Below are positions 1-64,000 of a stretch of 64,000 nucleotides of DNA, one piece after another (position 1 is the stretch's first letter; every line of letters starts with the position of its first letter). The DNA is from Cristatella mucedo (lineage: Eukaryota > Bryozoa > Phylactolaemata > Cristatellidae): the NCBI GenBank assembly GCA_009760855.2, contig WPIO01000337.1, positions 16,942-80,941 of the forward strand. Reading direction: 5' to 3'. The position numbers and the translations under genes are program-made. The notes beneath the pieces are model-generated. The model was not told the origin of the DNA, ran no database searches, and saw nothing but the letters and a program-made list of their open reading frames with translations.

Positions 1-240
1 GACACTGCCACTTTAGATGGCTGTGTGATCTTAAAGGTGCAGCGAAAATGCTCAAGTATCCTACGTCTTTTAATGATTCTTGCTCATCAAATTAAAGCAT
101 GAACTGGTGTTATGTTTTGCTATTTTTAATAATGGTTTTTGCTCGGTTAAAGATTTTTCACAAGCTTAGAAAGTCAAAGTGTTTTTTTAAGCCTCTGGGT
201 GGAGCTTCAGCTATGCCACTTGCTATTTCTCTTGCATTAC
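1..240. repeat. Intron-like segment with a diverged second copy at 4318-4532
   Basis: This non-coding segment lies upstream of the LRR exon at 455. It shares a series of ordered blocks with 4318-4532, among them the stretch around 'ATGCTCAAG' and the block 'ATGCCACTTGCTATTT' near both right ends. The second copy stops where a family B LINE is inserted. The pair suggests an old local duplication of intron sequence of the ROCO-type gene. No coding potential was seen. Confidence 0.6.
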
Positions 241-454
241 CGCCGTCTAAGTAAGAACTGGTTTATTATCATCATTTGACTGGATCGATCGATCGTTCAC
301 TAGCGATTTAGGTAAAAGTTAGGCCAAGACGAACAGTATGTCGTGTGCCTGGTACTTACCTGTAACGAGAAATAGGCCATACTCTCTTTGAAGACAGTTG
401 GATAATAAGCGTGAGCGTTTATACTATTGCATCGCTTTTCCTTTTATTCTGTAG

Positions 455-595
455 CTGGAGCTGCTCGATATCAGCTCCAACCACAAGCTCAAAACTCTTC
501 CTCCATCCATATGCCAGCTGCATGCACTGAAGAAGCTGGACGTTTCTAAGTGTGGTCTAAATATATTGCCCGATGACTGGGAAGGCATGAAGGAG
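455..595 (+). CDS. Leucine-rich-repeat exon (two LRRs), probably of a ROCO-type gene
   Basis: The 141-nt exon has an acceptor after a pyrimidine-rich tract (…ATTCTGTAG|CTG) and a donor GAG|GTAAAC. It is phase 0 at both ends and encodes 47 residues without a stop. It reads as two plant-type (23-residue) LRRs: 'LELLDISSNHKLKTLPPSI' then 'LHALKKLDVSKCGLNILP'. LRRs of this type precede the Roc-COR module in ROCO proteins. The next supported ROCO exon, at 22635, is also phase 0 and begins inside an LRR, so this exon could belong to that gene across a transposon-filled intron of about 22 kb. Direct joining would space the LP motifs 21 rather than 23 residues apart, so an intermediate exon, or a different paralogue, is possible. 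Confidence 0.7.
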
Positions 596-1499
596 GTAAA
601 CCTAAATTAAAAGTTGAAAAGCTCGGATTTTTTAAACGTCCTAAATATTTTGAATTCCTTTTCCTTGTAAGTCGTGTGCTCTCAGAGGCCGTGGCAGCGT
701 AGTATGAACGATGGTCTTTAATTAAAAAGAATTGTTGTAGTGACGGCTCATGTCCTTTCTTTTACTCGGTCACATACATTTGTTGAAACGACTAAAACGA
801 GAAAACAACGTTGTGGTACTGGGTCCCTTAACCATCGTCGTTAGCAAGGTACTTTCTTATAGCGTTCCCAATTGTGACTTGGTATGCACACACGGTATTG
901 TTTTGTGTAATTTGCAATTAAAGCATGCCACTAGCTCTTAGGTTGACAACGTACAACGATTAGTCACGCTTTCGCTCGATACGGTACGTTTAGGAGCTTT
1001 TATTGTTAACATCATTTGAATTCGCTTTTGTCTGAATGACAAGCCCAGAGTTGATTGTTGACTCTATGTAAAAAGAAAAGGAGCATAATTAGTACGCGAG
1101 CAAGATGAACCGTAGATTCATATGGCACGTGATATCCTCCTTCGATACCGTTGTACTTGTTGAATTATTAAAGAGAGCTGTTTTGAAAGAACCACTGAAT
1201 CAAAATACTTAACGTGCCGTAATAAAGAGCCTGCTTACAGGCGACTTTGACAGGCGTTAAGGCTGTGCAGATGTTCAGTTTGGCTGAATTAGAGGTGCTA
1301 GAAGATGCGACGGTATCGGAAATTGGTTCTAGCATTGATCAAACAGTTAGTACTTGAAATAGTACGCCCAGAAATTACTAGCCTAGTGGTCTTATCGTTT
1401 GTTAAATGCATCTAGGATAATCGGAAGTGAATAAATTTCTGGCTACTCTTAGTGGGTGTTCTAAGCTGGTTGCGAATTGGCTTGAACTGGTGTATATTT
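596..1499. other. No recognised feature
   Basis: AT-rich sequence downstream of the LRR exon donor, probably intronic. Only short incidental reading frames are present and none carries a recognisable motif. Confidence 0.5.
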
Positions 1500-1992
1500 C
1501 AAAAGCTTCATTCAGAAGACTGCCTCTACAGCTAGCCATCACATCCGATCCCTATCCAAGATTAGAAGCTGTCTCCCACAGTGGTTTGTAAAAACTTTAA
1601 CTAGCTCTTTAGTTCTGTCTCGGCTTGATTATTGTAATTCCCTTTTGGCTGGGCTACCAAAGAAAGCTATTATGCCACTACAGCTGACTATGAATATGGC
1701 TGCAAGGCTGGTCTTCAAGTCCCAGCGGTTTGAGCACGTGTCACCTTCGCTGAAAGAGCTAGGATGGTTGCCGGTTGAGCAAAGGATACAGAGCAAAGTG
1801 CTTACGCCGACCCACAAGGCCCGCCACGGCTTGGCTTCTTCGTACCTAGCTGAACTGCTGCATTAGTTTGAGCCTGTTCGAGCCCTCAGGTCCTGTGTGG
1901 ACAATAAGTTAGCTGTCCCATTCCTCCGATTAAAGACAGTTGGCAACAAAAGCTTTAGCTCTGAACGTCCTAGATACATTACATTAAACATG
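1500..1992 (+). mobile_element. LINE family B fragment, 3' part of the RT ORF
   Basis: A 5'-truncated non-LTR retrotransposon of the CR1/jockey type. The frame from about 1645 contains 'AARLVFKSQRFEHVSPSL' and 'LGWLPVEQRIQSKVLT', the typical region downstream of the RT fingers and palm. A stop follows at 1864, then the rest of the ORF with a deletion near 1968, and an ATTACATTA-like 3' terminus. The same C-terminal block recurs at 19986-20625, 42645-43110 and elsewhere. Confidence 0.8.
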
Positions 1993-4317
1993 CTGCACTA
2001 CATTTACGTTTGATTCAAGGCCGACAACTAGTGGTTGTTTGGATTTTGAAAATGCATGCTTGTTTCGAATCACTTGGTAAATATTCGAGTGGCATCAAAC
2101 CCTGTATTTCGTTTGGTTAGTAGCCAACGCTAGTAAATCCGTAAGGGTATACGCTCCTGTCCTATTCACTTGCAGGACATTTAGCTGAGTGGTTTTGCGT
2201 TTACCGGCTCAAACGGTGTGACAGCTGCAACTTTACAGCTACTTGCTAGGAAAACACGCTGGTTGCATGTGGGAACCGTTAGTGATCGTAACAGCGAAAT
2301 CGTTACCTTAGCTTATTGAATAATCCTGTCTATCCCCCGAAGCTAATTGAATAAATGGAATGATGATAATTGCCTAATCATGTAGCCTGTCAGGATGTGG
2401 TGATGTCATTCAAACGAAGTATTTCCAGTGTGGAAAATTGTTGTAGTGACAACAGCTTCATTCAATCTTGCTTGCGAACTACAGCTGTCCGAAACAGTAG
2501 AATAAAATAATTATTTTTGCATTGCTTTAATCACCTGCGCTTCGTGTAAAGGGAACGTTTAATTAAATAATACTTCCTGCTGGCACGCACCGTGTACAGA
2601 TCGTACTATTATGTTTAGCAAAAAATTGAAGGATCATATGGCTTTGACGTTAACAGTGTGTAACGTACAGTTGATCTTTTAGATCTCAAATATAGGCTAT
2701 TATTTTAATGTTGTCAGCAGCAATAGTGACGTGTATTTTCTCACAGATTTTATTGAACTAGACGTACGTCTTAGATGGCTTGTCAAAAAGCTTAATATAC
2801 GTCGATGCAGGATTGATGGAAAGTGTTTGAGGGACATGCGAAATTCTTTGCTGATTTTGTTTACTTGTCAACCTATGAAAGGCTGCGATTTCATCGCGAT
2901 TTCAGTTTTATATGCCGTAAAATCATAAAGGCTTTGGACGTCTAACTGCTTAATAGCGTATGAGCAGATGTGTTAGGCTGGAAAAAATCCGTCATAGTAT
3001 TAGGTAAATATGCGGCGTGTAATTACCTTTCAATCCTAGAGAAGAGACCCTTACTTCGTAAGGATTTTTTAAATCTTGTATTTTCTTGAATTAGTAGATA
3101 CATGTTTTTCCGGCATCATCTGCTGTTTACAAGTAGGTAAATAGCAGGTGGACGAAACCTCTTACGGCCGTCCGGAAGCCGCGTTAGCGACTCTCGTAGG
3201 GCGTTCGGCTGAGCGTCTTTTTCAATTATAGGCAATGGAGACACACGTGTTTTCTTGGCTACATGTAAATAGATAATAATAATATAATATTGAGCTTGAT
3301 CTCGTAGTTAGGACGCTTCAATACTTGGAGATGGTTAAAAGACAATGGTAAGTGACCGGCGGTAAGTCAAATTAAAAAAGTAAACATTCGTCACGCTTTT
3401 ACTTCCGTGGTGGTACAATAAACTAGATATTGGTTGAAAATGGTTAATCACACTTATTTATCCTACATAATCAAATACTTGCTAATGCAAAGCTCAAATA
3501 TGATTACATAGACGGCGTTACTAAGTTAAGAGTTATTCAGCCCGCTGTAATATTAGAACTTTCGGTCTTTCACTTTCAACTATGGCGTTTGATCTGCCAA
3601 GAAGAATGTTTCTTCTTGGGTAATTGAGGGACCGCCAAAGCATGCCATAACTTGTTCGTGCAAGTTGGTTTCACTGTACCGCACACAGGTTCATGTTGAC
3701 TTTAGTATTATGGTGATCGTTTTTAGGTAGCTCCTAATGTTACAAATAGCGACTGAAATCGCTAATAAAGACAACCGTACTACTGGTAACGATGTTACAT
3801 AATTCAGTGTCCCCATCTTGTCATCATAAGTATTCAGTGTAAATGCAGCATTGCTCTTTTGATGAAGAGGTCACGGACTGGAGCTATTGGATTAATGCAA
3901 CCTATTGGCGTTGTGTTTAGGACTGTTGACTCATTCCCACGTGTACTTTTTGGACTTGAACGCAGTAAATTCCAAAGGTCGTTCAGAAGCTCCAGCGAAG
4001 AATCGCGTTGCCAGAAGTAGACCGTATGCAAGGAGAACTGTTTTTGGTGCTTTATAATACTCCTGTAACCATTCCATAAAAGTGACACGGAACGTTTCAT
4101 TAGCCTTTGCAGGAAGTTTGTAGTACACAGGTCGCCAAATTTTCCCGAGTTGTGCCTACTCGAAAAAATAATTTTGCATAAGATTTCTCTGCTTCCAGCC
4201 GTTTTTGGTGAACTGTAATTTAAATGGACGCAGTTAGCACACGTCGTAGTGCGTTTCTACCCCAGCTGATGGACCACTGAACCTATATACCTGTCTACTG
4301 GTAGTACTGCGTTACAA
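1993..4317. other. No recognised gene; minus-strand reading frames at 3834-4128
   Basis: A long AT-rich stretch. A 65-codon minus frame (3931-4128) contains 'TFRVTFMEWLQEYYKAPKTV' and overlaps an 88-codon frame. I do not recognise a family; it could be transposon debris. Nothing else is supported. Confidence 0.35.
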
Positions 4318-4532
4318 GGCTTCGCGATCTTCAAGATGCAGCAGCAATGCTCAAGCACCCAACAGCTTTTTATCGATTCTTACTGATCTAATCGACGCTT
4401 ACACTGGCGTCATGTTTCGCAATTTTAATTACGGCTTGTCCTTGGCCTGCGATTTCTGGCAACCGTTGAAAGTCCTAATGTATTTTTAGTGAGTGTGTGG
4501 ATCTTCAGTTATGCCACTTGCTATTTTTAATA
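4318..4532. repeat. Diverged second copy of the 1-240 intron segment
   Basis: Aligns by eye with 1-240, starting near 'CAAGATGCAGCAGCAATGCTC'-like sequence and ending at 'GCCACTTGCTATTTTTA'. It is cut by the 3' end of a minus-strand family B LINE. No LRR exon follows it within the window. Confidence 0.6.
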
Positions 4533-5848
4533 TAATGTAATGTAGTGTTTCTCTGTATGTAACTCTACAAAGTCATTAAGACCATGTGGGTGTTACGTAA
4601 GAGTGTTTGTATAGCACAATCACAGCCTAAGTGGCTTTCGGTACGCATTCGGTAGCCGGCGGACTTCATCTCACGCAACAAAGAGAAAGTGAGAAGCATA
4701 GCTGAGTCAGGAGGACAGTTGAGGTAGTGAGTAGCATGGAAGTAGCAGCTCAGGACCGCTGAAAAGTATGAGCCATAGTCGGCAGTAGGAGAATATTTGT
4801 CGTTGCGTAAGAGTTGTGGAAGCGAGTTCCATAGTCTAGGACCTGCAGTACAAAAGCTTCGGTCGCCAACTGTCTTTAAGCGGAGGAATAGGACAGCTAA
4901 TTTCCTATGAGCAGCAGTTCGGTTTTATCATCATTTTCGACTTCCAGGCTCAAATATTGGCAAGGCAACCATTCAGTTTCTCAGTTGCGGCAGCAGACTC
5001 CGACGGTTTGAATGACAAATTCAACTGAGTATCGTCAGCATAGAAGTGATATTCTATTCCATGGGCCTTAATCACTTTACCCAGAGATAGCGTATCAATG
5101 GAGAACAGCAATGGACCAAGTGCAGACCCTTAAGGGACTCCACAGTTGACCCTTCTCGTGTGTGAGACCTGACCTCCACACGACACGGATTAAACACGAT
5201 CAGACAAGTATGACATAAACCATGCCAGTGCTTCGTCTGCCAGACCGATCGTTGTTCTCAATCGTTACAGCAGAACTTCGTTATCAACGGTATCGAAGGC
5301 AGCAAACAGATCTAGCAGAGCTAGGACAGTGACATCCCCGTCGTCGTTGCCACGTAGAATGTCATTGTTAACACGGAGGAGAGCAGTTTCAGTAGAGTGC
5401 TGCCTCTTGAACCCTGATTTAAATGTTTCTGACATTCCATTATTATCAATATGTTCGACCAGCTGGTTAGCAATGATTTTTTCAAGAATCTTTGATAAGA
5501 AAGGAAGAAGGGAAACTGGGCGATAGTTTGCAGGGACCTTTGTGTCTAATCCAGACTTTTTAAGAATGGGTCTAACAATTGCGGATTTGAACGACTTTGG
5601 GACAAACCCTATTCCCAAAGAAGCATACACATCTTAGTTATGGCAGGGCTAAGTTGGTCTGCTAGTGAAGACAACAGAAATGAGGGTATAGGGTTTACAG
5701 GAGTCAAGATTTTTTTGCTAGACCTTATTAAGGTAGCCACATCCCATGCAGAAACCTCAGATAACCTTTTAACGAAGGTCACAGGTTGTGGAACTGCAAT
5801 TGCTTTATTCGGTAGGGGCTTAATGGAGGCACGAATGTGCACAATTTT
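4533..5848 (-). mobile_element. LINE family B with reverse-transcriptase core, internally deleted
   Basis: This minus-strand copy holds the best-preserved family B RT. Reading from 5848 down: an N-terminal block (frame 5609-5842) with 'ILTPVNPIPSFLLSSLADQL'; a second frame (5265-5630) with '[19 protein letters not shown]', '[15 protein letters not shown]' and RT motif A '[12 protein letters not shown]'; then a broken region carrying the catalytic box 'FYADDTQL' near 5035. Near 4905 the sequence jumps from 'DDKTELL' directly to the C-terminal block seen in other copies, so a middle segment is deleted. It ends at an ATTAC-rich terminus near 4533-4545. The frame changes and stops make it non-functional. 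At 5849 it abuts the (ATT)n tail of a family A element that is probably inserted into it. Confidence 0.88.
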
Positions 5849-5850
5849 TT

Positions 5851-6795
5851 TAATAATAATAATAATAATAATAATATTGCACTTGATAAAGCGCCCTCAG
5901 AGAACTTAATCTCTTTCTAGGCGCTTTACATTTGCTGCAAAGTGATACGCAATAGAATAGTAAGTAAAATCATGCTTGAAAAACAAACAAAATGAATAAC
6001 ATGGTTAGGGGTTACATGCTCTGGGTCAGCATGCAAATGTGGTTAGTGGCAGCATGAACAGTGTCAGCACGCATAAGCACATCGAGGACGAATCACAAAT
6101 ACCCACTAAATGCTGTCCTAAATAGGTATGCTTTTAAGTTTCTTTTAAATGTGGTCAGGTCAGGGGATGTTCTGATGCAGGTCGGGAGGGAGTTCCAGGC
6201 TGTGGGAGCATACGAGCTAAATGCACGGTCTCCAAAGGATTTAAGGTTTGTACGAGGTATTTCTAGACTGTTGGATTCCGAAAAGCGAGTGGTACGATGC
6301 TTTGCCTGATAGGGTAGTATATCTGAAAGATAGGCTGGAGCCATAGAATGAAGAGACCTAAAAGTGAGCGACAAAACCTTGAAGTCAATTCGTTGCTTGA
6401 CTGGTAACCAGTGCAGGTCGGCGAGAAGTGGAGTAATGTGGCAACTGCGACGCTCACGACAGACAAGCCTAGCTGCCGAGTTTTGCACCAGCTGCAATCG
6501 CCTGATCGCAAAATAGGCTGATTTGACTGTGGAGCTGATGTGGTCGTCTAACGAGAGGTCGCTTAGGAATATGACACCTAGATTTCGAGCTGATGCAACT
6601 GGAGATATGCTGGCAGAGCCAGTTTTGAAAGTCAGCCTTTCCAATGTCTGAATAACACTAGGTTTGCCCATAACTAGTAAGTTAGTTTTATCATCGTTTA
6701 GTTTTAGAAAATTCAGGGAGGCTGAAAACTTTTCGGCTGAGCCCTTAATATCTGGGGAGTCAGACCTAACAGCATCGGCCAGTAAATGGTTTACT
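5851..6795 (-). mobile_element. LINE family A fragment (RT C-terminal part plus 3' UTR)
   Basis: A 192-codon minus frame (6093-6671) runs from 'GKPSVIQTLERLTFKTGS' through 'LVQNSAARLVCRERRSCHIT' and 'LHWLPVKQRIDFKVLSLTF' to the end of the ORF. A 3' UTR follows with the hairpin (AAGCGCC…GGGCGCTTT) and a TAA/ATT repeat at 5851-5876. Compared with the copy at 35480-36405, this copy lacks about 45 codons between 'STVKSAYF' and 'AIRRLQL', an in-frame deletion. It is 5'-truncated near 6795. Its sequence is among the cleanest of the family. Confidence 0.9.
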
Positions 6796-7149
6796 GTCTT
6801 ATAAATCTGTTTACTGTCCGAATAGCCGGAATTCAGCTTTCGTATGAAAAAATAAGCCCTGGTTTTTTTAAGCTTTCGGATGTAAACTCGAAGGAAATCA
6901 TTGAAATTGACTGCTAGTGTCTGCTAGTTGTCTCGGTCTTCTTGAACTTGAAAGTGCTGGGTGATGCGAAGGTACCAGTGTAAAGTTCTATCAGTTTCCA
7001 CGAATTGACGAGTGCGATTGGACTGTGTGCAAAAAGTCTAGCCCAGAATTGCGACTATTGCGACTTCCAACCGATGAGCACGAGTCGGACATGAATATTA
7101 TAGATATCTTCTTAGTAAGCTTTCACAGCTCGTTACCAGCAACTAATAA
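6796..7149. other. No recognised feature
   Basis: Non-coding; nothing recognised between two family A fragments. Confidence 0.5.
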
Positions 7150-7352
7150 TTTGACGTGAGCATGCTGACCCTGGGCATGTCAGCCCTAACCGTGTTATTC
7201 TTGTTTATAGAGCATGCTACCACTCAGTGTTCAATTGTACTCCCTTTGCAGCAGATGGAAAGTGACTAGAAAGACATCGAGTTTTCCGAGGGCACTACAT
7301 GAAATTTATCATTTTAAGTATTGCGATTATTATTATTATTAATATTATTATA
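7150..7352 (+). mobile_element. LINE family A 3' end, diverged
   Basis: Plus-strand 3' UTR of family A, recognised by the blocks 'GCATGCTGACCCTG', a decayed hairpin and a terminal ATT repeat at 7327-7350. Confidence 0.75.
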
Positions 7353-8321
7353 AAACACGTGCGTGTTTTTATCGATCTTTGGATGGGCAGTTTGCTAAGC
7401 ATTTCGAAAACTCTGCTTGAACCAGCTACTAAAGGTTTGGCCTTCATAATCTGCTTTTTTCCAAGCAGAGATGGTCAAAAGCTATAGTGTTAGCATATTG
7501 TTAATAGATCCTTGCTTGACGTATACGTCAGCTAATTTCTCAATGCTTGGACAGGACAGCAGAACACTTTATCTCGATTATTATATCGATGATACTGAAG
7601 ATAAAAACACACTTAATCTTTAATATCTAGATTATCCTAAAGTCGTTGCAAGAGAGTTATAAGCAATGGTTTATGGCAGATGCTGTATCAAGCTTAAAAA
7701 ATAATATGTGTTTGGACCAACGTGGAAAGCAAGAAACAAGTCATTCAGTACCAATCGTAACTAATACCTATTGCCCGCAACGAAGACACGTACCACGAAA
7801 TATTCGAATGCCCACAACCCGATACTTGGTTGACATTTAGAGCTACATTCTTGTTATGAAATCAAAAATGTAGTGTAGCCTTGACAGTATCATCCAGCAA
7901 GTGATGAACGGTCAAAGAAGGCATTAGCTGCCGGTCTAGTTAGGTTAAGTCTCACCTTTAAACTCGAGCGCTATTTAATAACTCGAGAACTGTTTAGTCG
8001 ACTAATACTCACAGGGTCCTAAATGACGAAGTTATTCCCACTCTAGGCATTTGGTTGCAAATCAAGTTGTTCCAAAGGATTTTTCCATGCTAGAGACAAA
8101 TGCTGTATCTCTAGACCATGGGGACTGAGAGATGCCCACAAGTTGAAAACTAATTCGGCTTGTCCTGAAAGTAAGCTAGCAGAGCTTTGGCTTGGCTGTA
8201 GCAGAGCAGACTGAAAGAGGTCACCTGGTGTCTTTCGTACAGCTGACTAGCTAGGGCTGACTAGCTGACTAGCTAGGGCTAGCCACTGCTCTCTTTTTTG
8301 GAGCTTCATTAGCTTCTCACC
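7353..8321. other. No recognised gene; short direct repeat near 8241-8285
   Basis: Only short random frames. Near 8241-8285 the motif 'CTGACTAGCTAGGGCT' is repeated in tandem, a small local expansion. Confidence 0.45.
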
Positions 8322-8500
8322 TTATGTTAATAATAATTATAATAATAATAATATGCTTCGTAAAGCACCCCGAGAGTACTCAAACTCTTTCTAGGCGCTT
8401 TACCCTTGCTGCAAAGGAAACACCATCGAATGGTGAGTGGTATCATCATTGATAAACAACATGGATGACATAGTTAGGGGTGACATGCACAAGGTCAGCA
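8322..8500 (-). mobile_element. LINE family A 3' end
   Basis: Minus-strand 3' UTR with (ATT)n at 8325-8353, the hairpin arms around 8362-8403, and the conserved 'GGGGTGACATGCAC' / 'GGTCAGCATGCAC' blocks. Confidence 0.85.
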
Positions 8501-8502
8501 TG

Positions 8503-8578
8503 CACAGTAATAATAATAATAATTCACTTGATAAAGCGCCCTCAGAGAACTTAATATCTCTCCAGGCGCTTGTCGGCA
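8503..8578 (-). mobile_element. LINE family A 3' tip abutting the preceding copy
   Basis: A second (ATT)n plus hairpin in the same orientation begins inside the 3' UTR of the previous copy. Only the tail hairpin is retained, so this is either a very short insertion or a tail-to-tail rearrangement. Confidence 0.7.
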
Positions 8579-8699
8579 CCCACAGGCTCATATAGAACGA
8601 ATCTCGGGGAAGCACTAGATTATAAAATAGCTGTGGATATTTTTAAACAAGGTATATCCTAATATTTGTAAGCCATGTCAGGAAGTTCAATTATAATTT

Positions 8700-9782
8700 T
8701 AATCATGTAACAGTGATAATACCCTAAGAAAAAAAAAGTTTTTTGAGAAATTATCGGACTTCCTTAGAGTGGGATATTACATCTAAATGAGTCCATGCAT
8801 TAGCGACATTCAGTCTCGACTTCGGCTACTCACTTCTGCTTGCTGTTATACTGGCACTCTCAATCAGATGCTTACTGTTTGTGCATTACTCTTAAGCTAG
8901 ATTTTTCTGTGCTGTGCTGGCTCCCAATTGAGCAGCATGTTGACCTCTAGGTTCTGTCAATCAACTTTCAGATCCCTTTGTTCTCTGCCAGTAGCCTATC
9001 TTTCAGAACTATTCCCCACCAGTTTAAGGGAGTAGGGCGGCCAGTAGTTCTAATCATGTAACAGTGACGATCCCCCCAAGAAAACCTACGTCTTTGTACG
9101 AACAATTGGGCTTCGTGAGAGTGGGATACTACAGCCAAATGAGACCATGCATTTCTTACAGCCGGTCTCGATTTATGGTACTCATTTCTGCTTGCTGGTA
9201 TGCTGGCACTCTCAATCAGGAGTATATTGTTTGTGCACAACTCTTAAGCTAGATTTTTCTGTGCTGTGCTGGCTCCCAATCAAGCAGCGTGTTGACCTCT
9301 AGGTTCTGTCACTCAACTTTCAGTTCCCTTTATTCTCTACCCGTAGCCCATCTTTCAGAAGTAGTCCTCCCACCAAACTAAGTATCGTACCACCCAATTT
9401 TCTGAATCAAATTGTTTAGCTTCATCCCTTACGAGTTCTTTTGTGACCCTGCTGAGAGTTTGTATGCTGCCAAATCTTAGAGCTCACTCCTGATTGACTT
9501 CACATTACCTGGCCTGACATTGCAAGAAGCTAAAACCGCACATGTCTGTCACAGCACTAAGTGGGTCCTTCGGATTTGTGTGTTGTGCATGCTGCCACTG
9601 ACCATCTTTGTATGCTGACCCAGCACATGTCACGTCTAACCATGTTATTCTTGTTGGAATCGTATTTGCTATTACTTAACATACGATCATGCTTCTCTGA
9701 TGGCATATTTACAGTGCCCAGAAAGTGATTAGGTTCTCTGAAGGGCTATGCAAATGTATTATGATTACCATTATTTTATCTT
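8700..9782 (+). mobile_element. Decayed LINE family A with an internal 351-bp tandem duplication
   Basis: Plus-strand, heavily mutated RT C-terminal region plus 3' UTR. The segment beginning 'AATCATGTAACAGTGA' at 8701 recurs at 9052, and the two units stay alignable for about 310 bp. Both contain a decayed version of the 'WLPVKQRI…FRSLHS' region ('GTTGACCTCTAGGTTCTGTC'). After the second unit the element continues once through its C-terminus and 3' UTR to about 9780. Confidence 0.75.
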
Positions 9783-12532
9783 AACCTACAATCTAGGTTT
9801 ATACATCCTGAGATCGTTAGTAAAAAAGTGAAGGCAAGCCTTAACCTTGATTAAGTCGTGGTAATTCCGAAGTTACTAGGTACGACCTTAAAATGAAACT
9901 CCCAAGGTGGCTGGTAGTTAACTCCCGTAGTAGGAACCAAAATAAAAGCGATTAAGCCGTTTGATAAAAAACTGACAGTATTGATGACATCAATATGGCG
10001 AATGGTATTCTCTATCTCAAAGCTCGATGATTGAGACTAGTAGCAGACATGTCTACTTCTGTAATGATGTAGGTTGCTTTGACTGTGTCCTTTTTATAGT
10101 TTCAGGATTCGTAAAAAGTGTGTTGATTCTATTACCAACATGGTATGGTCTTGCCCAGAAAAAAATGTAGTGATACACAGTGATTGAATCAAGAGTAGGA
10201 AAATGTAGATTCACCTAGCGATGACTACCCAGAGGCTCTCTGGGGCAGTCTGAACTGAACCGTCATTGGCCACAGGCTCGGATTGGTCAGTAGGTGAGCA
10301 AAAGGCTCTGCATGTCTAGACCTACCATTATAAGCCTGGAACCCCAACGAGTATGTGTCTACACTATCCGTAATGGCTCTGACAGTCACTCTGGATTGAG
10401 CAACTGCAGACTGAAGATGGCTCATACGGAAATACATAATAGCTGATGTAATTAAGTTCAAGTAAATATTCGATGATCAAGCCATTATTAGTGAGACTTC
10501 GGAGTGGTAATTTTTTGCAAGCTTGTTGCATTGTAGCTCCTATTAGAATTACAAGTGTTAAGATTAGTCGTTCCATTCAATGACTTTATATTCTGAAAAT
10601 GCTCCTCCTGCGTCTTCTGAGGTTGGCGGTCAATGTCTGTCGGCAAGTACCTGGATGTTATCGTTGTAACATACATTCCTATAGTTCGCGCTTCCGTAAA
10701 AGGATTAAGGTTCTTGTTTCTATACTGCAATAATAGTTCCAGCTTATTATTTGACGGTGCCCAAGCATCAAACCGCACCGCTGATGAGTTTGATGCAGTT
10801 GTATGCATCATTAAATCCTTTCTGCAGTCTTTGTCCCTCTTTTTAGTTGGAGGTGCTGAATATTAGCAACAACTGTCTGAAAGCTTACCCAAACGGTACC
10901 TTGGGCTCGAAGAGTCTTCGATACCTTGACCTTTCAAATTATTACGGGGTAAGAAACTTGGTATGACGTCGTTTAGCTTTACGTCGACGAGATCTTTATT
11001 AGGTTCTCTGTGACGTCTGCACAACATCTCGGCAGCATTATTATAAACCGTGTTGAACGACAAAAAGGCAGCTCACCATCAAAATAGGTCAATATACTTA
11101 GGACCAACTTGCACACGAGACGGGTGCAATGATGTGAAAGTTCAAAAAATCATAAATTCCGACTTTCAAGTTGATCAGTTCACTATTATTTGAGATGTGA
11201 CTTGGTATACCGAGATAGCAAGATACCAAGGGCTGGCATTTCACCCGGTCGTGAAGTTGAGGTCGGTCGTGAATGGTATAGAAGCTTTAGAAAAAAAATT
11301 CTATGTAGCACACAAAATATATGCGAATACTTCTACCTTAATAAACTATTATATTTCATCAACAGAACATTACCACGATAGCTGTCATGTTTGTTAAAGT
11401 GGAATCATAGTCAGACCCTCCAGTCAGACCAGTGTTCGCCAAACAAATCTCAAGCTATGAACATCATAACAACAAATTTTTTAAAACAGCCTCAATTTCC
11501 CCAGAATACAATTGAATTTATACACATTTTCAGATTGATTCTCAGTGAATTATGGGCTAATGCAATCCAAGTCACCAGCTGAGCGACTGACCGTACCGAG
11601 GGTTGCCGATAGTACCTCGTGTCGTGAATGGTGACCACAGGAGCTAAATCAGCAGTCCCAGGATTCCATAGGCGCTGTTATGCTGGACTAAGTTATATTG
11701 ACCCCTGGCGGAATTAATTTATCAATACATAATCCCTAACGACAGTCTAGTTGACAAACAATACTCACTCCAAGTTTGTGAGCTATATTTCTGGCAAGCA
11801 AATGAGGAGTTAGAGCCTGTATAGCCATTTTCCACTGTTGTCCATGAGCTGCTGGCCGTGGCTTGGCCATAGGCGATCGGGCTTAAGCTTTTTCATTGTG
11901 TTATAATTACCTGTGAGACGGTTGACCTCTATTGGACGTGCCATTGTTTTGCATATTGTATGTTTTTCATATTTTAAAGTGATGTTTGCCCGTTCAGAGC
12001 TGAGTCGCTTATATTTACTAATAGTGCACGAAAACAACATTCGGAATCTTATTTTATAAAGAAAATCGTTATATTGAATTTTAATGTTCTACTTTCGTTG
12101 TAAAAAGGTTTATAAAAAAATAACATATCCCGTTCGGGAAGCTTCTTAACCACAAGTCTTTGTTATTAAATTTGCATCTAGTTCGTCTTTAAGAGGAAAT
12201 TTTAAATAACTGAATATTGTTTGGTCATTTTTTGAGTTTCCACCTTAGTAGTACTAGTAGTAGTATAAAAATTTGATTACGACTTCAGGAAACTTAATCC
12301 CTTAATAGTAGGAATTCAGAACAAAGGTCATTTAAAAAAAGCTGTTTACTGTTTCTGTTTTCAAAATCAGCTGCTACCAAGTGATTTTTCTGTTTTGCCA
12401 TAAAAACGTTTGCATTTTTTCACAGTTTTAAAGCAAATACCTTACTGTTCTCATTAATTTTATTGTATATTATCTTTTGTGAAATATTTTAAATCGATAG
12501 AATTGTACTTCTAATAATTATATTTCAAGAAA
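9783..12532. other. No recognised gene in 2.75 kb; several unassigned short frames
   Basis: Frames of 60-107 codons on both strands (for example 10488-10811 minus and 11190-11400 plus) show no recognisable motif and no convincing splice context. The sequence from about 12060 to 12530 is strongly AT-rich. It probably includes decayed transposons that I cannot classify. Confidence 0.4.
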
Positions 12533-12690
12533 CGCCGAGCTGGTTTGGTCCAGCGGTTAAGGTGCTCACCCCCCCCCCCCCCGACCACGGTCTTGCTGAG
12601 GTCGTGGGCTTGAACCCGGAGGCATATGTGAAGCACCCGAATAGAGATTAAGTTTTCTTGGGGCGCTATTCAAATGAATTATATCTACAA
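12533..12690 (+). mobile_element. tRNA-derived SINE with LINE family A tail
   Basis: The head resembles a tRNA gene with internal pol III promoter boxes: an A-box-like 'TGGTCCAGCGGTTAAG' (about 12546-12561) and a B-box-like 'GGGCTTGAACCC' (about 12606-12617). A run of about 15 C expands the D-to-T arm interval. The 3' part (12631-12686) matches the family A LINE terminus: 'GAGATTAAGTT', a GGGCGCT arm and 'GAATTAT'. A second copy lies at 52112-52295. SINEs that borrow a LINE 3' end are mobilised by that LINE's reverse transcriptase; this is established for several tRNA SINE families and inferred here. Confidence 0.8.
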
Positions 12691-12969
12691 ATTTTTAAGA
12701 ATACAAGCACATAGTTTGACTGGTCTGAGAAACGAAATCTAGTTTTGTTACAGAAATTGGTTTAGACTGAAAAACCACTATTAACGTCTGTGGATTTTGG
12801 TTTCATATGTTGAATTGCCTTGAAGAATTTCAGGAGATTTTCAATGGGCTGGCCAGATTTCATGAAGAGCCTGAATTAAAACTTAAGCCATTTTACTTGT
12901 CTTGCCATCCAGCTGCAGCTGACGATCCATCTTTTTTGAAGCAACAAATTAAATACACCTTGAAGTGAC
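12691..12969. other. No recognised feature
   Basis: AT-rich, non-coding, between the SINE and the hAT remnant. Confidence 0.5.
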
Positions 12970-13985
12970 AAGTTCACACTTTCGACGTCATTTGACTATA
13001 AATGACAATAACTTCAGCAAATTTGACATCAAATAGACGAGATGCTGATACTTCTGCGAAATTTAGTGTGGTTTTTATGTGGGGCACTGATGGATCTTTG
13101 ATACTGTGGAAGAGATTCACGACATTGTTGTTTAATCGCTCTTCGACGCAGCACTTCAAATTTTCTACGAGTTTGGTACTAATGTTTATAATTCGTGTGA
13201 GAGAGCTGTTTGAATAGTAATTCTAAAAACGTGTCAGCACTCATCAATGTCACCTTTTCTCAAACTTTGATTCTTAACTTAAAGTTTCACTCGATCCATT
13301 TCCTGCATAAGCATTTTTAGCTTATCAACAATCAATCGCTCGATCATTTCCAGTACCCTGAATTTGGTAAGCCTCGATTTTTTCCTGTACCTCGAATTCG
13401 TATAGCATCTAGTGAATGGCGATTTTCATTTTTATCAGTGACTATAACGTTGATCTTTGGATGGAGTTCAAGCGAGTCTTCACTTCAAGATTCAGTTTAA
13501 TCTTTTGTCTGAACTCTGCTTTAACTTTAGACAGTAAGACATTTTTTCGCAACAGTCGATATTTTGATGAATTTGACAAGCTTATCTGATTTCTTAAAAA
13601 TACTGAGGCATCTATGTCTCCTGCTAATGCATTATCGCTGATCACTTCGAAGTCAGTACCTGCTTTAAAATTGTCCAGATCATCAATTTCATCACAATTC
13701 ATGTTTAAATCGTCCCCAGTACTCTTATTGCACCATGGGCCAATACTTCAAGCTGCAGACCATGGTTTAGACAACACTGTCTTACGACATCGATGTGGCC
13801 AAAGCATTTCTTATTTATTGCAGCACCGTCCTGAGTAGATCCCACAAACTCTCGCCTCAGTGTTATTCCGAAACGCTCAAATACTGTTTCATCTATTCTA
13901 CCATATCGAGAGCAGTGCCTCAACCGAACATGCGAAAAACACCTGCATTATTGCTGTTTTATGGCCACAATCATTAATGTTGACT
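12970..13985 (-). pseudogene. hAT-type DNA transposase remnant
   Basis: Three minus-strand frames (13705-13923, 13442-13702, 12974-13159) lie in the order expected for one protein. The first holds 'REFVGSTQDGAAINKKCFG' followed by 'CCLNHGLQLEVLAHG', which resembles the hAT catalytic-core pattern (DGA…, then CxNHxxHLAV). The third may be a piece nearer the C-terminus. A stop and frame changes separate the pieces, so this is a pseudogene. Terminal inverted repeats were not identified. The family call rests on these motifs only; another transposase superfamily with a similar RNase-H fold is possible. Confidence 0.5.
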
Positions 13986-14023
13986 CTGAAGAATCGACGA
14001 GCACTCACGGCTGTGTTTTGTCG

Positions 14024-14526
14024 ATAATATAATAATGCACTTGTTAAAGCGCCCTCAGAGAACTCAATCTCTCTCTAGGCGCTTTACATTTGCTGCAAAT
14101 GGAAATGCAATTGAATGGTGAGTAATATCATGCTTGATAAACAAACAAAATGAATGACTTGATTAGGGGTGATATGCACAGGGTCAGCTTGCAAATGTGG
14201 TTAGTAGCAGCATGCGCATTGTCTGCATGCATAAGCACATCATAGACGAATCACAGGGTCCCACTAAATGCTGTCCTAAATAGGTGTTTTAAGTTCTTTT
14301 TAAATGTGGTCAGGTCAGGGGGTGTTCTGACGCAGGTCGGGAGGGAGTTCCATGCTTTGGGAGCATGCGAACTAAATGAACGGTCTCCAAAGGATTTGAG
14401 GTATATACGAGGTATTTGTAGACTTTTGGATTCCGAAAAGCTGGTGGCACGATGCTTGGCCTGATGGGGGAGTACATCTGAGTGATAGGCTCGAGCCATA
14501 GAATGAAGGGACCTAAAAGTGAGTGA
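14024..14526 (-). mobile_element. LINE family A, 3' half of a split copy
   Basis: Minus strand: tail and hairpin at 14024-14105, 3' UTR, then the RT C-terminus from 'LTFRSLHSMARAY' to the stop. The 5' continuation of the same RT region is found at 15821-16105. The sequences on the two sides of the break (…AGTGA at 14522-14526; AGCGA at 15821-15825) read like one element interrupted by an insertion that duplicated 5 bp. Confidence 0.85.
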
Positions 14527-15820
14527 TGTAGTTCGTATGTACGTGTGTATGTATGTATTGTATGCCAGCTCCTCTGATGAGCCAGTGATGTGGAGTGGAC
14601 ACAGGCCAGTAACCAGCAGGTGGCCAGATGGTAGATTCACAATCACTGTCGGCCGGTGTACAGTTGTGGTCGATGAATCATCGGAGTTGGGGAGAGGGGA
14701 GTGAGGACGTTAAGGCATGGCTGAGCAGTTGGGGCTCTCTCACTGGGAGTGGGAAGTGTTACTGGTGAATAAAACATTTGCGAACTTTAAGCTTTTCGCG
14801 GTCTATCAAGGACTAAGCACGGACGACAGGAAGAACTATAGCACGGTAAAGAGAAAATTGACCGCAGCGTTTTCACCCAATCGCTTCTGAGCTTATGACA
14901 ATAATAATAATAATAATAATAATGTACTTGATAAAGCACCCTCTGAGAACTTAATCTCTTTCTAGGCGCTTTACATTTGCTACAAAGGGAAATGCAATTA
15001 AATGGTAAGTAAAATCATGCTTGAAAAACAAACAAAATGAATAACATGGTTAGGGGTGACATGCACGGAGTCAGCATGCAAATGTGGCTAGTGGCAGCAT
15101 GCTCAGTGTCAGCATGCATGAGCACGTGAAGGACGAATCACAGGGACCCACTAAATGCTGTCCTAAATAGGTGTTTTTGTAGGTTCCTTTTAAATGTGGT
15201 CAGGTCAGGGGATGTTCTGACGCAGGTCTGGAGGGAGTTCCAGGCTTTGGGAGCATATGAACTAAATGCATGGTCTCCAAAGGATTTAAGGTTTGTATAA
15301 GGTATTTCTAGACTGTTGGATTCCGAAAAGCGGGCGGTACTTGGCCTGATCGGGGAGTATGTCGGAGAGATAGGCTGGAGCCATAGAATAAAGGGACCTA
15401 AAAGTGAGCGACAAAACCTTCAAGTCAATCCGTGGCTTGACTGGTAGCCAGTGCAGGTCGACGAGAAGTGGAGAAATGTGGCAACTGCGACGCTCACGAC
15501 AGACAAGCCTAGCTGAGGAGTTTTGCACCAGCTGCAATCGCCTGATGGCCCATGCTGGTAGGCCAGTAAGCAGTGATGAGCTTTTAAGCAGGCAGTTGAG
15601 TGCCGGTGAGAACGTAGACGAATACTCGGCCGACCTTAAGCCGCTGATATAGCTGGTTACCGGCCTGTGTCCCAGCCACATCATAGGCTCATCAGAGGAG
15701 CCGGCATACAATACATACATACATACACATGTACATACAAACTACAAGTTCCATTGACCTTAAGTTCACAAGTCAGGAGCCGGCATACAATACATCCATA
15801 TATACGTACAACTAACTACA
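14527..15820 (+). mobile_element. Inserted element with inverted TGTAGTT…AACTACA termini and a Gag-like frame
   Basis: The insertion begins TGTAGTT and ends AACTACA, flanked by a 5-bp target duplication with one mismatch (AGTGA/AGCGA). Its first ~100 bp (a GTATGTATGT-rich run, then 'GTATGCCAGCTCCTCTGATG' and a GGCCAGTAACCAGC block) recur in inverted orientation at about 15655-15740 near the right end, and the outermost part recurs again at 15780-15820. Inside, a plus frame from about 14718 resembles a retrotransposon capsid (Gag) protein, with 'LFAVYQGLSTDDRKNYSTVK' before and 'RQLSAGENVDEYSADLK' after a nested LINE. A Ty3/gypsy-like Gag is the nearest recognised family. The inverted rather than direct ends are unexpected for an LTR element, so it may be a rearranged LTR element or a non-autonomous TIR element. 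Confidence 0.6.
14899..15573 (-). mobile_element. LINE family A nested inside the Gag-like element
   Basis: A minus-strand family A copy with (ATT)n at 14901-14924, hairpin, 3' UTR and RT C-terminal region back to 'AIRRLQL'. It is 5'-truncated at 15573. It interrupts the Gag-like frame. The host sequence on its two sides shares 'TGAGCTTA'/'TGAGCTTT', a likely target-site duplication. Confidence 0.85.
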
Positions 15821-16105
15821 AGCGACAAAATCTAGATGCCAATCCGTTGCTTGACTGGTAGCCAGTGCAGGTCGGCGAGAAGTGGAGTAATGTGGCAACT
15901 GCGACGCTCACGACAGACAAGCCTAGCTGCGGAGTTTTGCACCAGCTGCAATCGCCTGATGGCCCATGCTGATAGGCCAGTAAGCAGTGAGTTGCAGAAG
16001 TCGAGACAGGGTGTCACGAATGCAGGCACCAATTGGGACGTGGTATCCTTATCTAAACAAGGCTAAATTTTAGCAATGTTATGAAGCTGAAAATAGGCAG
16101 ACCAA
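15821..16105 (-). mobile_element. LINE family A, 5' half of the split copy
   Basis: Continuation of the copy at 14024-14526. The minus frame 15832-16032 contains 'TPCLDFCNSLLTGLSAWAIR', 'LVQNSAARLVCRERRSCHIT' and 'LHWLPVKQRI'. It is truncated at about 16105. Confidence 0.85.
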
Positions 16106-17280
16106 TGGTCAAGCAAATCTTTACTCCTGGTGTTTTCTATCCATGGCCGCAATCGTTTTGTTCCTCTTTTCTTTGTAATCATCTTGCACCAGCTTCATCA
16201 CTTGCTTTAGTTCGCCGGCTTGTTGATATTTAGGGGGCCTAGTTTTTTCTATTAGGGTGATGACTTTGACAGCCAGCGATGACAGAATCAGGCTGTGAGG
16301 CAGGCAGAGTCTGCTTAGATAGTTGGTTGCAAGGCTCACTACTGGACTTCCTTGTACATGAGACTGGCAGCTAAGAAGCAAGCCTAGCTGAAGGGTGGTG
16401 GCTGTGGAATCTGGAGCATCGCCCTGGCACGAATGGCACTCTAGAATTGGTGCTTCTTCCAGGCTCACCTTGACCTCTCCTTGACCTCCGTAGGATCTTT
16501 TACTACTCATTCCAGGATGTTGAGGCCGGTGGAAAACTGCCATGGACACATTCACAGCCTTCGTGCGCACGGTTCTACGCTTGTGATCTACCCATGCTCT
16601 GCTAAGCATTGCTCAACAGCAGTAGATCTGCGATGAAGCAATGCCTGTCATAGGTGTGCACACTATGTTAGAGGCCACATCCTCCCATAATCAGGGAGGC
16701 TGTTTTGACTTGAGCAGTCGCACCTGAAGGGTTAACTGCTTCCCCTGCTGGCGATAAGTTCGCAATGGCCAGTACAGGACTTGATTGTGTTTCTGTTTAC
16801 AGCAAGGAGTGCTTCAGTGGGAGATCTAGTGTGGGAGCTCTTTCGTGGGATCTGGTAGAGTGCTGAGCTCTGAGCAGCCTTCAGAGGCTGCGACAGTAGC
16901 CACTCCTACTGCAGAAACTGTGGCCTGTCTGATGATCTTACTGTCACACGTTTCACGAGAGTCGTTCGAGAGGCAGTGTGACTTCAGGCGATATCAGGCA
17001 AATCGAGGGGCTTCTGGCTGGGCCCAGAGCATGGCATAAGGGGAGTATCTGAACTCAAAATATGTCACGAGTTTTCATTTGCCGTAGGATGCACGAGTAT
17101 GTAGTCAATCTCCAGTGCTGGTTCTCCTAAAGAATACATGCTTACTGTTGCACAGACTACGACTACCTCCGATCAAGAGGGGTATGAGGTCAACTTTCTG
17201 ATAGAATGTCTGGACACTGCCAGTAAATAGTGAGCTCAGAGCCAGACTGTCTGATGAGAATGAATATCGGACATAGCAAA
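16106..17280 (-). other. Unassigned minus frame of 162 codons (16121-16609) and flanking unannotated DNA
   Basis: The frame starts at an ATG at 16609 and ends at 16121. It contains a mixed polar stretch, one 'CHSC' pair, a hydrophobic segment 'LPHSLILSSLAVKVITLIEK' and a lysine-rich C-terminus. I do not recognise a family. Compared with neighbouring random frames it is long, and it could be an exon or a transposon ORF piece. The rest to 17280 shows nothing recognisable. Confidence 0.25.
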
Positions 17281-17450
17281 TATTAATAATTATAATGCAT
17301 TTGAAGTAGGCCTCTCAGAGATATCGTCTGTTTCTAAGCACTTCACATTTGCTACAAGGAAGCACGTTCGAATGGTTAGTAGTAGCGTGCTCAAAAAACA
17401 ACAGGAGTAACATGGTTAGGTGTGACGTGCACAGGGTCAGCATGCGAACC
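17281..17450 (-). mobile_element. LINE family A 3' end
   Basis: Minus strand: short AT tail, decayed hairpin, then 'AACATGGTTAGGTGTGACGT' and 'CACAGGGTCAGCATGC' of the 3' UTR. Confidence 0.8.
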
Positions 17451-18229
17451 ATTGGTATCGATTGTGTCAGTAGCTGAGGTAAAGCAAGATGGTTTGTACA
17501 TATGTGAATTATTTTAGAAGGGAAAGTTGGGTATTGCCTGACAAAGAAAACTAGGTTGTAACCGGCTTTGGCAAAAGAATGGATATTGGAGTTATGTAGC
17601 CACACTGTAAGAACTGGCTGACTAATGCATGGTGTGTTCAAATTTCTGGGCCTTCCAGTTGCCAAGTGCCTCCCAGCAAAGAAACCCTTTTCGGTGACCG
17701 TTATCATGTGGCAGACAGTAAGAGTAAGATTGATCGCTAGCATCAATGGATTGTGCACAGACCCAAACCTACCCTTGTGAGAGCTGAAACCTGGCGTCTT
17801 ACGATGTTTTCGGTAGGCTGAGGAAGTTTGGGATACATGCCTGGCTTGGTAAGCCTTTGTGGGGTTAATATCTATGCTCTCATTGCAAGAACCGTAGCAT
17901 TTCTCCTGCTAGAAAGAATCTGAGCTTGCATCTCTTTGCAGTCGAGCAACAACTACAGCTGAGGGCAGATTTGACAATGTTGATAGCATAATTCTATTCG
18001 TGCTTTTGCACCAATAGGCATATTTCTATTTGTCCCTATAATCTTTTTTCATTGTTTGGCATTGTTAATACTCAAATGATCTACAACCAATCGTGATGGC
18101 AGGCATTTACAATAAAAATTGCTTCTAAACAACTTGGCATGTAAGTTGGACTATTGCAGGGACTTTGCATTCCTGCTACTCGTTTGAAATAATGATAAAC
18201 AACTATGAGACATATTTATCGCATCTTAA
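17451..18229. other. No recognised feature
   Basis: Non-coding; no motif or repeat recognised. Confidence 0.45.
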
Positions 18230-18585
18230 CATAACATAATTGCTTTCTATGCACTTCATGTGGGCTGTAATGGAAGCACTTCTACTTAGGAATTGCGTTA
18301 GCAGTGTCAGTATGAACAAGCAGACAAAGGAAAATGTGTACGGTTCCCTTAAAGTGTGGTACCTAGGAGGTTCTGTATTGGTTCTTTTTTAATGTCAAAT
18401 CAGGCAATTCATGATGTCAATCGGAAGTGAGTGCCACGCTGGTGGAACAAACTAAGGACGTGTATAATTTCCAAGGGCCTTGATTTTGGATTGACTCGTT
18501 AGAGGAAGTAGGCCTACCTAGCCTTATTGCGAATTAGTTTGCCTGCAAGTGAGTGACAGAACCTTGAAGTAGATAGCAAAAGTTA
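18230..18585 (-). mobile_element. LINE family A fragment, strongly decayed
   Basis: Minus strand. Recognisable by order: 3' UTR traces, 'TGTCAAATCAGGCAATTCAT', 'GGAAGTGAGTGCCACGCTGG' and 'AGTGAGTGACAGAACCTTGA' (compare AGTGAGCGACAAAACCTTGA in cleaner copies). Confidence 0.6.
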
Positions 18586-18839
18586 GCATACATTTTGAAT
18601 GCAGCCATTTCAAGACGAACTACCGAGCTCTTATTGGGTAGCCTAGTTATAGCTCAATTGAATACACATTTGGGGTTCTCCTAAGTTTCCATGGATGTGT
18701 GTGTGTGTGGCAGATGTGTGCTGCTTGTGTTAGAGGTGCTATTCTCAGGATTACACTGCCTGCATTAGCATCGTGATGAATGACGAGCTTGCATTTGACT
18801 TCAAGGCCTATGTACTCTGACCTTTAATGGCTGAGCCAC

Positions 18840-19010
18840 TATGTCTGCCGTGTCTTGCGTCCTCCATACCTAGCTGAAGTGCTGCACCAGTTTCAGCCTC
18901 CACCAGTCTTAAAATTGGCTATAGGCAGTGAATTAGCTGTTCCATCCCATTCTTCAAGCCTCTTGGGAACAGAAAATCTTTGCTTGCTCGTCCTCGCTGG
19001 GACCAAGCAA
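18840..19010 (+). mobile_element. LINE family B fragment
   Basis: Plus strand: 'RPPYLAEVLHQFQPP' matches the family B block 'YLAELLHQFEP'. The following leucine/serine-rich part is a diverged version of 'LAVPFLRLKTVG'. Confidence 0.7.
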
Positions 19011-19985
19011 TGCGAGCACATTAAACTACTACAGCTTCTGGCACATTTAGACACATTCACAGGGCAGGCAGGTTCAAGAAAATCTGCTTAAAGCAAGTCT
19101 TTAGCTGCACCTCATGTTAATGTTGTAAAGGGGGGCTAGATCTGAGGAAGCAAAGCCGGCAGCAGCAGCAGCAGGTTTTCACCTGAACAACAGCTATTTC
19201 TCCATGCAGACGACTATGCTAAGCTTTACCTAATGCCTCAGGCTTTGCACGGCACGACTCTCGTGACACAACTTCCTAACAGAATCATTAATTATAGCAG
19301 ACGTTTCTTAGTCCAAAGTTCGACGAGAGTGACGCAGCCATGGACTCTCACATGGGTGTGACAAATAAGTAACAGTTTCCATCCTCTTTCTCATACGATA
19401 TGAAATCCTTGCAAAATCCTTGCAAAATGCTGAAGATCGACATGAAGAACGTGTGCTCTGATTTCTGTCAGATAATGCGTTCAAAATAAAAGCCGTCACG
19501 TAATATCTGTTTATGCTTTTAGTATTTTTGGTACAGCGCTACATGGGCATAGTTTCAGTGCACATACACTCTCTCGAACTCACGCTTTCTCTACAAATCC
19601 CTTGGTGACAGTCGTATATTCCAAGTCAATTACTCCAGTGCCGAAAATGATGTTAGTTTTTCACAATTTTTGCACTCTGGGAAAAATGAACGAATGGTTT
19701 TGACGAAGGCTGCTTAATTGCCGAAACCCTTCGTTTATCCCGAAGGACTTGCTGAAAGAACTCTTGCTCACAGTTGGCTCCGAGTGGCTATTCAACACTG
19801 AACTTAAAAGCAAAGATTGTGATCTGATCTGATCTATCTGCATCTGATAATCGCTCAATGCACAACAGGTGACATAAGTTTCAAAGCACTTTAAGGCTAT
19901 GTGGTAAGCTGTCACATCATCTAGCGTTTCTCAAAGTGTGAGACCACTATGAAAGTCTATACAGCTAAAAGTATAGGTCGCAAGC
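19011..19985. other. No recognised feature
   Basis: Contains a short GCA run near 19160-19175. Otherwise no gene or repeat recognised. Confidence 0.45.
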
Positions 19986-20625
19986 AAGAAGAAACTAGGC
20001 CACTGCTGCTGACTATGAATATGGCTGCAAGGCTAGTTTAAAAGTTCCAGAGATTTGACCATGTGTCTCGTTAGTTATAAGAGCTACGGTGGCTGCCGGT
20101 TGATCAACGGATACAGGACGAAGTTCTTATGCTGACCCATAAGGCCTGCCACCGCTTAGCTCGCCCATACCTAGCTGAACTGCTGCACAAGTTTCAGCCT
20201 TCTCGTGCCCCCCCCCTGCTACTTGTATGGATAATGAATTAGCTGCTTCATGCCACTACTTCAAGACAGTTTGCGACAGAAGCTGTTACTATGCAGGTCC
20301 TAGACTGTGGAAATCGCTTCTGCAACTCTTGCACAATGACAACTACTCTGCTGCTACTGACCATTGCTATTCTTTTTCAGCAGTTCTGAGCTGCTACTTC
20401 TATGCTACTCACTACCTCAACTGCTCTCCTGACTCTGCCATGCTACCAACTTTCTTTTTGTTGTGGGAGACGAAGTCTGTTTGCAACCAAAAGCGAATCG
20501 AAAGCCACTTAGGCTGTGTAAGTACGCTATATAAAACTCTCCTGCTTAACATCCACATAGTCTTCATGGCTTTGTGGAGTTACAGACAGAGATACATTAC
20601 ATTACATCACAAGCACGTGGAGGCT
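19986..20625 (+). mobile_element. LINE family B 3' end, nearly complete C-terminal region
   Basis: Runs from the 'LTMNMAARL' region through 'YLAELLHKFQP' and a frame 20227-20655 containing 'SDAYYAGPRLWKS'-like sequence and 'CYFYATHYLNCSPDSAMLPT' to an ATTACATTACAT terminus near 20612. Stops and frameshifts are present. Useful as a reference for the family B 3' end. Confidence 0.8.
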
Positions 20626-20807
20626 GGCTGCTACAGTTGCATAGAGACTGGCTGAGATTTGGCAGTGCCTAGTCAACCAGCTGCTCTACCGACTCCTCTA
20701 CATGCCCAAAGCCTCTGGTAGGTATTCGGCTTCGGCAGAAGGAACAGTGAAATATGCACCTTGCCTGCAGAGTAAATAAGTAGGTCACTTAAAGGTCACT
20801 TTCTTCA

Positions 20808-21565
20808 TGATAATATTAACAATAATAATTCATACCCTCTGAGAACTCAATATCTTATTTGGCACTTTACGTATGTTGCAAAGGAAGCACGACCGAATGA
20901 TTAGTGGCAGCATGCTCAATAAAAAGCAAGTATAACCTGGTTAGGGAAGACGAGCACATCGTCAGAATACACATGTAGTTAGTGGCTGCGTGCACAGTGT
21001 CAGCAGGCTTAAGCAGATTAGGACGAATTACAGACCCACTAAATACTATCTAAAATGTATGAGTTTTAGTTTTCTTTTTAAATTTTCACAAGTTAGGAGA
21101 TTTCGTGACAAATGTCCATACGAACCAAAGGCGTGGTCTCCAAAGGATTTAAGATTTGCACGAGGTGGGTGTGGGTGAACTGTTTGGTTCCTAAAAGCAA
21201 ATGGCATGATCCTTAGCCTGGTGGATGAGTAGATTTGCGAGGTCGGCTGGAGCCAAAGAATAAAGGGACCTACAAGTGAGTGACAAAACCTTGAGGCAGT
21301 TGCGTTGCTTGACCGGTAGCAAGTGCATAAAGAAGTGGTGTGATGTAGCAACTGCAATGCTCACGTCAGACTAACCTAGCTGCTGAGCTTTGCGCCAGCT
21401 GTAAGCACCTGAATGCACATGCCGTAAGACCAATAAGCAGCGAGTTACAGATGTCAAGACGGGATGGCAATAATGCAGGGACCAATTTAGATGTGACGTG
21501 CCTGCCTAAGAAAGCCCAAATTTTAGCAATATTATGTAGCTGAAACCGAAAGCAGTCAGCCAATA
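20808..21565 (-). mobile_element. LINE family A fragment
   Basis: Minus strand with AT tail, hairpin, 3' UTR and two overlapping RT C-terminal frames (21046-21357 and 21366-21563) related by frameshift. The second contains 'LLPSRLDICNSLLIGLTACA'. Confidence 0.85.
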
Positions 21566-22190
21566 TTATTTAGCTGATGTTGTAGTCCAGCAGCATAGGC
21601 TTATTTTGGAGAGGGACGTGTAGATTATATGGGGGTGATAGTTAATAATTATTTGTCACTAATGGAACAAGCCTGTTAGATATAGCTACCATTGCTTGTT
21701 TTATTTGGTTTAGTTAAGCCCTTCACTGGAGTAATTGGAATGGCCAGCATATTTATGTGGCTTCTGTGTTTCCTGCTCGATGGTTAGCAGATTGTTCACT
21801 ATGCCCGAGTGTGCTTGGATAGCGGCAGTGAGTGCAGCATTGGTATTTTAATCAGCCCTGGTGAGCTGAGACTTGAAACCTGCCAGCCGAGTGGCCTCAG
21901 GCTTTCAGGCAGCTCAATGAATGAGGACAGCACGCAAGGTCTATTTGAAATGCCTACGTCTAAAATCCGTGCACGTGCGATATGCTGGTGGTACCAGGAG
22001 CCTGCCTGTTCAGCACACTCTTTAAAAGCTAATATAAATACATTTTGGCTGTTGACATTTAAGATTGTACTGGAAACCATAGCAAAAGGGATGAAAAAGG
22101 TGTGTACAATGACTAGGCTTTTTATGGAACGGTGCAAGTGAGTTACTTTGTAGTGTATGCCTGGCATGCCACTTATTTTTTAGTATTTAA
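21566..22190. other. Unassigned; plus frame 21809-22141 ending at a GTGAGT donor
   Basis: A 110-codon plus frame (21809-22141) includes a GTGCAA|GTGAGT donor-like site at its end. No family is recognised and no LRR pattern is visible. It lies just outside the observed extent of the inverted duplication with the right window edge. Confidence 0.25.
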
Positions 22191-22634
22191 ATGAAAACTA
22201 GAGCCTTTTGAGTCGCTTGGAGGAGCGGCAATAGCCTCATGGCGTAAGGAAGAACAGACTTTCTTGCCTAAACTAATAACAGTTTATTGGTCTCTGCTAA
22301 CATGGAGTTTATATTCCCTCTTGAATGCTGTTTTTTGCTTGAGAGAATGCATGCTGTCTACTCGTAAAATCTTGGTTTTATGTAATGTAATTAGTGTAAA
22401 CAACAATGTAATTAGTGAATAATCATCTCCAGTCAGGTATGGATTTCACTGCTCATTGCTGAAATCTATTTGTAATAGTAACGATAAATAATTGCCCAGC
22501 AGGTTATTTGTACGGCTGCGTCTGATAGCATAATATGCATGAAAGAATATTAGATTATTTGGCTCTGCTAGTGCCAAGTCGTTATTTGACAATTTTCTGT
22601 TGACTTTTGGTTGAGCTCTCTTGTTTTGCTTTAG
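22191..22634 (+). other. Last intron of the ROCO gene, left arm of the inverted duplication
   Basis: From 22191 to about 22441 this sequence is almost identical, by eye, to the reverse complement of 63740-64000. The intron ends with a good acceptor (GTTTTGCTTTAG at 22634). The part from about 22443 to the acceptor is missing in the right arm. Confidence 0.85.
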
Positions 22635-24491
22635 GGGATTGACGGACGTGGAAACATGATAACTGAGCTGCCAGATGAAGTTGTTCATACCTCACTGACC
22701 AATCTCTCATTGGAAGGCAATCCAATGGTTCTTCCACCTAGTGCAGTGTGTGACCAGGGAATTGAAGCTATTCGGCAGTACTTCCGAGATAGCACTCAGG
22801 GGAAGGAATCGCTATGCTGTGATACTATCAACATGCTTGGAGACACGGGAGCAGGAAAGACTAGCATCGTTCAGTCGTTACTCTTCGGCCGGCCATCCAC
22901 TGCTGCAGATGACGATAGAACTCGTGTGATAGATCAGAGCCTTGTAAAGATTGCAAATCAGATCATAAATGTGAATGACTTTGGTGGACATGAAATTTAC
23001 CAAACAGTATTTCCAATATTTTTGCCCTCTAAAGGGCTTTGTATCATTGCGTTTGACGTAAGCGAAGAGCTTGTAAAGCAGAAAGAGAAGGTAAAGAAGT
23101 GGCTTATGACAATATTCGCTAAATCAACCGAGATACGAGTTATCGTAGTTGGCACGCATGCTGATCTTCTTGAAGTAGGCCCACTGAAATATGTGGCAAA
23201 AGAGATGGATGAGTACATAACAGAAATTCATCAGTCTGCTCAAAAAGAGCTTACGTCTCACATAAATGGACTTCAGGATTTGGATTCCTCCAAAACTAAC
23301 ATCGAATTCCTCGAAAACTCTTATGCCGTTATAAAAGCCGCTGACATTTCATTCAGAACTATAAGCTGTAAAGAGAGTGGTGATCATGGCCTAGGTGACC
23401 TGATATCCCTAGTCGAGAAGAAACTTAAGGCCGCAGTGCAGTATCCTGCTTCCTGGTGTCGTATTATGAAAGATATAAAGGACCATAAGTCAGAAGACGA
23501 GAACCTACAACCACATTTGGAATGGAAGATTGTCAGAGAAGTGTATGCACGGCACTCGCTGCCAGAACCGGACGACTCCACACTTAAATTTGTCCTTCGA
23601 TCTCTTGTATGGACATCCCAGATTATATGGTTAGAAAGCTCTCCAAATCTTCAACACTTGGTTTTCAATCAACCCCAACGTATTATTTCCTATTTAAAGA
23701 AGGTATTGCACCACGAAAATTTTGAAAAATTTCAAAATGATGACTATTACAGACATAACATTGAGTCATATCGTGGAGGGGCTCTGGATAAACCGTTCTT
23801 TGGTATATTGCTTGACAATCAGCATGTCAAAGTTGTCAGCGATTTTATGCAACATTTTCACATGATTTGCCTCACTTGTCAGGGAATCTACATCTTGACT
23901 TGCAATCTCCCTGTGCAGCCTCCTACTAACCTGCAGAAGTGGCTAACCAATGCAGCTGCAGACCCACCTGTTTGCTGTCACCTGAGCTTCCTGGGGAATT
24001 GCATGCCGCTTGCTTTCTTTCCTACTCACTTGACAGCCGTGTTATCCTGGCTGTTCTCAAATGATGCTGAGCCTGAGTTCTGGAAGGATGGAATACTTGT
24101 CGAACTGCATGGCATACGTACAATAATGAGACGCAAAGTTAGTACCGTGGAATTGCTGGCATTTTCAAGATCGGGTGCAGAGGATGTCTGGAGAGCTTTA
24201 CAGCCATTACTTAAGTGCATACTTGGTAATATAGCTGAGTCGTGGAAAGGTGTTCCGCCGAGCTGCATGCTTGTCTGCCCTAAATCGACGTCGATGGAAA
24301 ACCTACTACCAGTCGTGTCACCTCACGGTCGTAAAGTGAATTGGAATAAACTGATGAATTACGAGCAATCTATGGGGGAGCAACCACATTCAAGCACCTG
24401 GGATTGCAAAAAGTGTCGCTATAGCATACCTGGAATATGGATGTATCTTCATATGCCAGGTATGACCACAAGTTGTCAGTTCTCTCGATAA
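22635..24491 (+). CDS. ROCO protein terminal exon: LRR end, Roc GTPase, COR
   Basis: The acceptor TTTAG is followed in phase 0 by 'GIDGRGNMITELP' and an uninterrupted frame to TAA at 24489. Counting from the Met codon at 22656: the last LRR is about 1-28; the Roc GTPase runs about 55-262 with P-loop GDTGAGKT (62-69), switch II DFGGHE (108-113) and G4 THAD (167-170). COR follows from 'YPASWCRIMKDIK', with 'IIWLESSPNLQHLVFNQPQ', 'VLHHE' and 'MQHFHMICLT'. The tail carries a CxxC pair ('WDCKKC') before 'GIWMYLHMPGMTT', a motif shared by all three copies. ROCO proteins are multidomain GTPases in which COR mediates dimerisation; the MFHAS1/MASL1-like subgroup lacks a kinase, as here. The ATG at 22656 is internal to an LRR, so the true start lies in upstream exons. 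All GTP-binding residues are present. This is the only intact ROCO copy in the window. Confidence 0.9.
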   Translation, partial: GIDGRGNMITELPDEVVHTSLTNLSLEGNPMVLPPSAVCDQGIEAIRQYFRDSTQGKESLCCDTINMLGDTGAGKTSIVQSLLFGRPSTAADDDRTRVIDQSLVKIANQIINVNDFGGHEIYQTVFPIFLPSKGLCIIAFDVSEELVKQKEKVKKWLMTIFAKSTEIRVIVVGTHADLLEVGPLKYVAKEMDEYITEIHQSAQKELTSHINGLQDLDSSKTNIEFLENSYAVIKAADISFRTISCKESGDHGLGDLISLVEKKLKAAVQYPASWCRIMKDIKDHKSEDENLQPHLEWKIVREVYARHSLPEPDDSTLKFVLRSLVWTSQIIWLESSPNLQHLVFNQPQRIISYLKKVLHHENFEKFQNDDYYRHNIESYRGGALDKPFFGILLDNQHVKVVSDFMQHFHMICLTCQGIYILTCNLPVQPPTNLQKWLTNAAADPPVCCHLSFLGNCMPLAFFPTHLTAVLSWLFSNDAEPEFWKDGILVELHGIRTIMRRKVSTVELLAFSRSGAEDVWRALQPLLKCILGNIAESWKGVPPSCMLVCPKSTSMENLLPVVSPHGRKVNWNKLMNYEQSMGEQPHSSTWDCKKCRYSIPGIWMYLHMPGMTTSCQFSR

Positions 24492-25833
24492 TCCTCCTGA
24501 GGTTTGAGGTTATTGAATGCTTAAATCGTAGCTTTGTTGGCCTTGAAGACTTGCAGCTCCCACCGGGATTTTCTTAGGGCTTTCCCACTATGGCTTCCCA
24601 CTTTGACTAATGGTTTGTTGAATTGCCTTAGGCATTACACTTTTGCCTGTCCATTGTCTCTTTTGATTTGGTCTCCGGTTCTAGGTAGGCCTTGTGACTA
24701 CCTTTGGAGCAGGTGCTCATAAAATGCTATTTGTTTAATTTTGACAATAAATTTGGTAAGCTTTGTGCTAGTATTAGTTAATAGGCTTAGCTGTTTACTT
24801 ACCTTTTACAAAACTAATATAACTATAGGAATGCAATACAATTCAATAGCAATATAATACAGCTGTATATCACAATCTATGCGGGCAGTTACTATGAAGT
24901 TGCGTTACCTAATTTCTTATAAAGCTTTAAGATTATTACTGACTGTATTTTGCCAGAACTTAGTATCGTGTTTTTTTTAATTACCATCCAGTTAAATGCC
25001 TTGCCAGATAGTAACATTTTTTTGTTTCGAGCAGGTTTGTATTAGCTAAAACTACACGATGCACATGCACACTCTCACACTCATACACACTCACATACAG
25101 GCATGCACGTAAGCACATATACACATGCACACATACCAATCACACACGGTGCACTTATTATGCTAAATTCAACCCTATCTTTTTCTGGGATCATAGTTAC
25201 CAGTAGTTTAGTTTCTCTACTGAGAAGTGCGCTGTAGCCTTGTAGCTGTAAAAGATCTTATTAAAAAAAAGTTGATTGCCAAGAACTGAAGAGTACTCCT
25301 TTGCTATCATCACAATTCCTTTTAATGTGGCTTACAAAACTCCGTGACTAGGTCACTTAAGGCTGTTATCAAACAATTACCATCTTCTCTTTGAAGGCTC
25401 CTGCTCACAACAACACTTTCGGGATGCAGCCAAATACCTCAAACGGCTAGGTAAGGGCAACCTGTGTAAGGGGCTTGATGATCATAAGGTCATCCTTTGC
25501 AAAGCTTTGCTTCAGCTTTACACAAGTCTATAACTAGTGACTTAGTTTTATCGTCATTCAATTGAGGAGATATTGTTTGCCCGAAAGACTACTTCGACAT
25601 ACATGTCTGGATGAGAAGAGCCTTAGGTAGCTCACTTCACATGTCAATGCTGCAAGAGACATCAGGTAGGGACACTCACAATATTGCTAATAGAAAGTGG
25701 CAATTTCTTAGATTACATTCTTCTGAATGTGAATGATCATTTTATTTTATATGGGATTTGTGTAGTTGGTTAAGTTAAATGCATTGTGCTTGACATAAAC
25801 ACTAATTTAACAAATTTATTTGTGCTGTAAACC
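24492..25833. other. No recognised gene; CA-rich tract at about 25060-25150
   Basis: AT-rich sequence downstream of the ROCO stop. An AATAAA signal occurs near 24746 ('GACAATAAATTTGG'), about 255 bp after the stop, and is a candidate poly(A) signal. An impure CACA-rich tract occupies about 25060-25150. Confidence 0.5.
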
Positions 25834-27408
25834 CTCCACTGCGGCAGCTGACGATAGAACTCGTGTGATAGATCAGAACCTATGCAAAAATTGAAAGTCA
25901 CTTTGTTAATGTGAATGACTTTGGTGGGCATGAGATTTATCAACAGTGGTTCCAATGTCTTTGCCTTCTAAAGGACTTCGCATCGTTGCGATCAACATAA
26001 GTGAAAACCTTGAGCAACACAAGGAACAAGTTAAGAAGTGGCTTATGGCTGTATTTGCTAAAACAACCAAGATACGAGTGATTGTAGTTGGCACGCATTC
26101 TGATCTTGAAGAAAACTATCTCAAAAAGTGGCTCAAGATATGAAGGAGTACGTATACGGAATTCATTTGTCTGCTCAGCGAGAGCTTGAGTTTCACATCA
26201 ATGCACTTGCACTTCAGGATTCCTCCAAAGCATCGAGCATCGAGTTCCTCAACCAATCTCTCCATGTCATAGCGACTGCCGGAATTTCGTTCGTTACGGT
26301 CAGCTGCCTAGGATGGATTCACCATTGCCTAGCTGAGCTGACATCACTAGTCCAGAAGAAACTTAAAGCCATAGTGCAATATCCTGCATCCTGGTGTCGT
26401 ATTATGAAAGAGATAAAGGACTATAAGTCAAACGATGAGAACTCTCCGCCAGATCTTGAATGGCAGCACATCAGACAAGTTTATGCACGGCACCTGGAGC
26501 CGGAGCCGATCGACTTCCCACTATAAGCTATTCGCTTCGATCTGTCGTGTGGACATCCTAGTTTGCATGGTTAGAGAGCTCTTAGTCCCTTGAAGACTTT
26601 GTATTCTATCAACCACAGCAAATTAATAATGATTTAGAGAAGGTATTGCATCACGAATATTCTGAAAGTCTTCAAAACCATCATGGCGTTCTGCATTACG
26701 AATTTAGTGTGCAGGCATAATGTCTAGGCATTAGGGATCGATATTTTTTGCGATATTTCTGGGAATAGACACATCTAAGTGGTCAGTTATTTTGAGCCGC
26801 AGTAGCACACGGTTGCACTGATCGATCATGGCAACTACATATTGACTCATAATCTCCGTGATCAGCCACCTTCAATGCTGCAGGTGTGGCCAAACGCAAC
26901 GGCTGAAGATCCCTTGCATCTTGGCTTCCTGTGAGATTGTATGCCACTTGCTTTCTTTCCAACTAACCTGTCCTCAGTTTTTTCCTGGGTTTACTCGATT
27001 AATGCTGAGCCGAACTTTTGGAAGGATGGAAAACCGCATGGTGTACCTGCCATCATGAGACGAAACAAGAGCAACTTGGACTAGATATCATTTTAAAAAT
27101 CGGGAAGAATAGAATCAGGAGAGATTTACAATCATTGCTTGACTATATCCTTAATATTGTGGCAAGATCATGGTGCTCTGCTGAAATGCAAGGCTGTCTT
27201 CCTGGGATTGGGAGACCTGGGGAGCCTATAGCCAAGTGTGCAAGCACACGGTCGTATTGTGACTTGGGATACACTGGAGAGAGATGGGCAATCTAGAACT
27301 GAGCCATGGCATTCGAGTACCGGGAATTGCAAAAGGTGTGGCCATAGCATACCGTCAATGTGGATATATCTACGACAGGCAGGTAGGACGACTGGTTTTA
27401 GGTCTTGA
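25834..27408 (+). pseudogene. Second ROCO copy, decayed and lacking the P-loop
   Basis: Homology to the exon at 22635 starts abruptly at 'CCACTGCGGCAGCTGACGAT', which corresponds to about residue 81 of that protein. The LRR and P-loop are therefore absent. The 'GTGAATGACTTTGGTGGGCA' switch II region is present but in a frame broken by small indels. A frame at 26128-26526 preserves the late Roc and early COR ('LQDSSKASSIEFLNQSLHVI', 'YPASWCRIMKEIKDYKSND') and ends at a TAA. Further pieces continue to 27297, and the conserved tail reappears as 'NCKRCGHSIPSMWIYL' before a TGA at 27406. Multiple frameshifts and stops make this a pseudogene of the tandem neighbour. Confidence 0.85.
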
Positions 27409-27887
27409 CGATGTGAGCTTTTAAGTTAGCTGAAGTTTAAAACGTGGCTTAGTCAACCTTGAAGATTTGTAATGCATCTTGGGATTGTTTAGGGGTTCTA
27501 CTCTACCCTAGTTTTCCTAATGGGTTGAAATGCAGCATCTGTCGTGGGTATTAAGTTTTAGTATCTCTATTGTCTATTCTGATTCGGTGTCTAGTTATAA
27601 ATATGCACTTCAATTACCTTTTGATTAGATTGCAATTAGAACTGGTGCTCAAGTGATGCTTTTGGCTTGGCCTTTAAACTCAGAATCTTTCATGTGTACC
27701 TCAATAGTGTGCTCTCAGCGGTTTTCTGCCGTTGAGCAGACTGTAAAATAATTCACTGCTGGAGACTCAGGGATCGTCATACTCGGATGGCCTAAATGCT
27801 TCAGCAGTATTAGCATTCTAGGCTGGTTTGCTTAGCAGCATCCTGCCTGGCCTGCTTAAGCACTGTCTCTGTCAGTCTGTCTGTCTC

Positions 27888-27945
<58 letters not shown>

Positions 27946-28327
27946 CTTTGAAGACCTATGCAGCCTGCTGTTTTTGCATAGCAGGTCCATCATGTTAGGC
28001 TACTAAGTTTGTGCCTGCAGCCTAGTGACCCTCAGACCGATCTGATTAGACTTCTCAGGCGGCTTGAATGCATTCAGCTGTAACTATTCAGACCTACTTA
28101 CACAGCTCATGCCAGATAAAGACTCCAACATCTCCACAGCTTGATACTGACTTGGTGTCTCGAGTTGATGTGTTTTGGTCCTGGCTTTGGTTTAATGATT
28201 TGTCATGAAAGTGGCCTGTTTTAGCTGTCGAAGCCGGTAATGGCAGTGCTTTTAGTCGCAGCCTGGAAGGCCTATCAGGCCCTCTTACAGAAGGAGCTGA
28301 AATTGAATTTCACGCAATTTCACAAAA
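27409..28327. other. Non-coding stretch with a (TC)n microsatellite
   Basis: No gene recognised. A CT/TC dinucleotide run spans about 27880-27942. Confidence 0.6.
27880..27942. repeat. (TC)n microsatellite
   Basis: A nearly pure TC run preceded by TGTC units. Confidence 0.95.
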
Positions 28328-28349
28328 ATGACCATCCGAGTTGTATCAG
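28328..28349 (+). CDS. Candidate first coding exon of the CARD gene
   Basis: An ATG in an A-rich context (CACAAAAATGA) opens seven codons and ends at a good donor TCAG|GTCAGC in phase 1. That is exactly the phase needed by the exon at 28871. This is inferred from phase and splice signals only; the exon is too short to carry homology. The region just downstream (28370-28460) reads as an LRR-like 'ELPDEML…LHELPSSFEKM', which may be an unrelated LRR remnant. Confidence 0.25.
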
Positions 28350-28870
28350 GTCAGCAAGGTTGCTGCTGAACTTCCAGATGAAATGCTTGTAATGCCTACG
28401 GAAGTAATGGCAGGGAAGCTGCATGAACTACCAAGTAGTTTTGAGAAAATGTTTTTAGTGTTAGGTGTGGCATCATCACTCTTAACGTTCAGTTTAACTT
28501 CGGACTCTCTTTTAAAATACTAGTAGGAAAGTATTTTGTATCATTTTAGACCACCTTATTCCTATTAAGTCGGCTAGCTGGCCTCAAGGCTGTCATGTCA
28601 GTTTAAAGCAATACGAATAACCTGGAACCTCGAGTTCGTAGTGCCTATTCATGAAGTTAAGTAGTTTATGGGCCTCGAAGTTGATCTTTGTTTCGAAGTA
28701 AATAAGTACTGTCTTTGGTTACGGCTCACTGTGTGCACTTCACTCAGGACTACTTAAATGTCGAGATGTTGATGAGTAACATGACTATCGAGGGAGGTCA
28801 CTGGAGACTTCAAAATACTGCCATCCCCGATGATCATGTCAGGCCTCACGAAGTTTCCTTGTTTTTTTAG

Positions 28871-28987
28871 ACAATGAGACTGTCAGGGGTAATCAGGCGC
28901 CCGGTCGCAAAAGAGACAATGTGACAAAGGACCGAGTTCTCAGTGCAGAAAGGTGTCAATTATTGGCTTCTAGTGTGTCTCTGACAG
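28871..28987 (+). CDS. Candidate linker exon of the CARD gene
   Basis: It follows a strong pyrimidine tract and acceptor (CTTGTTTTTTTAG|AC). It is open for 38 codons and ends at a weaker donor ACAG|GTGGTT. Phase is 1 at both ends. The peptide is polar and basic ('NETVRGNQAPGRKRDNVTKD') with no domain recognised. Phase agrees with the upstream candidate and with the exon at 29938. The call is inference; a different donor is possible. Confidence 0.4.
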
Positions 28988-29107
28988 GTGGTTGTGTCAT
29001 GACTGAATAATTGGCTAGCCCTAGTGTTTCGTTTGATATCTATGGTAATACCAGAATTTTGAAATACACATTAACACCTTCTAAAATATTGAAAGCTTTG
29101 TGCAAGT

Positions 29108-29378
29108 GTGACTTTGCCTTCATGCACTTCATTCAGTAATTGGTCCCAGTGATTCGTCCTTTATGTGCTTATCCACGGTGACACTATTGCATGCTGCCAC
29201 TAACCACAATTGCATGCTGACCCTATGCATGTCACCCCTAACCATAATATTCATGTTGTTTATCAAGCATGATGTTTCCACTCGCCATTCGATCGGTTTT
29301 CCTTTGCATCAAATGTAAAGCGCCTTGAAAGAGATTGTGCTCTCTGATTGTGCATTATCAAGTGTATCATTATTATGC
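29108..29378 (+). mobile_element. LINE family A 3' end
   Basis: Plus strand: 'CCCAGTGATTCGTCCTT', 'GCATGCTGCCACTAACCAC', 'ATGTCACCCCTAACCAT', then the hairpin region and a short ATT tail near 29366-29376. Intronic relative to the CARD gene model. Confidence 0.9.
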
Positions 29379-29937
29379 ACGACCATCATATATAACTTCT
29401 GGTCCCCAAATATTGATCCGGGATTTTTACGAGCTTGTCTGCAAGCTGGAGCTGATCTTGAATGTTGCCAGTGCCACCATTTTCTCTCCCCCTCCAGATC
29501 TTTCCATCCTCCTCACATGTCCCTTCCTCCTCTTCTTGCTGCTGCAGTTGTATCGTTTAGGGCGTTTTCACATTTGATGGAACTGGTGGCTGCCAAAGGT
29601 ACACCAACTGCTGCAGGACCATGCCAATACTCTGAGGAATTTTTCGGTGTTTAGGTTCTTAATAAAATACGTGAAGACGTAGAATGTCGTGACATCTGTC
29701 AGGAGTTATTACCTTGCAGATTTTAGGTCTCAGCTACAGATGCACCTAGTGGGGTCAGGTTTGCCTTTGCCTCAGACAACATCTCTTTTTGTTTTGCTCT
29801 GTATTGCTTACCTACATGTGTATGAGTCAGCTCACTTAGAAGTCCAAACTCTCTTCCGTTTGATGCAGCTAACTTACTTTGCCCTTTCTCTTTAAAGTGA
29901 TGCGATTGTTTGATTCGTTGTGCTTTCTTTTTTTCAG
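29379..29937 (+). other. Intron of the CARD gene model with an unassigned 109-codon frame
   Basis: A plus frame at 29325-29654 contains 'FLRACLQAGADLE' and 'PPLLAAAVVSFRAFSHLMEL', which is faintly ankyrin-like but lacks the TPLH core. I do not call a domain. The intron ends in a very good pyrimidine tract. Confidence 0.3.
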
Positions 29938-30027
29938 GTAATGAGGGCAAACCTTCTGCCCTACTGCTTGGTGCCAGCAGCGACCTACCAGCTTCATTGG
30001 TAGCACCTAAGAAGAGGTCATGGGAAG
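29938..30027 (+). CDS. Linker exon of the CARD gene
   Basis: Both splice sites are strong (CTTTCTTTTTTTCAG|GT at the left, GAAG|GTAAGC at the right). The 90-nt exon is open and phase 1 at both ends. The peptide 'NEGKPSALLLGASSDLPASL' followed by a 'PKKRSWE' basic patch has no recognised domain. The single leftover G plus the AT that opens the exon at 33580 makes an in-frame Asp codon, linking it to the CARD. Confidence 0.6.
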
Positions 30028-30225
30028 GTAAGCTTGGTGAGCCGTGAAGGCACACTGGGGAGGATGGTTGGATTTTACGAGCTTTTTTATAGCCTAATGA
30101 GGTGGTACTCAGCCTGCCCGTAGCCCGGGCGGAGAGTTGTGAGTCCAGGTGGGGCAGAGCACTGTGGGCAGAGTCACGCCCACAACATCGCCATCTTCGT
30201 CATTTCGAACTCGCGATTTGAATAT

Positions 30226-30362
30226 ATAAATTTCTCTATAATAACACTAATAATACGGCACTTGGTAAGGCACACTCAGAGAACTCACTTTTTTCTATGT
30301 GCTTTACATTTGCTGCACAGGGAAACATGATTGAATAGTGAGTAATAGCACTAGTCAACAAT
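30226..30362 (-). mobile_element. LINE family A 3' tip
   Basis: Minus strand: short AT tail, decayed hairpin 'CACTTGGTAAGGCACACTCA' and the 'TTTGCTGCA' / 'GAATAGTGAGTAATA' blocks. Confidence 0.8.
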
Positions 30363-31054
30363 GGCCACTGCTAGTCGTGCCTAATCTTGAAACGATGGCC
30401 ACTTCTCAAATCTAAATGCTTGGTAAATAGCTTGTAACTTTTCATAATCGATCAGCTCGTTTAATCCATATTTGTGACTTAGCATGAAGAAAATGCTAAT
30501 AATTGCTCCGACTACTAGAAGCAGTGCTATTTTTCTGTAAAGCTTGCTTCTTTACGACTTTATGATCTCTTAAATGCTAACTACAAGGCACAAGCCCCTT
30601 GAAACAAAGCAGGGGCAGCACAAACCAATCGGTTTCTATAGTGGATTCTAGCCAATTTCGAGCACCTTGGGTGACCAGTGAGGATGTAATAGTGTATTTC
30701 TTTATATAAGCACCGTTTGATACATGAGCCGAGGATGTTGTTTTATCTCTATGATTGGAGCCTAGCAGCATAGCTGGGCTTCTTATAAGCTCTAAATTAT
30801 TACTTAACAAAATGCTAACTGCCCCTTAGCGTCTGCTCGCTTTCGCAGTTTGCTTGTCATCGGAAATATAGCGAGTCCTTAAAGGTGATCACTATTCGCG
30901 ACACATGGAGAGGATCCGAGTCCAGTCTTAAACGATTCTGTATTGTCCACTTTGAGTGGTTGAGATAGCAGTTAAGCCTCTTTCGGTTCCATATAAATGT
31001 GGCCGTTTAATCAGTTGAACTTATTTCTGAAGCTCAATTTGCATCTGTCTTTCA

Positions 31055-31181
31055 ATGACCGGAAATGAGTATGTCACTCTGCTATCTGTCTTGCTATTAA
31101 TTATCAGCTGCTTGACTGTGCAGTTTGCTGGCAGTAGTCTAATTATGCAGTCAATGCGACCTGGGGAACGCTGCCCAGGTA
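31055..31181 (+). CDS. Signal-peptide exon of a possible secreted or membrane protein
   Basis: An ATG at 31055 opens a frame with a typical signal peptide: a short polar start, then 'YVTLLSVLLLIISCLTVQFA'. It continues to 'MRPGERCP' and a strong donor CCAG|GTAAGC in phase 1. After the donor only the TG repeat is translated, so the exon end is well placed. The phase fits the exon beginning at 31506 (giving CP-A-I-P-P) and equally the CARD exon at 33580. It lies within the 30028-33579 intron of the CARD model, on the same strand, so it is either a nested gene or an alternative first exon. Confidence 0.55.
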
Positions 31182-31232
31182 AGCAGCGATTTCTGCTTAC
31201 GTTTGATTGGCATTTAGTTTGTGTGCTTATGT

Positions 31233-31309
<77 letters not shown>
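31233..31309. repeat. (TG)n microsatellite
   Basis: An uninterrupted TG dinucleotide run of about 38 units just inside the intron following the signal-peptide exon. Frames through it on both strands are artefacts. Confidence 0.97.
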
Positions 31310-31310
<1 letters not shown>

Positions 31311-31505
31311 AAGCGTGCACAAGCTCACTCGGGCGTGCTTGGGCTTGCTTGAGTTGTTATCTATTTGTCCTAAACTACTACTTGATAGATAAAGCCTATT
31401 GCTGCACCCTGCCATTTTTCAGTATTGGCCATGTCGTTCTCATGATTAGGTGTTGGAAGTGTTAGGTACATTTCAACACACCTGACGTTTTTTTCGTGGT
31501 TTTAG

Positions 31506-32035
31506 CCATCCCCCCCAAATACCTTAACGGGGACTGCTCAGTGCAATGTCACGGTGACTATTTCTATATGGCCCCTGGGTCAAAGCCCAGTGAAAAGATG
31601 CTCATTTTCACGACCCAGGTCGTACCTTCTTCTGGGAGGTCACGATTTACCTAAACGGAAATCTGCATCGCCCAGCTTTATAATAGAAGTAGTAATAACT
31701 CTACGTGGAATCTATTGCACCCTAGTTCAACTAAATCTTAATCCCGACGATTTAAAGCTCCCTGCTACCTTAAGTAATGAATGACATGCATTCAGGCTAT
31801 CTTGCCTAAGAAAACCTGCCAAAAAGAAAACAATGAACCTGTCCTTGTTCAAGTTATAATGCGGCCGCTCAAACTAATGAATGTGACACGTCTGCCATCT
31901 GTAGTCTCTAGCTATTACTTTATCAGTGCCCGGTTCTCATCCGGTCGCCAGTATTTATGTGAATGTCCCACCTCCCTACGTGTCGAAGAATCGATTGAAG
32001 CTGGCGGGCCATATACTTGCACCATCGAGGGTTAA
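31506..32035 (+). pseudogene. CCP/sushi-like extracellular exon followed by frame-broken coding remnants
   Basis: After the acceptor GTGGTTTTAG the frame reads 'IPPKYLNGDCSVQCHGDYFY' and continues to a TAA near 31650. Joined in phase to the preceding exon it gives a Cys-Pro-x-Ile-Pro-Pro…Asn-Gly…Cys…Cys-x-Gly pattern like the first half of a complement-control (sushi) module. Downstream, other frames stay open and protein-like: 31640-31784, and 31830-32035 with 'FSSGRQYLCECPTSLRVEES' ending in a stop. This suggests a longer ORF broken by frameshifts, or short exons whose borders I cannot fix. Confidence 0.4.
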
Positions 32036-32529
32036 GTAGCTAGGATAAGGCTACTAATATTCTGAGCTAATTAGTCTATGCCGTCACGCTAGCCAATCTA
32101 ACTATCGACCAGCTGTCATGCTTGCTGTCAATTGGCTTCAAGCTGGTCAAGGTCGCCCTTCTGTGCATCCTACCGGCTAGCTGGCTGCTCTTGCTGCAGC
32201 TCCCCAGGGGGCACTGCTCTCCCATGCACAGATCCTGCTGGCTTGCCGTTTGTAGGTGTTGGCTTTCCTCTACCTAGCATTATATGTGCCGAGAATTTTG
32301 CCATGCTTGCAATATGATACTAAGGACATGCAGACGCATTCATATAGCATGGGCAAGCGATCAGAGCATGTATTCAGGACCTTCTCTCCAAGAAACAACT
32401 GTCTTGCAGAAGCACAGCTTGAGTAAACCATCAACTTAAGCATTCGGCCAAATGTCGGCAAGCAGCTTCTCGTGTTAACCATGTGACACATGGTAGATCA
32501 AGGTTATTTGATATTGGCAATAATACGTC
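32036..32529. other. No recognised feature
   Basis: Non-coding, no motif recognised. Confidence 0.45.
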
Positions 32530-33115
32530 AGTATATCGCCCTCAAAGAAAGTAATCTCTTTCTAGGCAATTTACGTGTGCTGCAAAGGTAGCAAAATCGA
32601 ATGGTTAGTGGCAGCGCTCTCAATGTCATTTTGCCTAACATAGGTAGAGGTAACATGCACAGGGTCACCACCCAAAAATGGTTAGTGGCAGCACTCTCAA
32701 TGTCAACATGCATAACATAGGTAGAGGTGACATGCACAGGGTCACCATGCAAAAATGTTTAGAGGCAGCATGCATAGTAGAAGCACCCATAAGCACCCAA
32801 AGCAAGAATCTTGAGGAACCAATAAATGCTGTGATAATCAGATGCGTGCTATGGTTTAATGGCATCAAGTCCGAAGATGCAGTAATGCCAGTAGGGAGTG
32901 AATACCGGGTTTTGGAAGCATGCAAACTAAGTGCAGGGTCTCCGAAGAATTTTAGGTCTTCAGGAGGTTGACTACACTATTTGATTCGGAGAAGTTGGTG
33001 GTATGAATCCAATCATGGCGGTGGATTAGGTCTGATATATGATTTGGAGTGAGGGAATGGAGTGGTCTACAAGTGACTTACAGAACCACGAAATCTATGC
33101 CCTGCTGAACAGTGC
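32530..33115 (-). mobile_element. LINE family A with a 77-bp tandem duplication in its 3' UTR
   Basis: Minus strand: hairpin remnant at 32538-32575, 3' UTR and RT C-terminal traces to about 33115. The unit starting 'GGTTAGTGGCAGC' at 32603 is repeated at 32680 with few differences. Confidence 0.8.
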
Positions 33116-33579
33116 AAGCCTGGGAGATGTTTGTTTCGCGATACACATATTTCTCATCATTGCGAGGATGGCAGACACTGTAGACTGCATGTGACCGGCA
33201 TGTGATAAGTTAGAAGAATTCGGTAACAGAATGCATGCTTCTGGCATTTATTTCTGTACTGTGGTTTGAAAGCCTGTGTTTCCTTCACTTTAGTTCATAA
33301 TTAGATGAATCGGTATGTGTTACATCGTAAAAAATGTAATATAATTCTTCCCACTGCAGCTAGTTACCAGTAGCTATTATTAAGGATTACAGAACAGCTT
33401 GGCTAATCTTAGAGTTGAACCACCAGAGAAAAATAGGTTGGATCGACAGAGAATAATGACTCACCTACAAATGGGTTCACGTTGACGAAAACCAATTTGT
33501 TGACTGCGATAGTGCCCCTTGTATTAAACTTTCCAACCGCGTTTAAAGGTGACTGACGGCTTTCGTTCTTTGTTTGCAG
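33116..33579. other. End of the intron before the CARD exons
   Basis: Non-coding; finishes with a strong pyrimidine tract and CAG acceptor at 33579. Confidence 0.5.
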
Positions 33580-33761
33580 ATGATGATTCTGCTCGACCGG
33601 AATGCTCGGCTGAAAGCAGCAAGCGAAGTGACCTGAGAAGGCGATTCAAAAAAGCTAGGACCATGTTGATTGCAGAGTTAGATACATCGGTCGTTCTTCA
33701 GGCTCTAGACATTCTCTATGGTGATGAACTCGTTACGGAGGCTCAAAAGCAAAATATTCAG
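33580..33761 (+). CDS. CARD domain exon, N-terminal half
   Basis: Acceptor CTTTGTTTGCAG|AT and donor TTCAG|GTAAGC are both strong; start phase 1, end phase 0. After a Ser/Asp-rich lead ('DDSARPECSAESSKRSDLRR') the peptide has the opening helices of a CARD (caspase-recruitment) domain: 'FKKARTMLIAELDTSVVLQA' with the LxxELD pattern, then 'DELVTEAQKQNI', equivalent to the 'vLTeeq.e.I' turn. The second half is in the next exon. CARDs assemble signalling complexes by CARD-CARD contacts in the cytosol, in apoptosis and innate immunity. Confidence 0.7.
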
Positions 33762-34902
33762 GTAAGCTGTCAAGAAAGTGTCGTGTGCCGATCTGAGACG
33801 GAAAAATGCTAATATCTGATATAGCCACCACGTCTATCTGGTATCTGAACAGCCTTATCAGTTAACTAGCAGCTGCAGCTAAATAACTTGCCTGCTCTTC
33901 CCTCGAACATTTAGCCGGTCTTGTAGGTAGTGCATCATAATTAGCCTACAACAAGTAGCTTTTTAAACCTTTTTTCTTGCCAGCTACAAACCATTGACTT
34001 TATTCCTTGCTGTTTTAGGTATTAAAAACCATAATTTCTTTCCACTTTTATTTCGAAGTGTGTGCTAATATTTCTCGCCTGCCTGTATAATGAGGCATTG
34101 TAAGGTGCACCCTTACTTATGCTTGTGCTGCTTAGAATACACGTTTTGCTTTTACGAAGGGAGAGGTTACGATAATGTCTTTAGATGTCTACATTTAGAC
34201 CCTGACATTTGCATGATGACTTAATTGTCATAATGGAGTCGTAGCAGTAGTTAAGCTTCATATTGCTTACATGAAAAGTAAAAATCCTGCCAATGATTTA
34301 GCTGTGGCTGCTAGCCGGATCTGGTACAATCCAAGATCATTCAAATGTGCGATTCATTTGTATACGTTTTTCCCTAAACTTGAACTGGCAGTGGTAAAAT
34401 GCGATGCAGTATTGCTGGTTCGAACAGATCTCGTTGCTTATAAATAAATAGATAATGTCTGGCCAGGGAAGCAGAAAACTATTTTTGGTGAGCTTAACAT
34501 TATTCAAGTTGTACGCGGTGCATGCTAAATCAAGTTTCGCTTCTTCGTGAAGTGGACCGATTACAGTAAAAATGGTATTATGAGAGTAACGATTTATTCA
34601 TAAAAGTTGAACATCTTAGTTTCGCGGTTATAATTTTCTTACAGTTACCGCTCAGCATTCCGTTGAAAAATGCAAGTGAGCTAGTGACTGCAGATGGCTA
34701 CCGATTTGAGAGTTAGTGATAAAAAACAAAAGTTTAAAGCCATAAGCTTAGACAGCAATGACCCCTGGCTCGCCGCCTGTTCTACATTGCTAATGATGAA
34801 CCCATGTGTGGAACTTTATTGATTAAACTATTGCGAATTGTATTAAGCAATGTGACAACTTATCCTGCTCTATGAACAAATGTAGGAGTCTACTGTTTTT
34901 AG
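33762..34902 (+). other. Intron splitting the CARD domain
   Basis: GTAAGC…TTTTTAG borders. No transposon or ORF recognised inside. Confidence 0.65.
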
Positions 34903-35073
34903 GCAGAGGCGAAGAGAAATGTTCAAATAGATACCGCAAGGTGCTTTGTCGACGTCATTGAGTCTCTTGGAGACGATGCGATCCTGGCTTTTGTTGCGTC
35001 TCTGGAGTCTAAATTCATCGAAAGACCAGATCTGGCTCAAGCTCTCAGGAATTACGGTTGTCATAGATTCTGA
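34903..35073 (+). CDS. CARD domain exon, C-terminal half, with stop
   Basis: Acceptor CTACTGTTTTTAG|GC, phase 0, matching the donor at 33762. The frame completes the domain: 'IDTARCFVDVIESLGDDAIL' (helices 3-4 with the conserved Gly between them) then 'FVASLESKFIERPDLAQALR' (helices 5-6), and ends 12 codons later at TGA (35071). The CARD is therefore at the C-terminus. The whole predicted protein from the first candidate exon is about 190 residues with no other recognised domain. No catalytic residues are expected. Confidence in the fold is good by pattern, but no profile search was run. Confidence 0.7.
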   Translation, partial: AEAKRNVQIDTARCFVDVIESLGDDAILAFVASLESKFIERPDLAQALRNYGCHRF

Positions 35074-35479
35074 CTTTGATCACCTAGCTCGGACGCTAGC
35101 TGTGTCAGCTCACTAATCTGCCCCATTCATCATCAGATGCCAGGATTGTGAATGCATTTTTGTTAAGTTCATGAAGGCGCTTTTGCATTTTACTTTAGCT
35201 TGCTTGTTGGGATTCGGAATCTGCGGCCGTTAAATTTCACACTAAAAGGTAATATTCTTGTGTGCTTCTTAATAACTGCATTTTTATCGAGGCCCCGACC
35301 AACAATATAATTAAATGTAAATGAATGTTGCAGTGGTTGCACAAGAAACATAGTGGCCGTTGATTAAACCGCTTCAGTTCAAGGATCAACAAATAAAACC
35401 TTGGTCAATTTTCTAGAATGGCCTTTTGTGCAGAAATTTGCTTCTCTTATATGTGCCATATATTGAGGGGGGAAGTTGG
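35074..35479. other. 3' flank of the CARD gene
   Basis: Non-coding. An AATAAA occurs near 35392 ('CAACAAATAAAACC'), about 320 bp after the stop, and is a candidate poly(A) signal. Confidence 0.45.
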
Positions 35480-36405
35480 AAATGATAATAATAATAAATA
35501 TAATGCACGTGATAAAGCCCCGTCAGAGAACTCAATCTCTTTCTAGGCGCTTTACATTTGCTGCAAAGGGAAAGCTATTGAATGGTGAGTAATATCATGC
35601 TTGATAAACTACGTGAATAACATGGTTAGGGGTGGCATGCACAGTGTCAGCGTGCAAGTGTGGATAGTTGCAGCTTGCTGTGTCGGCACGCATAAGTACT
35701 TTAAGGACAAATCAGAGGGACCCACTAAATGCTGTCCTAAATAGGTGTGTTTTTAAGTTCTTTTTTAATGTGGTCAAGTCAGTCAAGTCCTGAAGCAGCT
35801 CGGGAGGGAGTTTCAGGTTTTGGGAGCATACAAACTAAATGCACGGTCTCCAAAGGATTTGAGGTTTGTACGGGGTATTTGTAAACTGTTGGATTCCGTA
35901 AAGTGGGTGGTACTATGCTTGGCCTGATGGGGGAGTATATCTGAGAGATATGTTGGAGCCAAAGAATGAAGTGACCTAAAAGTGAGCGATAAATTCTTGA
36001 AGTCAATTCGTTCTTTGACTGGTAGCCAGTGCAGATCGGCGACAAGTGGAATAATGTGGCAACTGCGACGCTCACGACAGACAAGCCTAGCTGCCGAGTT
36101 TTGCACCAGCTGCAATCGCCTGATCGCATATGCTGGCTGGCCAGTAAGCAGTGAGTTGCAGAAGTCGAGACGAGATGTCACGAATGCACGGACGTGGTCT
36201 CCTTATCTAAACTAGCCCGAATTTTAGCAATATTATGAAGCTGAAAATAGGCAGATTTGACTGTGGAGCTGATATGGTCGTCTATCAAGAGGTCACTTTG
36301 GACCATGACTCCTAGATTTCGAACCGATTCAACTGCAGATATGCTGGAAGAGTCAATTTTGAGCGTCAGCCTTTCCAATTTCTATATCACACTGGGTTTG
36401 CCCAT
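35480..36405 (-). mobile_element. LINE family A, relatively complete C-terminal half
   Basis: Minus strand: ATT tail at 35484-35500, hairpin, 3' UTR. RT region in frames 35813-36181 and 36178-36378 joined by a frameshift, covering 'SISAVESVRNLGVMVQSDLL', 'DDHISSTVKSAYFQLHNIAK', 'TSRLDFCNSLLTGQPAYAIR' and the C-terminus. It keeps the segment deleted in the copy at 5851-6795. Confidence 0.9.
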
Positions 36406-37519
36406 ATTATAATACTACCACATGCTTACTTTCGTCAGTTTACCCAAGCATGATATCTTACTGTCAATAACTCATGGTGATTTCGCCACTTGAGGTGTTC
36501 TATAAAAGGCCTCGATGGAGATTCGGCGTTCTAAGAGCACAGTGCAAAGACACTTATTGCAGCTTTTGTGCTCTTATGGCAAAATACCCCTGAGAAATAC
36601 GCATTTGAAAGTAGTCAGTTTTAATAAGGAACAGAGCGCCAAGCAGTAGATCCAGAGAGCGAAAATCTGTCCAGTATAGGGCGGCCGGCCTACATCATCA
36701 AGGTCTATGGTACCGGGTTCGCCAGGGTGTGCCCACTGCTTATTGGCAGTAAATTGTGGGCTGAATAGCCACGGTTGGCCCGTTCAGGCCTGCTCAAAAG
36801 GTCCGTCAGTCGCCGCACGTTGCTGTGTGATTGGTCAAGTGTATTAATATTAACAGCCGCTCTTATTGCGTTTAAGTCGTCCTCGAGCATGTGCTTGCAA
36901 AGAACTATGCCGGCTCGCGCTGGTGAAAGTGTCGCCAACAAACCTTCCTATCCAGTATGAGTGAGTGCCTAGAAGGAGATTGAGTTCAATTTAGGCTCTT
37001 CTGCCGCTGGATAAGAGAGTCTGCAGCGTCAGACAAAAGTTTGCTCGCAGAACGCTATGGGAATGTCTCCTCAATGTTAACAGCTGCAGCCTCCATCCAG
37101 CGGACCATCATCGAACATCTTAATAGGCTGTGTGGGAAATATGTACTGCATTTTAATTAGCGAGACGGCTTCGTCGTGTCAATTTTATTCATACCTCATA
37201 TAGTGAGCATCATATTTTATCAAGTGGCCAGCTGAAAAGCGATACTTTCTGACACTAAGTACTCGTCCGGGGGATAGGGTAGGATACAGGCTCTTTATGA
37301 TTCAGGTTGCGGTTTCGAGTACTGCAGTTGGAGGTTTATTATTGCCTGCTGCAAAGGGTGTTGATAACCGAAAAGGCTTGTCGCTAAACTAATGACTGTT
37401 GAATCGGCTGACCGTAACGATAAAAAGAGGCTGACGGGTAAAATTCAGGGATTATAAATTGGGCTGGCGCTTCTGTTGCTCTTTATTTTCCCTGCCGTTT
37501 GGCGGTTGGTTGATCCCTT
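36406..37519. other. No recognised gene
   Basis: A 78-codon minus frame at 36705-36941 has no recognisable motif. Nothing else seen. Confidence 0.4.
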
Positions 37520-37715
37520 ACTTGTGCATGTTGCCACTAACCACATTTGCATGCTGACCCTGTGCATCTCACCCCTAACCATATCGTTTGTTTTCAAGCA
37601 TGATTTTACTTACCATTCAATTGCATTTCACTTTACAGCAAATGTAAAGCGCCTAGAGAGAGATTAAGTTCTCTGAGGGCGCTTTATCAAGTGAATTATT
37701 ATTAATATTATTACT
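37520..37715 (+). mobile_element. LINE family A 3' end, clean reference copy
   Basis: The clearest 3' terminus in the window. 'CACATTTGCATGCTGACCC' is followed by a hairpin whose outer arms are AAAGCGCC (from 37646) and GGGCGCTTT (to about 37685) and whose inner arms are AGAGAGA and TTCTCT, with an ATTAAG loop. Then come 'ATCAAGTGAATTATT' and the ATT repeat. Such a stem-loop is the recognition element for the RT in stringent-type L2/CR1 LINEs. Confidence 0.92.
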
Positions 37716-39121
37716 TCACTTCCGGTACTCGTCTAGTGACAGCTGCTGAGTCGAGGATCGAAATCGCTTAAGAGCAATGTTATTTTGCTGCTGGATACGA
37801 TGATGTACTATAAGTGCGACTTACGTTCGCACTTCAATCAGTAGCTTTTGGAAATATTAATTGCATCAAGTACGAGCACAGTCCCTCTACGAGCATGAGA
37901 TCTTTATTTTATCATTGCCTTTGCTGAAATTAAAGCGTATCAAAGCTCACTGCATGAGCGCCTTGAAAACAAATCCTCGTCGACCCAGTCAATCCTGCTA
38001 GGAACTGTTGCACTGTTATCGTTCATTTCATGACGTCAGTTAGTAGCGAGCTCCCGATTTGGCCCTAAATAGAGAGAAAAACCGTGAAATTTTTTAGTTA
38101 TTCTCAAGCGACAGAGTGCGCTCCTGACTAGCGGGCGTATGTCTTGCTTTTTAGTTTAGTTCTCGTTCACTCACCTTTGAAATCTGGCTCTCAAGACAGA
38201 CGTCGGAGCTCTGCCATCTCAATGGGGTGGTGCAGACGCACATCCCTGAGGAGGAATTCCATTGTCTTCAGCCGACTGGGATTAAGGCTGCTGTCTGTGT
38301 CACTGCGTTGCGTTCCAGTCGTCTCTGCTCAATCCATTGCCCAGATCTCCGAAAGCGAATGAGTGCAAAACCATAAACAACCAAACAAAAACTGCGAAGT
38401 GAAACGGTTTATCGCAAAGGAACCATGCGGGCAATTTTACGTAGGGGTCTGCATTAGCGGCTTACACGCCTCATCGGCAAAGTGCTGGATGTCGGCGTGT
38501 TGGTGGTTTTCGCACGAGAGCGTATTGTCGAAGGGGGAGTCGGGACGTCTAGGTACGAGCTGGCTCGTATGTCGGCTGATCGTCACAGCGTCCTTTACTG
38601 ACATCGTGCGGCGAAGAATCGGTTGGGACCATCCTGCAGTAGACCATTTGGCGACTCGATGCGATCCACTCAGATGAAAATATGGGCTCAGGTTGTCCTG
38701 ACAATTTGCTAGCGAAGCATTGACCACGGGATGGGGAATGTCACAAACTGTTATGAGAATGGACCATTCTCATGGGACGCTACGCTATTGTTTGAATGGC
38801 ACAGAATGTATCCCAATCTGATTGAATTCACCGTATAATACCATGAAAAGGTAGGGCCAAGCTCCAGTTTATGTTGAATAATCAAGCGAACTTTTTTGAA
38901 TGCGTTCTACGTTAACTCAGTCCATTGCACATGCATAATCAATGGAAATGCATGGCAATAGCTCCATTATCTCTATCCTGTGCATGACCGCAAGTAACGG
39001 CTAATTATAATGCACACCGTTACTATTGAGTTCTCACGAATGAAATGGACATTGAAAGGAGCTTTGGAATGTTGAGTTATGCTGGCTCAAATCGGCTGAC
39101 GGCCAGTGTCCTACTTTCCAG
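37716..39121. other. Unassigned; base composition shifts to GC-rich
   Basis: Frames at 38144-38362 and 38363-38677 are open but carry no recognisable motif. From about 38 kb the sequence becomes visibly richer in G+C and CpG than the left part of the window. Confidence 0.35.
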
Positions 39122-39297
39122 GCGATGTTGACGACAGAAAACTTGTTTTGGCTATTGAAAGATCTGTTGAGGCTTTCAAAAAGTGGACCCAGCGTCACTT
39201 CGATGCGATCCGAGCTGATGACAGCATGAGTGCAGTGCTTCGTACCTTAGCTAACAAATATCGACCAGGGGGTGAGGAATGTCCGGCCTCGTATTGA
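39122..39297 (+). CDS. Candidate terminal exon of unknown protein
   Basis: The acceptor CTACTTTCCAG|GC is followed by an open frame to TGA at 39295. It encodes a charged, apparently helical peptide: 'DDRKLVLAIERSVEAFKKW' then 'QRHFDAIRADDSMSAVLRTL'. The alternation of hydrophobic and charged residues looks like a real protein segment and could be part of a helical adaptor fold, but I cannot assign it to CARD, DED or death domain. Confidence 0.35.
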
Positions 39298-39534
39298 ACT
39301 CGACGCATCGAAATCGTTAGGTTGTCTGTAAATACAGCAGAGTCAAACTCTGCACCAGCAGCAATTTTGAAGCATGCGAACAATTCCCCCAGTGAGGCAC
39401 AATCCGGAGCCGTATGACGTATGAGCGCTGCTGAGGCCAAGGTCTTCGGTCTCAGCATCTAGCAGCGGGAACGAGAAGAGGTGCTGGACAGCATACTCGG
39501 CATCTTTATGCTTTCGGTCTCTCTTTCTCTCTCG

Positions 39535-39730
<196 letters not shown>

Positions 39731-39782
39731 CACTCTCACTCTCTCGCTCTCCCTTTCTCGCCTATAATTTTCTTTGGAACTC

Positions 39783-40380
39783 ATCGCGTGTTTGGGGCTT
39801 GAGTTGAGCAAACTTGCCGTTTTCAGCGAAGGCGGTTTGACTTTCTTTTGCAGCTTCTTCTAAGCATATAGTAAAAAGAAACGGAAGCGTGACGCTGCAT
39901 TCGTGCCAAAATGCGTTCAGAACTCGAGTCATCAACATATTAACGATGCAATGGATGGTTGGAGAGTCGCTATGGTTGGGAAATCCCGTGCGGTTCTATT
40001 TTCTACAATCCCACCTGCTCACCCTGGCCTCATCTTACGACTAGCAAGAATCCTCGGGTGACCCTCTCACCTCCTAACAACATACCACTGCATCAACAAA
40101 GCGCGGGATGTCCGAGCGGGAGCGGCCGTCGAGCCAACGTCGGTGGTGGGGGGGGGGGCTAGTCGGCCTTTGACGTCACCGTCGGCGGGCGACCAAGGCC
40201 CGTCAGTAGGTAGGCGCGAGCACAAAATGGCCACCCGCCGCGCATTCGCGGCGAGGGAATCCGACGCCGCAAACAGGCACGCAATCAATCCCGGTAGCTC
40301 GACGGTTTGGTTTAAGTACCGTTAAGCCAACCGCAGCCGCAGCCGACTGTTACTGCGAGGTGCTCCGGTATTGTAAGAAA
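39783..40380. repeat. Repeat module D, copy 1
   Basis: Aligns with 41590-42135: 'GGGCTTGAGTTGAGCAAACTT', 'TCAGAACTCGAGTC', 'GGTTGGAGAGTC', 'CCCACCTGCTCACC', 'CTCCTAACAA' and 'TAAGTACCGTTAAGCCA' occur in the same order in both. GC- and CpG-rich in its right half. Function and class unknown; probably part of a transposon. Truncated at about 40380, where AT-rich DNA begins. Confidence 0.75.
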
Positions 40381-40544
40381 AGTACCCTTTTAGGACATTT
40401 CCCTTTTCAATCCTCCTCATGCTCACAATCGTTCGCATTTCAAAGTCTTGAAATGGAAAATGTCCCAAGTATACTTTTCCTCCAACATTAAACTTTTGTC
40501 CTATTTATTTTTTCAATTAAATGAAATTTATTTTCTTAATATAG

Positions 40545-40838
40545 ACGTATAGAAAAAGTCCTCAAAAGGGAAACTCGTTTCATACCGAAGTAAGAAGACT
40601 AATGAATATTGATGACTTAACTCCAAATAAAATTATTGCTTCTAGGCTTCATAAGTTTAAATTAGATTTTATTGGAGCAAGCGGAAAACATGAGAGATAT
40701 GTTCGCAAAGGAAGAGACTATTCAGCAACTGAAATTGATGATTTATTTAATAGTATAATAACGATGCCGACGCATTTGATTCGGGAGACCCAAATGGAAG
40801 ATTTCAGCTCATCGTTAAAGCGCTTAACCAGCTCGTAA
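40545..40838 (+). CDS. Unknown AT-rich reading frame within the GC-rich region
   Basis: A possible acceptor (TTTATTTTCTTAATATAG|AC) opens a frame of about 97 codons to TAA at 40836. It contains 'RRLMNIDDLTPNKIIASRLH', 'FDFIGASGKHERYV'-like sequence and a charged 'RKGRDYSATEIDDLFNSIIT' stretch. The codon use is AT-rich, unlike the flanking D modules. I do not recognise the family; a transposon or virus-like element ORF is possible. Confidence 0.35.
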   Translation, partial: TYRKSPQKGNSFHTEVRRLMNIDDLTPNKIIASRLHKFKLDFIGASGKHERYVRKGRDYSATEIDDLFNSIITMPTHLIRETQMEDFSSSLKRLTSS

Positions 40839-40984
40839 CCTCTATTACTGCTAGGTAGTGTGGGCGCGGGATTGCCGCCTCGTTCAGCCCAAACGAGACT
40901 CACTCACGTCCAGTAGGCAATCTAGGCGTGAGCAGGTAACTCCTTAGCAGCCTCTCTCTATCCGCCTATTGGGAATGGATTATG

Positions 40985-41320
40985 AATGGGTGCACTGTCA
41001 CGTGATTTGATCTAAGTTTGATAGATGGGTCGAGCGATGGGTGGCCGGATAGTGGATTACTTCGGATAGAATGGCCGAAGCAAGAAAATGAACGGACCCA
41101 GAACTGAATGACGAAGTTTTGCAATCGATGTGCCGTTTGAGGGGGCATGAAGTACGGGTCCATGGGAAGCCATTTGTCGAGGCGACTACGACGTACAAGA
41201 CAGACGAGCCTCGTCGCTCAGTCATGTGCCGTTTGGAAGCTTCTCATTGCTCAGGCTGGAAGGTGTGCGACATTTGTTGAGATACAGCTTTCGAGACTGG
41301 CTCAGCTTTCATACAGCTGT
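40985..41320 (-). mobile_element. LINE family A fragment, decayed and GC-shifted
   Basis: Minus strand: 'ATGACGAAGTTTTGCAATCG' and 'CGACGTACAAGACAGACGAG' correspond to the 'AGCGACAAAACCTTGAAGTC' and 'CGACGCTCACGACAGACAAG' blocks of cleaner copies. Confidence 0.65.
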
Positions 41321-41429
41321 CAGCTGTCATACTTGTATGGACCGAATGATTTACCGCCGGTGCCGTCGTCCTAGCGATGAAAAATCTCCGTCGGCATGCA
41401 AGCGGTTGCCCGCCGCTTCAGAGACAAAC

Positions 41430-42510
41430 GTCACCGTGCGAGCAACGCGAATCTGCTTTACTTTTGAAGTTCAAGCAGGAGCAGCAGGAGTTGCGTTGAA
41501 AGGGCAATTCCTGACCGCAACGTGACTCTTGGCGAGCTTTCAGGCTCGTATCGGCTTTTCGTACTTCGCTAATTTTAGCCCCGATCGCGTATTTGGGGCC
41601 TGAGTTGAGCAAACTTCCAGTTTTCAGCCCAGCAGGTGGTTTGATTTTCTTCTGAAGCTACTTCTTGGCACATAATAACAAGAAACGGAAGCCCGAAATT
41701 GCATTCCTGACAACATGTGTTCAGAACTCGAGTCGTCAATATATTTAACGGTGCAATAAACGGTTGGAGAGTCCCTTCTGTTGGGAAATCTCTTAGTTGG
41801 TTCTATTTTCTAAAATCCCACCTGCTCACCGTGGCCCTATCTTACGACAACAAGAACCCTTGGGTAACCCTCACACCTCCTAACAATATACCGCTGCATC
41901 GCCAACGCGCGGGCAGTCCGAGTGGGGGCGGCCGCCGAGCCGACGTCGGCGGCAGGGAGGGGGGCAGTAGGCGGGCGAGAGCGCAAAATCGCCAGCCGCT
42001 AGCGCGTTCGTCGCGCGGGAATCTGACGCTGCAAACACGCACGCAATCAAGCCCGATGGCTCGACGGTATGATGTAAGTACCGTTAAGCCACCCGAAGCC
42101 GCAGCCGACGGTTACTGCGAGGTGCTCCGGCGATGGGGGCGAGTTTCCTGGGAGCGCGGTCGTCTGAGCGGCAAATCGAGAAGGAGCTTCGCGGCGCGGA
42201 TGCGAATACTGAAACGGATGGCGCTCGGTTACGTCGCGTGAGACTGAAAAGCGGCTGGTTAGTGAATTTTGTCATGGAGTATTGCCGAGAGCTGGCGGCG
42301 GCAGTAGTGGACGGGCTCTCTTGAATTACCGTGTCCTCGTTCATTAGGAAGTTCTGCACGGGGCGTGAATATGGGCTTTCGCTGAGCGCTACGCGTTTAC
42401 GACTTATCCGCGAGATTTTGTGGCATTCCGCACGTGAACTCTCTTGAAACGCTCAATCGAGTTTTTCTCGTTCGCCAGTCCGTTCAGCCATGCTGCGATC
42501 CATGCTTTCG
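41430..42510. repeat. Repeat module D, copy 2 (longest)
   Basis: Longest copy and reference for the module. Its left part (41460-41690) matches 45545-45760, its centre (41590-42135) matches copy 1, and its right part (42080-42500) matches 45790-46350. A 174-codon plus frame (41717-42241) crosses it but is Arg/Ser/Gly-rich, has no recognised domain and is not conserved in the other copies. Confidence 0.75.
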
Positions 42511-42644
42511 CCAGGCGCAACGGAGAATGCGACACTCGCGTGGCAAATGCATATCACAACAGCGAACCGCTTTGAGAGTTTTCTTCTACTAGTTTAGCAC
42601 CATTCGGCAATTGCCGCGTTCTCGGCGAAATGAATCAATGAGCC

Positions 42645-43110
42645 ATACGCTGGCCTACAACGGCCGCCGCGGCTTGGCTCCTTCGTACCTAGCTTAACTG
42701 CTACACCAGTTTCAGCCTCTTCGAGCACTGAAGTCCTGCATGGACAATAAATGAGCTGTTCCGTTCCTCCGCTAAAATACCGTTGGCGACAGAAGCTTTA
42801 ACTCTGCAGGTCCTAGACTGTGGAACTCGCTTCCACAATTCTTGAGCAATGACAAATACTGTCCTGCGGCCGACTACGGCTCATCCTTTTTAGCGATCCT
42901 GAGCTTCTACTTCCATGCCACTCACTACTTCAACTGCTCTCCTGACTCTGCTATGCTTCCCACTTTCTCTTTGTTACGTGAGACGAAGTCTGTTGGCTAC
43001 CGAATGAGTACCGAAAGCCGCTCAGGCTGTGAGTTCGCTAAACAAAACTCTCCTGCGTAACACGCTCATAGTCTTTATAGCTTTGCGGAGTTAAAGACGG
43101 AGACACGTAC
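42645..43110 (+). mobile_element. LINE family B 3' end
   Basis: Plus strand from 'GGCTTGGCTCCTTCGTACCT' to 'GAGTTAAAGACGGAGACACG'. The frame 42842-43060 contains 'FLAILSFYFHATHYFNCSPD' and 'ESRSGCEFAKQNSPA'. Confidence 0.85.
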
Positions 43111-43554
43111 ATAAGGCCTCACGCCCAGTCACTGCCCTAAGCTCGCCGTGATTCGCAGAGGAGCTGAATAGCGCTACTGCACGCAGCTCAAACAAGAGTT
43201 CCGGTATTTAGCGGCGAATCCACGCCATGTCACTAGGTACAGCAGCATGCGAGTTCCAGACGAACAGACAGCAAAAGTACTGTGCACCGCACAGAGAGCA
43301 GGATGCAGTCAAACCGATCTAGAGGCAACCGTGTGGCGTAAATTTGCAGTATTTTTTTGAGAGCGCGACGCAGGTGAAACGCTGAGAAATTCTGCGGGGA
43401 CGCTCTGCAGCCGGCCGCTCAATAGCCCGTAATGAATAGCACAGCATCGCCCAGCTGTTTTTTAGAAGAGTTGCAATAGGCCGCAATGCTTTTCCGCTGG
43501 TCTCGGTTATTCGCGGCAGTCACATAACAAGCGCCGCCGAAGAATGGGAGTGCA
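43111..43554. other. GC-rich non-coding sequence
   Basis: No feature recognised between family B and module C. Confidence 0.45.
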
Positions 43555-43784
43555 GCTGATGGCGGCGGCGAGATCCAGACGATTCGGCTGATGAGTTATC
43601 AGAATGGCCGCAGTAAGTGCTCCAATCCAAGGAAGCCGCAGCCGCCGCCGCAGCACTATCATAGTCGATGTCGTCAGCAGGAGAACCTGATGGCAGTGGA
43701 AAGACTTATATCACTACAGTAATCGTTGAGGTTGGACAGGAAAAAACGAAAGCGGTCGGCCTAGAAGAATAAGAGTGGTAATAT
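43555..43784. repeat. Repeat module C, copy 1
   Basis: Shares with 43918-44105 and 46370-46589 the ordered blocks 'TTCGGCTGATGAGT', 'GTAAGTGCTCCAATCC', 'GTCGTCAGCAGGAG', 'GGAAAGACTTATATCA' and 'GTTGAGGTTGGACAGG'. Directly followed by a family B C-terminal fragment, as are the other two copies. Confidence 0.8.
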
Positions 43785-43917
43785 ATTACAACTACTCTCC
43801 TGCTACCGACTGCTGCACTTCCTTTCCAGCAGTCCTGCGCTGCTACTTTATTGTTGCTACTCATTATCTCAACTGGTCTCCCAACTCAGCCATGCTGCTC
43901 ACTTTCTCTCTGTTGCT
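43785..43917 (+). mobile_element. LINE family B fragment following module C1
   Basis: 'CAACTACTCTCCTGCTACCG' to 'CTCACTTTCTCTCTGTTGCT' matches the family B C-terminal region, then is cut by module C copy 2. Confidence 0.8.
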
Positions 43918-44105
43918 CGGTTGACGGTTCGGCTGATGAGTAGTCTGAACAGTCACAGGTAGTGCTCCAATCCGGGGCTTGCCTCAGCTGCAATACACGT
44001 CGTCAGCAGAAGGACTTGATGGCGGTGGAAAGACTTACAGCACTATATTAGTACAGTAGAAGTTGAGGTCGGACAGAAAATAACAAAAGTAGCCGGCCGA
44101 GAAGA
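43918..44105. repeat. Repeat module C, copy 2
   Basis: Same block order as copy 1, with local changes such as 'GGCGGTGGAAAGACTTACAG'. Confidence 0.8.
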
Positions 44106-44330
44106 CTAGAGTGGGAATGTACGACATCTACTCTCCAGCTACAGACTGCGGCGCATCCTGTCCAGCTCTCGTGAGCTGCAACTTTCATGCTACTCATTGT
44201 CTCAACTGGTCTCACAACTCATCTATGCTTCTCACTTTCTCCTCGCTGCGTAAGATGAAGTTCGTTGGTTGCCGAACGCTTACCAAAATCAGCTTAGGCT
44301 GCGAAATTACCTCGCATCATTCCGACATGA
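44106..44330 (+). mobile_element. LINE family B fragment following module C2
   Basis: A 79-codon frame from 44111 contains 'LVSCNFHATHCLNWSHNSSM', the same region as 'LSFYFHATHYFNCSPDSAM' in other copies. Confidence 0.8.
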
Positions 44331-44449
44331 CATTACGTCAGTCGTGCTAACCTTGAGCAGTGCCCGGCCACCGCCTGCTGCGTAACGCACATGTCGACAC
44401 TGCCGCGAGCAATCGAAATACTTAAGGCGTCGGGGGTTGCCACGACGTG

Positions 44450-44549
44450 AAGTTGGATGCTGGTTGTGCAACGGATACAGAGCAAAGTTCTTACGCTGAC
44501 TCACAAGGCCCGCCACGGCTGGGCTCCTCCGTACCTAGCTGAACTGCTG
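44450..44549 (+). mobile_element. LINE family B fragment interrupted by an LTR-like insertion
   Basis: 'AACGGATACAGAGCAAAGTT' to 'CCTAGCTGAACTGC' is typical family B. It stops within the 'AELLHQF' codons and may resume briefly at 44808 ('ACTGAGGTGCCAATTTTTCA' against ACTGCTGCACCAGTTTCA). Confidence 0.75.
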
Positions 44550-44807
44550 TTGTTCGTATGTATGTATTGTATGTCTGATACCAGATGGTGGATTCACCAC
44601 CAGGGTCGGCCAGTGCACTGCTGTGGTCCGCCTGTGGACCGCTGGTACGATTCACCATCAGGAACGGCCGGGAGATACATCGGTGTTACGTCTCGCGACG
44701 AGGGGAGGTTGTAATAATTTCGATGTTCAGTCGGTGGTAGGGAGTCGTGGAGTTGTGCCCGTTATGAAATAAACTGTCAATTGGGTATCGGTGCTCACTT
44801 TTACAAC
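44550..44807 (+). mobile_element. Solo-LTR-like insertion related to the element at 14527
   Basis: Begins TGTTGTTCGTATGTATGTATTG and ends …CACTTTTACA, with an AATAAA signal near 44766. The flanking 5 bp ACTGC/ACTGA match at four of five positions. Its first ~100 bp follow the start of the element at 14527 ('GTATGTATTGTATG', 'CCAGATGGTGGATTCAC', 'GTCGGCCAGTG'). This supports an LTR-type 5' end for both. Length about 258 bp. Confidence 0.55.
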
Positions 44808-45524
44808 TGAGGTGCCAATTTTTCAGCTGTTTTCAAATTGCCCATAAAGAAGTTAGGTTCTCTTTTAAGGGGCTATCTGGAGTCCGCACGGTCAGTCATC
44901 AAAAGCTCATTTGCCATGACGATGGAGACACTTCATTTCCTCACTTTTCTGCCTGGATGCATCGAGATGCGGTTCGGCCATTTATATCGTAACCCGTTGC
45001 GACAGGAGCTGCTGCCGACCTCCCATCACGGCCGACGTCATTACCTCTGCACATCCGGAAAACGAAGTCAAGCCTGCCGTCAGAGCCAAGTGCCAGACAG
45101 CCAAATGGCCTCACACGTGGCTGACTGGACGTAAGGCTAGCTCAGGTTAGAACGGAGCTCTGCGCAGGCGATGTGGTTAGGAGATGGACCGACTAACGCA
45201 CTTAAGTAGATATAGTCGATGCAAGACTACGCTTCGAGAGCACGACAGGCGAACCTACTGCGACGAACAGCTATACGCAACTTAGACTGCCGCGGTTGCG
45301 TTCAGCTGGTTACTCAGTTAGCTGCCCGTATCTTGGGATGCTGTAGCGATCCGCCCTCGGGGTCGCATAGGGTAGTTTATTATACTCGGGCTTCGGGAGC
45401 TCGCTCAGTTAACTCCGTCGGTTTGGTACGCGCCGCATAAAGCGCTTGAGCCGGTGTGTAGCCTCTACTAACGGGCCCACAATATACTTCTGCTTTCGGC
45501 GCCCAGTTATGGCCGCTTGTGTTT
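44808..45524. other. No recognised gene
   Basis: A 98-codon plus frame at 44838-45134 has no recognisable motif. GC-rich. Confidence 0.4.
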
Positions 45525-46360
45525 TAGCCCCACCTCAGACTGCATTACACGGTCCAAACAGGAGCTGCAGGAGTTGCTTTGAAATGGCAATTCCTGACCG
45601 CATACGACGCTCGATGACCTTCCAGGCTCGTGTAGGCGTTTCGTACCTCGCTAATTTGAGCCCCCCTATCACTTGTTGGGGCGTGAGTTTAGCTAACTTC
45701 CACTTTTCATTGAAGGCGGTTCGAGCGAAGGTTTGATTTTCTTTTGCAGCTTCTTCTCAGCACATAATAATAAGACCATAATAATAATAATACCATTAGG
45801 CCAACCTCAGCCGACGATTACTGCGAGAGCCTCCAGCGATGGGCATGAATTTCCTGGGAGTGTGGTCGTCTGTGCGGTGGCATCGAGACGGAGCGGTGCG
45901 TGACGGTGACTACTTTAGCGGATGGCGCCGCGGCTTACGTCGCGTGCGACCGAACCACGACTGGTTAGTGAATTTTTGCGAGGAGTACTGCAGAGAGTGG
46001 ACGGCGGCAGAAGTGGGTGGTCCCTCTGGAATTACCACGTCCCCGCTCCTTAGGAGCAAATGTGCGAGGCGAAATCTGCAGCTGAGATGAGGGCTACGCT
46101 TATATGGCTTATTAGCAAAAGTTCGCGGCATTCCGCGAAAAAGTTCCTCAACTCAAGGTACGGTCTCCAGAGGGTTTGCGGTTCGTCCCCTTTCAATGAG
46201 CGCTTTGGCGCGGGGCGTGAATATGGGGGTTTTCGCTGAGCGGTACGCGCTTACGGCTTATCCACAAAATTTCGTGGCATTCCGCACGCCAACGCTCTTG
46301 AAATGGGCTGTCGAGTTTTGCTCGTTCGCTAGTCCGCTCAGCCACGTTGCATTCGTTGCG
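45525..46360. repeat. Repeat module D, copy 3
   Basis: Matches copy 2 at both ends but lacks most of its centre, with a short (ATA)n near 45778-45795 at the junction. Blocks include 'CAATTCCTGACCGCA', 'ATTTCCTGGGAG', 'CTGGTTAGTGAATTTT' and 'GGGGCGTGAATATGGG'. A small family A piece may lie at about 46150-46190. Confidence 0.75.
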
Positions 46361-46369
46361 ATTTGTACA

Positions 46370-46589
46370 GTTGATGGCGGCGGCGAGATTCTGACGATTC
46401 TGCTGATGAGTCGTCAGAATGGCCACAGTAAGTGCTCCGATCCGAGCTTCGCCGCCGCCGTCGCAATATATTAGTCTACGTCGTCAGCAGGAGGACCGGG
46501 TAGAGGTTGAAAGACTTATATCAATACAGTAGACGTTGAGGTTGGATAGGAAATAACAAATGCAGCAGGCCTAGAAGAATAGAGCCATA
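46370..46589. repeat. Repeat module C, copy 3
   Basis: Block order as in the other copies, starting 'GATGGCGGCGGCGAGATTCT'; again followed by family B. Confidence 0.8.
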
Positions 46590-46865
46590 ACGTACTATAT
46601 CTACTTTCCAGCCAACCGACTGCTGCACATCCTTACCAGCAGTTCTGAGCTGCTGCTTTCATGCTACTCATTATCTCAACAGGTCTCCCAACTCAGCTGT
46701 GCTACTCACTTTCTCTCTGTTGCTTGAGGTGAACTCTGTGGGCTACCGAATACGTACCGAAAGCCGCTTAGGCTGGGAGTATGCTATACTAAACTCTTTT
46801 GCGTAACAATCACACCGTCTTTGGGCTTTGTGAAAATACAGACAGATATAAATTACATTATGTTA
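46590..46865 (+). mobile_element. LINE family B 3' end following module C3
   Basis: From 'TATCTACTTTCCAGCC' to the 'AATTACATTATGTTACG' terminus, including 'GGCTACCGAATACGTACCGA'. Confidence 0.85.
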
Positions 46866-47589
46866 CGTTATTCGCACTAATCTCGAGCGGCGTCCAGCCA
46901 ACGCCTCCGGCGTAACGCACTTGGCGATACTCTCGCGAGAAATTGAAACATATAAGGCCGCGCGGTAGGCACGACGTGACATTTAAGAGACCCTCGACAG
47001 CGCCTGACACTTGGACGCAGTAGCGGCATCGTGACGGCACGGTTTACGCGTCGTTGCTTGACGGCCGCCAGTGTGCGCCTTCTAGTGTTCGCTCAACAGT
47101 CGTCCTACGACTGGACGATCTCTTCGGACAAAAGGCTAATTTGCATGCGAGGCCGGCGACAACGCTTGGGCTCTCGTTTCCATCGCAGTCGGTAATTACG
47201 GAGTAGATACAAGCCTTCATATTACAACCGTCCTCGCTAGGACGATCTCAGGACGCGGCGACCAATTCCGTACATGAAATCTAGCGTAGCCGATTCACTC
47301 CTGACTAACATCGCGACATCCCCCCGAAAAGACGACACTTAAAGGAATGCCTGAAATCCGATTGTAGGAGATCCCCCCTGGACGTTTTCGCATTCCTGGA
47401 ATCCCCCCTTGGTGGAGCCTAGTACATATATCCCCAGACATTTCCCCCGAAGTAGGACATTTCCCCCCTGTGTTGGATGTTCTTTCCACTTTCCTAATCA
47501 GTACAAGTTTCGTTGATTTCCTCTCCAAGCTAAGCTCAGCTAGGAGGTTGAAGCAATTCATCCAGCACTTAGACCTCTATATCTGTGTC
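46866..47589. other. No recognised gene; clustered C-runs
   Basis: Around 47320-47470 there are six CCCCC(C) runs spaced 20-60 bp, mostly preceded by ATTT, ATCC or ATC. An 88-codon minus frame through them is not convincing. Confidence 0.4.
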
Positions 47590-47593
47590 AGTC

Positions 47594-47630
<37 letters not shown>
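47594..47630. repeat. (TGTC)n microsatellite
   Basis: About eight tandem GTCT units. Confidence 0.95.
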
Positions 47631-47632
<2 letters not shown>

Positions 47633-47989
47633 ACTCGATCCTTCTTTCTTTGGAGCCTCCTTCGCTTGAGATCGAGAATTTTAAATGTGGCTGATGTACA
47701 ATTACTGAAAAGCTTACGTACAACAATGCCGTTGTCTGACAATATCAACAGTGGGCAGTACAAAATACAAACAAAATATTTCTGGTTCACCTCGGAACCA
47801 CTAGACCACTTTGTAGTCACTTGGCGTGTGCTGGGAAAGGAACACGATTCAGCTAATGTGGGATAACATTCTCAAATTCAGCACGTATTAGTATATGAAC
47901 AACAATCCGTGCGAATAGAGCGCATGGTGCGAGGAGTAGGCTTATTTTTAAATTCATTAATTTAAAGCTTGAAGTGGAAGTATTTCTTA

Positions 47990-48165
47990 ATGGCAAGCAA
48001 GATCCAGAAAAGGAAGAGATTTAAACATGAGTGAAAACGCCTTTGATGCAATAGTTGCTTGAGCAAGGGGCAGTCCGAGTCGCTGCAGACGAGCTTGGCT
48101 GCAAAGCCTCGCACCTGCTGCAAGCGTCATGTTGCACAGGCCGGACGATCTGCCAGTTACGGCTG
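47990..48165 (-). mobile_element. LINE family A remnant
   Basis: The minus frame 47987-48169 reads 'LCNMTLAAGARLCSQARLQR' and 'ATIASKAFSLMFKSLPF', a shortened version of 'LVQNSAARLVCRE' and 'RIDFKVLSLTFRSL'. Confidence 0.6.
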
Positions 48166-49120
48166 TCACCGAATACTCGCCGCAAGCCGCCTAGGCTTGA
48201 AATTAGCAGCAGACAACTCTCCTGCCTAGCAACCAATGAGCCCGAGTGGCTTTGAGGCATCGCGGCATATGGGTATGTTAGCATCGAGTCATCGAGTCTC
48301 GACCGGACACTGCGAACTGATGGATGAGCTACGCTGCGGCTCACTTATATAAGCAAATGGCAGATTTTTTAAATAATGCCGTCAGCTTTTCCCATGACCT
48401 TCTTACCATTCGTTGTGCTTGTCGTACGAAGCTACTCAAGACTCTAGACACAGCAAAGCCTCCGTCGTTCAAAAGCGCGCGACGTATCGCCTGGCACCCG
48501 CCATTTCGACACCCTGTCTCTGTTGGCCTCGGTCCAGCAGCTTTACAAAGCAACGAGTAGCACGCACCGACCGGCGTCTCCTGCTGCTTGGATTGATGCC
48601 AGCCAATCGCTACTGGGCAGCGTGCAGTTTCGCTGGCACGCCTCCGATCTAAGCCCGCCGTAGGCGCTCTTTTGACAATCTGCCCAGCTGGTGCGGGCGG
48701 TGGTCTGTCTTTTCTCAGTTTCCTCAGCGTCGCTCTGCAATACTTGCTCCTCCTCCTCCTCCTCATAGGTGAGCTTCACGGTCGGAGCGAGCGTCGGCTG
48801 CAGGTGCGGCTTTCACTCTAGGGCTCCCCACTTGCTCGTTTAGCGCGATGCCGCTGCCTCTGCCAGTTTGCAACGTCACGTGGCATTCGTCTCGGCGCCC
48901 AGCAAAACGTCGCAGGGGCCGTGATGGCACACTGGTGAGCCGTGATGGCACACTAGGTAAGGCGGTTTCTTTCACGACCTCGGTCCCGAGGTCGTGGGTC
49001 CTGCGTTGTGATTCCTGCGGTGGGCGGTCCTTTATCGCCACTGCAAGCGGTGGTGATAGCCGTGAAGGCTCTTCTGTCGCTATCCAAAAAAGAGGCTGTT
49101 TAATCAGCTAGGATTTATTT
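48166..49120. other. GC-rich sequence without recognised genes
   Basis: Long frames here (for example 48341-48766 minus, Arg-rich) follow from GC-richness and lack motifs. A 20-bp unit containing 'GAGCCGTGATGGCACACT' is repeated in tandem near 48918-48955. Confidence 0.4.
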
Positions 49121-49600
49121 ATTTATTTTAGGGGCGCATATCCAGACATCTGCACGGGTCAGCTGACCTTGCACTCAAGCGGCGTCGCTCGAGGGGCGGG
49201 ACTAACGAGCCGACCCGGTGATGCCTGATGTGTGCACCTGTGGCTTCTCGGCTGCGACGTATGCCCCGACAGCGGCGGGTGGTTGAGCCGTTTACGTTAG
49301 CATGTGGCCCACCACCAGAGAGACACTCCAGTATCTGTGGTGAGTCAGTCAACCCCCCCCCCCGCTCGTATACGTACCCGCTAGGGAATAAAGACGAGAG
49401 TCTCGTTCACTCCTCGCATTCGCCAGCTCGCGTCTTTGTGTCTTCGTGGGACTCCACTAGCGCTGCTGCCGCCGGAGACACAGTAACATTACTCGCGTCA
49501 GCTTGTTCCTCTAGAGAAGGGCGTCCCGGTCTGCCGCTGTCTCTACCTGAAAACCTTGAAGTCAGGGTCTGCTCGTGGCGAAACCTAGGCCTTTAGGGAC
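49121..49600 (+). mobile_element. Possible solo LTR or LTR fragment
   Basis: A GC-rich segment carries a 'GGGAATAAAGACGAGAGTCT' signal followed by 'CGTTCACTCCTCGC' and a T-rich stretch, like the R-U5 boundary of an LTR. Neither end has been defined and no target duplication was found. Confidence 0.3.
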
Positions 49601-50924
49601 CCGGGTCGTAATCATCTCGAATAGGACGGGTTTTTCATAGTTCCTTGCCACCATTGTCACTACAACTCATCAAAGTTTCCGATGTCACCAATGTGTTTCT
49701 GGGGAACAGTTGAACTATCGAAGAAACTCTATTCACCGTTTATAGCTGGCTTTGAAGTAGCCGATACAAAAAAGCACTGCTGAAAATGGCTGCATGGAAT
49801 CTGAAGAACGAAACCCGGAATCGGGTTGAACATTAACACACTTGTATTATAGACGAAATATGCAAATAAATAAAAAAATATCTTTGCTAGAATGAAATCT
49901 AACGTACTAACAAGTTAGCGAATATGAAAGTCGCAAAATATGTGTTAATAGACCAGGCTCAGTCCAAGTTGGTAGAAGCAAGCTCATACTCAGTTTAGTC
50001 GGAAGTTTTCTGATGTCTCAATTCGGTTCTAGGTCACAATCTGTCTCGTGAATTGCGACCCCCTGGCTAAGCTGTAACTACATGTAGGGCACAAGTACTC
50101 AGCCCTGAATTATGCTTCACTGAGCCCAATTTATTAGTGGCTCATGTATCGTTCGTATTCAAAGCTACGTGTTTCATAATGCTTGACCTTGTATCTGTGA
50201 CTCGATATAAGCCTGCAATTAACTGGGAGGAAGAAAACTACGCAGCGATTAACCAACTCAGAACATCTCCCGCTCATTTGTGACGCATATCTGAAGCAGT
50301 AGCATGAGTAGTAACCAGTAGTGAACTCGTATTGAACGATAGTAAAAGCAAAGTGCTCGTTAGTCTTAACCATTAGCTACTACAGAACTAGGAAACTTAT
50401 TTCTAAAAATGGGCTAGCAGTCACATCTCCTTTAACTTGTACATTAAATCTGAGGGTCCTGTTCCAAAGTGACCTTTTACCAGATTGCAGCAACTGCTTC
50501 TCTGTGAAGTCTGTCTAATCTCAATTACATAAAACTGTGAACATTGGGCCGGCTTTGACAATATTATTATATTGAAGTTGGCCAATGCATGAATGACTTC
50601 CCGTTTTGACTTCAACAGTGCAATATTCCATGGTACGCTCACCGTTAGTGCAAATATTGGCAGCAAAGCTTGTCAGTCGTGAAGTTTGCACTCGCCCTAT
50701 TACACCCATTCTAACCAACCTTTACTGGTATCTATCAAGCAGAATATCAACTTCAAGATTGTATCACTTAAATTAAGGTCCCTTTCTGCTCTATCTCCCG
50801 CCTAAATATCCGAAATACTTGAAAATTCAAACCAGGCTTCGTAACAGCCACCCTTAAGACTCAAGTAGTTTAACTGTTTTTAACGAACCCCAAATCACTT
50901 TGGAAACCCTGCCTTTAGTTTTCT
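49601..50924. other. No recognised gene
   Basis: Return to AT-rich composition. Short frames only. Confidence 0.45.
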
Positions 50925-51297
50925 CTAATCATAACAATAATAATACACTTGATAAAGTACCCTCAGAGAACGCAATCTCTTTCTAGGCACTTTACATTTA
51001 CCGCAAAGGAGATACGCTCGAGTGGTGAGTAATAGCATGCTTGATAAACATGAACAGCATAGTTATGGGTGACAGACACAGGGTCAGCATGTGAGTGTGG
51101 TGAGTGGCAGCATGCACAGAGTAAGCACGCTTAAGCACATAAAGGACGAATAACAGGGATCTACTAAATGATGTCATACATAGGTGCGTTTTTAGTTTCT
51201 TTTTAAATGTCGTCGAGTCAGGGTATTTTGTGACGGAAGTCGGGAATGATTTCCAGGCATTGGGAGCATACGAACCAAAGGCACGGTCTCAAAATGG
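50925..51297 (-). mobile_element. LINE family A 3' end with RT C-terminus
   Basis: Minus strand: ATT tail at 50932-50945, hairpin, full 3' UTR and the end of the RT ORF to 'GCACGGTCTCAAAATGG'. Confidence 0.88.
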
Positions 51298-52111
51298 TGG
51301 TTTGTTCGCTTCCAAAGCCCGAATCTCAATCCAGCAACCATCACGATAAACCTTGATGACATTAAAAATATTACTAAAAACGAACCAATTTCAGGCAGCA
51401 TTCGCTGAGCCAATGCAAGCTGTCTTTTTTATGTGTATGCCTTCTGCCATTTCGCCGATTATCACGAAGCAGTTGTAATACTTCCTTTCAAGCATGCTTA
51501 AAGTGCAAAGACAAAGATTGATCTATCTTAGGATGCTATACACATGCCTTATTGTTCTTAATAATTTTTTGATGACTGTTATTATTATTCTCTGTTATGT
51601 CGGGTGTCATGGCAATAATTAATAGAGTGGATGGCCACCACATTCTTGCACGCCTATTGCTTTGCCTGGGCATCAAGTTTAAATCGGTCCTAGAAGCACA
51701 GTGGATATGATTGATAGCAGCCATACTCAGCTCTGCTTATGCGAGAGGTTTCGGGAGTCCTGAGCTCCATTCAGACTGAAAATGCCCTGACATTGTAGCT
51801 AGGGGGTGATCCCATTAGCAGCTAACTAGCTAAATTTTCCGTGAGATGCTCAGCAACTATAATTGGCAAACTAGAAAATGTGGCCTAGCTCACCGACTTA
51901 GAAGACTTTTTATAACCCTGGCATTGCTACTTTCTGCCCCACACTCAGTGTCTGTCATCACTGCTTCTACCGCATACGTGCAAAGCCAGAGTTACACAGC
52001 AATTTATCATATGGATTGCATTCTTGCATAGCATTTAGCCCCGAGATCCCAGCTTCTAAATTCCCCATTTGACATTCCCCTCCCCACCAAGGTCACAGTA
52101 AATATATTTGA
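51298..52111. other. No recognised feature
   Basis: Non-coding, nothing recognised. Confidence 0.45.
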
Positions 52112-52295
52112 TGAGCGATGTCGCATACTCCAACCCGGTGGTATTAACGTGCTGGCCTCGAAACGAGGTCAAGGTGAATGTATTCGACGACCAAGACCGT
52201 GGGCTCGAGCCCCCGTGACTTGTGTAAAGTGGGTGAATAGAGTTTTAACTTTACTTGGGGTGCTATAGAAACGAATTATAGTGTATTATTATTTT
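52112..52295 (+). mobile_element. tRNA-derived SINE, second copy
   Basis: Head with 'CCAACCCGGTGGTATTAACG' (A-box-like) and 'GGGCTCGAGCCC' (B-box-like, 52201-52212). The tail at 52226-52285, with 'GTGAATAGAG', 'CTTGGGGTGCTAT' and 'CGAATTATAGTG', aligns with the tail of the copy at 12533 and with the family A 3' end. An ATT-rich 3' tip follows. More diverged than the first copy. Confidence 0.72.
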
Positions 52296-53449
52296 TGTAC
52301 ACCAACTCGATCTCCATCTAGATGCTTTTCCAATAATGCAGGGATCGAGCCAACGACCTGGATCGTTAAAGGCAAGCTTGTTACGTCTAGGTCAAACCAG
52401 GAGGCAGCAGCCTACACTTTGTACCCCCCTTGACTGAGATCCTTAGGAAATAGCATTGCCGAGCTGTTTTTATTTTCACACAAAGATGCAGCAGCAACAG
52501 GCAGGATGCACCAGCACTGGTCTAGTGGTGGTCCTGGTCAACTGTTTTAGTTCTCTGACTGCTGTAGCCTGCTTGCTCATCGGCGGAAATTCAGAGGCGT
52601 TTCTCACTGCTACTTCTGGAGACGGCTAGAGTAGACGGTTGTAACCTCGATGCTCGGACTGGCTTCCGGCGGCCGCACACATGACCTTAACAACAAAATT
52701 ACATTGATACAAATAAGGCATTGGCCGGAGAAGAAGCATGCCAGTCAGTTGTGCTTTTTCAGCACTCGTGAGCACACAAATAAACATTCATGCACGAAGA
52801 GTAAAAGCTGTAAGGATCATGTGAATTTTTAGCTCGTTTTTAATGTTCTTAAGTCGAGAAATATCGTGACTTCAGCTGGGTCATTAGTCTGTGGGAGTAC
52901 TTGAACTGTCAATGTCGGTGCTTGATGTAATGTGACGTATCTCCGGCTTCAACTCCTCAAAGCCACAAGGACTAAGTGGCTGAAGAGTGCTCAATGTAGC
53001 CGGCTCTAAGTATTAGTGACATTTTGTTAGGTGCTGCCCTATCTCCTAGATCGAGGGAGTAGTATTGGTACACTTGCTTAGGCTGATCGCCAGCCAGAGT
53101 GGGATGCATATTTGCATTGGAGACCACAAATTACACTGTTATTAATGCACTGGAACCTGGTAGACATGCAGCAGAAGCACTTTGGCATAGCTGATTGGGG
53201 CGTCGATTACTGCAGAACGAGGTCCAATGCCAATGTCTGCAGCAACAGCAAATATCAAGCAGATCTGCCGAAGCTCGTGCCGACCACGCCTCCAGATGAC
53301 CGTAGTCACAATGTAGCAAACTCATCAATGCATGCTTGATGACAGTCCATTTAAATGGTCAGCGAAGGACACGTCAGACATGGTGAATTTTCTCAACTTG
53401 GACCTTTTCAAGCCAACGATTGCTAGCAACTTTCCAGCCAAACCGTTCA
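52296..53449. other. No recognised gene
   Basis: Short frames only. The part near 52850-52910 may be a very decayed family A piece. Confidence 0.4.
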
Positions 53450-53599
53450 GCAGCTTATGCTTGACCCTGACCTCGAATGCAGCAGCATTGGCCAATGCAG
53501 GCTAGCTTCCCTGTACAATTGGCAGGCTCCCTTCGCTAGCACAGCTGGGGCTCAAACCTTCGTGTTCGACAGGACCGCCAGGGATCGCTTGACCGTTGC

Positions 53600-54040
53600 A
53601 GCCCTTTTCTTGGGTTCGACGAATTACCACAATCCAACACAATCCAATCTAATTAGGTTAACAACGACCAGACGTAAGCATTGCCGAGCTCAAATTTTTT
53701 CACTCATATTGTAGCACACGTTTGAATTTATCTGTCCACCAAATTTCATGTCGCTGAGCCCATCCAATTTTATACAAATGATCTTTGACGCCGAATGCCT
53801 GTACCACAATCCACCGAAATCCATTCTAGTTGACGTCAAAGCCACCACAAATCAGCTGCAAACAGCTCCAGAAAGTTTGGAATATCAAACTACGCTACAC
53901 GTATAATCTACACAGAAAGTTTCGCTCGATTCCACTATCTTGTTCTCACGAAGTCCACTGAAATAAGATCGCAATGACCGAGGCTAATACCACAATCCAC
54001 CTCAGTCCACTGCATTCAACCACGAAACAAAAGAAATCCT
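53600..54040. repeat. Degenerate tandem repeat of about 180 bp
   Basis: The motif 'ACCACAATCCA' followed by a short purine/pyrimidine block recurs at about 53629, 53811 and 53990, and sequence between the occurrences is loosely alignable. Two to three diverged units. Confidence 0.45.
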
Positions 54041-54104
54041 GATCGAAAAGCTTCACCTGAGAATGAGGCACTACACACCGGCCCATGGTTTTGGTACTGT
54101 CTCA

Positions 54105-54870
54105 CGAACTCAATATCTAATTTATGTAGGATTTTTACATTTGCTGAAAAGGAAGCACGATCGATTTATGAGTGGTAGTATGCTCCATAACAACAGGAAA
54201 AACATGGTTAGGGATGACATGCACAGGGTCAGCATTCAAGTGTGGTTAATGGCAGAAAGCACAGTATCAGCATGCACAAGCACATAAGGACGAATCACAG
54301 GGTCCAACTAAATGCTGTCATAAATGTGTGTGTTCTAAGTTTATTTTAAAATTTGGACAAGTCAGGAGCTGTCGCGACGCAAGTCAGAATCGTGTTCCAG
54401 GCTTTGGGAGCCTTACGAACTAAAGATAGTGACTCCAAAGTATTGGAGATTTGTATGAGGCATAGATACAAAGTTAAAGCTGTGATGAACGGATCCGTTT
54501 TTAGCTCTTAAATTATGTCGTCGAGTCATAGGAAGTCGTGAGGCAAGGCCAAAGTAAATTCCGAGCCTTGGGAGCATGCAAACTAGAGGGATAGTCTCAA
54601 AAGGATTTGAGATTTGTACGATGTACTGGTAAACAGATTCCGAAAATCGGGTTTTCCAATGCCTAGCCTGGTGGGAAGTTGATCTAATCGGTAACCTGGA
54701 GCCGAACAATTAATGGAACTAAAAGGGAGTGACAAAACCTTGAAGTCGATGCGTTGCTTGACTGGAAGCAAGCGAAGGTCAGCGAAAAATGGTCAGATGC
54801 TGCAAAAGCAAAGCTCACGACAGACGAGCCTAGCTGCAAAGTTGTGCAACAGCTGCAGACCATGTCTGTA
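54105..54870 (-). mobile_element. LINE family A with an internal partial duplication
   Basis: Minus strand: decayed 3' end, 3' UTR, then the end of the RT ORF twice. The block from 'TAAATGTGTGTGTTCTAAGT' to 'ACTAAAGATAGTGACTCCAA' (about 54330-54440) has a second version at about 54495-54605. It then continues through 'TGACAAAACCTTGAAGTCGA' to about 54870. Confidence 0.78.
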
Positions 54871-55194
54871 GTTGGTTAGCTGCCAAAGCACTGTAAGCAT
54901 TCTCTACGAGCGTAACATCATCACCAGAGTGTACGATCAACAAAAACCTTAGACGCACCTGTTTAGCATTCATCGGATCTCATTGATTTTTCTGGGTGTG
55001 CCAATATATGCTGACACCAGACAAACCACCAGCAACCATGTCGTGAATGTTGGACCGGTGAATGTCAACTCCAACCTTGCTAGGCTTACTTTCATTGTGC
55101 ATGTCACCACTAATAATTTGATCTGGTTCATTTTCATCGTGTGCAGAGTGCCTTGAGAAAATATGAGGTATCTAATGCTGCTGTACAACTGCTT

Positions 55195-55410
55195 AAAAAA
55201 ATACAATTACTCACTTCCTCGATTACCTTCTGGACTCGGCTATACTTCTCATTTTAATTTTAATTTCCTTAGATTAAGTCTGTTGGCTATGGTATTTCCT
55301 GCTGCAGTAGCTTTTTCTGTTAGTGTGCAAGACAGTACTCTCTTGGGTGACACTCACTCGCTTCTAGTGCTCTGGCCTAGTTATACGTGAAGATACATTG
55401 AATTATGTTA
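55195..55410 (+). mobile_element. LINE family B 3' end, diverged
   Basis: 'TTAAGTCTGTTGGCTA' and 'GTGAAGATACATTGAATTATG' match the family B C-terminal and terminal regions. Confidence 0.6.
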
Positions 55411-56029
55411 AAATTCATTACTGACAATTAACTTCAAAAATGGATTCAATTAACTAGGTGATTCATTTATTATTCATCAAATATCCCTCACCGAAGACTC
55501 ACTTAGTCTCACATGTCGGATACTCACAGTATTATTGTTTGAGCTCAAAAGACTGATAGGGATTCAAAGTAAATTTTGGCAGGATATGTTAAAAGTAATA
55601 ATCAATATATTTGTTTAGGGCTTTAACGTTTTTTTGCGATTTTGGTTTCAGCAAGTAAGTAGATCTTTGAAAGTTGCATGAAATGGCTAGCTCGGTACAG
55701 CCATGTCACTCTGGCTAATTAAGAAATTGTTCTACATTAACTACATGGACTATTTGTAACTAATAGTACGCTCTTTAAATCACAATTCAATTCTTTACTA
55801 CAGTCAGTTTTTTGGAGCAGGAGGCAACATCTCTAACTCTTTTCCTGCTTTTCCATATTCCGGCATCACTGAACTTAGTCGAAAGTAATCAAAGGTTAAC
55901 CGCATTACACACACCGTCTCAGAGGTATAAGGACTTTAGCTTAGAGCAGCCTGAGCAAGGCTCCAATTATGGCACAGTAAAGAAAAAAATAATTAGGTCT
56001 ATGAGTTAAGTACCGGCAACAACAGGAGC
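55411..56029. other. No recognised feature
   Basis: AT-rich, non-coding. Confidence 0.5.
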
Positions 56030-57010
56030 TCCTTTAATAGTAATATAAACAATACATCTAATATAGTTCCCTTCGAGACTTTAATCTGGTTCTGGTCAAT
56101 ATTTATTTTCTGGAAAGATAGCACGATCTAGTGATTAATGGTAGCTAGCTCAATGACAACTAGCATAAGGCGGTTATGAGTGACATGCAAATGGCCAGCT
56201 TCAAAATATGCTTAGGGCAAAGAGCAAAGATTCAGCTCACATAAGCAAACTCAAACTCACACAGATCCACAAATTCTATGATAGACAGATGACATTTTCC
56301 TTTCTATTTACCTACAGTCTATAGTCAGGCCCTGTCTTGATGGATGTCAGACATGGTTTCCAGGCTTGAGAGCATACCAACTATATGCACGGTTTCCAAA
56401 GTATTTGGGGCTTTATAAGGTAATGATAAACGATTAAAATCAGAAAATTGGATCGTACAATGCCTAGCCTGATGGAAGATTATATTCTATAGGTAGACTG
56501 GAATCATACAATAAAAGGACCTAAAAGTAAGTAAGGAAACCTTGAAGTCGCCGTGTCGCTTGACTATGAGATAGTGCAGGTCGGAGAGAAGCAGTATCAC
56601 GTATCAAATGCGAGGCTCATGACAGAAAATCCTATCTGCAGACGCTTGCACGAGCTATAAGCAAATGATTGCACCGGCCGGTAGACCAGCAAGCAGTGAT
56701 CTAACAGAAATCGCGTCGGGATGTCTCAAGTACGTGGACCAATTTCGATGTGGTATCGACGTTTTGGCAAGCACAAAGTTTAGCAATGTCATGTAGCTTG
56801 GAGCAGGCTCACTTGAGTGTAGAGCTCATGTGACCGCCTGATGAAAGGTCACTTTGAAAAGAGGACACATTCATTTCTTGCAGATTAAACAGGACGATTG
56901 CAGGTGGAGCTAATTGCGAGGTTTAGCCTAGCCAATTTAGTAATGGCACTTGGTTTGCCCATAATGATTAGGTAAATCTTACCAAAATTCAATTTCAGAA
57001 ATTCTGCTTA
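56030..57010 (-). mobile_element. LINE family A, long but decayed
   Basis: Minus strand, covering the 3' UTR, RT C-terminus and back to 'GGCACTTGGTTTGCCCATAA' (the 'MGKPS' region of other copies). Numerous substitutions remove all long frames. One of the oldest copies by divergence. Confidence 0.75.
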
Positions 57011-57129
57011 AATCCCTGTGCACCAGTCATCAAAACACACTGCAGCCTTTGAGTTGAGAGAAATCGACATATTGATGGGCATGTAGCAATCAAGGCAAAG
57101 GTACAACTGTCTTATCTGCATAGAAGTGA

Positions 57130-57770
57130 ACGTTTGGATTGTTCCTGGCTTCTTTATTGTTCTCCTACATTTATACTTTATTTCGGTTTCATTAGTTTCG
57201 CTGTTTTTTTTGTCATTGTGTTAGTAGGTTCTTTGCCAATTTTTTCTGTAGTACTATTATTTAGATATTCAAAAATCTTTGGCAAATTATCAACCCACTC
57301 TTTGTTTCTGACATAATCTCCTATATTTACTCTCTATTTTCTTTTCACACTGTGCAATAAAGGCTCTTTTAGCTACTGTTCGATTCATTTTTTCAACAAG
57401 CGGAACTCTTTTCAGTAGTACCTTTTATCACGCATGTTACATGCCTTTTCATTTCTTTCGTGAACTCTCCTTTAAACTCTGTTCCTGGATCTACCGTTTT
57501 CTTCTTTGGCCATTGTAACGGGCCTTCTATAAATATCTTTAATTGCTTGCGTTACTTCTTTAGGAGACTTTGTTTTAAGTGGTCTTGAATCTTTATATCT
57601 ACAAGCAATACCAACCACATTCAAACCATATTTGTATCCAGAACTATTTGGTATATATAAAATGTCTGTTTGGTGATTTTCATTAGGTGCAACTCCTTTA
57701 GAGAAACCATTTAGAATTTCCTTAGGCCTTGATTTGAATACTTGACTTCAGCTCGTAATCTCGGTGTAAT
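57130..57770 (-). pseudogene. DDE integrase remnant, Polinton/Maverick-like
   Basis: On the minus strand, AT-rich broken frames encode an rve-type integrase core in order. First 'NENHQTDILYIPN' with the first catalytic Asp, then 'YKYGLNVVGIACRYKD', then after a frame change 'TVDPGTEFKGEFTKE' with the second Asp, and after another change 'LVEKMNRTVAKRAF' with the catalytic Glu. Further on, 'EWVDNLPKIFEYLNNSTTEK' resembles the conserved region after the catalytic core. The DDE triad is readable but at least three frameshifts or stops break it. Large virus-like DNA transposons of this class carry such an integrase. A Ty3-like or Ginger integrase cannot be excluded. No other Polinton gene was recognised nearby. 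Confidence 0.55.
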
Positions 57771-57774
57771 CTTC

Positions 57775-58605
57775 CTAAGTGACCCCTCGTTAGACGACCA
57801 TATAAGCTCCATAGTCAAATCTGCATATTTTTAGCTTCATAACATTGCTAAAATTCGGGCTTCTTTAGATAAAGATAGAACGTCCAAGTTGGTCCATGCT
57901 TTCATGACATCGTCTCGACTTCTGCAACTCACTGCATACTGGCCTACCAGCATGTGCGATCAGGCGATTGCATCTGGTGCAAAACTTTGCAGCTAGGCTT
58001 ATCTGTCGTCAGCGTTGCAGTTGCCACATTACTCCACTTCTCGCCGACCTGCACTGGCTACCAGTCAAGCAACGGATTGACTTCAAGGTTTTGTCGCTCA
58101 CTTTTAGGTCCCTTCATTCTATGGCTCCAGCCTATCTGTCAGATATACTACCCCATCAGGCCAAGCATCGTACCACCCGCTTTTCGGAATCCAAGAGTCT
58201 GGAAATACCTCACACAAACCTTAAATCCTTTGGAGACCGTGCATTTAGTTTATATGCTCCCAAAGCCTGGAACTCCCTCCCGACCTGCGTCAGAACATCC
58301 CCTGACCTGACCACATTTAAAAGGAACCTAAAAACACACCTATTTAGGACAGCATTTAGTGGGTCCCTATGATTCGTCCTTGATGTGCTTATTCGTGCTG
58401 ACACTGTGCATGCTGCCACTAACCACATTTGCATGCTGACCCTGTGCATGTCACCCCTAACCATGTTGTTAATTTTTTTCGTTTATCAATCATGATATTA
58501 CTTACTATTTAATTGCATTTCCCTTTGCAGCAAATGTAAAGCGCCTAGTGAGAGATTGGGTTCTCTGAGGACACTTTATCAAGTGCATTATTATTATCAT
58601 TATTA
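57775..58605 (+). mobile_element. LINE family A, well preserved 3' half
   Basis: Plus strand from the 'SLDDHISSTVKSAYF' region. A 134-codon open frame (57968-58372) runs from 'HLVQNFAARLICRQRCSCHI' to the ORF stop after 'LFRTAFSGSL'. The 3' UTR, hairpin and ATT tail (58587-58603) follow. A good reference copy. Confidence 0.93.
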
Positions 58606-59484
58606 TGCCTTCGATAACAGTGAAAGGTAAGTAGTTCATCACAGCTAACATTGTGGTGTTGCCAAGCCCAGCTGCCGACATCTTACACAAGCCAGGCATT
58701 TCATTCTACTTACGAAATCTTTCGAGGTACTCGTCTATTTTCTTACGATCCTCGTCTGAACAGCAACCTTAAAAAACCAAGCAGGCAATGATAGTCACCT
58801 GACTTACCGCCCAGTTCACGGACCGAGTCTAGTAAGATAAGAAATACAGGAAGTAATAGTGCAAGAAAGAAAAAAGGCTTTTTTAGTGGTTGCTTGGTTT
58901 TACACCTGTTTAACACTGTCAGCACAAAAGTTCGGCTTTTAAACTTCACATTTTATTGGGTAAGATGTCAAGCACTAGGTTCTGGGCCAATGGCAGAACA
59001 GTTATTAGAATCCCACCGACAATTTGAGTAGGTCAAGTGAGCCAAAAATATGCTCCGATCACGAAGTCACAAAAGCTCGAAAACGATTTTCAATTAAAAC
59101 ATTCTTTGGAAACTAGAATTCGCACAATCAGCAGCCAAATAGTAGCAGCTGTGGCCACTTAACTTATTTATTTTTATTTAGCTATAAGCTTTGTTAAAGG
59201 CAAGCGATGTTCCCTTAATTAATTTCCTGAAGTTAAAGGAAATATCCCAAGGTCACATTTACCAGAGATGTCTGGCTGTGTAGAGAGACGATACTGGATA
59301 AATTAATTATCTTGTATTGTATTTAGAACGGTACTAAAATGAAAACAAATTGTTTATAAATTTCACGTATGCGTCAAACGTATCCTGTCAATCGGCATTC
59401 GAAAGCATGCATGCTGTCACTATACGCAAGCACTGAAAAGGCGTTTCAAGAAATGCTGCGAGCAACCAGCTGGTTTTGAGCTTC
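58606..59484. other. No recognised feature
   Basis: Non-coding, AT-rich. Confidence 0.5.
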
Positions 59485-59790
59485 TTCAGAAACGGGAGGT
59501 CAGGTCAAGTCGGAAAGTCAGCCTGGAGAGAATACAGCTTATGGATGATACGAACTAAAGGCATTGTCAACTTAGGATTTCAAGTTAGCCAGAGGCAGAA
59601 CCAGACCGCCCAAGTCAGGCGAGAAGATGGCTAGATGCTAAGCCTGACTAGGCAATAGTTCTGATAGGTACCCTGGAGCCAAGAATGAAGGGACACAAGA
59701 AATGAGCGCAACAGATGAAAGGCTGATTGCAATGGCTTGTCGAGTGAGTATCGGTCGGTTATATAACTAGATCGCAAATACATGGACCAT
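59485..59790 (-). mobile_element. LINE family A fragment, very decayed
   Basis: Minus strand: 'GGGAGGTCAGGTCAAGTCGG', then 'CCCTGGAGCCAAGAATGAAG' and 'GGGACACAAGAAATGAGCGC' in the expected order. Confidence 0.55.
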
Positions 59791-60059
59791 GGGGTTATGA
59801 AAGCGTGCGAAGCCTACATTTTTCTATGAAACGTATTGCAATGCTGAAGCTTTTACTGTGAAGTTTATATAGGCATCAACCAAAATGAGACTAAGCAACA
59901 GAACTAGAATCCTTGCCAATACTGCAGCATTACACAGAACGAGTTCATGTTTTGGTTAAGCATTCCAATTCCTGAGTGATTCGACACATACAAACGGGAA
60001 AAGCCAATGTCTATGATCAACCTTCTTCTAAATCGTCGACAGCTTAGCTCCTAGCATAA

Positions 60060-61288
60060 TTGGTTTTGAAGATCTACATGATCACTTCTTCAGCTTCACT
60101 TTAAGCACAATTGACAAGATTAGAGTCTAGACTCCTAAGGCAGCAGCACCCCTTCAACACTTCTGTCAATCATTAACAACCCCACAAGACTCCCCGCCCT
60201 AAATTCCGTGCATCATCTCAATGTCTACACTCACGGAGGCCACTAGTGACCTCATCCTCAATTCGTCTTCCAATCCAAGAAGTATATTAATCTTCTACAC
60301 CATACAACCCCTGTTTTAACTATATGAAGCATAGACCTGCTGCCATGCATCACCTAACATCAAAACAATGCCTTTAGCATCAGTACATATCCCGTCCACT
60401 TTCAAAAGGGTTGCAGTTAGGCAACTAATAAAGAAAGAGAAAAACTAGACAAAAACCACTCGATCAGCATGCATGCAGTCTCCATTCTAATGTTCCTCTC
60501 AACGACACTAGAACTAGTTGTGGCAGACCAGCTAAACTCGTCTACAGAGAAGCTTCAAACCTAGCAAGCACCTTACAGTCTGGTTCTATAACCTATCACT
60601 CCACAGAGTAACCCTGCTTAGGGTTTGCAAGGACCTTCTCAGCAATGTAGACTTAGGTGAACCCTCTCTACTTGTTTTGCTAGGTCTACGAGACCGGTTT
60701 ATACTATTGATTATAAATTACTTCTCGAGCACTCCTCACCTCGCCCAGGCATCACCGGCACTGCACTAAAATGGTTTAGTTCTAACATCTCTGGAAAAAT
60801 ACGGAGCATTGATGTGAACGGAAGAAGATCAGCCGAGAACTCACTGAAGTATGGAGTACTCCGGAGCTCTGCGTGCGATCGGCTTTGCTTCACCGTTTAT
60901 ACTATCCCTGACGCCGACGATATTGCCAAGCACAATCTAGACTTTCACTACATGATGTCCCCTGACCTGACCACATTTAAAACAAACTTAAAAAACACAC
61001 CTATTTAGGACAGCATTTAGTGGGTCCCTATGATTCGTCCTGATGTGCTTATGCGTGCTGACATTGTGCATTCTGCCACTAACGACACGTGCATACTGAC
61101 CCTGTGCATGCCACCTCTAACCATAGATATTACTTCATTCAGTTTATTCTTTTCAAGGCATGATTTTACTTACCATTCATGGAAACATTTCTCGATTGGC
61201 AGCAAATGCAAAGCGGCCCTAATGAGATTAAGTTCTCTGATGGGCTTTTATCAAGTGCATTATTATTATTATTATTATTATTACAGAC
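60060..61288 (+). mobile_element. LINE with decayed RT fused to a family A 3' end by internal deletion
   Basis: Plus strand. Broken frames follow the RT in order: 'STFKRVAVRQLIKKE' (about 60395), 'TTLELVVADQLNSST' (about 60505), a motif A-like region near 60680, 'PGITGTALKWFSSNISGKIR' (about 60750), and the region just before the YADD box (about 60940). The sequence then jumps to 'SPDLTTFK' and continues through the family A C-terminus, 3' UTR, hairpin and (ATT)n at 61261-61283. The missing middle is an internal deletion at about 60955. This is the only place in the window where the upstream RT of family A may be visible. Confidence 0.75.
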
Positions 61289-61361
61289 GCATCTATTTTA
61301 TTGCACAAAGCTTTTACTAGGTCTGTGTGATTTCGGCCATTACGTGAGTTACACTGTCTGA

Positions 61362-61570
61362 GGCATGTGCAAGCTATCCACTGACAATAGTTGCATTCTG
61401 ACTCTAGGCATGTCATTGTTCTAAGCCTGTTATAACTTGTTGCATATTGAGGGATGCCTATCGCATCTAATAACCACTCGAACAGGGCTTCCTTTGGCAG
61501 CAAATGTACAGAGCCTAAACAGAGTATTCGGTTCGCTCGGGGCTCTATATCTAATTAATTATTATTACGC
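61362..61570 (+). mobile_element. LINE family A 3' end, decayed
   Basis: Plus strand: 'CACTGACAATAGTTGCATTC', decayed hairpin and 'AATTAATTATTATTACG' tail. Confidence 0.7.
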
Positions 61571-62114
61571 TTTTACGGTTACCTGCTGCACAACTAGAAG
61601 CTCGGCTGGCATAAGTTTTCAAATGAAAGAGACAGCTTAGGTTGCAGGACCATAATCCTTGACAGGCCGAACCATTTGTATACTTCTGGCAGCTATTAAG
61701 GCTGACTGGTCAGTGTGACTCATCCGAGTCTCAACAGTGAGTTTAGGTTTAGCGGTCTGTTTAAGTTCGGGCCGAAAACTGCACAGAAAAGCCTAGCAGG
61801 GGAAGGTACACAAAACAGATTTTGCTGAGTTTTTATTACGTTCACTAAACCGTATCGTGATTGGTTCACCATCTCTTAAGAAAGTTGCAAAACATACCTA
61901 GAACCAAGACTAAATCAGATAATACACTGGACAGGATTAAAGTGCGACCCCAGGCAATGCACTGATATCAGCCGTCATATTAGTCAAACTGGAGTAGAGT
62001 GAAAGGCCTATAATAATAGGTACGTACGTACATCAGCTCTCCAAGGTCAATCAAAGAAATGGTAAGACTTGTGCCCATTTGAGGTCTCACGAAGATTATC
62101 TCACGAGGAGAGCA
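61571..62114. other. No recognised feature
   Basis: 3' flank of the minus-strand ROCO copy; nothing recognised. Confidence 0.45.
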
Positions 62115-63739
62115 CTAACGATGTACGGTCATACCTGGCGGTTGTAGATACATCCACATCGCAGGTATTTTGCATCGGCCGCACTTGTCGCAATACCAGG
62201 TTCTTGAATGTCGTGGCTCAGCTCTACTTTTCCCGTTATTCGTCAGTTTATTCCAAGCCACTGGGCAGCAAGGAATTTAAAGGTCTCCAGACTTCATTCT
62301 TGCCAGCTGTTGAAAATGCCACCAATTCCAAAGCACTCTTGTGGTGTCTCATTATTATAGATACAAAATCCACTTCGACTAGTACACCATCCTTCCAAAA
62401 CGTTGGCTCAGCCTTTCTCGAGCACAGCCAGGATAACACTGCGGCCAGGTTTGTTGGAAAAAAAGCGAGTGGCATGTAATTTCCCAAGAAGCTGAGCCGC
62501 AAGCAAACAGGAGGATCTTTAGCGGCCTTGTTTAGCCACTCCTGCAGCCTACAATGGGGCTGCTCAAGGAGATTACCAGTCAAGATGTAAGATTCCTTAG
62601 AAGTCTTGGTGATCATGTGAAAATGTTGCATAAAATTGCTGACGGCATCGACATGGCCACTTTCCAGCAATTGTGCAAAGAAATTTCTATCAAGATGCCC
62701 TTGCCGATAATTTTCCATATAAGATTCGTAATAGCCGTCCTTTTCACGACTTTCGGAATATTCGTGATGCAATACCTTCTTTAAATCGTGAACAATTTCT
62801 TGAGGTTGATGGAATACCAAGTGTGTAAGAGACGAAGAGCTCTCTAGCCATATAATCTGGGATGTAGATACGAGAATTTTAAGTATAGCTTTCAGTTTGA
62901 AGTCGTCCGGCTCCAAGTGCTGTGCATACACTTGTCTGACCTGCTCCCATTCCAAATACGGTCGATAGTTGTCATCGTCTGACTTAAGGCCCTTTATTTC
63001 TTTCATAATATGACACCATGATGCAGGATATGGCTCCGGGGCCTTTAGTTTATTCTTGATTAGTGATTTCAACTCACCTAAGCGATTTTTACCTCCGTAT
63101 TTGCAGCTCACCGTTGTGACTGGAATGTCAGCAGTTTTTATAGCATCACGATACTGTTCGAAGAGGTCGACGTTAGTTTTGGAGGAATCCGAACTTGATT
63201 TAAGTGCTATTATGTGAAGTGTAAGCTCTTCTTCAGCAGACTGCTGAATTTCTTTTACGTACTTATCCATCTCTTCTTCCACAACCTTTAGTTGGCCTGG
63301 TTCAACAAGAAGATCGGAATGCGTGCCAACTATAATAACTCGTATCTCTGTTGATTTAGCAAATATCGTCATAAGCCACTTGTTTACCTGCTCCTTCTGC
63401 TTCTTAAGCGTTTTGACTAACGTCGAACGCAATTATGCAAAGTCCATTGGAAGGCAAAAATATTGGAACCACTGTTTGATAAATTTCATGTCCACCAAAG
63501 TCATTCACATTTATGATCTGATCTTCAAACTTTACAAGTCTCTGATCTATCACACGAGTTCTATCGTCAGCTGCAGCAGTGGATGGCCGGCCGATGAGTA
63601 GCGACTGAACGATGCTAGTCTTTCCTGCTCCCCTGTCTCCGAGCATGTTGATAGTATCACTGCATAGCGATTCCTTCCCCTGACTGCTATCTCGGAAGTA
63701 CTGCCGAATAGTTTCAATTCCCTGCTCACACACTGCACT
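62115..63739 (-). pseudogene. Third ROCO copy (Roc-COR), inverted, with two frame lesions and no LRR
   Basis: Minus strand. The first frame (63404-63754) holds 'TINMLGDRGAGKTSIVQSLL' (P-loop intact) and 'NDFGGHEIY', then meets a stop after 'FDVSQNA'. One extra base near an AAAA run (about 63411-63416) shifts the frame. The second frame (62248-63432) continues with G4 'GTHSDL', COR ('YPASWCHIMKEIK', 'IIWLESSSSLTHLVFHQPQ', 'FMQHFHMI') and stops after 'LLPSGLE'. A deletion of roughly 100 bp relative to 22635-24491 has shifted the frame there. Beyond it the conserved tail is readable in another frame as 'WYCDKCGRCKIPAMWMYL' to a TAG at 62115. The LRR end and splice acceptor are missing. The A-run frameshift could be a sequencing error; the C-terminal deletion cannot. 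Confidence 0.88.
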
Positions 63740-64000
63740 AGGTGGAAAAACCATACCTGACTGGAGATACTTAATTACTAATTACATTGTTGTTTAAACT
63801 AATTAAATTACATAAAACCAAGGTTTTACAAGTAGACGGCATACATTCTCTCAAGCAAAAAACAGCATTCAAGAGGGAATATAAAATCCGTGTTAGCAGA
63901 GACCAATAAACTGTTATTAGTTTAGGCAAGAAAGTCTGTTCTTCCTTACGCCATGAGGCTATTGCCGCTCCTCCAAGCGACTCAAAAGGCTCTAGTTTTC
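63740..64000 (-). other. Right arm of the inverted duplication (intron of the third ROCO copy)
   Basis: The reverse complement matches 22191-22441 with about a dozen differences by eye, for example 'GAAAACTAGAGCCTTTTGAG' at both outer ends. The window stops inside the match, so the arm continues beyond 64000. Confidence 0.9.

What the first reader, a model, noticed from the sequence alone, without database searches (positions are those of the whole stretch)
28328..35073. A CARD protein assembled from phase-matched exons beside ROCO genes
The two exons at 33580 and 34903 join in phase and read as a complete CARD, split by an intron after helix 2-3. Upstream, three candidate exons are all phase 1 to phase 1 and fit the chain. 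Adjacent genes for a Roc-COR GTPase and a CARD adaptor, on the same strand, suggest a signalling pair or the remains of a ROCO-CARD fusion. This is the strongest candidate here for an undescribed innate-immune arrangement.
Basis: partly seen in the sequence, partly recalled or inferred. Interest (0 to 1): 0.8.

Follow-up and report, generated by a model that had tools for sequence, protein, structure and literature searches.

The report
Candidate LRR-ROCO-CARD immune sensor gene
The "CARD gene" and the neighbouring GTPase gene look like one animal gene, a predicted LRR-GTPase-CARD protein whose relatives in the same genome carry rows of similar, in-frame leucine-rich-repeat exons, a layout that could make a varied set of intracellular danger sensors but has not been tested by RNA.

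Summary
The split CARD is real: exons 33580-33761 and 34903-35073 join in phase and pass Pfam's cut-off (31.9 vs 23.9 bits). The gene boundary given is wrong. The CARD is best read as the 3' end of the ROCO gene beside it. The three window ROCO copies and 7 of 7 forward-strand full-length paralogs inspected end at one phase-1 donor. Link exon 29938-30027 and the CARD exons follow in phase. That order recurs: 27 of 31 CARD-exon places on ROCO-bearing contigs are same-strand downstream. In C107 the intron runs straight from ROCO to link, so window 25498-29842, with a dead ROCO copy and the proposed 28328 start, is extra. LRR exons 455-595 and 10847-10948 fit upstream. Six exons give 836 codons with LRR, Roc and CARD. 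Similar LRR exons form same-strand rows before ROCO exons (87 of 99 on ROCO contigs; 40 of 150 read, all phase 0-0). ROCO+CARD is reported for Trichoplax, LRR-exon arrays for brown-algal ROCOs; my paper searches listed no combination. Constraint on this CARD is weak (dN/dS 0.59); expression untested.

The parts
455..595 (+). LRR exon, 141 nt, phase 0-0, two LRRs
   Evidence: exon scan; 150 related exon places in the genome. An LRR-exon profile that includes this exon scores it 100 bits and finds no other in the window
10847..10948 (+). second LRR exon, 102 nt, phase 0-0, probable adaptor to the ROCO exon
   Evidence: exon scan (score 10.2) and collinear 81% identical DNA with an equivalent 0-0 exon at C107:352162-352263. 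A higher-scoring 0-0 candidate at 21791-22099 (17.2) was set aside: its homologs at C107 and C276 have indels and 2 in-frame stops
22635..24459 (+). ROCO copy 1: large exon (phase 0 in, phase 1 out): last LRR, Roc GTPase, COR-like region; open over 608 codons
   Evidence: Roc 50.8 bits; LRRK1/LRRK2 profile matches; donor shared with copies 2 and 3 and forward-strand paralogs
25498..29842 (+). segment in the ROCO-link intron that C107 lacks (insertion here or deletion there); holds dead ROCO copy 2 and the proposed 28328 start
   Evidence: window 24744-25497 and 29843-30623 match L040 409-1392 and 1410-2228
25799..27396 (+). ROCO copy 2, broken by stops and frame changes, 5' part not matched
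   Evidence: tblastn; stops inside
29938..30027 (+). link exon, 90 nt, phase 1-1
33580..33761 (+). CARD exon 1, phase 1 in, 0 out
33762..34902 (+). intron inside the CARD, GT...AG
34903..35073 (+). CARD exon 2 with stop TGA
35392..35397 (+). AATAAA, possible poly(A) signal
   Evidence: motif match only
62127..63754 (-). ROCO copy 3, broken: start of the exon missing and two frame changes; keeps the same donor motif

Best explanation
One gene, on the + strand and spanning at least 455-35073, encodes a cytosolic LRR-Roc-COR-CARD protein. The LRR part is built from symmetric phase 0-0 exons that can be added, lost or skipped without breaking the frame. One large exon encodes the end of the LRRs, the Roc GTPase and COR. 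A phase 1-1 link exon and a two-exon CARD close the protein. Likely working (inferred, not shown): the LRRs sense a ligand or damaged self, the Roc-COR GTPase acts as switch and dimeriser, and the C-terminal CARD nucleates CARD-CARD assembly with CARD-caspases of the same animal (two such genes read, L001 and L002), leading to cell death or inflammation. Differences in LRR exon number and sequence between paralogs, and possibly alternative splicing, would give different specificities. Shown: exon phases, conserved order, domain matches. Inferred: splicing itself, location, function, partners, ligand.
For: CARD exons join in phase and pass Pfam's cut-off. The three ROCO copies here and 7 of 7 forward-strand full-length open paralogs inspected (L009, L011-L014, L016, L019) end at the same phase-1 donor, so the ROCO exon is probably not the last (minus-strand copies were not inspected there). 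Link exons (12 places: 11 same strand downstream of the nearest ROCO, 1 same strand upstream) and CARD exons (37 places; of 31 on ROCO contigs 27 same strand downstream, 2 same strand upstream, 2 opposite) follow the ROCO exon. The intron 3' of copy 1 is collinear with that 3' of the C107 ROCO up to and through the link and CARD exons. A divergent locus, C274 (ROCO 54% identical, CARD exons 33-38%), has the same order and CARD phases. Six exons give one 836-codon ORF with LRR_8 41.7, Roc 49.8 and CARD 27.4 bits, all above cut-off. LRR exons: of 99 on ROCO contigs 87 same strand upstream, 12 same strand downstream, none opposite.
Against: No transcript evidence. The window's CARD shows only weak constraint (12 synonymous, 25 non-synonymous changes vs C276, dN/dS 0.59); the link exon vs C107 has 1 and 7. 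Sister copies look damaged: a stop in C245 CARD exon 1, and a frame change in C107 CARD exon 2 seen as split matches. The window acceptor of CARD exon 2 is weak. With two CARD queries only 12 of 36 merged ROCO loci have a CARD-exon place downstream on the same strand; 24 have none, and 6 of 36 have both LRR exons upstream and CARD downstream. No link or CARD was found in 20 kb read downstream of C193 and of C128, nor in 8.8 kb to the contig end after C256, though C128 has both further on. Several CARD and link places are 21-123 kb from the nearest ROCO, and 6 of 37 CARD places lie on contigs without ROCO. COR is only weakly matched (COR-A in 4 of 8 members). C107, C245, C276 and C214 are near-identical and not independent.
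Confidence: 0.72

Rival explanations
1. The locus is an ageing copy: the exon structure is that of a ROCO-CARD gene, but this member is no longer expressed or selected, like copies 2 and 3 and some sister loci.
For: dN/dS of the CARD 0.59 and of ROCO vs C193 0.61; 4.3 kb extra segment with a dead ROCO copy in the intron; sister copies carry stops or frame changes; only one array-type LRR exon in the window and two more listed on C263.
Against: All six exons are open in one frame; Roc motifs G1, G3 and G4 are present; exon identity to C107/C276 is above that of flanks, little on the 3' side (CARD1 162/182 vs 142/186 and 172/199; link 82/90 vs 115/196 and 176/200; CARD2 133/150 vs 106/178 and 168/198).
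Confidence: 0.25
2. Two genes: a ROCO GTPase and a separate CARD adaptor with its own promoter and first exon between 24.5 and 29.9 kb.
For: Some link or CARD places stand far from any ROCO match (C107:400589/406894 and its copies) or on contigs without one (C131, C173, C624). Short ATG-to-donor frames exist (best 25641-25665, score 7.4), and a looser scan lists 28350-28464.
Against: The ROCO exon ends in a conserved donor and needs a phase-1 acceptor; the link exon supplies one and needs a phase-1 donor. Order and strand recur at several loci. The first-exon candidates lie in the segment absent from C107.
Confidence: 0.12
3. The CARD tail belonged to ROCO copy 2 and is now orphaned; copy 1 has lost its own tail.
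For: Copy 2 is the nearer ROCO and keeps a donor motif.
Against: Intron sequence directly 3' of copy 1 (24744-25497) matches that directly 3' of the C107 ROCO, which continues into the link exon with 17 bases between the matches; copy 2 lies in the extra segment.
Confidence: 0.07

Closest known systems
ROCO proteins with CARD or death domains in Trichoplax adhaerens (PMC4104024; passages seen)
   Same: Roc-COR with a CARD named among the accompanying domains; [quoted passage not shown]
   Different: Exon layout, LRR exon arrays and CARD position are not in the passages seen; no sequence comparison could be made here
Brown-algal LRR-ROC-COR genes with shuffled LRR exons (PMC11378527; abstract and three sections read)
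   Same: LRR exons in symmetric tandem arrays with Roc-COR; proposed diverse immune receptors
   Different: There one 23-aa LRR per 72-bp phase-2 exon, no CARD mentioned, alternative splicing and positive selection reported; here two LRRs per 141-nt phase-0 exon, a C-terminal CARD, splicing unknown, selection only suggestive
Human NLRP genes (PMC6642158; abstract in listing and passages seen)
   Same: Exons encode two LRRs each, a modular layout that permits exon skipping
   Different: LRRs of 28 and 29 aa; NACHT ATPase instead of Roc-COR and LRRs at the C-terminal end (recalled)
DAPK1, LRRK1/2, MFHAS1 (recalled; LRRK1/2 structures matched)
   Same: Roc-COR core; LRRK1 matched over LRR-Roc-COR columns 8-468
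   Different: No kinase or ankyrin match in the six exons; CARD in place of DAPK1's death domain
Aplysia ROCO proteins with TIR domains (PMC9334734; passages seen)
   Same: Animal ROCO joined to an innate-immune signalling domain
   Different: TIR instead of CARD

Membership tests
ROCO | Roc GTPase domain | tested here: met
   PF08477 50.8 bits, cut-off 27; matched in 8 of 8 members of A2; G1 GDTGAGKT, G3 DFGG, G4 THAD (motif names recalled)
ROCO | COR domain directly after Roc | tested here: inconclusive
   COR-A weak in 4 of 8 members, not in the window's own, and 24.1 bits vs cut-off 35.3 in copy 3; the A2 profile aligns to LRRK1 over 8-468
CARD (PF00619) | Pfam score above gathering cut-off | tested here: met
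   31.9 bits alone, 27.4 in the 836-aa chain, cut-off 23.9
CARD (PF00619) | six-helix bundle | not tested
NLR | NACHT domain | tested here: not met
   no NACHT match at E 0.01 in the 836-aa chain; N-terminal exons not seen
Brown-algal-type LRR-exon ROCO | LRRs on symmetric exons in tandem arrays before Roc-COR | tested here: met
   150 scored exon places, 87 of 99 on ROCO contigs upstream same strand; 40 of 150 read, all 40 fit 0-0
Brown-algal-type LRR-exon ROCO | 72-bp phase-2 exon with one LRR | tested here: not met
   141 nt in 37 of 40 exons read, phase 0, two LRRs
LRRK/DAPK | protein kinase domain | tested here: not met
   no kinase match in the six exons; exons before 455 not seen

The most novel reading that the evidence does not exclude
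An animal has evolved, independently of brown algae, a ROCO-based receptor family in which tandem arrays of in-frame double-LRR exons are drawn on by alternative splicing or recombination to make many cytosolic sensors, each with a CARD trigger for caspases: a Dscam-like repertoire coupled to cell death.
Probability: 0.3. Interest if true: 0.88.

Novelty: new variant of a known kind. Interest (0 to 1): 0.6.

Why it matters
If right, an animal genome holds a family of non-NLR intracellular sensors that pair LRR cassettes with a Roc-COR switch and a CARD. It would be a second case of LRR-exon arrays on ROCO genes besides brown algae, and it would make testable whether animals without adaptive immunity diversify cytosolic receptors by exon number or splicing.

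Tried and rejected
Rejected: a gene start at 28328 (score 2.6, in a segment absent from C107). Rejected: a 0-0 exon at 21791-22099. It scores higher (17.2) than the accepted LRR exon 10847-10948 (10.2), but its homologs at C107 and C276 have indels and 2 in-frame stops. Weak: positive selection on the LRR concave face. pN/pS at nine positions that I chose was 1.80 (C107 array, 11 exons), 1.74 (C173, 9) and 0.76 (C237, 14) against 0.47, 0.55 and 0.75 elsewhere; random position sets reached the observed ratio in 320, 418 and 2846 of 5000, so this is suggestive in two arrays and absent in one. Led nowhere: C624 upstream sequence (no ROCO seen by eye in long frames); bacterial-code tRNA scan (none); NACHT count for the genome (not completed). 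Paper searches (capped listings of an open-licence library) listed no paper on animal ROCO genes with LRR-exon arrays and CARD. Passages only were seen of PMC4104024, PMC8195603, PMC9334734, PMC12909245, PMC6642158 and PMC6321704. The species was not identified; 'animal' rests on CARD-caspase genes in the same assembly.

Rows dropped before the count: 7 of 23 rows and 7 of 33 rows, all with E above 0.05. The LRR search scored 150 of 206 candidates; 40 of the 150 were read, and 3 of these 40 gave odd lengths (108, 129, 129 nt) with poorer splice scores. The splice matrices are generic ones of mine, not trained on this species.
Full report
Setting. The window is 64 kb of a eukaryotic assembly (G000, 572 Mb, 688 contigs; window = C263:16942-80941). 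Two single-exon genes elsewhere in it carry a CARD and a caspase domain (L001: 51.2 and 139.7 bits; L002: 49.4 and 155.9 bits), so I take it for an animal. The species was not identified.

The CARD. Exons 33580-33761 and 34903-35073 join in phase and end in TGA. The joined 116 residues score 31.9 bits to PF00619 (cut-off 23.9) over profile positions 2-84 of 85; exon 1 alone gives 13.9 bits and exon 2 no match. The best PDB sequence matches are ICEBERG and caspase-9 CARDs, but not significant (E 0.058 and above). The intron position, with compatible phases (1, 0, stop), recurs at C276, C214, C274 and C624, and the joined C276, C274 and C624 CARDs pass the cut-off with 36.8, 28.8 and 26.4 bits. 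The finding is therefore more than chance.

The ROCO sequences. The window has three copies. Copy 1 (22635-24491, +) is open; its Roc scores 50.8 bits. Copy 2 (25799-27396, +) and copy 3 (63754-62127, -) are broken. Alignments of the copies stop at one point, at or just after a motif CCAG|GTATGA (copies 1 and 3) or GCAG|GTAGGA (copy 2). Seven of seven forward-strand full-length open paralogs inspected end likewise in CCAG|GTATG or CCAG|GTACG, as do three partial ones (L020, L023, L025); minus-strand copies were not inspected at that end. This is a conserved phase-1 donor, so the ROCO exon very probably has a following exon. A profile of eight ROCO exons matches LRRK2 Roc (50 bits) and LRRK1 across LRR-Roc-COR; Pfam COR-A itself is weak, in 4 of 8.

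From ROCO to CARD. In 24470-33575 one phase 1-1 exon position (29938-30027, two alternative donors) passed strict splice thresholds, beside one weak 2-1 candidate, and none on the reverse strand; a looser scan lists further candidates, among them 28350-28464. Downstream of paralog C107 the link exon (76% identical protein) and CARD exon 1 (75%) lie in the same order and strand. A DNA search gives 12 link exons in the genome, and protein searches 37 distinct CARD-exon places after dropping rows with E above 0.05. Of the 31 places on contigs with a ROCO, 27 are same strand and downstream of the nearest ROCO, 2 same strand upstream and 2 opposite; 6 of 37 lie on contigs without a ROCO match. Of 12 link exons 11 are same strand downstream and 1 same strand upstream. 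Seen from the ROCO side, 12 of 36 merged ROCO loci have a CARD place downstream on the same strand, 18 have LRR exons upstream, and 6 have both; two CARD queries will miss divergent tails. C107, C245, C276 and C214 are near-identical and count as one event, as may C274 and C150. C274 is a divergent instance. CARD places lie 5 to 123 kb from the nearest ROCO, so the far ones may belong to other genes.

Whose tail is it? Window 24744-25497, just 3' of copy 1, matches C107 just 3' of its ROCO (L040 409-1392), and window 29843-30623, with the link exon, matches L040 1410-2228. In C107 only 17 bases separate the two. So 25498-29842, which contains dead copy 2 and the proposed 28328 start, is extra sequence inside copy 1's intron (or was lost from C107). 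The tail belongs to the copy 1 locus.

Upstream. A 141-nt LRR exon lies at 455-595. Searching it against the genome gives 150 scored places out of 206 candidates, in rows on contigs such as C237 (16 upstream of its ROCO) and C107 (11), and on C173, where no ROCO was found. Of 99 places on ROCO contigs 87 are same strand upstream, 12 same strand downstream and none opposite. I read 40 of the 150; the best open exon in all 40 is phase 0-0, and 37 are exactly 141 nt. A second LRR exon at 10847-10948 is collinear with C107:352162-352263. A stronger-scoring frame at 21791-22099 is not kept open at C107 and C276 and was left out. The exons 455-595, 10847-10948, 22635-24459, 29938-30027, 33580-33761 and 34903-35073 translate as 836 residues with one stop at the end, and Pfam finds LRR, Roc and CARD above cut-off in that chain. 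The N-terminus was not found.

Selection. Nei-Gojobori dN/dS is 0.59 for the joined CARD vs C276 (12 synonymous, 25 non-synonymous), with 1 and 7 changes for the link vs C107; for ROCO copy 1 it is 0.61 vs C193, 0.64-0.65 vs C167 and C128, 0.39 vs C107, 0.44 vs C256 and 0.26-0.29 vs four more distant copies, and 1.26 between C193 and C128. This is fast evolution with weak constraint at this locus. LRR concave-face positions are more replaced in two arrays but not in the third, and position shuffles do not make it firm.

Known and new. ROCO proteins with CARD and death domains are mentioned for Trichoplax (PMC4104024, passages). LRR exon arrays on ROCO genes are known in brown algae, with one 72-bp phase-2 exon per LRR (PMC11378527). 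Exons with two LRRs and modular splicing are known for human NLRP genes (PMC6642158, passages). Aplysia has ROCO proteins with TIR domains (PMC9334734, passages). My searches listed no paper that combines LRR-exon arrays, Roc-COR and CARD in an animal; the library lacks most subscription papers. I rate it a new variant of a known kind.

Mechanism. From established knowledge of CARD and Roc-COR proteins I infer an LRR sensor, a GTPase switch and CARD-driven assembly with CARD-caspases. None of these steps is shown here.

Noticed in passing
L001:1438-3021, L002:1378-2853 (C111, C518): Single-exon genes with CARD plus caspase domain, possible partners of the ROCO CARD.
   Followed up: partly
L003, L004 (C44, C376): Two further single-exon CARD matches, one with repeats that look like LRRs after the CARD; rich in single-residue runs.
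   Followed up: no
C624:888670-892789 and L097: CARD split by the same intron on a 2.2 Mb contig without a ROCO match; upstream another stretch that looks by eye like a CARD C-terminal half.
   Followed up: partly
62127-63754 (-): Copy 3 is 87% identical to copy 1 in residues 31-144 and 60% after, with a frame change at the border: possible gene conversion or chimera.
   Followed up: no
C107, C245, C276, C214: Near-identical ROCO-link-CARD loci with different lesions; recent duplicates or unmerged haplotypes.
   Followed up: no
C131 (31685, 102985, 175100, 227425, -): Four CARD exon 2-like matches about 52-72 kb apart, no ROCO match on the contig.
   Followed up: no
5855-6510, 14024-15576, 15821-16101, 35481-36255, 50926-51294 and others: Dispersed repeat family, about 75-95% identical among copies, one directly after the CARD gene.
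   Followed up: no
C193 vs C128 ROCO exons (L009, L011): dN/dS of 1.26 between two open ROCO exons.
   Followed up: no
21741-22140 and L017 (C239): Intron sequence upstream of ROCO copy 1 is 96.8% identical to that of the C239 copy, far closer than to the other copies, a sign of recent exchange or duplication.
   Followed up: no
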